64,000 nt of DNA from Xestospongia bergquistia. Taxonomy: Eukaryota; Porifera; Demospongiae; Haplosclerida; Petrosiidae. Location: NCBI GenBank assembly GCA_963965975.1, contig OZ014411.1, forward strand, positions 22,782,249 through 22,846,248, read 5' to 3'. Of the stretch, positions 1-64,000 are shown one piece after another. Below the pieces are notes generated by a model, which had not been told where the DNA came from, searched no databases, and was given only the letters and a program-made list of their open reading frames with translations. Numbering within the stretch: position 1 is the stretch's first letter; every line of letters starts with the position of its first letter. The position numbers and the translations under genes are program-made.

Positions 1-740
1 AAGTGCATCCTTTTGTAGTAATTGCTACATACTGTATTCGTTCATGGGTTCCATACAATGGTAATAATTTAATAAAAGAGTGGAAAATTGAAAATAACAC
101 TTCTGTAGTCCTTACAACATGGAGAGGAATATCAAATTCAGGTGGTGTTAGAACTAGAATAGACAATCTTCCTCCATTTAAGATTATACGAATTGAGGGC
201 TTCAAAGTTAGTAAACTTGTTAGTAATTCTGCTAAAAACTTTCTTAAAATTGTTACTCGTGGAAAGCCTTTCATTGGAATACAGATGCGGTCTGAACATT
301 TTCGATTATTAATTAAGGACAAAACCAAGAAACAAATTGTGTGGAATTGTTTTAACAAGATTAGTGAAATAAGAGAGACTCTCCTAACTAAGGACTCGAA
401 CTTAACTTATCTTCATTTTTGGGACTTAGGACAGTGGGGAAGTGCCTTTGGTAACATTAAAGTTGAGGGAAAACCATTACGACACCTCATTGAACAAACT
501 GTTTTTAACAATGGTGAATACAAAGTAAATGAATACAACCCTTCAATATATGGTGGTCCTCATGATGCTGGTTTTGTATCTCGTGTTGAAAGTGAAGTTG
601 TATCTGAAGCTAAACATCTTATTGTTATTGGAGGAGGCACATATCAAGATACAATTGTTAAAAAATTTGTTCGTAAGAACTCTGGTACGACAAATCTCTA
701 CAGCTTACACAGTTGCAATTTGGAAAATTATGCCGTGTAA
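1..740 (+). CDS. 3' end of an unrecognised protein, possibly glycosyltransferase-like
   Basis: The frame is open from the first base of the window to TAA at 738-740, so this is the terminal exon, or part of it, of a gene that starts upstream. About 245 residues are visible. Segments that look truly coding are PFIGIQMRSEHFRLL (about residue 88), a WDLGQWGSAFG stretch (about residue 142), and LIVIGGGTYQDT near the C-terminus. The 'IGIQMR' strand-loop followed by a late 'VIGGGTYQD' strand recalls the donor-binding half of O-fucosyltransferase-type glycosyltransferases, but the match is impressionistic and no signature residue is certain. No membrane segment is seen in this part. The stop codon overlaps an AATAAA signal, so the 3' UTR is very short. 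Coding status is fairly safe; function is not. Confidence 0.55.
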   Translation, partial: VHPFVVIATYCIRSWVPYNGNNLIKEWKIENNTSVVLTTWRGISNSGGVRTRIDNLPPFKIIRIEGFKVSKLVSNSAKNFLKIVTRGKPFIGIQMRSEHFRLLIKDKTKKQIVWNCFNKISEIRETLLTKDSNLTYLHFWDLGQWGSAFGNIKVEGKPLRHLIEQTVFNNGEYKVNEYNPSIYGGPHDAGFVSRVESEVVSEAKHLIVIGGGTYQDTIVKKFVRKNSGTTNLYSLHSCNLENYAV

Positions 741-744
741 TAAA
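739..744 (+). terminator. Polyadenylation signal AATAAA overlapping a stop codon
   Basis: AATAAA begins inside the TAA stop (738-740) of the upstream gene. A comparably tight arrangement occurs at 27252, one base after another stop. Confidence 0.6.
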
Positions 745-3700
745 GTCTATACATTTTACATTATGCATAATTATTCCTTGTTAAGCCATATTTATACCAA
801 TATTGAGATATATTTGCTTATAAATATTACTAAATCCATTCTTAGTCATTTCATTTGTCTTAGTTGCTTGTTAGTCTCATTTTGATTTTTGTTAATTCTT
901 CTTTTCTTAATAATATGAAATTTCAGACAAATGTTTTTAGATGATCGATTTTTTATAAGCCCAAAATTGTGTAGACTTTTCAAATATTTCATTTGGTTGA
1001 CATGCTGGTATAGAGTATCTAATTTATTATGGAATTATGCTCTCACATTATGCTAATAACTCATCTTTTTCTGTGTAGCTGTTGATGCAAATTTTCAGTT
1101 TTGTAAGCTCTTGTAGTTTTTGATTTCATTCTAGATTTACATTGCTTTTTGTTTTTGAGAAGGTTATTTAATATTCAGGAGATGTGTTATTAATTATAAT
1201 ACCAAAGCATATGGATATATGTATATAGTGTCACATATAATATGCTATTAAAGTAATTCAGTAGTGATGAATCTCATTAAAAAAACATAATCTGAGATTT
1301 TAATCACAAGATATTAAGCAAAAAATTAACAAAAGGTAATCCTCAAAATGAATATTGTTTTTGTATGTTAGGTTTTTCTTCTCAAAATTTGAATGGTAAC
1401 AATTCAAATTATATGTTACATGTATATTACAATGGATTTGGTTATGAAAAGGCTAAATGAGAAACTGATGTGGTTAAATTAGGCATATGTATGTGCTTTT
1501 AAATTGTGACTGCTCTGTTGCTGTGCAGACACTCCAGGCTTTTTACATATGAATATGTCAGATCTTTTTATGAATATACATTTGTCTTTTCCTAGAGTGT
1601 TATTGCACATAAATAAACACACAGTAACATCACTGAATGTAGCATCTAAAATGTACAAAAAATTTAATCAATATATTTTTAGATAAGGTGTGGTTTCAAT
1701 TATTGTATGTGAACATAAATTATTGAAGGATAGGAAAGTCCACCCACTCTCGTGTTTTATGTAGCACAATTCAATCAGAAACATCTCTTGCTGGCTTATC
1801 AGATATGTGTCATTATACAACAAATACACAAAACCTGTAATTGGTCAAAATGCTAAGCTTGCTAAAAGTGTTATGATCTCCCATCAGCCTGATAGCCTAC
1901 ATGTTTTGTTAGTGGCAGTTCATTCTTTCTTTTGAAAGTCAGAGATGTTCATACAGTCTCTCAGACAGCTGTAAATTACATGACTGCTGAATTATAGAAT
2001 TGACTAGGATCACTCTAGTGAATCTTAATTGGTTGATAATATTCTACGATGCTGTTATAAGAACCATTTGGAGTCGTTGGTTTTTTATAATAGTTATCTT
2101 AATGTTGTTCGACAGCTGTGTGCTTTCAAAAGAAAACTTTGCAGAAGCTTTTAATCTTGTATGCTTTCAGCAAATAGTGTGGCTATCTTTTATACTTTAT
2201 TGATTGCTTTAGATTCCAATTGAGAGAAAATGTGGCAAGATAGAGAATATATTCAAAAATAATATGAAAGACTTCATCTGTTTATAAGTGTGTCAATAAT
2301 GTTTGGGTTAGTCGAGTCAAAATTGCATCATTGTTAAGTAATATGTAACTCTCTTATACGAAGAAGTATGGAATTAGTCCATTACATTTTATCCTTACAT
2401 TTGTTACTTATATTATGGTATTTCAAGCTTATATGACAAGTTATTGTAAGCTACAGAATGGAAGATTTTTGTGATGGATCTTTTTATAAAAACTATCCAA
2501 ATTATTCTATTGATGACACAGGTTTATTTTAATTTTTTAAGTTATGATGATGTCAACCCTTTCATAGCAATGGCCAAAAACATGAACTAGGTGAGTGTAT
2601 CCTACTACATCACACATCATTTGCTACATTTTCTTCTTAGCTTTTTTGTTATACCCTTAATTACCAATATACTTTCAAGTTGTTGCTATAGCAAAAAGTC
2701 AGGACATGATGATATATAAAATCGATGTCATTCTAGAACCCTTTATTAATTAATTGCATGAAATATCTTGAAAATTCATTCATATAGATGAAAGTTTACC
2801 ACAAATATTATATCCAGTTACTGTCAGTATCACATTCAATCTTTTTTTTGAAAGTCATTCTGGCTGATAAGTCTTCTTGATTAGAAAACCCACAGCAATG
2901 GTAAATTTGAGTATAATCACATGCAGAGAGTTCATAGTCATTACATGCAAGACATCCTTTACAAGTAAGATATCCTTCATAGTTTGTACTTTAATCTCTG
3001 CACAATGCTGCAACTATATGGTGCTAGGTTAGTTACAAAATAAACAAGCGTTAATTAGAGAAGCTTGTACTTCTTCGCTCTTTTCCCATTTGGAAGGGAT
3101 GTGATGATGCCTTCAACTTGGTTCCAAAAGACCTACTGACTGATCTTCATGCAATTGCAATCTAGCATAACATCCCATCCACTTCACTTTAGAAATAATA
3201 GCAACACCCTATTCTTCTAATTCCTAGATGTACTTGAAACTTTTATGGATCCCTAACTTGCTAGCTATATATATATATTTGAACTATATTTATATATTTT
3301 TATGGACAAGAATATGCTGAAACAGTTTTATCATTATTATACAAGGCATAATAATTTGACTCCATTATAATTCAGTGGAAGTGCCTTGTATCAGAAAAAT
3401 ACTAACTACTGATTAGCACTACTTTAGATTACAGTTCATGGAACATTAAACATGACAATTAGTGTAAGTATATAGAAGATAATACACCTCTCAGTATAAT
3501 ATGGTCAAATTCAATCTCGCTCAAAGATTCAAGTTATATCCTTCATGTATGTTTCATTATTAATTTTTTGTTAGATGATTATTAATTTCTTCTCTAATCC
3601 ATAATTGTTGTAATGTTATTTTTGAGCAGAGCCAGAGTGCTGGTTAAACTATGCCATATTTAATTGTAAAATGATACATTTATCCTAGACCCTATTAATC

Positions 3701-3949
3701 TTAAATATAATGATTTCACAGTATATAATATTGCATTCATTAGCAGCCTGTAGACAATACATATTTTTAACCTTTTTCAATATTAATATGACTTGGCATT
3801 TAAAAAGTCTTTCTGAAAATTTGTATACATGTAGTTTTACTATTGGTATTAAAAAACAAAATTGAGACCAAATTGAAGCATTTAAGATTATTTTTGTTTT
3901 TACTGTACTGTTCATAAAAACGTTCAAAATTATATATTTTAAATTAACT
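745..3949. other. Intergenic AT-rich DNA, no gene seen
   Basis: Open frames here (for example 2000-2203 plus and 3685-3993 minus) are short, low in complexity and match no family I recognise. The minus-strand frame at 3685-3993 only overlaps the true terminal exon of the Roc-COR gene (3950-4004). A short TATATATATA run lies near 3267. No transposon ends were recognised. Confidence 0.6.
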
Positions 3950-6900
3950 TCACATAGATTTGCAAGACCTTTTTGTCTGACCAGGATCATCATTATCCTC
4001 TAAACTGTATAGGTAAATAAGTGAAGATATATATAAACACTGAAGGTATGCATATGTACACATTATACTAATAAATATGATTTACAATAATATATTTATA
4101 TATGTGTGTGTATATGCATGCATATGCGATCATCTAAAAAGTAATACCCTTATATACCTTTTAGCAGCTCGTTTGAACCCTAAAATTTGTAATTTTTCTT
4201 TCAGAGTGTCATTTGTAGCCTCAGGATTCTTCGCATGCCATTTCTTAAGTACCAAATATGCATGTGACTTGATACCAGTATATTGCTTCTTAATATCCCT
4301 CAGATCATCATTTGGAACTTCCAAACCACCACATAGATCTGCAAGATTTCTATTGATGTAACAACTACATCGAAGGAGTACATTGTCAGTCAGTAGGCTC
4401 TGTGCAAAATATGAAATATAACATTGAAAACATACAAAAACCTGTGTATCTGTTGGATCTTCTTGAGGTACTGGGTAGTATGCAGATGATGGCCTTGTTT
4501 GCTTTGTTAGTCTTTTCCTTGACATACCTTCTGGAGATGTTACCCTTCTTTTTTCACATACCTGTGTACAAATTAACTTCTAAATGATCTTGACAATGGG
4601 TTGTACCTCTTCTTCTCTCTGCTCTTTAATATAGGAAAATGTTTTTGAACGATTGTGAATCTGCAATTAGTAACTTATCAGTAATACCTATTACTAACAA
4701 ACTTACTTGCAGTGTTCCGGTCTCTTTCAGAGGGGCAGTAACACCAGATATCCTATATATAATAAAAGAAATTGTCATTAACAAAAAATTTAACTTTCTA
4801 AGCAAAGAAAGTGAATGTTATATTGAAATAGAAAATATACCTTTCAGCCAATTGACCAAGGCCAATCTCACTTAATGCTTTGACAAGGTCTTTTCTTTCA
4901 CCACATCTTCTGTCCCAGTCAAACAACAAATGAAGTACGGGATTATTACTTCGAGATGGGTCTTGTCTGTATGTTAATAATTTATGCAATATGCCTAACT
5001 TTGCTGCCAAGTCATCAGCTTTTTCTCCCACAGCTTGTGAGATATCATACATTTCATCTTGTGAAATTCTTTTAAAGAGCTGTTAAAATTATTAAATAAC
5101 TGATTTCTAGTTATTTATTTATGCACACTTACCATTTCAGGCTTTTTATTGTCCTTGAACCAATGACCTTCCTCGGGGGTAGGTCTTCTAAAGGCTTTGT
5201 TATTTGTGCAACATAATTGAAGATCACTTGTTTGATTCTTCAAAACATTCAAGTAGTGCAGCTGTTGACCTTGACAATCATCAGATAGACATACATACTG
5301 AAAGCATCTGGATATTTTCAAACTAGTTAACGACTTTATTAAGTATGTGCGTGCATAAAGAACATTATCTACAGTGCTTCCTGCTTCTTCAATGATTTGT
5401 AATAAGTTTTGACATGCTGTATTAAAAGGAGTAATTGATGAACTGGTGTTAGGAATGTACCGTAGAATTTCAACTTGGATGGCATAGTTGTGATCAGTGA
5501 AAATGACACAATCAATTGCTGGATCACCGAATTGAAAGGATACACGATTTCGATATATTCCACCTTCAAATGACAATGTGCAGTGTTGAGATTTAGCAAT
5601 GGTTGTGATGAAACGAGTAAAGAAGCCAGGAGGCACAAATTTTGTGCTAAAAGTGATGTGAAGGTATGTTGCTCGTTCGTAATAACCAGGTTCAGCTTGT
5701 AATTTCTCCTCTGAACATGACGGTAACATTGCTGGTATGAAGAACTGTTTCACATCAGCATAATGATATAAGTTAGTTGAAACCTCTGCTGCCAGGCAAA
5801 AGTGAAGTAATAGTTCCATGATTGCATCCGGTTCAAGATCACCATTGTTTTTCCATGCAGCTTTGTAGTGATGCTCTACAATCACTCCTTTCTCATAAAC
5901 TAGAGACCTCTTCAAGCTTGTTTCATTTTCATCACATCTGTCAAGTGTGAATACTTTACTCATGGTTTCAACAAACCATTTAGGGCTAATAATAACTTTC
6001 AAATGCAAACCTTTTATATCAGGGTAGAAAAGAAGGACCCCTAACTCATGGTAGAACAAAAGTGCTTTTGAGACATCTTCCAAAGGTATTTTGCATCTGA
6101 CACCAATGGCCTGAACCTCCTCAAGGGTCAGAACATTTGCTTTATGTACTTGGATAATTTTACGAAATAGAACCCAACTAACTGGGGTCTTAGCTATAAG
6201 CTTTTCAAATGTAAAATCATGAATTGCTTTTCTTATCAATTTAAATGATGGATCTTCATTGTCACCTTTCCCTGACGTGGTGTTATCAACAATGAAGGTG
6301 TCTATTATTAATTCTCCAAAAGCTTTCTTCTTGTATTCTTTTATTAATTTTTCTCTCACTTCTGTCTTCTTTTCATCTGGTTGTATTCGATCACCATGTG
6401 TACCAAGACAGAACATGCGAGGGTAATCAGAAATCGTGCCTGTATCTTCATCTTTTGCAACATGAGCATGGATATTAGCCATCCAATTAAGCATGAGGTT
6501 AAGTGTGCTTATGCTGCTCTGCTCCCCTGGAACCCGTCTACCTCCGAATTGATGTATCGAGTGCCATCTTTCTTGAAAATCTTTTGAAGCATCAAAGAGT
6601 AAAAGAAACATGGTACGTGATGTCAGAAAAGCTGGAAGTATTTCGAGAAAAACAGGCTGCCCTCCACAATCCCAAATATGTACAAATGGCTGAGGCTTGA
6701 AACTCATAATAACATCTTCAGAAAAGCTATTTGCACGCTGTATAGCTTCCGTGAGGACTTCATTGACTGTAATCTGTTCAACATCTCCAGTCTCATCTTC
6801 TAGTTGTGGTATAGATGAAGCCAATTCAGGTGCAGAAAATAGAGCTACAGCTCTTTTTGTACTAGGTAGCAAATTGAAGCTAGAAGCATTGCCATGAACA

Positions 6901-9900
6901 GCAGCAAGCAACTGAGCTAGCTCATTTATTTCATCATCACGCGTAACTTTCATCCATTTTTTGTTGCCATCAAATGATGAAGCCTGCCATTCGTGCTCAA
7001 ATGGACGAACTGACTCAACATCTGATATCATTGTGCTGTTAGTGTTTGGTTCCCATGGTAGCATCATCAATGAACGTTTAAAACTGGTTTTACCAACCCC
7101 AGCTGCACCCAATAACATAAGACGAGCATATGCAACATCTACCTCTGCTTTGGTTAGACATCTTTCAAATGCTTCTAAAAGACAAGGAAGCTAATAATAC
7201 TGATACAAATCCATTTCTAAAATAAAGTATTCATTCTACAAAATATTTTTCAAACACCTAATAATGACTATACATTACAATTATAATATAATAAATTGAA
7301 TATACGAATTAAAGCCATGTCCAACTTAATTAAAACTTAAACTAATATCTTGCTATGTCAACACTCTACAGAAGCCTCAGACGGACATTCCAATTCCTAT
7401 TTCCAATTTCAATTAAAAGGGGTTATACAGAGTTGGAATGTCCGTCCTCGACTTCCCTAAATAATAGGCCTACAATATACAACCAAAATCAGGGACCCAA
7501 CCCAACTGAAACATCTCACTGGCGCCTGATTCTAAGGACGGCTCGTGGTACTCGCGCTCTGTGTTTTATTAAGTAACAAGAAAAGCCTGGAATGAAGCAT
7601 ATGCCAAAAATAGAAATAGGAATAAAAAATTGAAATTCATTAACTGTGTCGTTAATTGGGATTTTTAAATGCGCCAACATTCGCGGAAGAAATAAGAAAT
7701 AGGAATTAGTATGTCTGTCTGCGGCTTCCGTAACACTCAGATCACCACTGTTGCCTAAAGCAGAATTCAAGTTTCAGGTCTTTATCCTGATAATTATGAA
7801 TAATAAGGTACATGTACATCTGTTGCATGACCAAGGACATGGGAAAGAATCAAAACATGGCATATTATTTTATGCATCTAATTAATTATTGATGAAGTGT
7901 AGTCATAAAAACTACAACCTGTCTAGAAAAAGTCTGGTCTTTTGCAGGGAGTGGATCCATACTTGTAAACCACAATGTGATATGGACTTTCTTAGATACA
8001 ACATTAAATGTAGGTCCATTTACTTAAATTGGTATATATTCACATAAAATGTTCTATGACATTTATAATGAAGGAATCTTCAGTTAAATCTTCAAAAATT
8101 GCATATATCAGTTTAGACTGTTTAGTCCTTGTGAATTTGTAGCAGTGTAACATGTTTGACTCTTTAAAATAGTTTTTAGCCTGTTGTCAGACTATGCAAA
8201 ATGCATGCAGGTTAGAGTAATGATCTTAAGAGGTCTAATCCCCTATCAGGACAAAGTAGCAGAGGGCTTAAGTGCCATATTGAACCTTCAACTATGCAAA
8301 TCCTCCCCCCAAAGGAGATGATGACACTGTCATCAGTACGTATATAGCACATGAATGTGTACTGGTCTTAGCATACATAAGAATCAGAGGAAAATGAATA
8401 AAAGCATCAGTGAATATTAAGGATTGATAACATGTTTGGTGCTCCTATGATAAATATACACAGCTATGTTACATCATTCCTTAAGCACATCCCATCTCAC
8501 TATTATCTATCATGTATGTATTTTATATATGCACTGTTAAATATGTTTAACAATGATACTTACCTCTTTTTTCTTTCACCTTAGTTTCCTAATATAGTAT
8601 AAATATTTGTATGCAAAACTATATACACTCTTACCTCCTAATTTGGTAGAAATAGTTCCAAAAATTAAAAAATAACAACAATAAAACAACTACTTGTTAT
8701 CTACTTACCACCTTTTTTGACAATCAAATATAATATTATATAGCATAAAAAAATAGAAAAAAATGACAATAAAATGTATATCAGGCAAAGTTCTCACCAA
8801 CTAGAGAACAAAACAAACAGGACATGATGAGACATTATTTATGAATTTGAATCATTTTAAAGGAAGTGTTAAAATTACATAGTACCCCGGTATATAAAAG
8901 TTATTTCTGTGACAGGTGCTTCTGCCTGTGTAGTCAGCATTTACTTGTCATTGTAATTAATCTTATACAAAATACTTGTAATGGTGTTTGTTTTATGACA
9001 TATATTTTGTGTGTAGTAGTATAATTTAGTGTTGTGACCATTTTGAGACAATCACTAAGCAAGAATGGTTAATCACTAGAATTACTATAAATACAGTCTT
9101 TGTATCTTAACACAAAACATCTAGTCATGCTTGTAATTTTTTCCTAACATGTATATTATATTTTTTAAATTATTTAAAACTTACTTCCTGTATATAGACA
9201 TGGCAAATGTGTCAGCAATGAGAACAGCCAAAATGAAAAAGTTAATAATTATAAATAAAATATTTAGACATACCAGCTGAAAAATTCATTGATGTAAAGT
9301 GTATAAAATAGATGAGGGAAAATTAATGTGAATAATGAGTAAAGATCAATTAAATTTAACTCACTTTCTAACATTGACGGAAATGAACGTGGAGTAAAGA
9401 AAATAACTTTTAAAAATATCACTAAAATTATAAATGTTACTTACCACCTATTATTATCATGTGCATGTTGAATATAAAAAGGTAAAAAATATATTGAAAG
9501 TAAAAAATAATATAACTTACCGGCTAGAGTGAAGAAGAGCAAGAACATTTAGAGAAGAGAAACAAATGGGATAAAATATTAGGGCATTCTATATATCATG
9601 ACTTACTCTTGTATGCTGCAATTAAGTATGAGTATAGTACATCAGCAGCCGAGTATATTGCAAAAACAAACATTGAGCAATTCAAAATACTAGTAAATTC
9701 ACTTACCCACTATATTCCACAACCAAATCAGCAGAAATCAGTAAAAACATAAGTCATAATAAACATACCTACTACAGTAATGTGTAACTTACATTCTGTT
9801 GTAGACCAGACTATTATCATATTTAACAAAACATATCAATGAAAGTGTGATAAAAGTTACACATTTTATGAATATTAAACTTACTTCCTACATAGTCACG

Positions 9901-11107
9901 ACAAGTTGTTGTAATTTGGACAGTAAATAATCACATATATAGGAAGAAAGTTTTTTTACGAATTATGAATTAAACCTTTAAAAAACATTTCTTAAACAAA
10001 AACATTGTTATTTTTAAACAGTACTTATCATGTATTTTTTATAATTAAAACTCTGTATACATTGTACATAGCTATTTTGTAAAGACTTTCAACTAAACTA
10101 TGATATACATAAAAAGTAATTATTATAAATGACACACCAATGTTCTACAACATGGCTGCAAAACTAGTTTATCAAATTTTTTAATAGGTTAATTTTTTGA
10201 ATGCAAAAATTACACATACATCATATATATGTCACTGTATAGGTTGATTTAATCAATATATTATGGTTATACATAGCAAATTATTTGATGCAAACTAAAA
10301 GTAAGCATCGTAGTGCGTGTTTTCATTCCTAACATTCTATATCAGATTGACTCTCTTCATTCCTAACATTTTAGACTGTCTAATATTCTATTTCATAGTA
10401 GTTTGTACAGCTGCATTAATTCTGCCATTGCATATGGATCTCGTGGTTGTTCTCTGATAATCCTCTTTTTCATCCCTTCACTCATTCGTTCGACCAATTG
10501 TTCAATAGCTACTTTTCGTCGTATCTGTTCCTCTCCCTCGTCGGGTGCCTCTGTACTTCTCGCTCCGTCACAAAATGAATTAAAACAGTATGATTTTACC
10601 TTCAGTTTGCATCAATTAATTTGCTACATATATGCAATCTGTATAACCATATATTGATTAAACAAAATAATCAACTTTTACAGTGCTATGTGCATGCCAC
10701 TGTGAATGTGGACATTTGCTGAGCTTGAAAATGATAGAAGTATCATTCTAAGAGGCTTTTTTTAAATCTAGAATATTTTATTGCAGTTGTAGCTAGTTAT
10801 ATCAATATCATGTTGTAATTTATATTATACAAAAAGGAGACATATCGTGTTTTCACATAGTTTTTAATTCAAGCCAAAAACCACAAAACAAGCTCAAACA
10901 AGGAAAATCTGTTTTAATCATTCAAAAAGAATAAATTGTAGGCCTAGTAAAGAATTTTGTACTCATTTCTTATAATTTAATTTTATATGTATTCTTTTTG
11001 TATTTATGGTCACAAATATCAAGTCTATTTGATTTTGTAATCTATTTCTACATTTAGTAACAGTTTTTCTATACTTTAAAAGAACTTACTTGGTTTTCAG
11101 TTGCCAT
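3950..11107 (-). CDS. Roc-COR GTPase with two death domains and CaaX tail (paralog 1)
   Basis: Deduced 20-exon gene, 942 aa. Exons, in transcription order: 11107-11090 (ATG, MATENQ), 3-nt exons at 9887, 9795, 9709, a 9-nt exon 9615-9607, 3-nt exons ending upstream at 9523, 9447, 9367, 9276, 9187, 8800, 8711, 8637, a 25-nt exon 8588-8564, then 7174-5133, 5079-4841, 4752-4707, 4561-4442, 4399-4158 and 4004-3950. Total 2829 nt, an exact multiple of three. The Roc domain has P-loop GAAGVGKTS, switch motif WDCGGQ and THGD in place of TKxD, as Roco proteins such as LRRK2 carry THxD. COR follows (PVSWVLF onwards), then a Cys-rich tail (CLSDDC, LCC). Death domain 1 is the 239-nt exon and death domain 2 the 242-nt exon. 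The protein ends SCKSM, a CaaX-like box. Roco proteins are GTP-binding signalling scaffolds; the partner is unknown. Confidence 0.85.
7367..7732. repeat. MITE with TACGGAAGCC-type terminal inverted repeats, in an intron
   Basis: The ends read TACAGAAGCCTCAGACGGAC and, reversed, TACGGAAGCCGCAGACAGAC. The element is 366 bp and flanked on both sides by ACACTC, a probable 6-bp target duplication. It lies in the 1389-nt intron between the 25-nt exon and the large Roc-COR exon. A related copy in opposite orientation is at 29471-29822. Confidence 0.75.
8564..9887 (-). other. Array of single-codon (3-nt) microexons, paralog 1
   Basis: Read on the minus strand, exons between AG and GT are: GAA 9887-9885 (E), AAT 9795-9793 (N), TGG 9709-9707 (W), CATACAAGA 9615-9607 (H-T-R), CCG 9523-9521 (P), GTG 9447-9445 (V), AAA 9367-9365 (K), CTG 9276-9274 (L), GAA 9187-9185 (E), TTG 8800-8798 (L), GTG 8711-8709 (V), GAG 8637-8635 (E), then a 25-nt exon 8588-8564 (E-T-K-V-K-E-K-R plus G). 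Donors are GTAAGT, GTATGT, GTGAGT, GTGAGA or GTAAGA. Introns are 46-91 nt except one of 384 nt. All boundaries are phase 0 until the 25-nt exon, which leaves one base that completes GAA with the next exon. Confidence 0.8.
10233..10685. repeat. CACTGTA...TACAGTG MITE in intron 1 of paralog 1
   Basis: The ends are CACTGTATAGGTTGATTTAA and, at the right, TTTTACAGTG, with sub-terminal 'ggttatac' and 'gtataacc' in inverted order. It shares internal sequence, including 'gttaggaatgaa' and 'gtcaatctga' when read in gene orientation, with the degenerate element at 22457-22661 in intron 1 of paralog 2. That suggests an insertion older than the gene duplication. A GC-richer coding-like segment sits inside. 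Confidence 0.6.
10393..10572 (-). pseudogene. Coding-like fragment inside a MITE, unrecognised
   Basis: On the minus strand a frame of about 59 codons stays open to TGA at 10395-10393. It is rich in charged residues (for example RRKVAIEQLVERMSEG and REQPRDPYAMAELMQLYKLL) and its base composition is clearly more GC-rich than the surrounding intron. There is no start codon or consensus acceptor directly in front. It is most simply a piece of a transposon or host gene carried by the element at 10233-10685; an alternative exon of the host gene cannot be excluded. No family recognised. Confidence 0.4.
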
Positions 11108-12702
11108 TACCAAACAGTCGTTTGTCTCTAGATATTGATAAATTCAATATGGTATAAAATCCTCAATGTATACATCATAATTAATAAAAAACAATGCATG
11201 AAATAAAAGTGAACAACATCTAGTGCTATTTATATATATGGTGGGTTAACTTTGGAAGTCAACTATACTCTTTTACTCTATATAGGAGGTGCCAATTCTA
11301 GGGAGAAAGATAGTGTGGGTAATCATTTCTAATTGAGCTCTTACGTTTTTATTGTCTACTTCACTTGGACCAGTCACGCTTTGTTGATTAGTTTTGAGTC
11401 CTATATTGCTCTAAATTAAAAGCAGGGTTTTATCTTGGGTGGGAGGGGGACAGACGAGTGTATGCTTCCACCCTCAAGAGCACATAATTTCCCTCCAAAA
11501 TAAACAGTCAGAAATTGTCATATTTCCAGACACATATGGTAGACACTTTATTGTAATTATAGTTACGTAACACCACCCTAATGCTATACTTTTGTTATTC
11601 ATAACACTAGACAAAAACAATATCCAACTATGTAAAATGGCAAGAAAAAATTTGGGTCCACTCTGCACATAGTCCTACTTATGGCCAATGTTTTTCGCCA
11701 AAAATATTTCCAGATAAAACTCTGAAAGGTCTTTACAGCCTTCTGTCTTTAGATAAACTGTACAAAGAATTATAACTTATTACGTGCATTATAACTTATT
11801 AAGTTTTCATTCGGTGTGGTTTTCATGAATATTGATAACGTTACGCCTACATTTAAGAGTGGGCTTGTTTACAGCTAGCTACTTTTATTTCAAACAATAA
11901 GCAATTTTACCTCCATAGCAAAGTATATTTCATACTTCTACATGTTCTGTCTCATATATTATCATATAGGTACGAGCAGTTAGCTTCAGTTAGCAAAATA
12001 GCCATGAAGTGGTTGACAGTATCAATTTTCATAAGTCATTGCCACTCAAAATAACAGATCATGGTAATGGCTTAGTGCCACAATCTATAATCATATTTTG
12101 TCTAACATTTTGATTAAGTGTCAGCTGCTCTAGGTATACTGGTATGATATCCAAGCAATTTGCAGTAGCAAGGTATTAACTTCTATAACTACTAACCAAT
12201 GGTATAATTCTTCATATTGATGATTAAAAGGTTGAATAATCATTATATTCTGTCAAAACCTATAGCTGTTGGAAGATTTTAGCGAGTTGAAAACACTTTT
12301 ATAACTGATTCAGAAAGTGATAAGCTAAGGGTGACACACACACACACATACATCCATTACACCCAAATTACATACATTAAGACATTTTAAATGGTCCAAT
12401 GGTTTGAAAAACACTGCTAGCTTTAAATGGGTCAGCTCAATTAGAACTAATATTCAGCATAAATATGTGCATTAACAAAATTGTAAGTGTTGTGGATAGA
12501 AGTTGTTTCTAAAGAAGTAAACAATTTGTACAAGAATCACCGTCACACCCAATTATATTGATATCAACAAGGCCAAAAAACAACCATAGTTGAGTTATAG
12601 GCTCTAATATATAATCAAAGCATAATAATCTGTCCTCAGAAATCTAGTAGATAAAAATAATAATAGTTAACTTTTTCACTTGCGTAGAACTAATTGTAAA
12701 GT

Positions 12703-12745
12703 CGGCCTGTATGGTAGTTTAAGTATCGTACTACCATACAGACCT
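12703..12745. repeat. Short hairpin, 16-bp stem
   Basis: CGGCCTGTATGGTAGT is followed after 11 bases by ACTACCATACAGACCT, its reverse complement at 15 of 16 positions. No second copy was noticed in the window. It could be a fold-back element relic or a small-RNA hairpin; nothing distinguishes these. Confidence 0.5.
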
Positions 12746-13117
12746 TTATAAATGGCTGGTCTGCTTTCAACGGTTTAATAAACATAATATATTTCATCAA
12801 TATATACTTTCACAGACAATTTTAACACATTGGAAATCCAAAGATGACAGCTCACCTAGTAAAGATAATCAGCCACTCGATACACCCCTCTCAACTTCAA
12901 TATACGCCCCTTCTGTCAATATGAAGTTTTTGCGATCCACTCCCCCTATTTCGTCAACAATGTCACAGAATTATTTTAAAGGCGGCAGTACAAGTTTTGA
13001 ACTGCACACATGGAACAGTGATGTAAGTTTTGTAAGATCTGTTAGAATAGAAGGCAACGCATTACGTGTGCTGAGTCATTAATATCAGTAATTGACAAAT
13101 GTTAGGACGAAACTGAA

Positions 13118-13960
13118 TTAACAAGATATTGTAAGTCTTTAGTTTTATTGACTGATGACAATAATGTTAAAAAGACATGGTAAAATTAATCACTATAATA
13201 ATATTATGATTGTGTACTTATTAAATGATGTAAGTCAAGAAAGGCATAAACCAAATTAACAAGATATTGTAAGAGTTTGGTTTTTATATATTGTAAGAGT
13301 TTAGTTTTTATATATTGTAAGAGTTTAGTTTTTATAATAATATTATGACTGTGTACTTATTAAATGATGCAAGTCAAGAAAGGCATAAACCGAATTAACA
13401 AGATATTGTAAGAGTTTAGTTTTTATTGACTGATGACAATAATGTTAAAAGACATGGTAAAATTAATCACTATAATAATACGTGACCTGATTTGCAAAAA
13501 GGGACTAGTTCTGTCACAACATTTGTGACCTGGTTTGTGAAAAACACACTGTTAAAATATAACAAAAATAGTTTTGCATACATGTGGAATAGTTATGCAT
13601 ATGTACCAACTGTATGTATACAAGACTGAGATGTTTGAGATGTTTTAACAGTAGTTTGTTCAAAAGTCAGGTCACAAATGTTTTGACAGAAGTGGTCCCT
13701 TTTTGCAAATCAGATCACAATTATTATGACTGTGTACTTAATAAATTAAGAAAGGCATAAACGGAATTAACAAGATATTGTAAGTCTTTAGTTTTTATTG
13801 ACTGATGACAATAATGTTACAAGACATGGTAAAATTAATCACTATGATAATATTATGACTGTGTACTTATTATATTTTAATAAGTACACAGTCATAAATT
13901 GATTAATTTTACCATGTCTTTTAACATTTTTGTCATCAGTCAATAAAAACAAAAGCTCAC
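13118..13960. repeat. Minisatellite of about 140-bp units ending in an inverted copy
   Basis: The unit contains 'aagatattgtaag', 'tgactgatgacaataatgtt', 'gacatggtaaaattaatcac' and 'gactgtgtacttatta'. Copies start near 13118, 13257, 13398 and 13765. From about 13871 the unit recurs in reverse complement ('aataagtacacagtcat' to 'gtcatcagtcaataaaaac'). A short 26-bp subrepeat, 'tattgtaagagtttagttttta', is reiterated at 13264-13337. Confidence 0.7.
13482..13718. repeat. Inverted-repeat element nested in the minisatellite
   Basis: The left end GTGACCTGATTTGCAAAAAG and the right end TTTTTGCAAATCAGATCAC are inverted copies; the similarity continues inward through 'acaacatttgtgacctg' against 'caggtcacaaatgtt'. 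It interrupts one satellite unit and is flanked by ATAATA/TTATTAT sequence. It has the size of a MITE (237 bp) and no coding capacity. Confidence 0.65.
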
Positions 13961-15754
13961 AAATTATACAAGCTGAGTGAGGTCTTACTTCCAAGCATGT
14001 ATACATACTTCATTTTAACTGCAATATTTATGTTACAATTTATTTGTATGAAATTAAATAATTTCATTAAATATTTTTGTTTTATCATTTCCTCAATGTA
14101 TTGATCAATAATTCCTCCTCATATTAAAACTGTGTGCATTATACCTGACACAATGTTATTATTACATATAGGGACGACTAAGTGATGTAATAGTTTTTCC
14201 TATAATCGTGATCAAAATAGTCCTAGGAGGCAACCAATTTTATAACTTTCATAATAACCTCCCAGAGATTTCTTACCAGTGAGTGGCCCACCTATTGTTG
14301 TTAATACTGAGTGTCTTTAATGTTGAATTGTTTGCGATGCAAACATAACTGAACAGACATAACTAAATATGTGTAGGTCTCTTCACCTGAGAAAGAGTAA
14401 AAAAGGGTTGCTTTTGCCAGTTATGCCTTGGCAACCCTACTTGTGTAAGGCAACAGTTGTATTTTAGGAAACTACATATCATTTACTAAATATTGAGTTG
14501 TCTTATGAGTCCAAGACTAATTACAAGTGGACTTAAGAGTGACTGTCGTAGTTGTTTCATGCAATTTTTCCATATACATAATGCTTGTAAGTATTATAAT
14601 TTCGTTTACAGTTAAATATAATAACTAAATAAACTAAGGGTATGGATTATAAATATAAGAACATGTACATGTGACTCAATACGCTATAGGTCTGATCATG
14701 AAAACCCAGATAGAACAAAAATTTTCCTTTGAAATAGCAAAGTCTTTTTAAATTATTTAGAACTATGAAATGTTGATTGCTGTTCTTATGAAAAGCTGCG
14801 AGAGAATAATTTTGGCAGATAATAAGAATGTAGCAAATGTGAATCATAGAAGTGAATTACGTTTTCTGATAACATTTTCACATACCTCTTATAAGCACCT
14901 ACAAAATTATATTTCAAAAGATTGTCCCATGACTGTTTTTGAAATGTTTTATTGACACACTGGAGGGAGTTTGGAGATTGCAGACTTGGAAAAACTGTAG
15001 AGCAATCATAGAATACTACATAGAGAGATGGTTAGCAAACTAACTCATTGAAAATGAAAATGATTTAAATAAAAGAGTGATAGGCAGATACAACCATTTC
15101 TCCATAACAAAACAGTTTACGTAGTCTTGGACATCTCAATATTCTAATAATCACTCTAAAGTAGTTATTTTACAATCTAGCAAGGTCATGCATGCATTGT
15201 GCACTTATGCTGTTGTGTGTACTATTAAGTCTATATCATACTAGTTCAATATTGTACTAGGCAGTGTAACCTTACTAGGACCAGCAGTTATCTTACATAT
15301 TGCTTCTAACAAAGGTCAAAATATTTGTCCAGTTACCAATATGATATCCAACATCATTTACTTGCAGGTTTTCTTAGATATCAAGCTTTTTAATAAACGT
15401 TGTAACTCCTCACAGTGCATACATGTGTATGGCATAGGTTTTACCTGCAGTTATTTACTCAAGGAGAGTTTTAATTGTAAGTACCTCAGTGACTATTTAT
15501 TTAACCTGTTTTATTATTAAATGAAGTACTATATATACATATATGTATATACAATACTTAATCTAGTACTCCTAGTCTGTTTGTATCTGATTCTTTGCAG
15601 TGGCTCATCATCTCATTATGAATCATACTACAATGCAAAGTTACATAATTCTATATAGCTATAGTCTGGAAGTATAGTTAAAATTAAGTTATATATAGTG
15701 GAGCAATAGTAACACTTAGAAGTATTTAAAATGTAGAAGTATCTGTAATTTTTT

Positions 15755-16370
15755 CTACACAACACTGAAAATTTTAATTATGATAAAAGACGTTTTTCTA
15801 TTAAAAAGTGACCCAGGATCAAGTGTATAACTTGCACTTTTCAAGTATGAACTTAATTCACATTTTTGTGGTTTGAGATTTTGCAACATATGAAATAATG
15901 TAAAAGAAACAGCCAATATTGTCATGAATGTGACTGTTACACTTATAACACTTTGAATATTGACATGTTTGAAGGGATGTAAGAAATAAATCAGAGTTTG
16001 GACAGAAACATTAAATCTGTTAGCTGAGGCAATCAGGCTTGGATAATAGCTAAAAAGATCAACGAAGTTGATGGCAGTTACTGGATCAGAGTGATCACCA
16101 ACTGAGGGAGAATTTTCAAGAGGTGGAACAGAAATGAAGAGATTCACGAGTGACAAATTGACTCAGATGGAAATGTATCAATAATAAGAAGTGCTGAGTC
16201 AGTATCAGTCTGATCTTATGATTAACTAATAGGTGAGGCAATGTCATTAACAATATCACAATTTGAGGTACCATCATAACAACAAATGTAAAAAGTAAGA
16301 AATTAAACTGCTCTTTTGTCTTAGCCACTCCAAAATCCACTTGCAAGCCTTCCAGTTTACAGAAATGCAA
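15755..16370 (-). pseudogene. Possible decayed gene, two overlapping frames
   Basis: Two minus-strand frames overlap at 16116-16156 in different phases. The upstream one contains 'CKLEGLQVDFGV', loosely like the death-domain core 'IGEGLQVDYGV' of the gene at 37744-42579. The downstream one contains a hydrophobic stretch near 15925 that could span a membrane. No splice-consistent model joins them, and the resemblance is short. Treated as a possible relic only. Confidence 0.2.
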
Positions 16371-17529
16371 TTGGGAAACAAGCTAGCTGATGAATAATCC
16401 TTAAGTATGCTCAAAACAACAAGAAATATATGCACTTGTTGATTGAATTGCCATCTAAAAGTCCTACCAAATACCTTGTATTAAATGAGTATGGAGATTA
16501 AATTCTACATTAAAAACATCAATGCCATCTTACTAAAGAATGACAAGAACGAGTCGTCAAAATGTTGATACTGTCAAGAAGAGAGTGCATATAAGGTAAT
16601 GTCAAACTCTCATATTGGGACATATCCAGTCACATGTAATAATGATGAATATAATGAAATAACGAAATGTCACCTTTCATCTTTGGAGAAGAATGAAAAT
16701 GTGGTGTAATACTCTGTTGAATTATTTGGTCACGGGACTAGAAAAGGATTCCACATAGATTCTGTTCTACCTTGTCTTCACTCCAAGGTCTGCTTTTTGT
16801 ATCTCATGTAGTTCAATTTAATTTATACCTTAAATAATTGCCTTGAGTGAACTTGTGAGGAATTTGTTTTCTCTGCCTATGCCATATTGAGACGATCACC
16901 CTCTTCAGTGTTCTACATGATAGATGCTCATCAGAGGGTTAAAGAATGGTTTCAACGTTAACTCTATAACATTTTGGCAAACACTATCTAAGGCAAGTAT
17001 CTCGTAATGGAGTTCATCTTATCTGAGTATTGGGTAGGGTTGTCACTTCATATTTACATTTATATTTTTATTGTTTTATTTTGTATCTATACATGCTATT
17101 GCAATCTCATATTATTTCTATTTACTGTGCTTGCAAACTGTTGTAAAAAAATAACACTAATAACAACAGATAATTAAATAATCATGGTGAACTTTTGTTA
17201 ATAGATCTATATATAAGTGATGGTCACAAACGTTTTCTTCTGCATCAAAACCAGCTTGTACATACAGTATGCATGTTCAAACTCTATAGACTTATAGACA
17301 TAGTCTGGTCTTTATTTCAATCAAAACAGCATATATATAGTCGCTAATGGTGCCTCATCAATGGTGGAGAACTAGGGGGGCTGGAGCCCCCCCACTTTTG
17401 AAAATGGGGGGGCTCTGCCCCCTCACTGTTTGATTTTTGACTGTGTGATATAGAAGTATGCATGATGAATTCCACTCCTCACTAACAAACTGGGTGAAAA
17501 ATAATTTGATTAATCAAACAATCAACCAG

Positions 17530-17831
17530 CTGTATAAGAATCAATGACATTCACGATTTGGTATGCTAAAGTTAATTGCTCAAAGAAGCAAATTGTGACA
17601 ATTGTTAAGAGGGTATGACATTATTTAATAATTGGTCAAAGTGATCTCATGGGATGAACCATTTACACTATACATTATAGCTGTATATGAATCAATGACA
17701 TTCACAATTTGGTATGCTAAAGTTAATTGCTCAAAGAAGCAAAGTGTGACAATTGTTAAGAGAGTATGACATTATTTAATAATTGGTCAAAGTGATCTCA
17801 TGAGATGAACCATTTACACTATACATTATGC
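17530..17831. repeat. Tandem duplication, 2 x 151 bp, inside the hAT remnant
   Basis: The segment 'gaatcaatgacattcac' through 'accatttacactatacatta' occurs twice head to tail (17530-17680 and 17681-17831) with few differences, indicating a recent local duplication after or during decay of the transposon. Confidence 0.8.
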
Positions 17832-17862
17832 TATCACATGTGGCTATTAAAAGGCAGCTGGC

Positions 17863-18345
17863 TAAGTTAAAGAACAAACACTCCTCAAGGCTGCAAATGG
17901 TGATGACTTCCAAAGCTGTATTGAAGAATTGATGAAATCATATTACAAAGATGATATCAACTTATCCGACTTGAATAGACATTTACTCTTACTTCCAGAT
18001 ATTATCAACAAACAACTTCCTCGAGTTAAAAAGGTAACATCAATTAATACCATTTGTGAAGCAATGAATACTAGTAATGCTTTTAAAGAAATGCTGCCGA
18101 CAGTTCATCGACTTCTGCGTCTGTACCTAACATTGCCTATAACATCAGCAACATCTGAACGAACATTTTCTGCTCTGCGATGGCTCATGACTTACACACG
18201 CTTTAAGATGACTGAAAAAACATTGAACAATTGCTTCCTGCTGCATGTCCACAAAGATTTAACAGATGATTTAGACTTAGCATCCATTGCACAAGAATTT
18301 ATTCATGCAACAGATGAACGGGCTAAATACTTTGGTAATTTTTAG
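17863..18345 (+). pseudogene. hAT transposase, C-terminal dimerisation region only
   Basis: The frame ending at TAG 18343-18345 encodes about 150 residues. The diagnostic part is 'LPITSATSERTFSALRWL', the conserved hAT C-terminal dimerisation motif, followed by 'RFKMTEKTLNNCFLLHVHKD'. hAT transposases cut and paste DNA and usually run beyond 600 residues with an N-terminal BED zinc finger and a DDE-type catalytic core. None of that is present, so the fragment cannot be active. Residues just upstream (AANGDDFQSCIEELM) stay in frame, so the true exon began before 17929. The flanks belong to the element at 17355-18440. Confidence 0.85.
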
Positions 18346-18440
18346 TGAATTTTTTTAAAATAAGATTTTCATTTACATCTATCTGATTCTTCACTAAGCA
18401 CTTGGCCCCCCCACTTTTCAGTACCTGTCTCCACCCATGC

Positions 18441-19299
18441 TCATGTACTAACATTGTTGTGCTATGTGCTTTAATACTACAAATAATTATAATGTTGACT
18501 TATGACTGTTAGCCAGAATGGTAAAAACAAATCATATTCTATTTTCAGTTTATAATTTTTAAAGAAAGATTCATGATCTATTACCAATTTAGAGTCATCA
18601 TACATGAAGTGAGTGTTATGACTATGAAATAATATATCGTAAATCTATTCAATTGTTTTAAAAATAACAAAAAATATGAAAGTTATATGTTTCAATTAAG
18701 CAAACTCAACCCCAGATATGTGGAAAATTGCACTTATCATTCTCTACAGACAGAAACACAAGTTACACATTCCACACATTAAGAATGCATCTATCAAAAA
18801 GCAAAATGATTTGCCCCCCAACCCCAAGGCATTTTGTGCTTCCTCTGTATCTATAGAGAGAGTAACTGAGGGAGTCTACAGATAGAGGTAGTATACAAAT
18901 AGAATGTTTCAATGCATGTAGTATTGCCGGTAAAAGTGTGGAAAGCTTAAAATTTGACATGCATTATCTTTTATATATCACAAACATCTGCTGATAGTTG
19001 GTGAGTGTGCAATGTCTTAAGTTTATTTGATGTTATAATAGGTAGAGCAAACATTTTACCATATTGATTCTGAATAATATAATATACCTCTTTTTACTAA
19101 ATAACAGCAAACATTACCTTTACCTTTAGACAGCTATCTTTGCATGTGAAAATAAATAATACTGTTTTGTCTGGAAACTACCTCCACTCTCCGTTAGAAG
19201 TTGACAATGTATGTTATCATTTATGGTCTGTCATTAAAAACGATTTAAAGAAATTAATGTTAGTATTGTATCAATTATGTAGAGAAGTTATCAAAGAAG
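18441..19299. other. Intergenic DNA between hAT remnant and Roc-COR paralog 2
   Basis: AT-rich. One short minus-strand frame (18763-18960) is not supported by any similarity. Nothing else recognised. Confidence 0.5.
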
Positions 19300-19673
19300 C
19301 ATATTTGCAGCGTCTAACTATGACCACGCCTCTTAACTGTCGGTCACCGCCCACGACGCAAGAAAACCACGTTAAACTAACCTGATCTAGGATTTTATCC
19401 CTGATATCTTGGAAAATTAGTTAGAAGTTCCAATACCCTTGCGCCTCGGCTAGAAAAGAGATTATGAACATGTATTGCTGTTGTAATTAGGAAGTAGGGG
19501 GTGGAGATCAACATGACAAATAAGACCGCAAAATCAATGAATCACGTGGTTGCAACATTGCCAAAAATAGTAACACTCGTCTTGTGTTACTATAATTAGC
19601 ATGTAACTCTATCTCATTGTGGTAGATTCAGAACTTTCTAGCAAGGTGTTGGAGTACACTGTCTAAAACAGTG
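19300..19673 (+). promoter_or_regulatory. Likely promoter and non-coding first exon of paralog 2
   Basis: The sequence at 19310-19460 is the most GC- and CpG-rich of its neighbourhood (for example 'gtcggtcaccgcccacgacg'), and a CArG-like 'ccaaaaatag' lies at 19561. A strong donor, GTG|GTAAGT at 19674, precedes the ATG exon (20001) by about 330 bases, with acceptors such as 'tattttag' near 19966. This suggests a 5' UTR exon ending at 19673. Transcription start is not known. Confidence 0.4.
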
Positions 19674-19752
19674 GTAAGTATTTATTTTATAAACTTATAA
19701 AGATAAGTTAACGCTTATAATTAGCTGTATAACTATTATTGTGTATGCATGT

Positions 19753-19780
19753 GTGTCTGTCTGTCTGTCTGTCTGTCTGT
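19753..19780 (+). repeat. (TGTC)n microsatellite
   Basis: Seven TGTC units in the presumed 5' UTR intron of paralog 2. A shorter run of the same motif lies at 32230-32250 in intron 1 of paralog 3. Confidence 0.9.
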
Positions 19781-20000
19781 GGGTGTGAGCAGTGTGAAAT
19801 TTATTGAAGAGATGAATACAAATATTTTGTGGCATTACTTTAACATCTAATATGTTGAAATCATTGAAAATTATGGATAAACAAGATATTTCAATTTATG
19901 TAAAGATGAACTTATGATGTAGATATCGAGATTCACAAACCAAATGGTACCTGTGTTTATTTTAGTTTTGCTTTTCTAATACACACCGAAGTGTGCAGCA

Positions 20001-23000
20001 ATGGCAGCTGAAGAACAAGTAAGTAAAATTGTTTAAAATTAGAGCTATGTTTGAAAATATGAATTTCAGTTATTAATTCCTGATGGTGTATTTCCCATAT
20101 CTGCCAGAGCCAATTTATGCATGTTTGAGAACCAAATGTGATAAACATGGAAGCTTGTACCAGTAACATTTATGTTGTTATATATGTAGTATACTAATAT
20201 AATATATGGGTCACTGACTATGTCTGTATGCAGAGGAGTATTCTTCCAGAAGTATGATAGTCTACTGAGCTAGTCCCTCCTTGATTTAATAAGCTGATGA
20301 CAGAGAAGGGTCTAGCTTGCTGCTCCATTGAAATTTGTGGAGTGGGACAGTACTACATACTATGGTAATGGGCAGTACTACAGTTGTCATAGTTGCTATG
20401 ACCAATTTTATAGTAGCTACTAACTACTACTAATCGCAAATACATGTAGAATTTAATCTTGGCATAATTTTTAACAGATCTACTAATAAGATTCTAGGCA
20501 TACATTGAAACTACTAAGATGGACAGGGTGGCATTGCAGCTTGAAAAACAGCAAAAACAAAAAAGGTTTTGATTGACATGCCCGTTGTTATAACAATTCA
20601 TGAGTACACTGACTAATCACTTTTTAGTACTGTCCCAAATTGTTACATTCCAACGGGACAAAATTTTTTCTAGATCCTGCTTGGTCATATTATCAAATAG
20701 CTTAACTTTTGATATTATAAATTATTGAAAGCAAAAGTCTGGCAAGAATTTACTTTCATATTATTATCACTGGAATAAGGGTGTCTACCTGATTGACTTT
20801 TACATTCATTTTTAGTTTCTCTTCAAGCTTCTTTTAAAAGTAGTTTCATACATGACTTTTAATTTTTGGATCCCAAAAATCAAATCACATGAAAGGTTCA
20901 CACGCTATATCTGTGACTTTTAAATGGATTGATTGAAAGTAAAGTCACATTTGTGGTGTCTTAATTATGCCAACTATATGTAGTAGGGAAACCACTTTAC
21001 ATCATTAATTGCATGAATGGCTTCAGTTTAATAATTGAAGCCACTAAATGTAGTTGTAGCTGTTTTAAAGATTGTTAATTGTAAACAATTCCATGATTGG
21101 GTTCATTTTAATAATTGAAGACAGTGAGTGTAGTTGTGACTGTTTTATGTAATTTAGCTGACCTGTTGTCCTTGTTACTGTCAGGTATGCACAACTGTCC
21201 TATAATAATTTTGTCCTACAAGGTATATTGTTTTGGAATATCAAAGCTAAAACTAAAGTATCTTTTAATGAGTGAAAAAATGTTTTAGTATACTAACTAA
21301 AACTAGACTAAAATTGATTAATTTAACAGTGCTTAAACTAAAGTATAATGTCATTTTGGTCATTGATTGTTATGTTTATTGGTTTTGCCCATAAACCTAG
21401 AAACATATCAAGGCTCGCTTTTAAAAAAAAAGTTCATTTGTACCTGCCACTAGCTGTAGCCGTATGTAATTACATGAAGCACCATGATATAAGAAATGGA
21501 ATATTTTTTCTTTTTAAATATGGCTCATATAATAGCAAAATCTAAGGTGCTGGGTTGAAAGAATATATTGAAGAGTTGAAGTTATATTTGATGTTTCTGT
21601 ATATGAACTAGCTTTCATTATGACAAATAATTATATACAGACATAAAACATTAGTTAAGTTACTTAAAGTGGACAAATTTAACAATGACTAATCCCAACT
21701 TGGAGTACCTGTTCCTTTGAAATAATTTCACTTAAAGAAAAACTAAAAGAAACAACTGAAACTAAAGCTAGAACTAAAATGTTTTACTAAAATATATTAA
21801 ATAATATGTCAGCGGTTAAACAATGCAGTTAAATTTGATTTATCTCTCTTGAAAGTCGTATTCAGCATTATATTAAGGTGATGAAAATAGAAATAGCCCA
21901 TTATAGGCACAAGTAGCTTGTCAGAATCATCTGGCATGCATAACATGTCAGTCAGAAAAATAAGCTACATCACTTAACTGCTGCTACATATAGCAAATGA
22001 TGAATTCTAACTGCAATCACTATGATAATCATAATGATAGAAGATTCTCTCTAGATTGCTTTTTACCTATATTTTTATCATTCTATAACTATACTCTTCC
22101 ACAGACACTGATGATAAGTATGCAATCTTTATAGTTATAGTCAATGTATCACCATAAGTAATTATAGGATGAATGTTTTTCAATTATGATGTAGTTTTTT
22201 GTACTAATAATGCTTACTAGAATTATTGGCTAGCAAAAAGTTCAACTAACACCTTTGAAAAAAATATTAATTATGAAATGAATAACTATTAAAATGTTTA
22301 TAATTATAAAATTAGCCACAAAAGAAAAAGGTGCGTTATAACTTATTGAAAAAGCAATAGTTGTTAAACAAATTAAAACTTTTTTTCTTTGTAGAATTAC
22401 AAGTGTTCTGCGTAAATACCATTCACTTTTACTAAATCTGGTATAAATAAACAAATTGGTTGATTTAACCAATAAATGGTTTACAAATTGCATATGACAT
22501 CATACTGTTCATTCCGTTCCAGACACTTTAGTCAATCTGAAAGTACGTTAGGAATGAAATCAATATAATAGTTACTTTCATAAAAAATCAAATAATTTTC
22601 TACATATATGTAACCAGTATAACCATACATTGAATAAATCAAACAAACAATTTTATAGTAAACTAATTAAGTAAAAGATACATGTTCATGTACACCATTC
22701 ACTTTTATTAAATCTTGTAAAAGTGAATTGTGTACATTACTTTTTATTTTTGTGATCTCAAATGTACAATACTTATTAAATTTAATATAATGTACAACCA
22801 TTTCTTTTTCTATATCACCTGATTATGTCAATACCTACATGATATAATAGTGGGTAAGTATAATTTCCATATCGTTCCTAACTACATCTTTTTTTATATA
22901 TTGTAATTTGGTCTGCTTCAGAAAGTAAGTTTGTATTGTATTTGGCATTGAAAAATTCCTATATAACCTCTTTCTTTTTCTTTCCAATTATTTATTTGCT

Positions 23001-26000
23001 AATATAGCGGGTAAGTCAGAATCGTAATGCCTCTTTCTGTTACATTTTCTTTTTGTTTCTGTACTGACTCAATCATACAAAATGCAATACAAAGATGGTA
23101 AGTCTTAATACAATTATGCCCAAACTTTTTTTTATTCTTTATAATTACATGATTGCTCTGGTATTGCTCATCATATTAGCCTGTAAGTTTATAACATATT
23201 TATAATAATGATTCTATTTTCTTATTTTCTTTTTTACTGTATACGACTTCATAATGGCAGGTGGTAAGTAATATCATATTACTAACTGATATTTTTTTAT
23301 TTTGTAAACTTTAATCCCGCATTAACAAATTTAACAACAAACTAGAAAGTAAGCGTAACTTTATTGTCAATAATAATTACAATTCTATATTGTATATCTT
23401 GGCTACTATGAACATTCCTTTAGCTGGTATGTTAATTATTATTGTATTCAATGTTTAATCTTTTTTTTTTTAATTTTCGACATTGTTTGGCTGTTATCAT
23501 CACATATTTTCAGGAAGTAAGTTTTAAGTAATTTTGTGAAATCATAAAAATAATGAAACTGTCTTGTTTCATGTAGTTGGTGAGTTTTTTCAAGTTTGTG
23601 ATAATAGTTCTTTTATCTTCTTTTTACCCACTATAATCAATGAAACTAATAGGCAGTAAGATTAAATTAATTTTAAGTTTTTCTTATATAAGTTATCTTT
23701 TTTAGGAGGTTAGTTGGTTTATAGTTTGAATGTTCAAATTTAATATATAACTTTGTTATAGCAAGCTAAGCAGAAAGAAAAAAGAAGTGAGCTACCAGTA
23801 TATGAATTGTTTATGATGTTCTATAATTATATATCTGTTAATTAAAGCTAACTATAAAATAATGTTTTCAAGGCATATTGTTTTGTATCAGTAATTATAA
23901 TTATCATATTATTTTGTAGAAGCGTTTGAAAAAGCTCTCTCAGAAGGAGAAGTTGATGTAGCATACGCTCGTATTATGCTATTAGGTACAGGTGGAGTTG
24001 GAAAGACAAGTTTTAAACGTTCTTTGATGAAGTTACCCTGGCAACCACACACAACTAGTACAATAATATCTGATGTTGAGGCAATTCGTCCATTTGGTTA
24101 CGAGTGGCAGACTTCATCTTGTGATGAAAATGAAAAGTGGAGAAAGGTTACACGAGAAGATGAAATGAATGAACTAGCTCAGTTACTTGCTGCAGTTCAT
24201 GGCAATGTCCCTATGTTTCATTCCTTGCCCAGCACGATGAGGGCTGTAGCTCTGTTCTCTGCACCTGATCTGCCTCTAACTCCAACTAAACAACAACAAG
24301 CCAAAGTTAAAGCAGTTGTAGAACAGATAACAGTCAATGAAGTCCTCACTGAAGCCATAGAGCGTGCAAATGACATGTCAACGTCTGACATAATGAATTT
24401 AAAGCCTCAACCATTTCTTCATATTTGGGATTGTGGAGGGCAACCAGTTTTTCTTGAGATTCTTCCTGCTTTTCTTACATCACGTACAATGTTTCTTCTA
24501 CTTTTCGACGCTTCAAAAGATTTACGAGAAAAGTGGTACACAACACAGCATTTTCGAGGTCACCAGGTGACAGGAGAAATAAGTAATATGAGCACACTTG
24601 CCCTAATGCTCAACTGGATGTCTAATATTCATGCTCATCTTGCACAACATGAAGACATGGGTGGTATCTGTGACTATCCACGTATGATATGTCTTGGTAC
24701 ACATGGTGACAAGTTAACTCCAGCAAAAAAAGTGGAAATTAAAGAGCAGCTTACAAGTGAATATAAATTTAAAGCATTTGCTGAGCTAATTGTAGATACT
24801 TTTATTGTTGATAACACAACATCTGGTTCTGTCGAAAATGAGGATCCTTCAATTAGCTTTGTAAGAAAAGCCATTCGTGAATTTACATTCAACAAGCTTA
24901 TAGTTCAGACTCCAGTCAGTTGGGTTCTGTTCCGAAAAATTATACAAGTGTTAAAAGCTAATGTTGTCACTCTTGAGGAAGCTCAAGCCATCGGTAACAC
25001 ATGCAAGATACCTCCTGATGAAGTCCCAAAAGTCCTAATGTTCTACCATGAGCTAGGAGTCCTACTATTTTATCCTCATATTAAAGGATTGCAATCCAAA
25101 GTAATTATTAGTCCTAAATGGTTTGTAGAAACAATGGGCAAAGTGTTTACACTTGAAGGTAGAGAAGAACTTCAAAGTAACTTAATGTGGACACTTTTGC
25201 GTGAAAAAGGACTTCTAATACGAAGATATTATATGGCTGTATGGAAAAATGATAGTGATCTCGAACCAGATGCAATTATGGAACTTTTAATTCATTTTCG
25301 TCTAGCAGCAGAAGTTGTTACTGATCAGTATCATTTTCCTCAGGCTAAACAATTTTTTCTTCCTGCTGCATTACCTTCTTTTTCTGGTGAAGTTAATAAA
25401 GTTGAGTCTGGTTTTCTTTGTCGAGCAGCATTTCTTCACATCACTTTTAGTACCAAATTTGTACCTCCTGGTTTCTTCACTCGTTTTGTTACCGTTATGG
25501 CTCAATCACATTGCTGCCACTTGTACTTTGATGATGGAATATATCGAAACCGTGTCACTTTCAAATTTGGTGACCCAGCCATTAATCAAGTTATTCTTAC
25601 TGATCTTAACTATGCTATTCAAATTGACATTTTACGATATGTCCCAAACTCCTCAGCTACACCACCTTTTAATAAAGCTTGTCACAAATTACTAGATGTT
25701 TTAGAAGATTGTGGAAACAAAGTTGATAAAGTTCTAAGTACGCATACTTACTACAGTAGCCAAACTAAATTAGGAAGTTTGAAAGAAAACTTCACAATAT
25801 CAAGAAATTTTCAATATGTTTGTTTTTCTGACAACTGTCGGTTTGAAGAACTACATTATTTAATTGTTGTAGAGGAACAGACAGTTGATCTCCTACTGTG
25901 CTGTGAAAAAAGCAAATCATATAGAAAGCCTACTCATGAAGAATGTTTCTGGTTTAAAGAAGAAATAAAACACAGAACAGTAGGTTAAAATTACCTTTTT

Positions 26001-27251
26001 AGAAATTTAGTTATTTTAACAGCTAACTAAGAAAATTTCACAGTCTGAAATGCTAGAGATATCAAATGAAGTGGGAATAAAAGCTGATCAGTTGGCAGCA
26101 AAATTGGAGAGGCTAGACAAATTAAAAATCATTCAACAAGAGCCGTCACAACGTAATAATCCTGTACTTTATTTACTTCATGATTGGGAAAAAGGAGGTG
26201 GTGAGCGCCATGAGCTCGTGAAAGTTTTAAAAGATATTGGTTTAAGCCATCTTGCTAAAAAGTATATGGAAATCATACATGTATTACTCTTATGAGATTC
26301 TATAGGATATCTGGTCACTGTGCTTTGATGGATAAGCAAAGAACAACACAAGAAGTAAGACTTATATAGTCTAAGTTTAAGTGTAATTTGTATGATAGAC
26401 CAGATCAGAATTGTCTTCCAGCATTTCTTATATAAGTCATCGTCAACATTATGATGAAGAGGTAAAGAAATCTACACCCAACAAATTCGATAGTTTCCTC
26501 TTTTTACTTAGGTTACTCGTAGAAGAGGGTTAACATCTCCACCTGATATTAACATTTTGCCTCGAAAAAGTGTAAAGTCATCTAGCTATCAGCTGCTACC
26601 TCAAGATGAACCAATAACTGTTGCTTTTGATTCTCCAAGTGTGGAAGATCCAACTACATTTGATGAACCAGCCAGTTCTATAACTGAGAAGACTCCAGTT
26701 TTGGTACATAACACTAGCTTTAACATATATAGTTATAAGATTTACTTGTTCAATAGCAATGCCCACTTACTAACGATGACCTTCTTCAATGTAGTCGTTA
26801 CATCAAAAGAAATCTTGCAGATCTATGTGGTGGTTTGGAAATTTCTAATGATGACTTGAGAAATATTCAGAAAGATTTTACTGGTATCAAGTCTCATGCA
26901 TACTTTGTGCTAAAGAAATGGGTTGAAAAGAATCCTGAGGCTACAAAGCACACTCTACAAGCTAAATTACAAATTTTAGGGTTCACAAAAGCTGCTAAAA
27001 GGTAATACAACAAACATGTGATATGCTATAAAGCATGGAATTTTGGAGAAAAATAATGTAGTGACTTACCAAAATTTTATCCTCCAAAATATTTATTAGA
27101 GGTGTTGTAGTAGGTGGAAAAAATCATCTTAAAAGTATATTTTGTCCAAATCTTTTTTATATCTATTTACTATTATTTTCATAAATTTTAATCCTTTAGT
27201 TTAGAAGGCATTGAACAAAATGAAAGAGAAAGAAGTTGCATTCCTATGTGA
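20001..27251 (+). CDS. Roc-COR GTPase with two death domains and CaaX tail (paralog 2)
   Basis: Deduced 20-exon gene, 971 aa. Exons: 20001-20018 (ATG, MAAEEQ); 3-nt exons starting at 22851, 22922, 23008, 23095, 23180, 23261, 23346, 23424, 23514, 23577, 23653 and 23706; 23762-23786 (25 nt); 23920-25979; 26023-26261; 26306-26354; 26512-26703; 26757-27001; 27200-27251. The sum, 2916 nt, is an exact multiple of three. Roc: GTGGVGKTS P-loop, WDCGGQ, GTHGDK. COR begins at PVSWVLF; a Cys-rich end carries CFSDNC and LLCC. Death domain 1 lies at about residues 714-792 and death domain 2 at about 873-954. The C-terminus is SCIPM, a CaaX box of the type usually farnesylated when X is Met. Intron 1 is 2.8 kb and holds an old MITE. 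The nearest relatives by architecture are Roco proteins (DAPK1, LRRK2, MFHAS1). Lipidation is inference. Confidence 0.87.
22457..22661. repeat. Degenerate CACTG-type MITE in intron 1 of paralog 2
   Basis: It has 'ttggttgatttaaccaataa' at the left and 'gtataaccatacattgaat' at the right in inverted order. The middle, 'gtcaatctga...gttaggaatgaa', matches the element in intron 1 of paralog 1 in the same orientation relative to transcription. The outer CACTG ends have decayed. Confidence 0.5.
22851..23786 (+). other. Array of twelve single-codon (3-nt) microexons, paralog 2
   Basis: Exons between AG and GT: TGG 22851 (W), AAA 22922 (K), CGG 23008 (R), ATG 23095 (M), CCT 23180 (P), GTG 23261 (V), AAA 23346 (K), CTG 23424 (L), GAA 23514 (E), TTG 23577 (L), GCA 23653 (A), GAG 23706 (E), then the 25-nt exon 23762-23786 (Q-A-K-Q-K-E-K-R plus A). 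Donors: GTAAGT six times, then GTAAGC, GTATGT, GTAAGT, GTGAGT, GTAAGA and GTTAGT. Intervening introns are 50-87 nt with T-rich 3' ends. All are in phase 0, so skipping any subset would keep the frame. Confidence 0.85.
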
Positions 27252-27257
27252 AATAAA
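27252..27257 (+). terminator. Polyadenylation signal AATAAA directly after the paralog 2 stop
   Basis: AATAAA starts one base after the TGA at 27249-27251, which supports the position of the last exon and a very short 3' UTR. Confidence 0.6.
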
Positions 27258-27709
27258 TGTTACTGACTTATAATATAATTAAACAAAAGAAATCCAACAT
27301 TATTTAATTTATTCATTTATACTATTTCAGCAATCAATAGTAGTCTGGTATTGGCAGCCCCCTTGTAAAGGGAGGAAGGATCTGATGCTAATCACATATA
27401 CAAGTTGTGAAAGATAGCAGGAAATCCTGCTTTGGTCATATCCCCCCCCTCCCCCAAATTGCTTCCTCTCTTACGTGGGGTTGGCTTGCCAGACTAAATT
27501 AATGAAAACTGAACTGCAATGATTTTTCTAAAGACAGAAAAAGTAGTGAAGTCTGTGACCCAGTTAAATTGTCAGATCATTACTTTATTGGTCCTTATTT
27601 TGCTAAAATAATATCAACTTGTACGTTCTTTGAGTAGAGAAAACAGTTTGTAAAAATTTTGTGCAATTACAAAGACATGAATATTAAAAGAAAGGAAAAG
27701 AGTTCTAAG

Positions 27710-27711
27710 TT

Positions 27712-27749
<38 letters not shown>
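27710..27749. repeat. (TA)n microsatellite
   Basis: About 40 bases of near-pure TA. Confidence 0.9.
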
Positions 27750-27754
<5 letters not shown>

Positions 27755-27930
27755 CATTAATAACCGATATAATAAAGATAAAATTACATTGTTTATGAAG
27801 CTGAACATGTTCAATATGAATTCGTCTTTAAATAGATTGGACCTAGTGATGGTATTATAATAGAGTTACCTTTGTGTATACTCGTCTATCATATCAATAC
27901 ACCATAATATTATGGAAAAGTATACTATGA

Positions 27931-28024
27931 GGCGACATTTGTGTCAAAACTAAATATTTTAAGGATTTGTAAATCCTTAGCACATGATTAAATATAATAT
28001 AGTTTTGACACAAACAGCGCCGCC
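27931..28024. repeat. Small fold-back element
   Basis: GGCGACATTTGTGTCAAAAC at the left is mirrored by 'gttttgacacaaacagcgccgcc' at the right, and the loop contains a second palindrome (aaggatttgtaaatcctt). The size, 94 bp, and the ends suggest a miniature transposon. Confidence 0.6.
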
Positions 28025-29470
28025 TAAATTTATGTTATGGATAAACTTTGTTTATAGACTTATTCTTTCTAAACAACCAAATCTAACTATACTGGTTTAA
28101 TTAACCTTTGGATCTATACATTAATTCCTAGACCTTAAACAGAAACCAACTATTCAAAATGTTCTATTTTTTTTATGTAGGTCTTACATACATATACAAT
28201 AGATATTCGTTCAGGCATTAAATGCAGATATTATACACAAGAATATCCTTGAAAACAAGTCTGAAATCCTTGATGAAACGATGAAATCAGTTAGGGTAAT
28301 CTCATGAAATATGTAATCCCAAGTAAAATCTTGAAACCTTTGTGAAATCCTTTGAAATCTCGAAATCTAAGGCAGGCAGTACAAATTAATGGAATATCTT
28401 TAAACACGAGTGAATGTTCTATGGATCACGTGATCTGTGATACGTGCCTATAAATTTATGGTATAGACAACGTAATCGTGAATTGTTCAATTGTACTAAA
28501 AACTGCTAAATGACACTTTTGGGACTCTTGCTTAACTTCAAAGTAGAATATGAAATAATGAAGTAGAATTGGAAATTATAAGGTAGAAATGAATGGCCCC
28601 CTTTCGGCTTCCGTAGCAAAAACATTCGAAGCAGAATTTCTTACAGCGTTTTAAGAATTAAAGTCAACTCTATTTATCAACATATTGTCTATCTGTTTTT
28701 GCTTATAATACATTATAAAATGTTTACAAAAGTTAATATAAAGTTGTTTGAATTGTTTATTTGTGCTAAAAAAGAAATGTTAGTTGACACTTTCAATTTT
28801 AAGGACTCTTGCTTTTTATACCGACTGACTTTAATATTGAAATATTTAAGTATAATTAATATTAGGAAATAAAATTACATTCGTTTAAACAATTATTTTG
28901 AAGTTAATCATTTCACCTAATGACTACCCCAATGGAAAGGTCACAGAACTGAGGTACACACACTTTTAGTTCTCTATAACCTGTAGCAAGACTTATAGTC
29001 CAGCAATTAAGTTATGCATTAAAAAATGAAGTATTATTATTTTGGTTTAACATTTTATAATTAACTATAACAACTTTGTTACATTATTATGCTAAATTGA
29101 AAACTGTAATTCATCATACATCATATTACGATGAAGAACTAGAAGACTTTACAATAAGACAAGTGTACCGGAAATCCATGAGCGTTTCCAATCCTAGTTT
29201 ACTATTCACATGTATATTCTACTCTAGTCTCCACCCCATTTTGATCTTTCACGTGAGCATTTCCGGTAACTGAAGTTTCCTTTGCAGCGGAGGAATAGCT
29301 ACTGCGTGTCAGAGACGACCTGATTTGAGTCTTCTTCCTAGGTAAGTTCTCTTTAGTAGGATTTATTAGTAAACAATTTAGTAACAAACAACGTAATAGG
29401 GGCGCTAATTTGACGAAATTGTTACGTTTGACACACTTGCAGGGCTGAACAAACCACTTGATAATATTTG

Positions 29471-29822
29471 TACGGAACGGACATTCCTATTTCTTATTTC
29501 TTCCGCGAACGTTGGCGCATTTAAAAATCCCAATTAACGACCCAGTTAATGAATTCCAATTTCTTATACCTATTTCCATTTTTGCGATATGCTGCATTCT
29601 AGGCTTTTCTTGTTACTTAATAAAACGCGGAGCGCGAGTACCACGAGCCGTCTCTTAAAATTGAGCACTAGCGAGATGTTTCCAGTTGGGTTGGGTCCCT
29701 GACTTTGGTTGTATATTGTAGCTATAGGTCTATTATTTAGGGAACCCGAGGACGGACATTCAAACTCCGTATAACCCCGTTTAATTGAAATTGAATTGGA
29801 ATGTTTGTCTGAGGCTTCCGTA
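29471..29822. repeat. MITE with TACGGAA ends, second copy
   Basis: TACGGAACGGACATTCC at the left and, reversed, TACGGAAGCCTCAGACAAAC at the right; 352 bp. Internal sequence matches 7367-7732 in the opposite orientation, including 'ttaataaaacgcggagcgcg' against its reverse complement there. Confidence 0.75.
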
Positions 29823-30396
29823 CATTTGGATATGAGTATTCCTAATTGTCTCATGATACATTAAATACATTAAGAACTGTTGTTATTCTTATTCCTTCTT
29901 TTAGAGCCACCCCAAATTGGATCAATCAAGTGAATATTTCACAAAGCAAAAGTTGCAGTGTGTGAGAGGCCATTTGAGTTTAAGTCCACTTCTTCCTTAG
30001 TATGTTCTCTTTAATAGGATTTATTTATTAAATAATTCAGTGGTAATGTATCTGAGTTCTGCTCAATGCTGATATTTTGTTCCTACACATTAATTCATAA
30101 TCACATAAAGCGCATAAGAAATTATTGTTTTGCCTGCTCTGTATAAGTTTTATAAGGACAAGGCCTGTTGGAATAACTGTTCTTATATAAAACTCTAAAC
30201 ATCAACAATAGAGAGACATTTGAACAGAAATTTTGTAATTAAACACTCAAATTTAATTGTGTTAGTTGCATGCTGAAATGTGATTAGTCAGGTTAAGTTC
30301 AATGACCATTGACAACTTTGATTTTCACTTTTTTAGTACTAATTTAGCTGTGTGTATTTTAGATATTTAAAAACTTTGTTTAAGCTTGAACTTGAC

Positions 30397-31047
30397 ATCC
30401 TTTTTCTTTATCAATAACTTTACTCATGACACATATTTTTAACTTTATTCATAAACTCATTTTGCTCTTTTACTATTTTACAATGCTACCTACATAACTT
30501 TGCTTTATTCTCTGTCATAATTTACACATAACAGCTATCACAAGAATTATTGGGATAGCACTGTAAAAATTGATTAGTTAATTTAACCAATGCATGGTTA
30601 TGTGGGTTGCAAAGTAACCTTAATACTACTTTGATTACTAATGTATTATGAAATTATTGGTTATGTAGCTACATAAACAGTAGGACATTAGTAATGAAAA
30701 CAGATTATGCTTACTTTTCTAACAAAAATAAGTTTGTAATTGCAACCTGTATAACCAAATAATGGTTAAATCAACCAATCATTTTTTACAGTGAGGTAAT
30801 CAACAATACTAACAGATAGCAGTAGCTTATTGATAATCACATAAAGCATCCTTTTTCTTTATCAATAACTTTACTCATGACACATATTTTTAACTTTAAT
30901 CATAAACTCATTTTGCTCTTTTACTATTTTACAATGCTACCTACATAACTTTGCTTTATTCTCTGTCATAATATTACTCATAACAGCTATCACAAGAATT
31001 ATTGGGATAGGTAATCGACAATACTAACAGATAGCAGTAGCTTATTG
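30397..31047. repeat. Direct duplication; one copy interrupted by a MITE
   Basis: Copy 1 is 30397-30558 plus 30796-30832, and copy 2 is 30848-31047. They share 'atcctttttctttatcaata' through 'agatagcagtagcttattg'. Copy 1 is split by the element at 30559-30793; copy 2 is the uninterrupted version. Confidence 0.85.
30559..30793. mobile_element. CACTGTAAAA...TTTTACAGTG MITE with 2-bp target duplication
   Basis: Perfect CACTGTAAAAA ends in inverted orientation. Comparison with the empty duplicate shows 'ggatAG' before and 'AGgtaat' after the element, so AG was duplicated on insertion. CACTG ends and a very short target duplication fit the CMC (CACTA/Mirage/Chapaev) group; that family call is inference. 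Confidence 0.8.
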
Positions 31048-31063
31048 TATACAGACCGAATAA

Positions 31064-31127
31064 GGTTAGTCAAAGACTTTCTTTAAGAAAAGGAGTTCCT
31101 TTTCTTAAAGAAAGTCTTTGACTAACC
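31064..31127. repeat. Perfect 64-bp palindrome (31-bp arms, 2-bp centre)
   Basis: The left arm, starting GGTTAGTCAAAGACTTTC, is exactly repeated in reverse complement on the far side of a GT centre, ending GAAAGTCTTTGACTAACC. No mismatch was seen in 31 pairs. Confidence 0.9.
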
Positions 31128-31590
31128 GTACTTGGTCCATTACATTTTGTGGGAGCAGTGGGATCATTGATCGTATACCAGAAGAGTAACCTGACTCAGT
31201 CTGTTATACTTATGTTAACTATTAATTTCATGCCTATAAATATATGGTGGCAACCTTCAATATTAATAATCTAAAAAATAACCAATCAGTTCTGTATATG
31301 TAGATAAATAGATAGATAAATAGATAGGTAGATAGACTCTTCATTTCTTTAATAGTATTAATGACAGTGACTGTCAATCTGTATGTTTTATTAATATAAT
31401 GATAACTGCATGTTGCATTGCTATAGAATCTGTTACATGCAGAATCTATCTATCTATCATCTAACAATTTATTAGTTAGGCAAAATATAATTTTTTAAAT
31501 GCTGGGCCTGTATGCGAGGGCTATCACTATGTAATATGTTGTAGTCTTGCTAACTCATTGTATGTTGAGGCCATTATTATGGAAAAGTCT

Positions 31591-31782
31591 ATACAGGTTG
31601 CAATTGCAAATTATTTTTGTTGGAAAAGTAATTGTACGTTACTAATGTACTACTGTTTATGTAGCTACATAACCATTAATTTCATAATACCATTAGTGGT
31701 CAAAATAGTATATGTTTACTTTATGTATATGCAACCTGTATAACTATGTATTAGTTAAATCAACCAATCAGTTTTTACCGTG
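31591..31782. repeat. Truncated CACTG-type MITE
   Basis: The right end 'aaatcaaccaatcagttttt' and an internal 'tactgtttatgtagctacat' match the copy at 41400-41641. The left terminal part is missing or replaced. Confidence 0.65.
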
Positions 31783-32080
31783 TAACCTATATATATATAT
31801 AAAGTAAAACTAATTAACAATAACCACAAAAGAAAAGTATTGTTTAGAATTACAATTTAATCATTTTAATTTCCACGTGGGTGTCAAACTTCTTTTGAGC
31901 ATTGCTGATTATAACATTGCTCTTTAATTTTTATGTAATCCCACAATTTCTTTTTAACAAATGTTCGCATATATGCATCTTTGTATTTATTATGTAATAT
32001 TGTTAAAAATTGCTTGTAGTTAGTTTTTAAACTGACTTTTGCTAGGTCATAATCAAGAGCATCCTTACACTGGTAACAAA

Positions 32081-35000
32081 ATGGCAGTAAAAGAAGTAAG
32101 TGTTAAACATGAAATATAACATGAATGATTACTAGTTATTTCATAATGTATCATTGAGTATATTTATTACTCGCAAAATATTTTTTTTATTTTATGGCTT
32201 TAGAAGTAGTTAACTCATATATATGTGTGTGTGTCTGTCTGTCTGTCTGTAATTGTTTGTATCACTTCAATGAGACTGACATTAAGAATTTGGTATAATA
32301 ATTTTTTTTTCCTACAAAATGAATAATGATGACATACTCCATTTCCTGCCATGTACAGTGGATGTCACAGCCGGTAAGTTGTATCATTGTTTGTTGTATT
32401 TATTACTTTTATCGCTGAATCTTTGATTTGAATCGGCACTTAATATTAGGTGGTAAGTCATGATAACTGTTATGCTTTGTATGTCTATATTCATTTTATG
32501 TATAAACATGAATTATCTGTCATAATGAAATAAAATTAGAAAGTAAGTCCCAGTCCAAGGTTTTCTTTAAATATTGTTTTCTTTTTATATATTCTTTTCT
32601 GCAGCTGGTATGTTCATATATCAATTATATATGTATCTTTTACTCTGAATTTCTCCCTTACTCATTACTATTTTATATCTTCAACTTTCATATGTACACA
32701 TTAAAGGAAGTGAGTATAACTCTGTATTTGTTAGAAAATAATTTATATTAGCATATTTTTAACTGTAAAGACATTAAATCATTAGGTAACTGTATAGCAA
32801 GAAGTATTTGGAGGTTGAAATTATTATAATTATGCCTTGAAATTACTATATTGCAGCTTTTTTTTAATTGGACAATTTTAAATACCTTTTGGTAATCATA
32901 ATCCCTATTTTCATTAAGTCTAATGTCTTTTTATGGTGATAACGTTTATAAGAAATTTTAAATAATTTTTATAAGAAATTTTTAGAATATATATTATTCC
33001 ATTACACAAAATATTACAATTATAATTCTTTTACCTTATACTTTGTATCTCTACTCTTTCCTAGTTGGTGAGTTGATGTTCTGTGTAGTTGATGTTTTTG
33101 GATTATCACATTTTTTTACCTTTTATGTGACATGGATGATTGTTAAACAGGCTGTAAGTTAATTTCTATTTTTTTTATTTTGTGTAACTAATCTTTCAAT
33201 ATGTGTTGACATTGCTATTATTCTAAACAGGAGGTCAGTTAATTGTTCTTAAATTTGTGTAGTAATTTATATATTCAAATATTGCAGGAGACTAAAATAA
33301 GAGAGAGAAGAGGTAATTAATTTTATTGATTTATTAATCTCAAGTTGTACTATATTTATTAATTACTTAATGTCGAAATGCATGTTATACTAAATACATA
33401 TTTTTGATCAATTATAATTAATTGATAAAGTAATTACTGTATATTGGTATGGTAATTATATCTTTTGTAACTTTTTATAGAGGCATATGAGAGGGCTTTG
33501 TCAAAAGGAGAAGTTGATGTTGCATACGCTCGTGTTATGATACTAGGTACTGGAGGAGTTGGAAAGACTAGTTTTAAGCGTTCATTGATGATGTTACCTT
33601 GGGAACCAAACACCAACAGTACAATTATATCAGATGTTGAGACCATTCGCCCATTTGGTTACGAATGGCAAACATCGTTGTTTGAAGGAGAAGGAATGTG
33701 GAGGAAAGTTACACGAGATGATGAGTTAAACGAGCTAGCTCAATTACTTGCTGCAGTCCATGGCAGTGCTCCAAGTTTCAATTTGTTGCCAGACACTATG
33801 AGAGCTGTATCTCTATTCTCCACTCCAAATTTAACACCAACTATGTCTCTGGTAGGATCTGATGTTGCAGATGTTGAACAGCCTACAATCAATGAATGGC
33901 TTTCTGAAGCTATAAAACGTGCAGATCATTTCTCTCCAACTGATATCATAAATTCAAAGCCACAGCCTTTTTTACATATTTGGGATTGTGGAGGACAGCC
34001 AGTTTTCCTTGAGATTCTTCCTGCTTTTCTTACATCACGCACTATGTTTCTTCTACTTTTTGATGCTTCACAAGATTTTCAAAAACAGTGGCGCTCAGTG
34101 AAGCATATACAGGGGAGAAAAATTCCAGGTGAAGTGAGCAATGTTAGCACACTTAACCTTATGCTCAACTGGATGGCTAACATCCATGCCCATCTAATAC
34201 AAAATGAAAAAGGTGCTATCTGTGAATATCCTCGTATTCTATGCATTGGCACACATGGTGACAAATTGCAAGCAGAAGCAAGAAAAGATGAAATTAAAGA
34301 GCAACTAAAAGAGAAGTGCGAATCAAAAGCATTTGGTGAGTTAATAGTAGACACCTTCATTGTTGATAACACAACTGCTGGCAAGAAGGAACATGAAGAT
34401 CCATCCTTTCACCAAGTTCGAAAGTTAATTCACGACTTTACATCCAAGAAGCTTTTAGTTAAGACTCCCGTCAGTTGGGTTCTCTTTCGGAAAATTATTC
34501 AATTATCGAAAGCAAATGTCCTTACCATTGAGCAAGCTCAAGCCATTGGTGTTACATGCAAGATATCACACGAAGATGTCCCTAAAGTTCTATTGTTTTA
34601 CCACCAGCTGGGTGTCTTACTATTTTATCCTCATATAGAAGGTTTAAAAAATAAAATCATTATTAGTCCAAAATGGTTTGTGGAAATTATGGGGAAGGTG
34701 TTTACACTTGAGGGAGGTGATGAGAATGATATGAGCCTGATGAAGAAACTGTTGCATGAACAAGGAATTCTTGTTCGACATTACTACATGGCTGCTTGGG
34801 AAAACAATGGTGATCTTGAACCAGATGCCATAATGGAACTTTTAGTTCACTTTTGCTTGGCATCAGAGGTTTCAACTGAATTATACAGTTATACTAATGT
34901 GAGACAGTTCTTCTTACCAGCAGTGTTACCTTCATGCTCACATAATGCAATACAACCTCAACCTGGTTATCATCATCGAGCTACATACCTTCACATCACT

Positions 35001-36803
35001 TTTAGCACTAAATTTGTACCTCCTGGTTTTTTTACTCGTTTCGTAACAACCATCGCAAAATCTCAACATTGCACCTTGTTATTTGAAGATAAAGTATATC
35101 GAAATTGTATAACCTTTCGATTCGGTGTTCCACCAATTGATCATGTCATTCTAACAGATCTTGACAATGCCATTCAAGTTGAAATTCTTCGATATATTCC
35201 TGACACCAGCTCATCAATGACTCCTTTTCGTACAAATTGTAGAGCTCTTCTTGAAGTTCTTGAAAAAGCAGGGAATACAGTGGATACAGTTCTTTACACA
35301 CCCACATACTTTAAGTCATCATCAAAGTTAGAAATATCTAAAAAATTCCAATTTGTGTGTTCGTCTGATGATTGTCAATGTCATCAATTACACTATTTAA
35401 AAGTAGGGAAGGGTCAAACAACTGATCTTCCATTATGCTGTGAAAAGAACAAAAATTATAGAAGACCTACTCGTGAAGAAGGTTTTTGGTTTAAAGAAGA
35501 AAGATCAGAAGTTGTAAGTTTTACAAAGTGGTATTGTTATTTTATTACTTATTAATTGATATAGATTTCTAAAAGAATTTCACAAAGTGAAATGTATGAT
35601 ATTTCACAAGAAGTTGGAGAGAGAGCTGATGACTTAGCTGCAAAGTTAGGCATGTTAGATAAGTTAAGAGAGTATCGATGTCAGCAACCACAGAGTCTTA
35701 ATCCACTGCTTAACTTACTGTTAGACTGGGACAAAGGATGCGGTGAAAGGCATCAACTTGTTAAAGCTTTGAATGAGATTAATCTTACTCGTCTGGCTAA
35801 AACGTGAGAAAAGATGTGGTCTATATAGTATGAGTCTGTACGACACAGTCTCAGTATGTACAACTGGTTTTTTGTGTCTTTTTAATACTTTCTTAGTTAA
35901 TTTGTATTGTTTTAGTTTACTAATATAAGATTAAAGCATAGTATAACCATAACGGAAAATAAACAGATGTCTAGTTGCTTTCTGTTACAAAATATTCCAT
36001 TTTCTTAGGATACTTTTTAAATTTATATTTTAAAATAATAACACATCTATGATGTTATCACATACATTTTTCATTTCCCTTATTCTATACTTTATTTTTT
36101 AGAGTAGCTGGTAATTCAAATTCAGCTGATAGTGAAGTGTTAATCATGCAAACAAATGTATGATATTTTACTCACCTATTAATGCAGTTGTTATTTTTAT
36201 TAATTATAGGACCCATCTGGAGCAACAGTTTCTTTTCATAATGTTAATGTGACTGTAAGTTATTATTAACGTTGTCTTTTTTTAATTGTTTAATAGCAGG
36301 TTGGAGAAGACATACCAACGGAATCAAGTCCAGCCATTAATTCAGATCCCCAAGCTATTGTGATAACTGAAAATCAGGTATGTGTTACAATTTAAGTAAC
36401 TTAAATTGAGTGCATATATAGTGTCTTTTGACTAATGATGATATTATAAAGTGCAGTCGTCATATTAATGAAAATCTTGTTGAGCTGGCTGGCTATTTGA
36501 ATGTTACTAATGCTGAACTTCAGAATATACAGGAATCATTTAGTGGTATTAACGTACATGCCTATCAAGTGTTGTGCTTGTGGCACGAAAGAAATCGAGA
36601 GGCTACTAAACAGAATCTACAGTTTACTTTACAGCAATTAAATTTCATTGAAGCTTCAAGAAGGCACGTTACATAATAATACTACCCAGTAAACTATTTG
36701 TTATTATTTACTCTTTTTGCATTTCAGTTTAGAAACAACAATAGACAACCCTCCAAGTTCAGATAATAACAGGGGTAATGATCGAAAGTGTTGCTTTCTT
36801 TAA
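32081..36803 (+). CDS. Roc-COR GTPase with two death domains and CaaX tail (paralog 3)
   Basis: Deduced 17-exon gene, 947 aa. Exons: 32081-32095 (ATG, MAVKE); 32359-32373 (W-M-S-Q-P); 3-nt exons at 32450, 32540, 32605, 32707, 33065, 33151 and 33231; 33288-33312; 33481-35513; 35565-35803; 36103-36157; 36210-36254; 36300-36377; 36422-36663; 36728-36803. The total is 2844 nt, a multiple of three. Roc spans from the P-loop GTGGVGKTS (residues 48-56) through WDCGGQ (about 195) and GTHGDK (about 282). COR starts at PVSWVLF (about 355), with CSSDDC and LCC near its end. Death domain 1 is at about 704-783 and death domain 2 at about 843-923. The last residues, KCCFL, form a CaaX box with X = Leu, typical of geranylgeranylation. 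The intron 36664-36727 begins with GC. Tail-to-tail with the ANK-death gene. Confidence 0.87.
32359..33312 (+). other. Microexon array, paralog 3 (one 15-nt and seven 3-nt exons)
   Basis: Exons: TGGATGTCACAGCCG 32359-32373 (W-M-S-Q-P), GTG 32450 (V), AAA 32540 (K), CTG 32605 (L), GAA 32707 (E), TTG 33065 (L), GCT 33151 (A), GAG 33231 (E), then 25 nt at 33288-33312 (E-T-K-I-R-E-R-R plus G). Donors: GTAAGT, GTAAGT, GTAAGT, GTATGT, GTGAGT, GTGAGT, GTAAGT and GTCAGT. Introns are 54-99 nt except 355 nt between E and L, which is the same place where paralog 1 has its 384-nt intron. Confidence 0.85.
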
Positions 36804-36816
36804 ATGTTATTAACCA

Positions 36817-36822
36817 AATAAA
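36817..36822 (+). terminator. Polyadenylation signal AATAAA of paralog 3
   Basis: AATAAA starts 14 bases after the TAA at 36801-36803, which supports the terminal exon. Confidence 0.6.
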
Positions 36823-37743
36823 ACATTATACTCTACTGCTCACTAAGATGTACTCAATTATTAAGATGAACTCAATTATTTATCTTTTGTTTAAACAATT
36901 AAGATTAATAATAGTAATTACGAAATTTTAAAAAAATGGTTCAATATTAATAATGTCATTTCGAAGCAAATAAACAGACTAATTTAAAGAAGGGTTGTTG
37001 ATCTACCAAAAATACATTGTTCTCAACTTCTTGTTAACTTTTTCACTATATACTGATCATGAGCTTCTGGTACTAGTACACAGAAACAATGTCTATGAGT
37101 AAACCATAACAAGTTTAGCTGCGTCTTTCAAGTGACGTCTAGACAGTAATAAATATTATATATGAAATATTAGTAATTTTGAACTAAAATAAGTAATGAT
37201 ATTAACTGATTACAGAAGAATGATTGAGCTGCTTATAGAAAAATCAGTTGTTAATAGCTATGAGCAACTACTCGAAATTTACACATTACATTTGCAAATA
37301 AAACAATTAGTTGAACAATTCAGTATTTTACAAAATAATATCTTGCTGGGTATTGTAATTCACTGCAATTAATTAATGTGAAGTAATATTTTTTAACTTA
37401 TGAAACTTATATACTTAACACTATATAAAATTGTACACTCAAGAATACATAGCTTTCATAAGCACATTGATTTGAGCTCCCTCTGTTCAAAAGTGTTAAT
37501 TTTTTAACAGCAGCCAAATAATTTAAACACAGCGCATAAATAGTAATTTGAAATAAAGTTAAAATAAAGTTCAAACTTATCTAAAAGCAAAAATACAACA
37601 ATGCATATATATTAACAGTTAATAAAACTACAAATTATATAAAAAATAAACAAGTACTAGATCTAGTATGCAAATGTTAATTTAAAGTTGTTTTTAAAAG
37701 TAACAATATGAGTAATGTTTAAGAAAAAAAGGAGCAGATGGCT
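36823..37743. other. Convergent intergenic spacer
   Basis: AT-rich spacer between two 3' ends; no frame or repeat recognised. Confidence 0.6.
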
Positions 37744-40700
37744 TCATTGCTGAGACAGAAACTCACACATCTTACCAACAACAGCTACATTGCTGACTGG
37801 TGGTTCTTCCACAACTTCTATTATTACCCGCCAAGTCACTTTAGTGGGCATTTTGTCAAACCACACTTGTAAAATTTCAGAGAGTCTACCCACATTAGTG
37901 TATGTGTTGTCGTGTTGGATAGATGTGATAACACCATAATCAACTTGTAGTCCTTCCCCAATTTCTCTCCATTGATGCTGACAAGCACTTAGCATACGCA
38001 ATAAATCTCTTTTATTAGGTTTAGCTTCTATTATAAATAAAGTATGAAACAATATTATCTTAGTGGATAATGTAACCATTAAAAATGGGCCTCAAGAATA
38101 TTTTATTACTTATTTTGGTTGGTTACATTAACAATAATTTAAACATGAATATTGGTTTAAGAAGAAACTACATTCATCTCTTAAAAGTATTATTTTCATG
38201 TTTGTTATATTATGCAGTCGTTAAATATTTATTTATGAATCCAATTCTCTTTGCTGTTTCATAATATTTATATTAATATCCATACCTAAGGTATCAGATG
38301 AGATTTCATACTTTTCTTGACCAATAGTGAAAATTACAGATTCACCTGCATATGCGAGACAGTTAATTACTCAAGACTTGATTTTTTCACATTCGCTTTA
38401 ATACAATTCACAATTTAACCATGCATATTTAAAACAAATGTCAAAACAAAAACTGTCACTGTTACCACAACATTCATGAAATTTAATTTATCACCTGAAC
38501 CATCTTCCATTGTGAGTAGGTAATCAACAATCTCTTTATGACCTTTTTTAGTAGCAAGATAAAATGGTGTTTGACCATCCTAAACATTACAGGAATGTAA
38601 TTAGAAAAGTAGAATTATATATATTTGTAATCTTAAAACAAAATATTGATAGTTATTGCACTTTTCACTCACATTGGTTTTAGCAGATTGATCTGCTTTT
38701 CTATTAATCAGTAATTTGACAACATTAAAATGTCCATTTTGACATGCTAGATGAAGGGCTGTAAATCCTTTCTATTAAAAGAATGATTGTCATTAATAGT
38801 TTTATCATATTCTTATCCTTGTCAAATACACATACAATGCTTACATGGTCCTTATTGGTCATGACAGCACCTTTGTCTATAAGCCAATTAGCAATTTTTG
38901 CATGTCCATTTTGACAAGCCAACATTAATGCAGTGTATCCATCCTAATACAACAATTAAACAGTGATTACAAAGTAATAAATGGCTTTTCTAGAATGCTT
39001 GAAGTAAGTCAACATTAAGAACTGGCTATTACATTAAAATAAACAAAACTTTTTTTTTAAATATACGTACATGTACATGTGCTAAGTTTTTTAAGCGTAT
39101 ACAGCTAAAACAATGACCAGCAAAATCTTTAATTTAGCTATATACACATGTACTTTTGCAATATAGAATTTGTAAGACAGACAGAAACAATTGAAAGTTT
39201 TAATCTTAACAACCTATAAACAAGTTAGAAATATACGTTTGTTTTATCAAAAAATTCTATGGAAGTTAAATATTAATTATTTCTACTTACATCATTTGGG
39301 AAGTTAATATCTGCTTTGTACTCCAACAGCAACTTAGCAACTGGAAGGTTCTCTTTTTGGCATGCCACATGAAAGGCATTGAAACCATGCTGTTAAAAAT
39401 GTAATAATTCTTTTATTTAAGTTGTATATTGTCATTGACATTATATAACTATTAATAATTTTTATAAACTATTCTTATATAAAGCATTGCAGTTAACATT
39501 GTATTTGTGCATGTTGGCCCATATAACTAGAAGTAAGAAAAACAGTATAATCATCTAGTTAATAGGTATGTACATTGATGTTTTGTTAGCATGTATCAAA
39601 CAGACTTTATCCAGCCATATCCAAAGTTCTAGTGGTTGAGATTTGAGTAATAAAAGAAATATAACAGTCATTTTGGCAAACGTAATTTTATATTTTTCAC
39701 CGTTCAAAATTGCAGATAGCAATTAAAGCAATGTAAAGGTACTTACATTGTTTTTGAAAGTTTGATCTGCCCCTTTCTCTAATAGCAAACGAGCTACTCC
39801 AATATGTCCATTCAAGCATGCCAAGTATAAAGCAGTATAGCCATCCTACAAGAAGATTGTAATATATGTAATGACAAAGAAACCACTAATTATAGGCTTT
39901 AGTATTTTTTATTAATAATGAGTTTTAAATTTAAAAGACTATATGGAAGCCATCCCATTTCGTTACTATTAACATAACTATGTATACACTTAGCTAGCAC
40001 AAACTCATACATCATTTTTACGAGAATGATCAGCTCCTTGCTCCAGCAACATTGTAGCAATATAAAGGTGTCCATTTTGACTGGCCAAGTGAAGTGCATC
40101 AAAACCATCCTATTGTTGAAAGAATAAATGATTAATAACATCTTAACTACACAATGTATGTGACATTAAAGTGCAGTTAATAATCAATAAAAACTATCAA
40201 TGTACATGAATGGACTAATGCTTAGTTATTTGAAATGTGTCTAATGTACATTAAATATTCCTTGTGTGCCATTCCACATCATAATTTCTATAACATAACG
40301 ATCAGTATTAAATGACAGTTGCAGCTATTATTACAGTGTAAGTATTAATTATTTGTCTTCGTTAGTCAAGTAGTTTAGTATGGACTGTTAATTCTCACAT
40401 TATTTTTGAATGAAAAATCTGCACGCAAGCTCAACAGGTATTTGACAATCTCAATATGACCATTTAGACAGGCCAAGTAGAGTCCACTGTAGCCATCCTG
40501 TTATATGAAAATATAAAAGCAAACTTCATTACATTGTCATTATTGTTGTATAAGGTGATAAAATGACAGCATATTATTCATATTAGGAACCTACATTATT
40601 TAATATTTCATAATCTGCTCCATTCTTCACCAATAGCTTAACAATATCTACATGTCCATTCTGACAAGCAATGTGGAGTGCAGTGAAACCATCCTGTAAT

Positions 40701-42579
40701 GATAGAGATCAACTTTCAAACAAAATGTATTCCTCATTTCATCTTAGCAATTATTTAACATTTAAATGATTGACAAAATGAAAGATGATGCAAAAGATTT
40801 CAGTAATTTCAAAAGATGTTCTATTAATTTAATATAATAATGTCATATGTATATCTTAATGGCATATTTTTCAATTTCAATATCAAAATCATAAACCTAA
40901 TAAGAGCTAATGATGCAATCTAATGACTTCATGTCCTCCTGCAATTAATCTTGTCAGGCATGGCTCTACCCTTGCAATTATTGGTTGATCCATTCCTGAT
41001 TATATAACAAATTAGGACTCACAGAGTTCTTAAGAGAATGATTAGCTCCTTTGTACAACAAATGCTCAGCAACAGCAACATGACCACTTTCACAAGCCAA
41101 CAGTAATGGTGTCCAGCCGTTCTAAATTAACGAGAGTATAATTTTAACTCTTTAACTATTCAATGTCAACAATTTAAATTCAAAAATAACATGCACTTCT
41201 ATAACATGACAAAATGGACATACCAAAGTTAGTGACTAAGCAACATTAAATTGTTAAGGTTAAAGAATTTCTGTTCATACTGGAATGTGGTCATAGTAAG
41301 GCATTCCTAATGTTTATTAACTTATCACTTCAAAAAGGTGTGGGAAGACTTGTAGTACAAAACACCTACCTACACAAATATGTCTACATGCCATATATGC
41401 ACTGTAAAAGTGATTGGTTGATTTAACCATTATTTGGTTATACAGGTTGCAATTACAAACTTATTTTTGTTAGAAAAGTAAGCATAATCTGTTTTCATTA
41501 CTAATGTCCTACTGTTTATGTAGCTACATAACCAATAATTTCATAGCACATTAGTAATCAAAGTAGTATTAAGGTTACTTTTTACATATGCAACCCATAT
41601 TACCATGTATTGGTTAAATTAACTAATCAATTTTTACAGTGTGTTACCATATAATGTGAATTGTTTATCTGTACCTGATTGGCATAGTTAACTTGACTAC
41701 CTTTAGCTAAATATTTTTTTACTGCATCAAGTTGGCCATCTTTAGCAGCACTGAGGATTTCCTTAATTAATAGGAACAGTATTATTCAATAGGTTCATGT
41801 AGTAAGTCGTACAATACAGTATTTAAAGTTTTAAACATTACTATTAGTATTATTTTGTTCTTAAAAATATAATATTTGTATTTTCTGTTATAGCTAGTAA
41901 TGTATACCTAAGGCTGGTTAATATTTCATTTTGCATAGAATCAATAAACTGACCACAAATCTAATTAATAGCATTCCATAGTAATTCAGTAGTTATAACA
42001 CTTGCTGAAGCCTTCAAATGAAGCAACAGATTTATACACAACGGACAATATAAGGAAAATGTAATGATGTGCTGTAGTAAACTCAACTATACATATAATT
42101 GTATTAGTAAGCAATGTACATAATCATAATTTGGCCAAAGAGTTAATACATATTTATTTTTTGTGTATTGTGAAAATGATCTTTAGGCAAAGCATTTGTT
42201 AATGATAGACACACAACAAATTCTGTTGGACTTTAAATTATGTAGAAATGCCTCGTTTAGTGTACATGTCATACATATACGTTGTGGATAGTCACAAGTT
42301 GCCTACAATCATAGTTTGTACAAACTTTTTAGATAAGTGTTAGTCACATATTCTTATGAGCTTATATAGATGCTCCAATGTATCTGTTTAGTTAAATATG
42401 ATTAACCAAGGGCAATGTTCTGAATTGATATTACCACTAGTCCATTAAGATCAGCCAGGAATGAATATAACACTGATAGGACATAAACTTTACTTATAAC
42501 TTGAGTACAAAGATAACTAAGGTTTAGACACTTGTCGAATAAAGTCTAGTATTTACAATTACATACATATACTTACCAT
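37744..42579 (-). CDS. Ankyrin-repeat protein with C-terminal death domain
   Basis: Deduced 12-exon gene, 436 aa. In transcription order: ATG only (42579-42577, directly followed by GTAAGT), 41761-41675 (87 nt, EILSAAKDGQLDAV), eight exons of exactly 99 nt (41121-41023, 40693-40595, 40497-40399, 40109-40011, 39845-39747, 39389-39291, 38943-38845, 38771-38673), 38579-38495 (85 nt), 38345-38286 (60 nt) and 38027-37744. The total, 1311 nt, is a multiple of three. Each 99-nt exon is one 33-residue ankyrin repeat in phase 0 (consensus DGxTALHLACQNGHxxIVKLL). The last exon is a death domain (LLRMLSACQHQWREIGEGL, VWFDKMP). Ankyrin repeats bind protein partners, and death domains self-assemble or pair with others. 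No signal peptide or membrane segment. Partner unknown; the neighbouring death-domain Roc-COR protein is an obvious candidate (inference). Confidence 0.88.
41400..41641. mobile_element. CACTG-type MITE in an intron of the ankyrin-death gene
   Basis: CACTGTAAAAGTGATTGG at the left, 'aatttttacagtg' at the right, 242 bp. It is flanked by TG on both sides, again a 2-bp target duplication. It lies in the intron between the first and second ankyrin-coding exons. Confidence 0.8.
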
Positions 42580-45500
42580 CTTTGTAAATTATCCTCCGCT
42601 TCCTTTGTCTAACCAAATACGGTAATTGGTGATAAATTTAACTCCTTGTAGGATAAGTATTCAACTAAAATTACTGTAATTAGTAAAAGCGTGCTTGTTT
42701 GTTTTTATTATATGAATTCATCATGTCTAGCAAGTATATACAATGAAATTTAAATTGGCAGATCAGATTACAATTATACTTTTAGTTGCTAACAGTGAAA
42801 TAATAAATTATAAAATAATTCCTGATTTTGATCGTGTATATAAATCAAAAAGGTTTGCACACTTGAGAGTTCACAGTGCTGTGGTACTGCTAAGAAGCCT
42901 TTTCTTGAGTTAAAGAATAATAATTAAAGCTTCACTGAGACAACATAGCAGTGTTCAATCATTCGTTGCTACAAGGTAGCACTGGTGGTGGTCTCACGTC
43001 CCCAGACGTATACAATTTCAAATTATTTTAGCAAAGTCACATGAAAGGAGATGTGCTAATAATTTTAATAATACAACATAAAGCTATAGTAATTGTCTTT
43101 TCGTCTTTCCTTTGGCTTCATGAAAATATTATCTGAAATGCTTCAAATGCTGCTTCTAAAATAGTCCGTGCCAAGCTCCACGGCCAAAAAAATGTTGGGC
43201 GTAGCCTGCTAGGAATGAATTAAGTCATTATTGTCACGTGCGAATTATTAATATTCATATATACAACGCAATCTGATTGGTTTACCCAAATTCCTGCAGA
43301 ATCCTGATTTCCCCGAGACATCCTTTTCCCTGTAAATCAGGCAACGAGTTTAATTTTATTCGTCGCTCCATAGACAATAATAAAGTAACTCTAATTTTTG
43401 AGATTTTTCTTCTAGATTTTCTATACATGTATTGACACTTTTAGAGTCACAAAATCCAATTAGTTCTCCGTTAGAATTGTTATAAACTAGTCCTTCTTTC
43501 ACCCTCATTTCATTTCCAACTATACACATTTAGTTTTGACAGTCTTCAAGAGTATTTGTTTTATTGTCCAACATAGTTTGCTTGTCCATCTCAAGTTGGA
43601 AGCCTATTTTATTATAGGCAAAGTATGTGTAGTCTCACAATGTTCATTTTGATGAGAGCTCCAAATATCCAGATTTTCTATGATTTGTAATGAAGATAAA
43701 AGACACCATCTTATATCAAGAAAGAATGCCATCATCTTCCTTGAAGGGTAGTGATTAGAGCTTGTACTTGTTGATTCCCAAGAAATTCTTTGGATGTAAC
43801 TTTATTTTGTCTCATGTTTTTGATGTTGCTTAACAACAACAACAGTTAAGTTTGTCAATCAATGTAAGCTTTCATCTAATTCAATTGAGGCTTGTTTCGA
43901 AAGCTCAGAAGTTTTTGTGTTAAAGCTTCATTTCCTGTTACTATTAGTAGTATCTATTGATTTTTCTAAAAATCTAACTTTCATCACTTTGCAAAATAAA
44001 TTTAATGTACATATATACCACAACTTATTACTACATAGATAAAGTTAGGATATTTTGTTTAGTTTTAATTTAATGTGCGACGATGTTTGTTGTGCTTATG
44101 GTATATACTTGTTTTAAGATTATATATACAAGTGATATTATTACTATATATTACAAACCAATAGGTGTAGTACTAATATCACTATATATAATAAATATAC
44201 TATATATAATCAATGGGTATAAAAGACGACAAGCATCATACATTAAATTCAATTATATTGACAAAAGTAAACAATATTATCATGCAGCAATTATATTGAT
44301 TTCTTTCTAATCAGCAATCTACATGCTGTCTTTTATTAAATCAGAGTTCTGATTACTTCCTTTGCAACCTTTTCATCAATATACCTGTATAACAGATATT
44401 TCCTCCTAGAATGTACATGTACAACATGTACTTTCTTTTTGCATTAACATGCATACCTGTAGTAGATTAATGCATCTGTTTCTGGTGTGTTGTATATTCT
44501 CGCTATACCTGTGGTTAGATTTCCGTTGATTTAGTGACACTGTTATCCAAAGCTGGTTTGTAAAGTTGTGAAGTGAAACACTGTACTAGAAATTACTCTT
44601 TCCAGTTTCTCTGTAACCAGCAATGGTTAATTCTCAAATCTAGCCAACTACCTTTACAAAACCTTTCACTTTAAAACTCTAAGTTATTATTTTCTAGCTC
44701 TTAATGGTATGAACTAAACATCTCTCCTACAGCAAATGTTTAAGCTCTTGTTTTATTCATAACATGCACAATTATTGCTATTGCAGCCGTAAATGTTTTT
44801 GTAGTGAATATGTACTAAGTTACCTTTATATATAACATTGTGAGTACACTATAACAAAATGTGTACTAATAAACTGGACACAGTGCTTTATTTCACTAGA
44901 ATTATAACTTATCCACACATTTTACTGAGTCATTTGTCAAGTAGGACTTATATTAAATTTTTAAGTCTTGATTGCTATAACACTTAACTTTTGCTAAATT
45001 TACCAAAGAATAATAGAATATTTTAAGTAATTATTTCAATAAAAGAATTTTCTCTCTCTGTCTCTATCTCGATTCTCTGTAATTATAGTTATGGGTTAAA
45101 TTCACATAAGGTTGCACAAAGCTAGTAATGATCAGTTGACAAGTTTTCTAACAATCAAGTGTTCAATACATATTCATGTTAACGCTATGACAATAATAGA
45201 TTTTATATTAAAGGAAATTGCTACAGATGATTTAGGGAAACTACAAACAAAACAAGAAGACAGCTGCTAGAAACTGCTATATAGCAATATTGTCTATATG
45301 TGAATTTGGAGAATTCTTGTTGCTGGTCAGTTTCAACCTGTTACACCTTCTTTATAAACCGCCATGCAAGCAAGGGGAATACAAGTTATGTACAATCAAC
45401 TCAACATATTATAACATACACACAGTACACAATGGTTGTTATCTACATGTTTTTTATGTTCCTTAAAACCTCTGATATGTCCCTGACATCTATACCATCT

Positions 45501-46151
45501 AATGTCATAATATTATAATATAATTACATTTGCTGTCAATGTTAAGCACTATTCATGTAATCTATATGTAATTTTAGCTAGTCAATTTGGACAACAAAAT
45601 TTAGGCATAAATTCATGCAATCTTACCATAAGTAAGTCAGATGTGAATACACAGATTCATTATCCATCACAATCAGCTATAAATGCTGTAAAGCAAATTT
45701 GTCTCTTATTTGTACCTCTTGGTCTATGGTATATCATTGCTTTTTTTCTTCTGGTCTGAATGTGTTTATGCATTCATGCATGACAAAGAGCTAAGGAAGA
45801 AAAATGCATAGTAAAGCGATATGTCACTTTAACATATGACTTTGTATTGTGAGTTTCATACATGAGTGTGACTCTGTATATGATACTGTATATTAACATA
45901 TTGTTCAGTATATTTACTGAGTTAGAAAAACATATATGGACTAACTAGAAATATGCATAGACTTGTGACATACTATACACTAGCTATATACAAGTACTTT
46001 TCAAGAAACACAGTACTATATGTACACACACACACACACATGTCATGGGTTCTTCATAATTAGTTCATTAGAGACTGATGTCTGTTATTGTTTATAACAT
46101 TGTACAGTTAAGATAACATGAATTCTTAATAAATTCATTTGTGGCTATATA
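42580..46151. other. Intergenic region, promoter side of the ankyrin-death gene
   Basis: The segment 42840-43380 is less AT-rich and contains 'ccaat'-type and CpG-containing sequence (about 43240-43300), so it may hold the promoter. Later parts (44860-46150) resemble 49020-49230 upstream of the intact amine oxidase, for example 'tttcactagaattataactt' and 'ttgtttataacattgtac'. The frame 44083-44310 is unsupported. A CA run is at 46026-46041. Confidence 0.5.
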
Positions 46152-46948
46152 CTAGATAGTAAGGGCTAGATGCTGAAGTCACCTCTTTAACAAAGAGTCA
46201 TTCTAAGGAATCAGATAGTCCACTTCAACAAAGCGACCTGTTAAAACCATTCTTGTTGGTTAGTAACCGGGGCCTCAATTATGCCTACCATAAATACTAT
46301 GGAGACCAAGAAAATGAAGAAAAGCACAAGCATACTAAAACAGAACAATACCAATTAATATAATTTGTGGATTAAAATTCTCTCCGCCTTTACCAGGGCA
46401 TTATTACCAAGCTTTTGAAAACATCAATAACAGAACCTTCAACTAAGATAATACTACAATGTCGTCGTCGTTTCTGGCAGGATGAAGGAATTCAAGGTGG
46501 TTTCAGCAAAACAAACATAGTTATTAGTCAACTTTATTATCCAAGTAACCCCGAGTTTAAAATACTAAATATTGAAAGGGGTATTTTGATATGCTACACA
46601 TGGAAGAGTGAGGCTCTTCTCCTTGGGTCACTCTCACCACAGAAACCAATGACAGAAGCTGTTGAAGAGGTTTCAGAGATTCATCCTCAAATTACCAAAG
46701 AGTTTGAAGTAGGAGTGGTTCAATCATGGTATGATGAACCATCAGCTCAAGGAGCTTTTTGTCTTCTCAACCCAGAGCAATGTATTGCTGTGAGACATCT
46801 AATGATGTCTCCATATCAATTCATTTACTTCTGTGGGGAAACAATTTCTTATGCAAATAGATGGATTCAAGGAGCTCTTGAATCTGGTCTGAGAGTTGCT
46901 TATGAGTTATTTGTGCGTAATGAAAAACTTCATTCTGGCACAACCTAA
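46152..46948 (+). pseudogene. Flavin amine oxidase pseudogene with internal deletion
   Basis: The left part (46152-46350) matches the N-terminal exon of the amine oxidases at 50185 and 62267 from 'atgctgaagtcac' through 'cataaatactatggag', without a start codon. It then jumps at about 46350 directly to the C-terminal exon ('accaattaatataatttgtgg'), losing the FAD-binding GxGxxG region, exons 2 and 3 and half of exon 4. A further frameshift lies at about 46425, where 'atcaataacagaacc' replaces 'atcaatatagaacc'. The remaining frame to TAA at 46946-46948 still encodes about 175 residues ending [20 protein letters not shown]. Without the N-terminal FAD fold it cannot be an active oxidase. Confidence 0.9.
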
Positions 46949-49900
46949 GCAAAGTGATTTGAAGGGATGGATAATTTTGAAAACATTTTATTTTACAAGT
47001 GTGATTTGATATTACAAAAATAGCTTGCCATTTAAAAAAAATAAGTCAAACTTTGTTCTTTTTGAGTGAATGTAAGGCTGACTATCTAGAACTACTGATA
47101 ATTAATAAAACTTAAAGCCATACATGGTGATACTTTTCACAAATAGACATTATAATTAAGTCATCATACATAATGTAGGATTTCCATGATCCAAACAATA
47201 CTATCTACCTTTATCAAATAATATTAGTGAAACAATATAGTGTTGTTACATAATGATTGAATGAATGTAAGGCTGACTATCTAGAACTACTGATAATTAA
47301 CAAAACCTAAAGCCATACTTTATTTTTTAAAATTATTATTGTGAGAATTATCACAAATACACATTATAATTAAGTCATCATGCTTAATGTAGGTGTTCCA
47401 TGATGAAAACAATACTATCTACCTTTATCAGCTATGTATAGAACTATTTCAAGTATTTAGAAGGGGAAGATAAGAGTGTATGCTTGGTAACTTTGGGTGA
47501 TGGTGAGCTGGTCAATGTGGTCTTTCCATCAAAGGAAAGTTACCTACTAACTTAAAGTACCATTTGAAAACATCATGAACAGTTCAAGGAGCTCCAGAAA
47601 AAAAGAGAGTACCAAGAATGAAGAAAAAGATGCAAGGTCAAAAAGGAAGTCAGCTTCAACAACATTCACTGGAAAATAATGAGCCTACACAAAGTTGTAC
47701 AAAGAGGAAGAAAGTACAGTGTCGACAGGAGGCGAAACAACTTCAGGAAGACGCAATAGGCTAACAGATTCCAACTTAGAAAGAGAAATTTTATTAGACA
47801 GAACAAGAGTTAGTATAGCAATAACATAGTTATAGGAAACATTGTTACATCGCTATATGGTTACGTGTATTTAGCTAATACTAAAAACTTTCTTTAAAAC
47901 TAAAATTATAACCAAAATGCTTCACATTATAGTAACTAAAACTATAACAAAAACTCAAAAAAATCACCAGAATCTACCATAACTAAAACTAAAACAAAAT
48001 TAGATTTACTACTAAAACTATTACTAATACTAAAATTATTTTCATTACTAAAACAACACTACTAGAGACTATACAAAGTGATTAGTTATGTCAAACTGAT
48101 GCTATTCAAACTGATGCTATTCAAACTGATGCTATTCAAACTGTATTATGTGTTCATATCAATGCCATTTTGTATCAGTGTTGTTTTAGTTAACTACAAC
48201 TAAAACTAAACCCTCTTACTATAATCTAATTATAATTTAGTTAACCAACAATAGCTAACTAAATCTATTATGAAAGATAATAAAACTAACTATAACTAAC
48301 TAAAATTATTATAAATATGTAAAACCAATTAAAACTATCTGCTGAGAGAGCAAATCTAACTGTAACTAACTATACATAACTATAGCTAATTATAGATAAC
48401 TGTAACAAACTGTACATAACTATAGCTAATTATAGATAACTGTAACAAACTATAATTAACTGTAACTATCTATACATACTTATACATAACTGTAACTAAC
48501 TATACATAACTATAGCTAATTATACATAACTTTAACAAACTATACATAACTATAGCTAATTATAATTAACTGTACCTAACTAAAATTCTGCTAGTAAAAT
48601 TGATGCATGTAAAGGTTGAAATAAAATAAGTAATAATAGAAATGAATAAATAATACTTATGTACAACTAACTAATCAATAGAACCTAAAAAACATAAATG
48701 TATTATAAATTATATACATATATCAATTGCAATATCTATCAGCTAATGTCATATGGTATATTTAGAAACCAGATTGTATGCTAAATTAAAAAATCTAAAC
48801 TGATGTACAAAACTAATTATTGTTCAAGGCTTTCTATTAGTAATACATTTATTTCTATATTACTTACATTCAATTAATGGCTCCATCCATTAGCACATGT
48901 GATAAGAATTTGCTTTGTTTAGTGCACAGTTAACTTGAATTGGCTGCTGACCACTTTATCTACATTAATTTAAACACATACAATAACTAAAACATTTATT
49001 TCTAGGAGAAAAATTAACCATAAGCAAGTAAACTGGGCACAATCCTTTGTTTCACTAGAATTATAACTTATAAGTAATACAAGTATTTTCTAAAAAAGTA
49101 AGTATTATGCACACACACATATGTCATAGGTTCCTCATTATCAACTCATTATTAGTTTCTTTTGTTTATAACATTGTACATTTAGGCAAATGACATCAAG
49201 TCTTATTGATGGCTATTATACTAGATAGTTAATGTATGCTAGTACATTAAATGTATTAGGAGATCTGTTTAGGAACCTTATTCACCACTACATAACCAAA
49301 AGTAATCAGTAACATGAATCTGGAATAACAAATTGATATATTAACATGAGATACCACTTGCAGTGACACATATAGCTAACTATATATATTAAGTGACAAT
49401 TGTTTAAGAATACATAATTTGTATCAATATTAACTATGTAACATTCCTTTTTGATAACTTTTAAATCATTGTGATATTACTAACACCTTTACCCAGGGGT
49501 GGCACTGCTACAGTTTAGTTGTCAACATGACAATTTATTAGGGATGTACAACACCCATGTGTGTACTTGTCATATCAGCATAAGACTGATTGACAACTTT
49601 ATTAGTAGTGTTAAACACAAAATTGACAATGGAGCATGTATTCTTTACAATGCTTTGCAACACACAAACAATTATGATACAATATATTTAGTTCAAGTAG
49701 CCACAAGTCTTGACTCTTGGTATAAAGTAGGAGGTAATATTGTATTATGTACACAGACCATATGACATATGTAAGGACACAATATGACATCACCAGAGAA
49801 AGTTTGCTGTCTTCAGTATGTAAGATTCTTTCCATTTGTTGTATGTATTTTATTCGCATGAGTTTTGTCCTAACAATTTTCTAGTATGTAATATAATAAT

Positions 49901-50085
49901 CTTTAAGCCTTTGCATCTGTGAACAAGTGCTCCCTAGCTAAATGACAAAATTATGAATGCTCTAGTCTAGTTCCTAACCATCCATTTGCCTATAGATACA
50001 TAAAAGAGAGAACTAACATAATATATTATGTGTTTACATTAAATTCATCAATACTATGCATATTGTGTGTGCTTGTGCTTCGTGT
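46949..50085. other. Spacer in the amine oxidase array, repeat-rich
   Basis: It contains two copies of 'gctgactatctagaactact' (about 47081 and 47271), a run of 'caaactgatgctatt' four times (48093-48145), and a long simple region (47870-48600) of variants of 'taactataactaactaaa' and 'acataactatagctaattat'. The frame at 49499-49765 recurs at 55826-56050 because the whole upstream region is duplicated; it is not a credible gene. Confidence 0.6.
47870..48600. repeat. Low-complexity CTAACTATA-type tandem repeat
   Basis: Irregular repeats of 'aactaaaac' pass into a unit 'actatacataactatagcta' of about 40 bases (48365-48560). Confidence 0.7.
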
Positions 50086-50102
50086 TTTGCGCATGTGCAA
50101 AT
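50086..50102. promoter_or_regulatory. Near-palindromic NRF1-like promoter motif, oxidase A
   Basis: TTTGCGCATGTGCAAAT lies about 83 bases before the ATG and is kept unchanged before oxidase B (56371-56387). GCGCATGTGC resembles the NRF1 consensus (YGCGCAYGCGCR). The function is inferred from motif and position. Confidence 0.45.
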
Positions 50103-50184
50103 ACCGCTCAGCTGATGAGATCACTAATTAAAAGAAGTTGGAAGTACTGCAAAGCTCATTTGACCTGATCTTATGTAGCGAAAG

Positions 50185-52512
50185 ATGGCACAGGCTAGAA
50201 ACTTAAAAATAGCAGAAGAGCCTGATTGGGAGCATGGGCGTCTTTATGATGAATTAACATCTTTCAATAAAGTGCTAGATACTGAAGTCACGGCTTTAGC
50301 AAAGAGCCATTCTGAGGAATCGGATGCTCCACTTCAACAAAGCGACCTGTTAAAACCATTTTTGTTGGATATTAGTAATTGGGGTCTCAATTATGCCTAC
50401 CATAAATACTATGGAAAGGAGGAAGAAAATCCAGAAAAGTACAAGCATACTAAAACAGAACACCCTATAAATGTTATTATTATTGGAGCTGGTATGTCTG
50501 GATTAGTTGCTGCTTATGAGCTTGCTCAAGTTGGACATAATGTTACTATATTAGAGATGCAACATCGTGTAAGTGGACGAGTAAAGACGATTAGTGACTC
50601 CTATTTCCTAAAAGGAAGTGGACTATGGAGTGATTGTAAGTAAATGTAATGTAAAAAGACCATTATAACTCTCTCTTTCTCTCATAGCTGGAGCAATGCG
50701 TCTACCAGGTACTGGAGAACCAGGCTGGGATGGACCTAGTCACTTCATGTCAGACTTCTATGCTCAGCAGTTTAAACTTCCAGTCATTCCTTTTATTAAT
50801 AGTGACCAAAATGGGTATTACAAGTTTTATGATCAACCAGCTATTCAAATGTCAGGTATGTTGTTATTTAAAGAAACAATTTAATCTGTTTTGTTAGAAT
50901 GGGCAAAAGACCCTGGCAAATACTGTGACCAATTTTGGCCAGGCTGGGATAACCGCTTAAAGGAGGTCGAACTAATAAAACCTGGTTTCAAAGAGTCTTT
51001 AAAAATTAATGACATAGGTAAATTATTAACTTGCACATCTAACTAAAACATGGCCATGTTTTAGCACAGCTGCATCATTATATTTCACAGTTGCAACATT
51101 ATATTTTTATTTCTTATTACTACTATTAATCATGACCACATGCTTACACAGCTAATTAAATCATGGCCATGTGCTTGCACAGCTTCTTCATTATATTTTA
51201 AATTAAAAATTCTGTAGACCATAAGCAAATTACTTTATGCCTTTTTAAAAACAGCCCTTATGTCCATAATTTGATAAAATAACGTATATATACCTATAAA
51301 CAAAATGTAATTAATGAAGTGTTATATTGACTAAAATTTTATGGTGTTTCCTTTACAGGCTCATACTTTAATGCAACTATGGCTCCGGTTACGAACCAGC
51401 TTCGAAAATGGTGGGCTGAAAATCCCAAAACAGCATGGAAAAAGTGGATCGATAAGTGGGCACAGTTCTCAGTAGTTAGGCTCCTTCGCAGCACATATGC
51501 ACAAGTAAAACTTGCACTTCAACAAAGTCAGCACTATGCTGACACAGATGACAATGATCTTGCTGTACTTGCTGAGCTTTTGCCATGGCCTATTGAAGCT
51601 GTTGTTGCATACACTACTTATACATACATTATTCCACTTGAAGTTAGCCTCGTTGAATTCTTGAGGGATGACCTTGGGCAGTGGTGGAAAGATCCCATGC
51701 ACACTTTTGAAGATGGTTTGAGTATGCTTCCCGAAGCTTTTATCAAAAAGAACAAACATGGTTGGAATAAAAAGGTAGATCTTTCACAGAATATTGTCTT
51801 TGGTGTTTCTGCTCACGCTATTGAATACTCAGCTGGTCATGTTAAGGTCATGTGTCACAATGAAACAACAATGCAAAAATGTGTTTTTGAAGGAGAGAGA
51901 GTTATTATATCATTGCCAATTAATGTAATTCGTGGATTGAAATTCTCTCCACCTTTGCCAGGACCTTATTACCAAGCTTTTGAAAACATCAATATAGAAC
52001 CTTCAACTAAGATAATGCTACAATGTCGTCGTCGTTTCTGGCAGGAAGAAGGAATTCAAGGTGGTTTCAGTAAAACAAACATGCCTATCGGTCAACTTCA
52101 TTATCCAAGTAACCCTGAGTTTAAAATACCAAGTGATGAACGGGGCATTTTGATGTGTTACACATGGAAGAGTGAAGCTCTTCTCTTTGGTTCACTATCA
52201 CCAGAGAAAGCAATATCAGAAGCTGTTGAAGAGGTTGCAGAGATTCATCCTGAAATTACCAAAGAGTTTGAAGTAGGAGTGGTTCAATCATGGTATGATG
52301 ATCCATCAGCTCAAGGAGCTTTTTGTCTTCTCAACCCGGAACAATATATTGCTGTGAAAGGTCTAATGATGTTTCCATATCAATCCATTTACTTTTGTGG
52401 GGAAGCACTTTCTTATACAAATGGATGGATTCAAGGAGCTCTTGAGTCTGGGTTGAGAGCTGCTTACCAGTTATTTGCACATAATGAAAAACTTTATTCT
52501 GGCACTACCTAA
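50185..52512 (+). CDS. Flavin amine oxidase, L-amino-acid-oxidase-like (copy A, intact)
   Basis: Four exons: 50185-50635, 50688-50855, 50898-51017, 51359-52512; 630 aa. Every junction splits a codon after its first base. Residues 96-106 ([11 protein letters not shown]) are the dinucleotide-binding GxGxxG of FAD, and Glu124 (TILEM) fits the ribose-binding acid at the end of the second strand. The following RVSGRVKT is the R-x-G-G-R motif with Ser for the first Gly. The C-terminal [20 protein letters not shown] is the second FAD-binding motif of the amine oxidase family. Such enzymes oxidise amino acids or amines to imines, releasing H2O2; the substrate is not readable here. No signal peptide or transmembrane tail, so a cytosolic enzyme is likely. 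An AATAAA lies at 52619. First intact member of the tandem array. Confidence 0.9.
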
Positions 52513-52618
52513 ACAAATTGAGCTGAATGGATAACTTTGAAGCAATTATATTTGCATGTGAGATTTTAATAACATAAAAACTTAGCTTGCTATTAAAAAA
52601 ATCAAATTTTTCATTTTG

Positions 52619-52624
52619 AATAAA
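52619..52624 (+). terminator. Polyadenylation signal AATAAA, oxidase A
   Basis: Located 107 bases after the stop; the equivalent signal of copy B is at 59041-59046. Confidence 0.55.
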
Positions 52625-52626
52625 GT

Positions 52627-53715
52627 TATGGCTGACTATCTAGAACTACTGATAATTAATAAAACTCACATTGTACATAGTTATAATTATCACAGGTAGA
52701 CATTATGATATATGTCTTCCATAATCAAAACAAAACTATAAAAAGTAGTGAAAAAATATGTTAATGTTAAAACTTTTGATGATACTCCTTTCTACTTATA
52801 CATCACTTTTATATGTATTGAACACAACGTTGTTTCTCCAACCTACTAGCAGCTAGTTTAGATGTAAGGAAAAGCAGACTATACAACTAAAATATATGAA
52901 AAGGCTACAGCAGTTTGACATGCCTTGAGACTATGCAATGTGAATAGTTATACCGGTATACCAAACTGATGCTATTGAAACTGCATTATTATTGTCACAT
53001 TAAAGCCATTTTGTATCCATTAATTTCTCACAGTCAATTCAAGTTTGGAAGACATCATAATATTACTGTTAATGATAAAGCTCACAATTATATACATTAT
53101 AAACTTTCCATAATTAACATTAGAAAATTTTTTTATCGACTTGAGTATATCCCAACAAGAGACCTTAGACTTATGGCTGACTATCTAGAACTACTGATAA
53201 TTAATAAAACTCACATTGTACATAGTTATAATTATCACAGGTAGACATTATGATATATGTCTTCCATAATCAAAACAAAACCATAAAAAGTAGTGAAAAA
53301 ATATGTTAATGTTAAAACTTTTAATGATACTCCTTTCTACTTATACATCACTTTTATATGTATTGAACACAACGTTGTTTCTCCAACCTATTATCATGCT
53401 AGCAGCTAGTTTAGATGTAAGGAAAAACAGACTATACAACACTATGAAAAGGTTACAGCAGTTAGACATGCCCTGAGACTATGCAATGTGAATAGTTATA
53501 CCAAACTGATGCTATTGAAACTGCATTATTATTGTCACATTAAAGCCATTTTATATCCATTGATTTCTCACAGTCAACTCAAGTTTGGAAGACATGATAA
53601 TATTACTGTTAATGATAAAGCTAAAATATTTCACAATTATATACATTATAAACTTTCCATAATTAACATTAGAAAAATTTTTGATCGACTTGAGCATATG
53701 CCAACAAGAGACCTT
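52627..53715. repeat. Tandem duplication, two units of about 545 bp, 3' of oxidase A
   Basis: The unit begins 'tatggctgactatctagaac' (52627 and again 53172) and ends 'caacaagagaccttaga'. The two copies are nearly identical. A single diverged copy follows oxidase B at about 59050-59590, so the duplication arose after the A/B split or was lost in B. Confidence 0.85.
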
Positions 53716-56370
53716 AGAGTAAACATATTTCAATATGGCCTAGATTTACATGTCATGTTGCTTACATTATCAATGTTACAGTATTCAATAGTAGTCGGCT
53801 TTGGTAGCACAGGACACTGACTAACATCAATGATGGCTACCATGTTTTTAGTAATACAAGTTGACAATATACAGCAATATGAACCTACTAAAGATGGAGC
53901 GAACGAGGAAAATGTCAATATGAGATTATTGAAGGTGTCAATTGTGGTAACACAAGGTGTGGACGAGTTATAGACAAAAAAACACCTAGGTCCTACTCTA
54001 TACCAATTTGTACTTTTTTTAGGACTCAAGTAAGGACAATGTAGCTCTATGGTGTTGCCATTTCTAACAGAGATAGATTGGTTGGTCCTACCAGCTCCAG
54101 CTACAATTTTAGTAGGAGTTGTAAGTGGTAGTGATAATATAGATGTAGCTTTTTTGCTTGCATCAACATATTCATCAACATATTCACCATCTTTTGTCTA
54201 TGTTATATTAACAGTAGCATTATTAGCAGATACAGAACAATGGATTTAAGAACACTAGTATAGCAAAAAATATCTCCAATATCAATAGAGTTCTCAGAAT
54301 GAAAGGAGAAGATATGAAGTCTGTTCCTGTTCTAATTATAGGAAAATGACTAGCATCACCTATAAGGAGACAATATAACATCATGTAAGGAGATGATATG
54401 ACATCACTAGTATATTATATGCTTCTTTTCACTTGTTGCATGTATTTTATTTACATATGTTTTGTCCCAACCTTTGTCTAGTATATAGTATTATGATCTT
54501 TTCAAGGCTTTACATCTGTGAAACGGATGCTCACTGAATGACAAATTGTGAATGCTGTAGTCCAGTTCCAAATCACCCATTTGTTTGTATATATAAAAAG
54601 CAGAAGTAGTGTACATGTAGTATATTAATTATTTTCAGTGAAGACATTCAATTGGGGTCTTGAAATCACATTATTAATTTACTGTCTAATTAATAAATAA
54701 ATAAAATTCTGTAAGTTTGGTTATCAATAATAATGACAGGCATAACAACAGGTTTCTTTATACTCAGGAGTTTGACAATGGTCAGTTCCTCCAATAGTTT
54801 ATCAATGTAGAGGATAGAGATCCTTATTGCAGCCTATGAAATGAGAAATAGAATTAGAAAAAGTGCTGTTATTTCGATGCTGTAGCTCTCATTCATTTAA
54901 CTATGTTAGGGCATAACAGCAATATTGACACCTAAGAGTAAATTTATTTCAATATGGCTTAAATATACATGTCATGTTGCTTACATGGATCAGTGTTACA
55001 GTACTCAAAAGCAGTTGGCTTTGGTAGCACAGCACACTAAATGTCATCAATGATAGCTCCTGTGTTTTTCGAAAAACAATTTAAAGAACTCGTGCTATTA
55101 CCTCCTCCACAAGTTTAAAGAACACTGACGAAAGGATAACACATGGTGAGTAATGATTTCTACATTCTTGAGTTCTTGTTATGATATGTGTTCACTTACA
55201 TCAGACCAAAGTGAAGTACTCTACATTCCATCACCATCCGATAAAGATAATTAAAAGTATATGTGTGACTATAGAAGTGTATTAAATAAATTAAAGTAAT
55301 AACTCAATGGTGTTGCCATTTCTAACAGACATGGATTTGATTGGTCCTACCAGCTCCAGCTACAATTTTAGTACTTGGCAGTGATGATAATGCAATCAAT
55401 TAGAGCAGGATCTATTGAATGAAATAACATTTGACATTATGTACTGTGCTTTACATTATTTAATCAATATGTCTTTTGCCAATCCATTCTATATTTGTCT
55501 ATCCATTCCTTTGTTTGTTTATTCTTGTTCATATACTTGTTGGGTTAGTAACCACTAACCAGTCCTTTTTCAGAATCAATGTCTGGATAGGGATCTGAAT
55601 AATAAAGGACTATTCAAATAATGGCTTGATAGAGTAAATACAATTAAGAGATGTAGTATCTGCACTTCCACACAAAGTATACCTATCCAAACATTGATAC
55701 CAGGACCTGACACCATTAGCAATGACACATATAGCTAATTATATATATTAAGTGACGATTGTTTAATAATAGCTGGTATCAATATTAACTATCTAACATT
55801 CCTTTTTGGTAACTTTTAAATTGTTGTGATATTACTAACACCTTCAGTCGTATCTCTTAACAGCATAAGACTGATTGACAACTTTATTAGTAGTGTTAAG
55901 CACAAAATTGACAATGGAGCATGTATTCTTTACAATGCTTTACAACACACAAACAATTATGATACAATATATTTAGTTCAAGTAGCCACAAGTCTTGACT
56001 TTTGGTATAAAGTAGGAGGTAATATTGTATTATGTATGCAGACCATATGACATATGTAAGGACACAATATGACATCACCAGAGAAAGTTTGCTGTCTTCA
56101 GTATGTAAGATTCTTTCCATTTGTTGTATGTATTTTATTCACATGAGTTTTGTCCTAACAATTTTCTAGTATGTAATATAATAATCTTTAAGCCTTTGCA
56201 TCTGTGAACAAGTGCTCCCTAGCTAAATGACAAAATTATGAATGCTCTAGTCTAGTTCCTAACCATCAATTTGCCTATAGATACATAAAACAGAAAACTA
56301 ACATAATATATTATGTGTTTACATTAAATTCATCAATACTATGCATATTGTGTGTGCTTGTGCTTCGTGT
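53716..56370. other. Spacer between oxidases A and B
   Basis: It includes 'gttgccatttctaacag' with 'ggtcctaccagctccagcta' at about 54052 and again at about 55310 (also 60700), a segment 54830-55560 that recurs at 60223-60960, and the duplicated 5' region 55724-56469, which matches 49365-50184. Short frames here (53488-53820, 54049-54249, 55826-56050) are parts of repeats. Confidence 0.6.
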
Positions 56371-56387
56371 TTTGCGCATGTGCAAAT
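56371..56387. promoter_or_regulatory. Near-palindromic NRF1-like promoter motif, oxidase B
   Basis: Identical to the 17-base motif before oxidase A and at the same relative position, about 83 bases before the ATG. Confidence 0.45.
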
Positions 56388-56469
56388 ACCGCCCAGCTGA
56401 TGAGATCACTAATTAAAAGAAGTTGGAAGTACTGCAAAGCTCATTTGATCTGATCGTGTGTAGCGAAAG

Positions 56470-58934
56470 ATGGCACAGGCTAAAATAGCAGAAGAACCTG
56501 ATTGGGAGCATGGGCGTCTTTATGATGAATTAACGCCTTTCAATAAAGTGCTAGATACTGAAGTCACGGCTTTAGCAAAGAGCCATTCTGAGGAATCGGA
56601 TGCTCCACTTCAACAAAGCGACCTGTTAAAACCATTTTTGTTGGATATTAGTAATTGGGGTCTCAATTATGCCTACCATTAATACTATGGAAAGGAGGAA
56701 GAAAATCCAGAAAAGTACAAGCATACTAAAACAGAGCACCCTATAAATGTTATTATTATTGGAGCTGGTATGTCTGGATTAGTTGCTGCTTATGAGCTTG
56801 CTCAAGTCGGACATAATGTTACTATATTAGAGATGCAACATCGTGTAAGTGGACGAGTAAAGACGATTAGTGACTCCCATTTCCTAAAAGGAAGTGGACT
56901 ATGGAGTGATTGTAAGTAAATGTAATGTAAAAGACCATTATAACTCTCTCTTTCTCTCTCTCTCTTTCTCTCATAGCTGGAGCAATGCGTCTACCAGGTA
57001 CTGGAGAACCAGGCTGGGATGGACCTAGTCACTTCATGTCAGACTTCTATGCTCAACAGTTTAAACTTCCAGTCATTCCTTTTATTAATAGTGACCAAAA
57101 TGGGTATTACAAGTTTTATGATCAACCAGCTATTCAAATGTCAGGTATGTTGTTATTTAAAGAAACAATTTAATCTGTTTTTGTTAGAATGGGCAAAAGA
57201 CCCTGGCAAATACTGTGACCAATTTTGGCCAGGATGGGATAACCGCTTGAAAGAGGTCGAACTAATAAAACCTGGTTTCATAGAGTCTTTAAAAATTAAA
57301 GACATAGGTAAATTATTAACTTAGTTTATTTGATCAATTGTATGGTCATTTTTAGATTGCATGCTATCAAACTTTCACTAATAATGATTGTTGTCAAAGT
57401 TAATATTACATTTTTGCTATCTTTTATTAATACTATTAATCATGACCACATGCTTACATAGCTAGTTAAATCATACCCACAGGCTTATTAAAACATGGCC
57501 ATGTTTTAGCACAGCTGCAACATTATATTTTTATTTCTTATTACTACTATTAATCATGACCACATGCTTACACAGCTAATTAAATCATGGCCATGTGCTT
57601 GCACAGCTGCATCATTATATTTTAAATTAAAAATTCTGTAGACTATAAGCAAATTACTTTATGCCTTTTTAAAAACAGCCCTTATGTCCATAAATTGATA
57701 AAATAATGTATATACCTATAAACAAAATATAATTAATGAAATGTTATATTGACTAAAATTTTATGGTGTTTCCTTTACAGGTTCATACTTTAATGCAACT
57801 ATGGCTCCGATTACAAACCAGCTTCGAAAATGGTGGGCTGAAGATCCAAAAACAGCATGGAAAAAGTGGATTGATAAATGGGCACAGTTCTCTGTAGTTA
57901 GGCTCCTTCGTAGCACGTATGCACAAGTAAAACTTGCACTTGAACAAAGTCACCACTATGCTGACACAGATGACGATGATCTTGCTGTACTTGCTGAGCT
58001 TTTGCCATGGCCCATTGAAGCTGTTGTTGCATACACTACTTATACATACATCATTCCTCTTGAAGTTAGCCTCGTTGAATTCTTAAGGGATGACCTTGGT
58101 CAATGGTGGAAAGATCCCATGCACTCTTATGAAGATGGTTTGAGTATGCTTCCCGAAGCTTTTATCAAAAAGAACAAACATGGTTGGAATAAAAAGGTGG
58201 AGCTTTCACAGAATATTGTCTTTGGTGTTTCTGCTCACGCTATTGAATACTCAGCTGGTCATGTTAAGGTCATGTGTCATAATGAAACAACAATGCAAAA
58301 ATGTGTTTTTGAAGGAGAGAGAGTTATTATAACATTGCCAATTAATGTAATTCGTGGATTAAAATTCTCTCCACCTTTACCAGGGCCTTATTACCAAGCT
58401 TTTGAAAACATCAATATAGAACCTTCAACTAAGATAATGCTACAATGTCGTCGTCGTTTCTGGCAGAACGAAGGAATTAAAGGTGGTTTCAGTAAAACAA
58501 ACATGCCTATTGGTCAACTTCATTATCCAAGTAACCCTGAGTTTAAAATACCAAGTGATGAAAGGGGTATTTTGATGTGTTACACATGGAAGAGTGAAGC
58601 ACTTCTCTTTGGGTCACAAACACCAGAGAAAGCAATTTCAGAAGCTGTTGAAGAGGTTGCAGAGATTCATCCTGAAATTACCAAAGAGTTTGAAGTAGGA
58701 GTGGTTCAATCATGGTATGATGATCCATCAGCTCAAGGAGCTTTTTGTCTTCTCAACCCAGAGCAATATGTTGCTGTGAAAGGTCTAATGATGTATCCAT
58801 ATCATTCCATTTACTTTTGTGGGGAAGCACTTTCTTATACAAATGGATGGATACAAGGAGCTCTTGAGTCTGGGTTGAGAGCTGCTTACCAGTTATTTGC
58901 GCATAATGAAAATCTTTATTCTGGCACAACCTAA
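56470..58934 (+). pseudogene. Flavin amine oxidase copy B with premature stop
   Basis: Same four-exon plan as copy A: 56470-56911, 56977-57144, 57188-57307, 57781-58934. Exon 1 is 9 nt shorter near the start (R-N-L absent). At 56680-56682 the codon that is AAA (Lys, in 'AYHKYYG') in A and C is TAA, which would end translation after 70 residues, before the FAD fold. Everything after it is intact: [14 protein letters not shown], all splice sites, and the 384-codon last exon ending LYSGTT. The promoter motif and 3' AATAAA (59041-59046) are kept. This looks like a very recent loss, a segregating null allele or a sequence error; readthrough is possible but has no positive support. Confidence 0.85.
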
Positions 58935-61316
58935 ACAAATTGAGATGAGTGGATAACTTTGAAGCAATTATATTTGCATGTGTGATTTTAATAACGTTAA
59001 AACTTAGCTTGCTATTAAAAAAGTGAAATTTTTCGTTTTGAATAAAGTAATAGCTGATTATATAGAACTACTGATAATTAATAAAACTCACATTGTACAT
59101 AGTTATAATTATCACAGGTGGACATTATGATATATGTCTTCCATAATCAAAACAAAACCATAAAAAAATTGGGAAAAATATGCTATAACTTGTGATGATA
59201 TTCCCTTCTACTTGTACATCACTTATTGAACACAACATTGTTTCTCCAACCTACTAGCAGCTAGTTTAGATATAAGGAAAAGCAGACTATACAACTAAAA
59301 TCTATAAAAAGGTTACAGCAGTTTGACATGCCTAGAGACTATGCAAAGTGAATAGTTATACCGTTATACCAAACTGATGCTATTGAAACTGCATTATTAT
59401 TGTCACATTAAAGCCATTTTATATCCATTAATTTCTAACAGTCAATTCAATATTACTGTTAATGATAAAGCTAAAATAATTTCACAATTATATACATTAT
59501 AAACTTTCCATAATTAATATTGAAAAAAGTTTTGATCTACTTGAGTATATATATATATATTGCAACAATATTGAGGCCTTAGAGTGAACATATTTCAATA
59601 TGGCCTAGATTGACATGTCATGTTGCTTACTTGATCAGTGTTACACTATTCAATAGTAGTCCACTTAGGTAGCACAGGACACTGACTAACATCAATGATG
59701 GCTACCGTGTTTTAGTAATGCAAGTTTCAGAACAGGTACTATTACCTCTGCTGCAAGGTTTACAACACTGAAACACTTAGTGAGCATTGAATTCTACTCT
59801 GTTGAGTTTTTGTTATGTGTTCACTTACATCAGACCAAAGTGAAATACTCCACATACCATCATTATCTGACAATGCTAATTATAAATATTTCATTTAACA
59901 AAATTATTTCGTCTAAATTGAAAAAATGATTTTTGTGGAAACAAAATAGTACAACAACATATATAAAACAGTTCAAACAATTAAAATGTCATCGAATGTA
60001 AGTAGTTCAGCGAGGATGAATTCACCCACCTTATACTTCTTTTGATCATAATCAGTCTCTTCTCATGTTTCCTATACTTCCTGTTACCCCTGATTGGCAG
60101 TCCTCCTGCTTCCAACTGTATTAAACTTAATTTCTGGGGCTATTTGCTCTGCTTTAAAGAGGGTCACAGCTTCATAAATATTGGGATATGATTTTGCAGC
60201 AAGCTTCTGGACTTTAGAGTGCAGCCTATGAAATGAGAAATAGAATTAGAAAAAGTGCTGTTATTTTGATGCTGTAGGTCTCATTCATTTAACTATGTTA
60301 GGGCATAATAACAACATTGAGGCCTATAAGAGTAGATGTATTTCAATATGGCTTCAATATACATGTCATGTTACTTGCATGGATCAGTGTTACAGTAAAA
60401 GCAGTTGGCTTTGGTAGCACAACACACTAAATGTCATCAATGATGGCTCCCATGTTTTTAGTAATATGAGTTAAAGAACTTGTGCTATTACCTCCTCCAC
60501 AAGTGTAAAGAACACTGACAAAAGATAACTCATGGTGAGTAATGATTTCTACATTGTTGAGTTCTTGTTATGATATGTGTTCACTTACATCAGACCAAAG
60601 TGAAGTACTCTACATTCCATCACCATCCGATAAAGATAATTAAAAGTATATGTGTGACTATAGAAGTGTATTAAATAAATTAAAGTAATAACTCAATGGT
60701 GTTGCCATTTCTAACAGACATGGATTTGATTGGTCCTACCAGCTCCAGCTACAATTTTAATAGATGTTGTACTTGGCAGTGATGATATACAATCAAATAG
60801 AGCAGGATCTATTGAATGAAATAACATTTGACATTATGTACTGTGCTTTATATTATCTAATCAATGTGACTTTTGCCAATCCATTCTATATTTGTCTATC
60901 CATTCCTTTGTTTGTTTATTCTTGTTCATATACTTCACTTGTTGGGTTGATACAGAAAACTGGATTTTAAGATCGAACATGCACTAGTATAGCAAGAATT
61001 ACTTCTAACATCACTAGAGTTATCAGAATCAAAGGAGAAGCTATGAGTCTGTTCCTGTTCTAATTATAGGAAAATGACTAATATCATCTATAAGGAGACA
61101 ATATGACATTATGTAAGGAGATGATATGACATCACCAGTAAATTCACTGTCTTCAATATCTAATCTATGCTTATTTTCATTTGCATGTATTTTATTTACA
61201 CGAGTTTTGTCATAACATTTGTCTAGTATATTGTATTATAATCTATAAGGCTTTACATCAGATGTTCACTGAATGACAAAATTGTGAATGTTATATAGTC
61301 CAGTTCCAAATAACCC

Positions 61317-61374
<58 letters not shown>

Positions 61375-62266
61375 AGCAGAAGTAGTGTAATATACTAATT
61401 GTTTTCAATGAAGACATCAAATTCATCTATACAAGACATAAAGTCCTTATACTTCATAAATTGTACAATTTGCGTGTCTTGTGAATGCACCAGCAAACGA
61501 GGGCACTAAATAAAAAGTTGGAAGCATCGCTAACCTCATTGTATGAAGTGCTATCTACAAACTATACGCTATGTTGTAAACTATGCATGCTGCTAGTATA
61601 ATATACTATAATGCATGTACAGTGAAAGCGTCGTGTGTTTTACTATTATGAAGGTGTAGGAGTGTATGAAGTCCCATCTGTAAACTAGTAGCACATACTA
61701 TAAAGCATGCGCAGTGAGTAACATAATTGTGTCATAGTATATGAACTAGCAGTATTATTATATTATATCATTTCCTTTGTCTTTGCTAAGATTTCTACAG
61801 TTGTTCTTAGAAAAAAATATGAACTAGCACTATGTGTAGATTACAGATGGCGTTTCGTATACATTCTAATGGCGTTTCATAGGCATTACAATATACGACG
61901 AAAACCAGAGCCTTAAACATCTCGTATTAAACTCTAGCACTTTACCCATTGTGCATGCGTCGTAGTATATGTACTAGCATAGTCTGGCGTTACGGCTCCT
62001 TCGCTTAGAAAGAAAGGGTCTGAGGACAACTGCATGTAGGACTCGTGAGTTCTTCCTTAACTTAATGCCTATTCCACTTGAGTCGATAATGGCTTATAAA
62101 GTCTGCTCTTGAAGCCGTATGTGATACGAGGCAGGGCTAGTTGGTAAAAGGCCAGACCCACATTGACACATTCCAGCTATACGAGTCCTGTACTTATTCC
62201 CAGACCCTTCCTCATAAGCAAAGGGGCAGCAACGCCACAGTTGACCAGATCAAGTGTACAAAAAAG
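58935..62266. other. Spacer between oxidases B and C
   Basis: It contains the 3' repeat seen after copy A, a second copy of the 54830-55560 segment (60223-60960), a long TA run (61319-61370) and a region (61540-62100) with repeated 'gtatgaagt' and 'aaactat' motifs and several CpG-containing stretches near 61640, 61700 and 61950. The last part should carry the promoter of copy C, which differs from that of A and B. No gene seen. Confidence 0.55.
61319..61370. repeat. (TA)n microsatellite
   Basis: About 50 bases of uninterrupted TA. Confidence 0.9.
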
Positions 62267-64000
62267 ATGGCAGAGGCTAAAATAGAGGAAGAACCTGATT
62301 GGGAGTGTGGGTGTCTCTATGATGAAGTGTCACCTTCCAATAAAGTCTTAGATGATGAAGTCACCTCTTTAGCAAAGAGTCATTCTAAGGAATCAGATAG
62401 TCCACTTCAGCATTGCGACCTGTTAAAACCATTTTTGTTGGATATTAGTAATTGGGGTCTTAATTATGCCTACCATAAATACTATGGAGACCAAGAAAAT
62501 CCAGAAAAGTACAAGCATACGAAAACAGAACACCCTATTAATGTTATTATTATTGGAGCTGGTATGTCTGGATTAGTTGCTGCTTATGAGCTTGCTCAAG
62601 TTGGACATAATGTTACTATATTAGAGATGCAACATCGTGTAGGTGGACGAGTAAAGACGATTAGTGACTCCCATTTCCTTAAAGGAAGTGGACTATGGAG
62701 TGATTGTAAGTAAAGATAATGTAAGAGACCGTTATAACTCTCTCTCTTATAGCGGGAGCAATGCGTCTACCAGGTACTGGAGAACCAGGCTGGGATGGAC
62801 CTAGTCACTTCACGGCAGACTTCTATGCTCAGCAGTTTAAACTTCCAGTCATTCCTTTTGTAAACAGTTGCGAAAATGGATATTACAAGTTTTATGATCA
62901 ACCAGCTATTCAAATGTCAGGTATGTTGTTATTTAAAGAAACAATTTAATCTTTTTTTGTTAGAATGGGCAAAAGATCCTGGCAAATACTGTGACAAATT
63001 TTGGCCAGGCTGGGATAACCGCTTGAAGGAGGTTGAAGTAATAAAACTTGGTTTCAAAAAGTCTTTAAAAATTACAGACATAGGTAAATTATTAACTTAG
63101 TTTATTTGATCAATTCATTTAACCAATATACATATGGTCAATTTTAGATTGTATGATAACAGAATTTCACATAATAAATTATTGTCAATGTTAATATTAC
63201 ATTTTGTTAATGTAACAGCTGCTTTTTAAATTGTAAATTCTATAGTCAGTATATGGCTTTCCTTGTCATAAATATATCCCATATGTTCATAAATTGGTTG
63301 AAATAATAATTAATAAAATATTTTTTTCAATTTGTTTAACCAATTGTATTGTCAGTTTTATATTCCACACTATCAAAATTTCACTAATAATGATTTTTGT
63401 CAAAATTACAGTTTCTTTTCTCTGATTAATTTATTAATCATGATCACATACTTACACAGCTAATTAAATCATGCCCACATACTTACACAACTTCATCATA
63501 ATTTGTAAGTACATAATAAAATTAGTATATTCTTTTATATTTAAAACACAGCCTATATGTCTATAAATTGGTTGAAATAACCAATATATGTACAAGCAAA
63601 CAAAATTATTAATAAAGTATACATTGACTATTATGCTATTTTCCTATACAGGCTCATACTTTGATGCAACTATGTCTCCAGTTATGAATCAGCTTCGTAA
63701 ATGGTGGGATGAAAATCCAAAAACAGCATGGAAAAAGTGGATTGATAAATGGGCACAGTTCTCAGTAGTTAGGCTCCTTCGTAGCACATATGCACAAGTA
63801 AAACTTGCACTTCAACAAAGTCGGCACTATGCTGATACAGATGATGATGATCTTGCTGTACTTGCTGACCTTTTGCCGTGGCCTATTGAAGCTGTTGTTG
63901 CATACAGTACTTATACATATAGCAATCTTGAATTTAGCCTCGTTGACCATTTGAGGTATGACCTTGGTCAATGGTGGAAAGATCCCATGCACACTTTTGA
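62267..64000 (+). CDS. Flavin amine oxidase, L-amino-acid-oxidase-like (copy C, 3' truncated by window)
   Basis: Exons 62267-62705, 62753-62920, 62964-63083 and 63652 to the window end, in the same phases as copy A. The ATG at 62267 ([12 protein letters not shown]) is chosen because it aligns with the starts of A and B; the frame is open further upstream but without an ATG. The FAD motif GAGMSG is present and the next motif is RVGGRVKT, the canonical form, unlike RVSGR in A and B. The Lys codon mutated to stop in B is normal here. The last exon is in frame to base 64000 (WWKDPMHTF). Divergence from A and B is higher, and the promoter region is different, so C is the older branch of this part of the array. 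Confidence 0.88.

Follow-up and report, generated by a model that had tools for sequence, protein, structure and literature searches.

We have identified, in three Roc-COR genes within the window (the whole 64,000-nt stretch of DNA analyzed here), arrays of predicted exons that are nearly all exactly one codon long. In our assessment, runs of such exons, probably spliced stepwise, very likely supply the Roc-COR proteins with an N-terminal segment and also form part of one or more other genes. This conclusion draws on direct observations of the array anatomy, the conservation between paralogs, the reading frames of the window genes, the avoidance of stop codons, the splice-site spacing near Roc paralogs and in an array on C15, and the extent of the pattern in the genome.

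Three-base exons are at the edge of what the spliceosome is thought to recognize. If our reading is correct, a gene family would contain rows of a dozen to many 3-nt exons, where known cases are isolated. Standard gene prediction and RNA-seq mapping are likely to overlook single-codon exons.

Anatomy of the Predicted Single-Codon Exon Arrays

The original prediction described twelve consecutive sites of the form AG-NNN-GT in the gene designated G2, spaced 50-87 nt apart and joining its first exon to the Roc domain in frame. All twelve sites were located in the claimed order (Table 1), with the codons TGG AAA CGG ATG CCT GTG AAA CTG GAA TTG GCA GAG, and a recount agreed that eight of them are strict AGNNNGTRAGT matches; their spacing was measured as 53-90 nt. 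The frame was indeed unbroken, as exon 1, the twelve codons, the 25-nt exon and the Roc exon read MAAEEQ-WKRMPVKLELAE-QAKQKEKR..., with the end of the Roc frame as the first stop.

The description of the splice signals held in part. A good donor had been noted after each codon, and eight of the twelve G2 donors fit GTRAGT, whereas four depart from it (GTAAGC, GTATGT, GTAAGA and GTTAGT). The sites are preceded by T-rich sequence as described, but this tract is not specific to the acceptors, since T is abundant along the whole of the array introns: over 31 sites in the three genes the T fraction was 0.51-0.54 from -60 to -25, 0.40 from -25 to -3 and 0.48-0.52 downstream. AAG acceptors were found at three of the 31 sites, one of them in the G2 array (ATG, 23095).

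Table 1. Predicted features of the three Roc-COR genes in the window.
Gene	Feature	Position	Strand	First bases of 3-nt exons	Residues and remarks
G1	Exon 1	11090..11107	-		MATENQ, donor GTAAGT
G1	Array	8635..9887	-	9887, 9795, 9709, 9523, 9447, 9367, 9276, 9187, 8800, 8711, 8637	3-nt exons E N W, 9-nt exon HTR (9615-9607), 3-nt exons P V K L E L V E
G1	25-nt exon	8564..8588	-		ETKVKEKR + 1 nt, donor GTAAGT
G1	Roc-COR exon	5115..7174	-		
G2	Exon 1	20001..20018	+		ATGGCAGCTGAAGAACAA = MAAEEQ, donor GTAAGT
G2	Array	22851..23708	+	22851, 22922, 23008, 23095, 23180, 23261, 23346, 23424, 23514, 23577, 23653, 23706	Twelve 3-nt exons W K R M P V K L E L A E
G2	25-nt exon	23762..23786	+		QAKQKEKR + 1 nt, donor GTGAGC
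G2	Roc-COR exon	23920..25988	+		Open frame, stop 25986-25988 (3' limit is the frame end, not a defined donor)
G2	Region 3' of Roc-COR exon	26041..27002	+		Two Death-domain matches, separate open frames
G3	Exon 1	32081..32095	+		MAVKE, donor GTAAGT
G3	Array	32371..33233	+	32371, 32450, 32540, 32605, 32707, 33065, 33151, 33231	Eight 3-nt exons P V K L E L A E
G3	25-nt exon	33288..33312	+		ETKIRERR + 1 nt, donor GTAATT
G3	Roc-COR exon	33481..35555	+		

The paralogs G1 and G3 have the same organization. All three window genes begin with a short ATG exon of this kind, each is in frame from exon 1 through the array into Roc, and each scored above the cut-off for Pfam PF08477 and PF16095, giving Roc then COR in one protein. 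Together their arrays comprise 32 predicted exons, 31 of 3 nt and one of 9 nt (in G1), all multiples of three in phase 0, and the array introns are mostly about 50-150 nt.

Conservation of the Codons between Paralogs

The three genes share P-V-K-L-E-L-(A/V)-E in the same order, one codon per exon, at a protein identity of 66-68% and a dS of about 0.94-1.25. The eight shared codons (24 bases) had 90.3% nucleotide identity, versus 39.1% when their order was shuffled, and none of 20,000 shuffles scored as high; the test set aside the codons not common to the genes (W K R M in G2; E N W HTR in G1). Splice-site constraint could account for part of this codon conservation.

In 21 comparisons of introns between equivalent codons, the alignment score never exceeded the highest obtained with 100 letter shuffles (there was one tie). 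Their scores exceeded the shuffle mean in 13 of the 21, including six of the seven G1-G2 comparisons, and some residual similarity may persist between the introns of paralogs. A recent segmental duplication that dragged the introns along is unlikely, because the introns at most match the best shuffles and dS is about 1.

The frame would also survive skipping of the entire array, since the length of each predicted array exon is divisible by three. The arrays might thus be remnants of ancestral exons that now serve as decoys or are skipped, for instance by removal of everything between exon 1 and the 25-nt exon as a single long intron. We find this explanation highly improbable, as relics would have drifted at a dS near 1, and here the three genes retain eight codons, with donors that are near-consensus.

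Chance and Exon-Length Controls

The density of sites was well above chance, as had been proposed. There were 25 strict AGNNNGTRAGT sites in the window versus a mean of 3.83 and a maximum of 9 in 100 shuffles, whereas a four-base version of the pattern occurred 4 times against 4.16 expected; these two controls ruled out a chance origin. The three arrays, one per Roc-COR gene, contained 22 of the 25 strict sites.

The distance between acceptor and donor was scanned in the 1.5 kb that precede each of 30 Roc paralogs and in the C15 array. YAG-Nk-GTAAGT gave 78 cases at k = 3, of which 42 came from the C15 array, and 6 in total over the other 30 values of k (0-30). No YAG-GTAAGT with zero bases between, the form of a ratchet point, was found in these same sequences. 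The exclusivity of three bases applies to the window, these upstream regions and the C15 array; genome-wide, a pair pattern with exon lengths of 4-12 nt had 30,015 matches, most of them beyond the matches listed, versus 3,760 for its control.

Extent of the Pattern in the Genome

Rather than the single run of twelve originally described, the G2 array proved to be one small case of a far larger phenomenon. A pattern of three successive sites at 116-146 nt spacing matched 2,177 times in the whole genome, 100 of these places being among the matches listed, versus 88 matches for the backwards control. The same pattern at short spacing (61-91 nt) gave 57 matches against 166 for its control. Seven of the 57 were in the window genes and one was on C15; the remaining 49 looked like satellites, which were seen on C3, C8, C12, C13 and C14 (by eye; C13 checked). 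The short-spacing pattern is a poor general detector because of these 49 and because the control outnumbers the matches.

On contig C10, all 42 array places (two patterns) were within 12 kb upstream of a Roc or Roc-fragment exon on the same strand, compared with 1.3% of random places. A 25-nt exon whose phase matches that of the window genes is present in nine C10-type paralogs, and in six of the nine the 1.5 kb upstream contains strict array sites. The gene to which the C15 array would belong has 150 or more genomic matches; a domain in it looked ZU5-like but had no Pfam match.

The occurrence of satellites raises the question of whether the arrays are exons at all, or instead a repeated motif (a satellite, a binding site or a U1-binding decoy) that resembles back-to-back splice sites. 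The C15 units are tandem repeats and those of C1 and C10 look so, as this explanation would have it. The G2 array, however, had no tandem repeat of 50-90 nt period; its short direct repeats are mostly the splice sites themselves, and the longest is a 24-nt pair at 83%. Stop codons are also avoided: genome-wide, the middle codon was TAA or TGA, the two stops considered, in 4 matches versus 162 with AAT or GAT, although TGA did occur in 1 of 100 C1 units among the matches listed. A repeated motif would likewise be hard to reconcile with a codon order kept across introns whose alignments do not outscore the best shuffles, with frames that fit on either side of the array in each of the three window genes, or with C10 arrays that without exception point towards Roc. 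We therefore give it very little credence. The paralog, frame, stop-codon and spacing comparisons instead support the proposal that the peptide would be encoded one codon per exon.

Tandem Arrays with Variable Codons

In the tandem arrays the introns are alike and the codons differ, as measured on C15 and seen by eye on C10 and C1. Between C15 units the introns differ at 4-8% of sites and the codon at 52-53%, so that the difference per site is greater in the codon, by a factor of 6.5 over 17 units and of 12.5 over the 13 core units. Codon positions 1 and 2 are more variable than position 3, which is also under splice constraint.

This variability might stem from relaxed constraint in a linker of low complexity rather than from selection for difference, an explanation that we consider somewhat unlikely. 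Consistent with it, composition is simple and gene-specific, the C15 array being P/S/K/R-rich and F/E/R codons occurring in 82 of 100 C1 units among the matches listed. Neutral drift plus homogenization, however, does not give a codon excess of the size measured on C15, and the greater variation at positions 1 and 2 also argues against it, subject to the same splice constraint on position 3.

Proposed Splicing and Function

From these observations we infer the splicing itself, its order of steps and the function of the arrays. Each repeat unit would consist of a short intron ending in AG, one codon and a near-consensus GTAAGT donor. Removal of the upstream intron would add the codon to the growing exon and leave a fresh 5' splice site (the codon followed by GTAAGT) to serve the next step, in a recursive-like splicing that carries three bases each time. 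With a new 5' splice site after every step, the mRNA would grow codon by codon. The product would be the segment between the protein start and the Roc-COR GTPase module, and this segment is probably fast-evolving and either recognition-related or a linker.

In the large tandem arrays, intron units would have been copied and would have stayed alike, with the codon varying among units, and gain, loss or codon change of a unit would therefore edit the protein by one residue with the frame intact. Such an arrangement could allow evolution to edit a protein by single amino acids. Were it true, it would open to testing how U1 and U2 factors cope with two splice sites separated by three bases, whether splicing can work as a ratchet, adding a codon at every step, and how proteins can gain, lose and change single residues through intron copying.

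The codons could also be real exons that are mostly included alternatively, forming a combinatorial peptide code with many isoforms per gene. Any subset would keep the frame, since each array exon predicted in the window genes is in phase 0 and has a length divisible by three. Brown algal ROCO genes do so with whole LRR exons, for which splice variants are reported (PMC11378527), and the 3-bp exons described in RPS24 (PMC12686416) and hth (PMC7392893) are alternative. We nevertheless doubt that this is the usual mode, as the order and content kept in three paralogs suggest fixed inclusion there, and the donors are mostly strong, with no hint of regulation.

Tentatively, we speculate beyond stepwise, largely fixed inclusion. 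There may be some two thousand single-codon exons, many in tandem units of constant intron and diversified codon, ahead of Roc-COR and in other gene families, that would form a recognition segment edited, and perhaps combinatorially spliced, one amino acid at a time for innate immunity or self-recognition. The arrays precede Roc-COR, the site of shuffled LRR exons in brown algae, and might be a diversity system in an animal.

Comparison with Known Systems

The original prediction considered a run of single-codon exons undescribed, and our literature search (mostly open papers, top-ranked matches) found no paper on one. Among related systems, the schistosome micro-exon genes are described as having 10-20 very short exons per gene, of varied size (3-81 bp), with introns of 100 bp to almost 5 kb and secreted products (PMC10526429). 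The predicted arrays resemble them in having many short, frame-keeping exons, and micro-exon genes are also reported to vary through splicing and duplication (PMC10526429). Here, in contrast, the array exons are almost uniformly 3 nt, the introns are short and the proteins are of the Roc-COR type.

The brown algal ROCO genes, in which each LRR is reported to occupy one 72-bp exon under diversifying selection and exon shuffling, share with our genes the GTPase family and the tandem in-phase exons ahead of Roc (PMC11378527). The exon here is instead one codon, and in the tandem arrays it is the intron that forms the stable element of each unit.

Single exons of 3 nt or 1 nt have been described in RPS24 (PMC12686416), Drosophila hth (PMC7392893), APC11 (PMC4674806) and plants (PMC8831610), which shows that the spliceosome can include exons of such sizes. 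As these sources present them, they are otherwise isolated or in short mixed runs, such as three consecutive microexons of 3, 18 and 22 bp in RPS24 (PMC12686416) and a neighboring pair of 5 and 12 nt in a rice gene (PMC8831610). At the ratchet points described in long Drosophila introns, acceptor and donor are juxtaposed as an apparent zero-nucleotide exon (PMC8605326). The predicted splicing is similar in that an acceptor lies beside a donor and one splice would recreate the next donor, but three coding bases lie between the two here and the introns are short.

Domains and Termini Near the Arrays

In a search for the genes that accompany the C1 arrays, no Death domain was found on the right side and strand of those at 9.6-9.9, 13.1-13.7 and 15.5-15.8 Mb (150 of 983 candidates scored, by-eye comparison). 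Two other C1 arrays had one downstream on the same strand, at 17 kb (C1:12381153) and 25 kb (C1:12898792), and these are weaker cases. Some animal Roc-COR proteins are built with a Death domain after Roc-COR, and Death domains together with genome size point to an animal here. Among the window genes, only G2 had Death-domain (PF00531) matches, both barely above the cut-off (E 5e-5 and 8e-5), in frames that are downstream neighbors of Roc-COR with a putative junction to its exon. By eye, the predicted N-termini look charged: MAAEEQWKRMP in G2, MAVKEPVKLE in G3 and MATENQENWHT in G1.

Predicted single-codon exons in the three Roc-COR genes of the window

Three Roc-COR genes were present in the window (G1, G2 and G3; see table). 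A region scan between the short ATG exon and the Roc exon of G2 found twelve AG-NNN-GT sites carrying all twelve codons of the original prediction in the order stated, and that observation is correct. The measured distances between sites were 53–90 nt and not 50–87 nt. The frame, which had been described as unbroken, was indeed open from exon 1 through the twelve codons, the 25-nt exon and the Roc exon to the Roc-frame stop, the joined predicted exons reading MAAEEQ WKRMPVKLELAE QAKQKEKR KAFEKALSEGEVDVAYARIMLLGTGGVGKTS. The T-richness noted before each site was present, but it was not specific to the acceptor side. No tandem repeat with a 50–90 nt period was found in the G2 array. The comparative sequence evidence presented here makes the interpretation of these sites as single-codon exons well supported, and the phenomenon is larger than was originally described.

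Coordinates of features in the window and on other contigs
Feature	Position	Strand	Remarks
G1 Roc exon	7174	-	ATG exon, array and 25-nt exon in corresponding places
G1 HTR exon	9607-9615	-	predicted, 9 nt
G2 exon 1	20001-20018	+	
G2 exons K, R, M	22922-23097	+	predicted, 3 nt each
G2 25-nt exon	23762-23786	+	
G2 Roc exon	from 23920	+	
G3 Roc exon	33481	+	ATG exon, array and 25-nt exon in corresponding places
hAT transposase C-terminal dimerisation region	17866-18345		
Flavin amine oxidase (Pfam Amino_oxidase) matches	46376-62713		several frames; two of 393 residues each, very alike
C15 array	C15:1075080-1082545		48 candidate codons (L039, L071)
Domain near C15 array locus	L071:2109-2555		~149 residues, no Pfam match, at least 150 matches in genome
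C1 array units	C1:9612273-9643171	one strand	31 kb; ~136-nt units, codons chiefly TTT, GAA, CGA
C1 tandem cluster	C1:18352288-18354841		small; among listed 4–12 nt pair matches

The predicted peptides were MATENQ-ENW-HTR-PVKLELVE-ETKVKEKR (G1), MAAEEQ-WKRM-PVKLELAE-QAKQKEKR (G2) and MAVKE-PVKLELAE-ETKIRERR (G3). The predicted exons are not all 3 nt, since HTR of G1 is a single 9-nt one whose G2 counterpart is the three exons K, R and M, a possible case of exon splitting or fusion. The window contained 25 sites of the strict pattern AGNNNGTRAGT, 22 of them inside the three arrays, where 100 dinucleotide shuffles averaged 3.83; its four-base version had 4 sites versus 4.16 in shuffles.

Conservation of codons and divergence of introns

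The Roc exons of G1–G3 had protein identities of 66–68% and dS of 0.94–1.25. The eight codons common to the three genes had 90.3% nucleotide identity, a figure that excludes the unshared codons W K R M (G2) and E N W HTR (G1), W being found in both genes. Shuffling the codon order gave 39.1% identity on average, and the observed value was reached in 0 of 20,000 trials. Two of the eight codons varied, one silently (CCT/CCG) and the other as GCA/GCT/GTG. After splice sites had been trimmed, none of 21 pairwise comparisons of introns between matching codons beat the best of 100 letter shuffles (one tied). Slight residual intron similarity may remain, as scores exceeded the shuffle mean in 13 of the 21 comparisons (6 of 7 for G1-G2). 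As codon identity was high and the introns scored no better than the best shuffles, the codons and splice signals have been kept and the intervening sequence largely lost. Splice-site constraint alone would not explain the identity and order of the codons.

Arrays upstream of other Roc exons

A protein search, in which 65 of 399 candidates were scored, gave Roc-like matches at no fewer than 70 genomic places, ~30 of them near full length. Strict YAG-NNN-GTAAGT sites, 26 altogether, were upstream of 10 of 27 further Roc exons (loci L044–L070; 1.5 kb each), and the other 17 had none within that distance; on contig C10, arrays also lie farther upstream than these stretches. When the exon length k in YAG-N_k-GTAAGT was varied from 0 to 30 over 30 upstream stretches and an array on contig C15, there were 78 cases at k=3 and 6 in total at the other 30 values, although the 78 are not independent because 42 came from the C15 array, whose units are in many cases copies.

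Candidate 25-nt exons were found by scan in 13 of 30 paralogs (G2, G3, nine C10-type and two chance-like, L054 and L062) and not in 17, including G1, whose 25-nt exon the scan overlooked and which was located by hand. The nine C10-type exons had a common pattern (e.g., AKRISTME + G) and the same phase into the Roc exon; strict array sites were within 1.5 kb upstream in six of these paralogs and absent there in three. The 17 paralogs without a scanned 25-nt exon and the 17 Roc exons without a strict site, like the 9-nt HTR exon and the unspecific T-richness, count against the single-codon reading.

Genome-wide extent

Each pattern was compared with a control, for the strict single site and the wider-gap triple its backwards version. 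The strict single site occurred 17,235 times (control 12,138). The triple pattern GTAAGTN{105,135}AGNNNGTAAGTN{105,135}AGNNNGTAAGT occurred 2,177 times (control 88), a total that may include satellites; the 100 matches listed were all at C1:9.61-9.87 Mb, on one strand and mostly in ~136-nt units. A shorter-gap triple gave 57 matches and its control 166; of the 57, 49 were satellite-like, 7 belonged to the window genes and 1 to C15. Unit patterns from C10 and C1 matched 28 and 114 places, respectively (control 0 for both), and triples with a TAT middle codon 37 (control 10), exclusively on C1, C10 and C15.

On C10, all 28 unit-pattern places and all 14 TAT triples were within 12 kb upstream of a same-strand Roc or Roc-fragment exon, as were 1.3% of random C10 places, in a test that took in 36 of 70 Roc rows and ignored clustering of places. 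By eye, five C1 Roc genes (L064–L067, L069) had same-strand array places upstream; further C1 arrays near 9.6-9.9, 12-13.7 and 15.5-15.8 Mb had no gene assignment.

A length control may count against the 3-nt reading: a pair pattern with 4–12 nt exons had 30,015 matches genome-wide versus 3,760 in its control. The bulk of these lies elsewhere, because the 100 listed already reach C1:18.35 Mb, and may be satellite DNA.

Behavior of the trinucleotides as putative codons

Middle codons TAA or TGA occurred in 4 triples (control 24), three on C3, in or beside a satellite that also turned up with the shorter-gap triple, and one on C4. Those of identical base content, AAT or GAT, occurred in 162 (control 0). 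The corresponding counts among the first 100 AGNNNGTRAGT genome sites listed were 7 versus 6 (Fisher p 5e-7). Stops were absent from 112 array codons (84 from extracted array DNA and 28 from the C10 unit pattern, 4 sites being in both) versus 8 of 100 listed sites (p 0.002). One TGA (C1:9612273) occurred among 100 listed C1 units, which were excluded from the 112-codon comparison.

The C15 array, with additional candidate codons farther upstream, precedes exons that are not Roc, and part of it consists of tandemly repeated 131-nt units whose codon varies. Across 17 aligned units, entropy averaged 0.22 bits per column and was highest at codon bases 1 (1.78 bits) and 2 (1.71 bits); the preceding AG and the following GTAAGT were invariant. 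Differences per site were 0.079 in the intron and 0.515 in the codon, or 0.043 and 0.534 in 13 core units after four diverged units were dropped. In 18 of 78 core pairs there were three or fewer intron differences, and in 12 of these the codon differed. Position 3 was less variable than positions 1 and 2 on C10 and C15 (0.91 and 0.32 bits), unlike in listed AGNNNGTRAGT genome sites (1.75 bits). This pattern would fit selection for amino-acid change, though the pre-donor base is also splice-constrained.

Proposed splicing and function

Isolated 3-nt and 1-nt exons are among those already described (PMC12686416, PMC8831610, PMC7392893, PMC4674806, in the parts consulted), as are the numerous short exons (3–81 bp) of schistosome MEGs in the portion seen of PMC10526429. 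No account of runs of single-codon exons was found in the literature searched.

On established principles of splicing, a 3-nt exon would be too small for factors to occupy both splice sites simultaneously. Splicing would likely be stepwise: the upstream intron would be removed first, the joined codon would then abut GTAAGT, and this regenerated codon-GTAAGT donor would be used for the next step. The donors of the G1–G3 array exons, predominantly GTAAGT (18/31, with GTGAGT in 4/31) versus none of nine C10-type 25-nt exons, fit such use. Because every step adds one codon, units could be duplicated, lost or skipped without a frame shift. In Drosophila ratchet points, as described in the part of PMC8605326 consulted, acceptor and donor are juxtaposed, whereas zero-base YAG-GTAAGT sites were absent from the upstream DNA examined here.

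In brown algal ROCO genes, PMC11378527 describes one-LRR exons with diversifying selection and splice variants, and these exons hold the position occupied here by the array. By analogy, the array segment may have a recognition role. The plain alternative is that it is a variable linker. The array lies between the protein start and Roc-COR, and Death-domain matches were located downstream of Roc-COR in G2.
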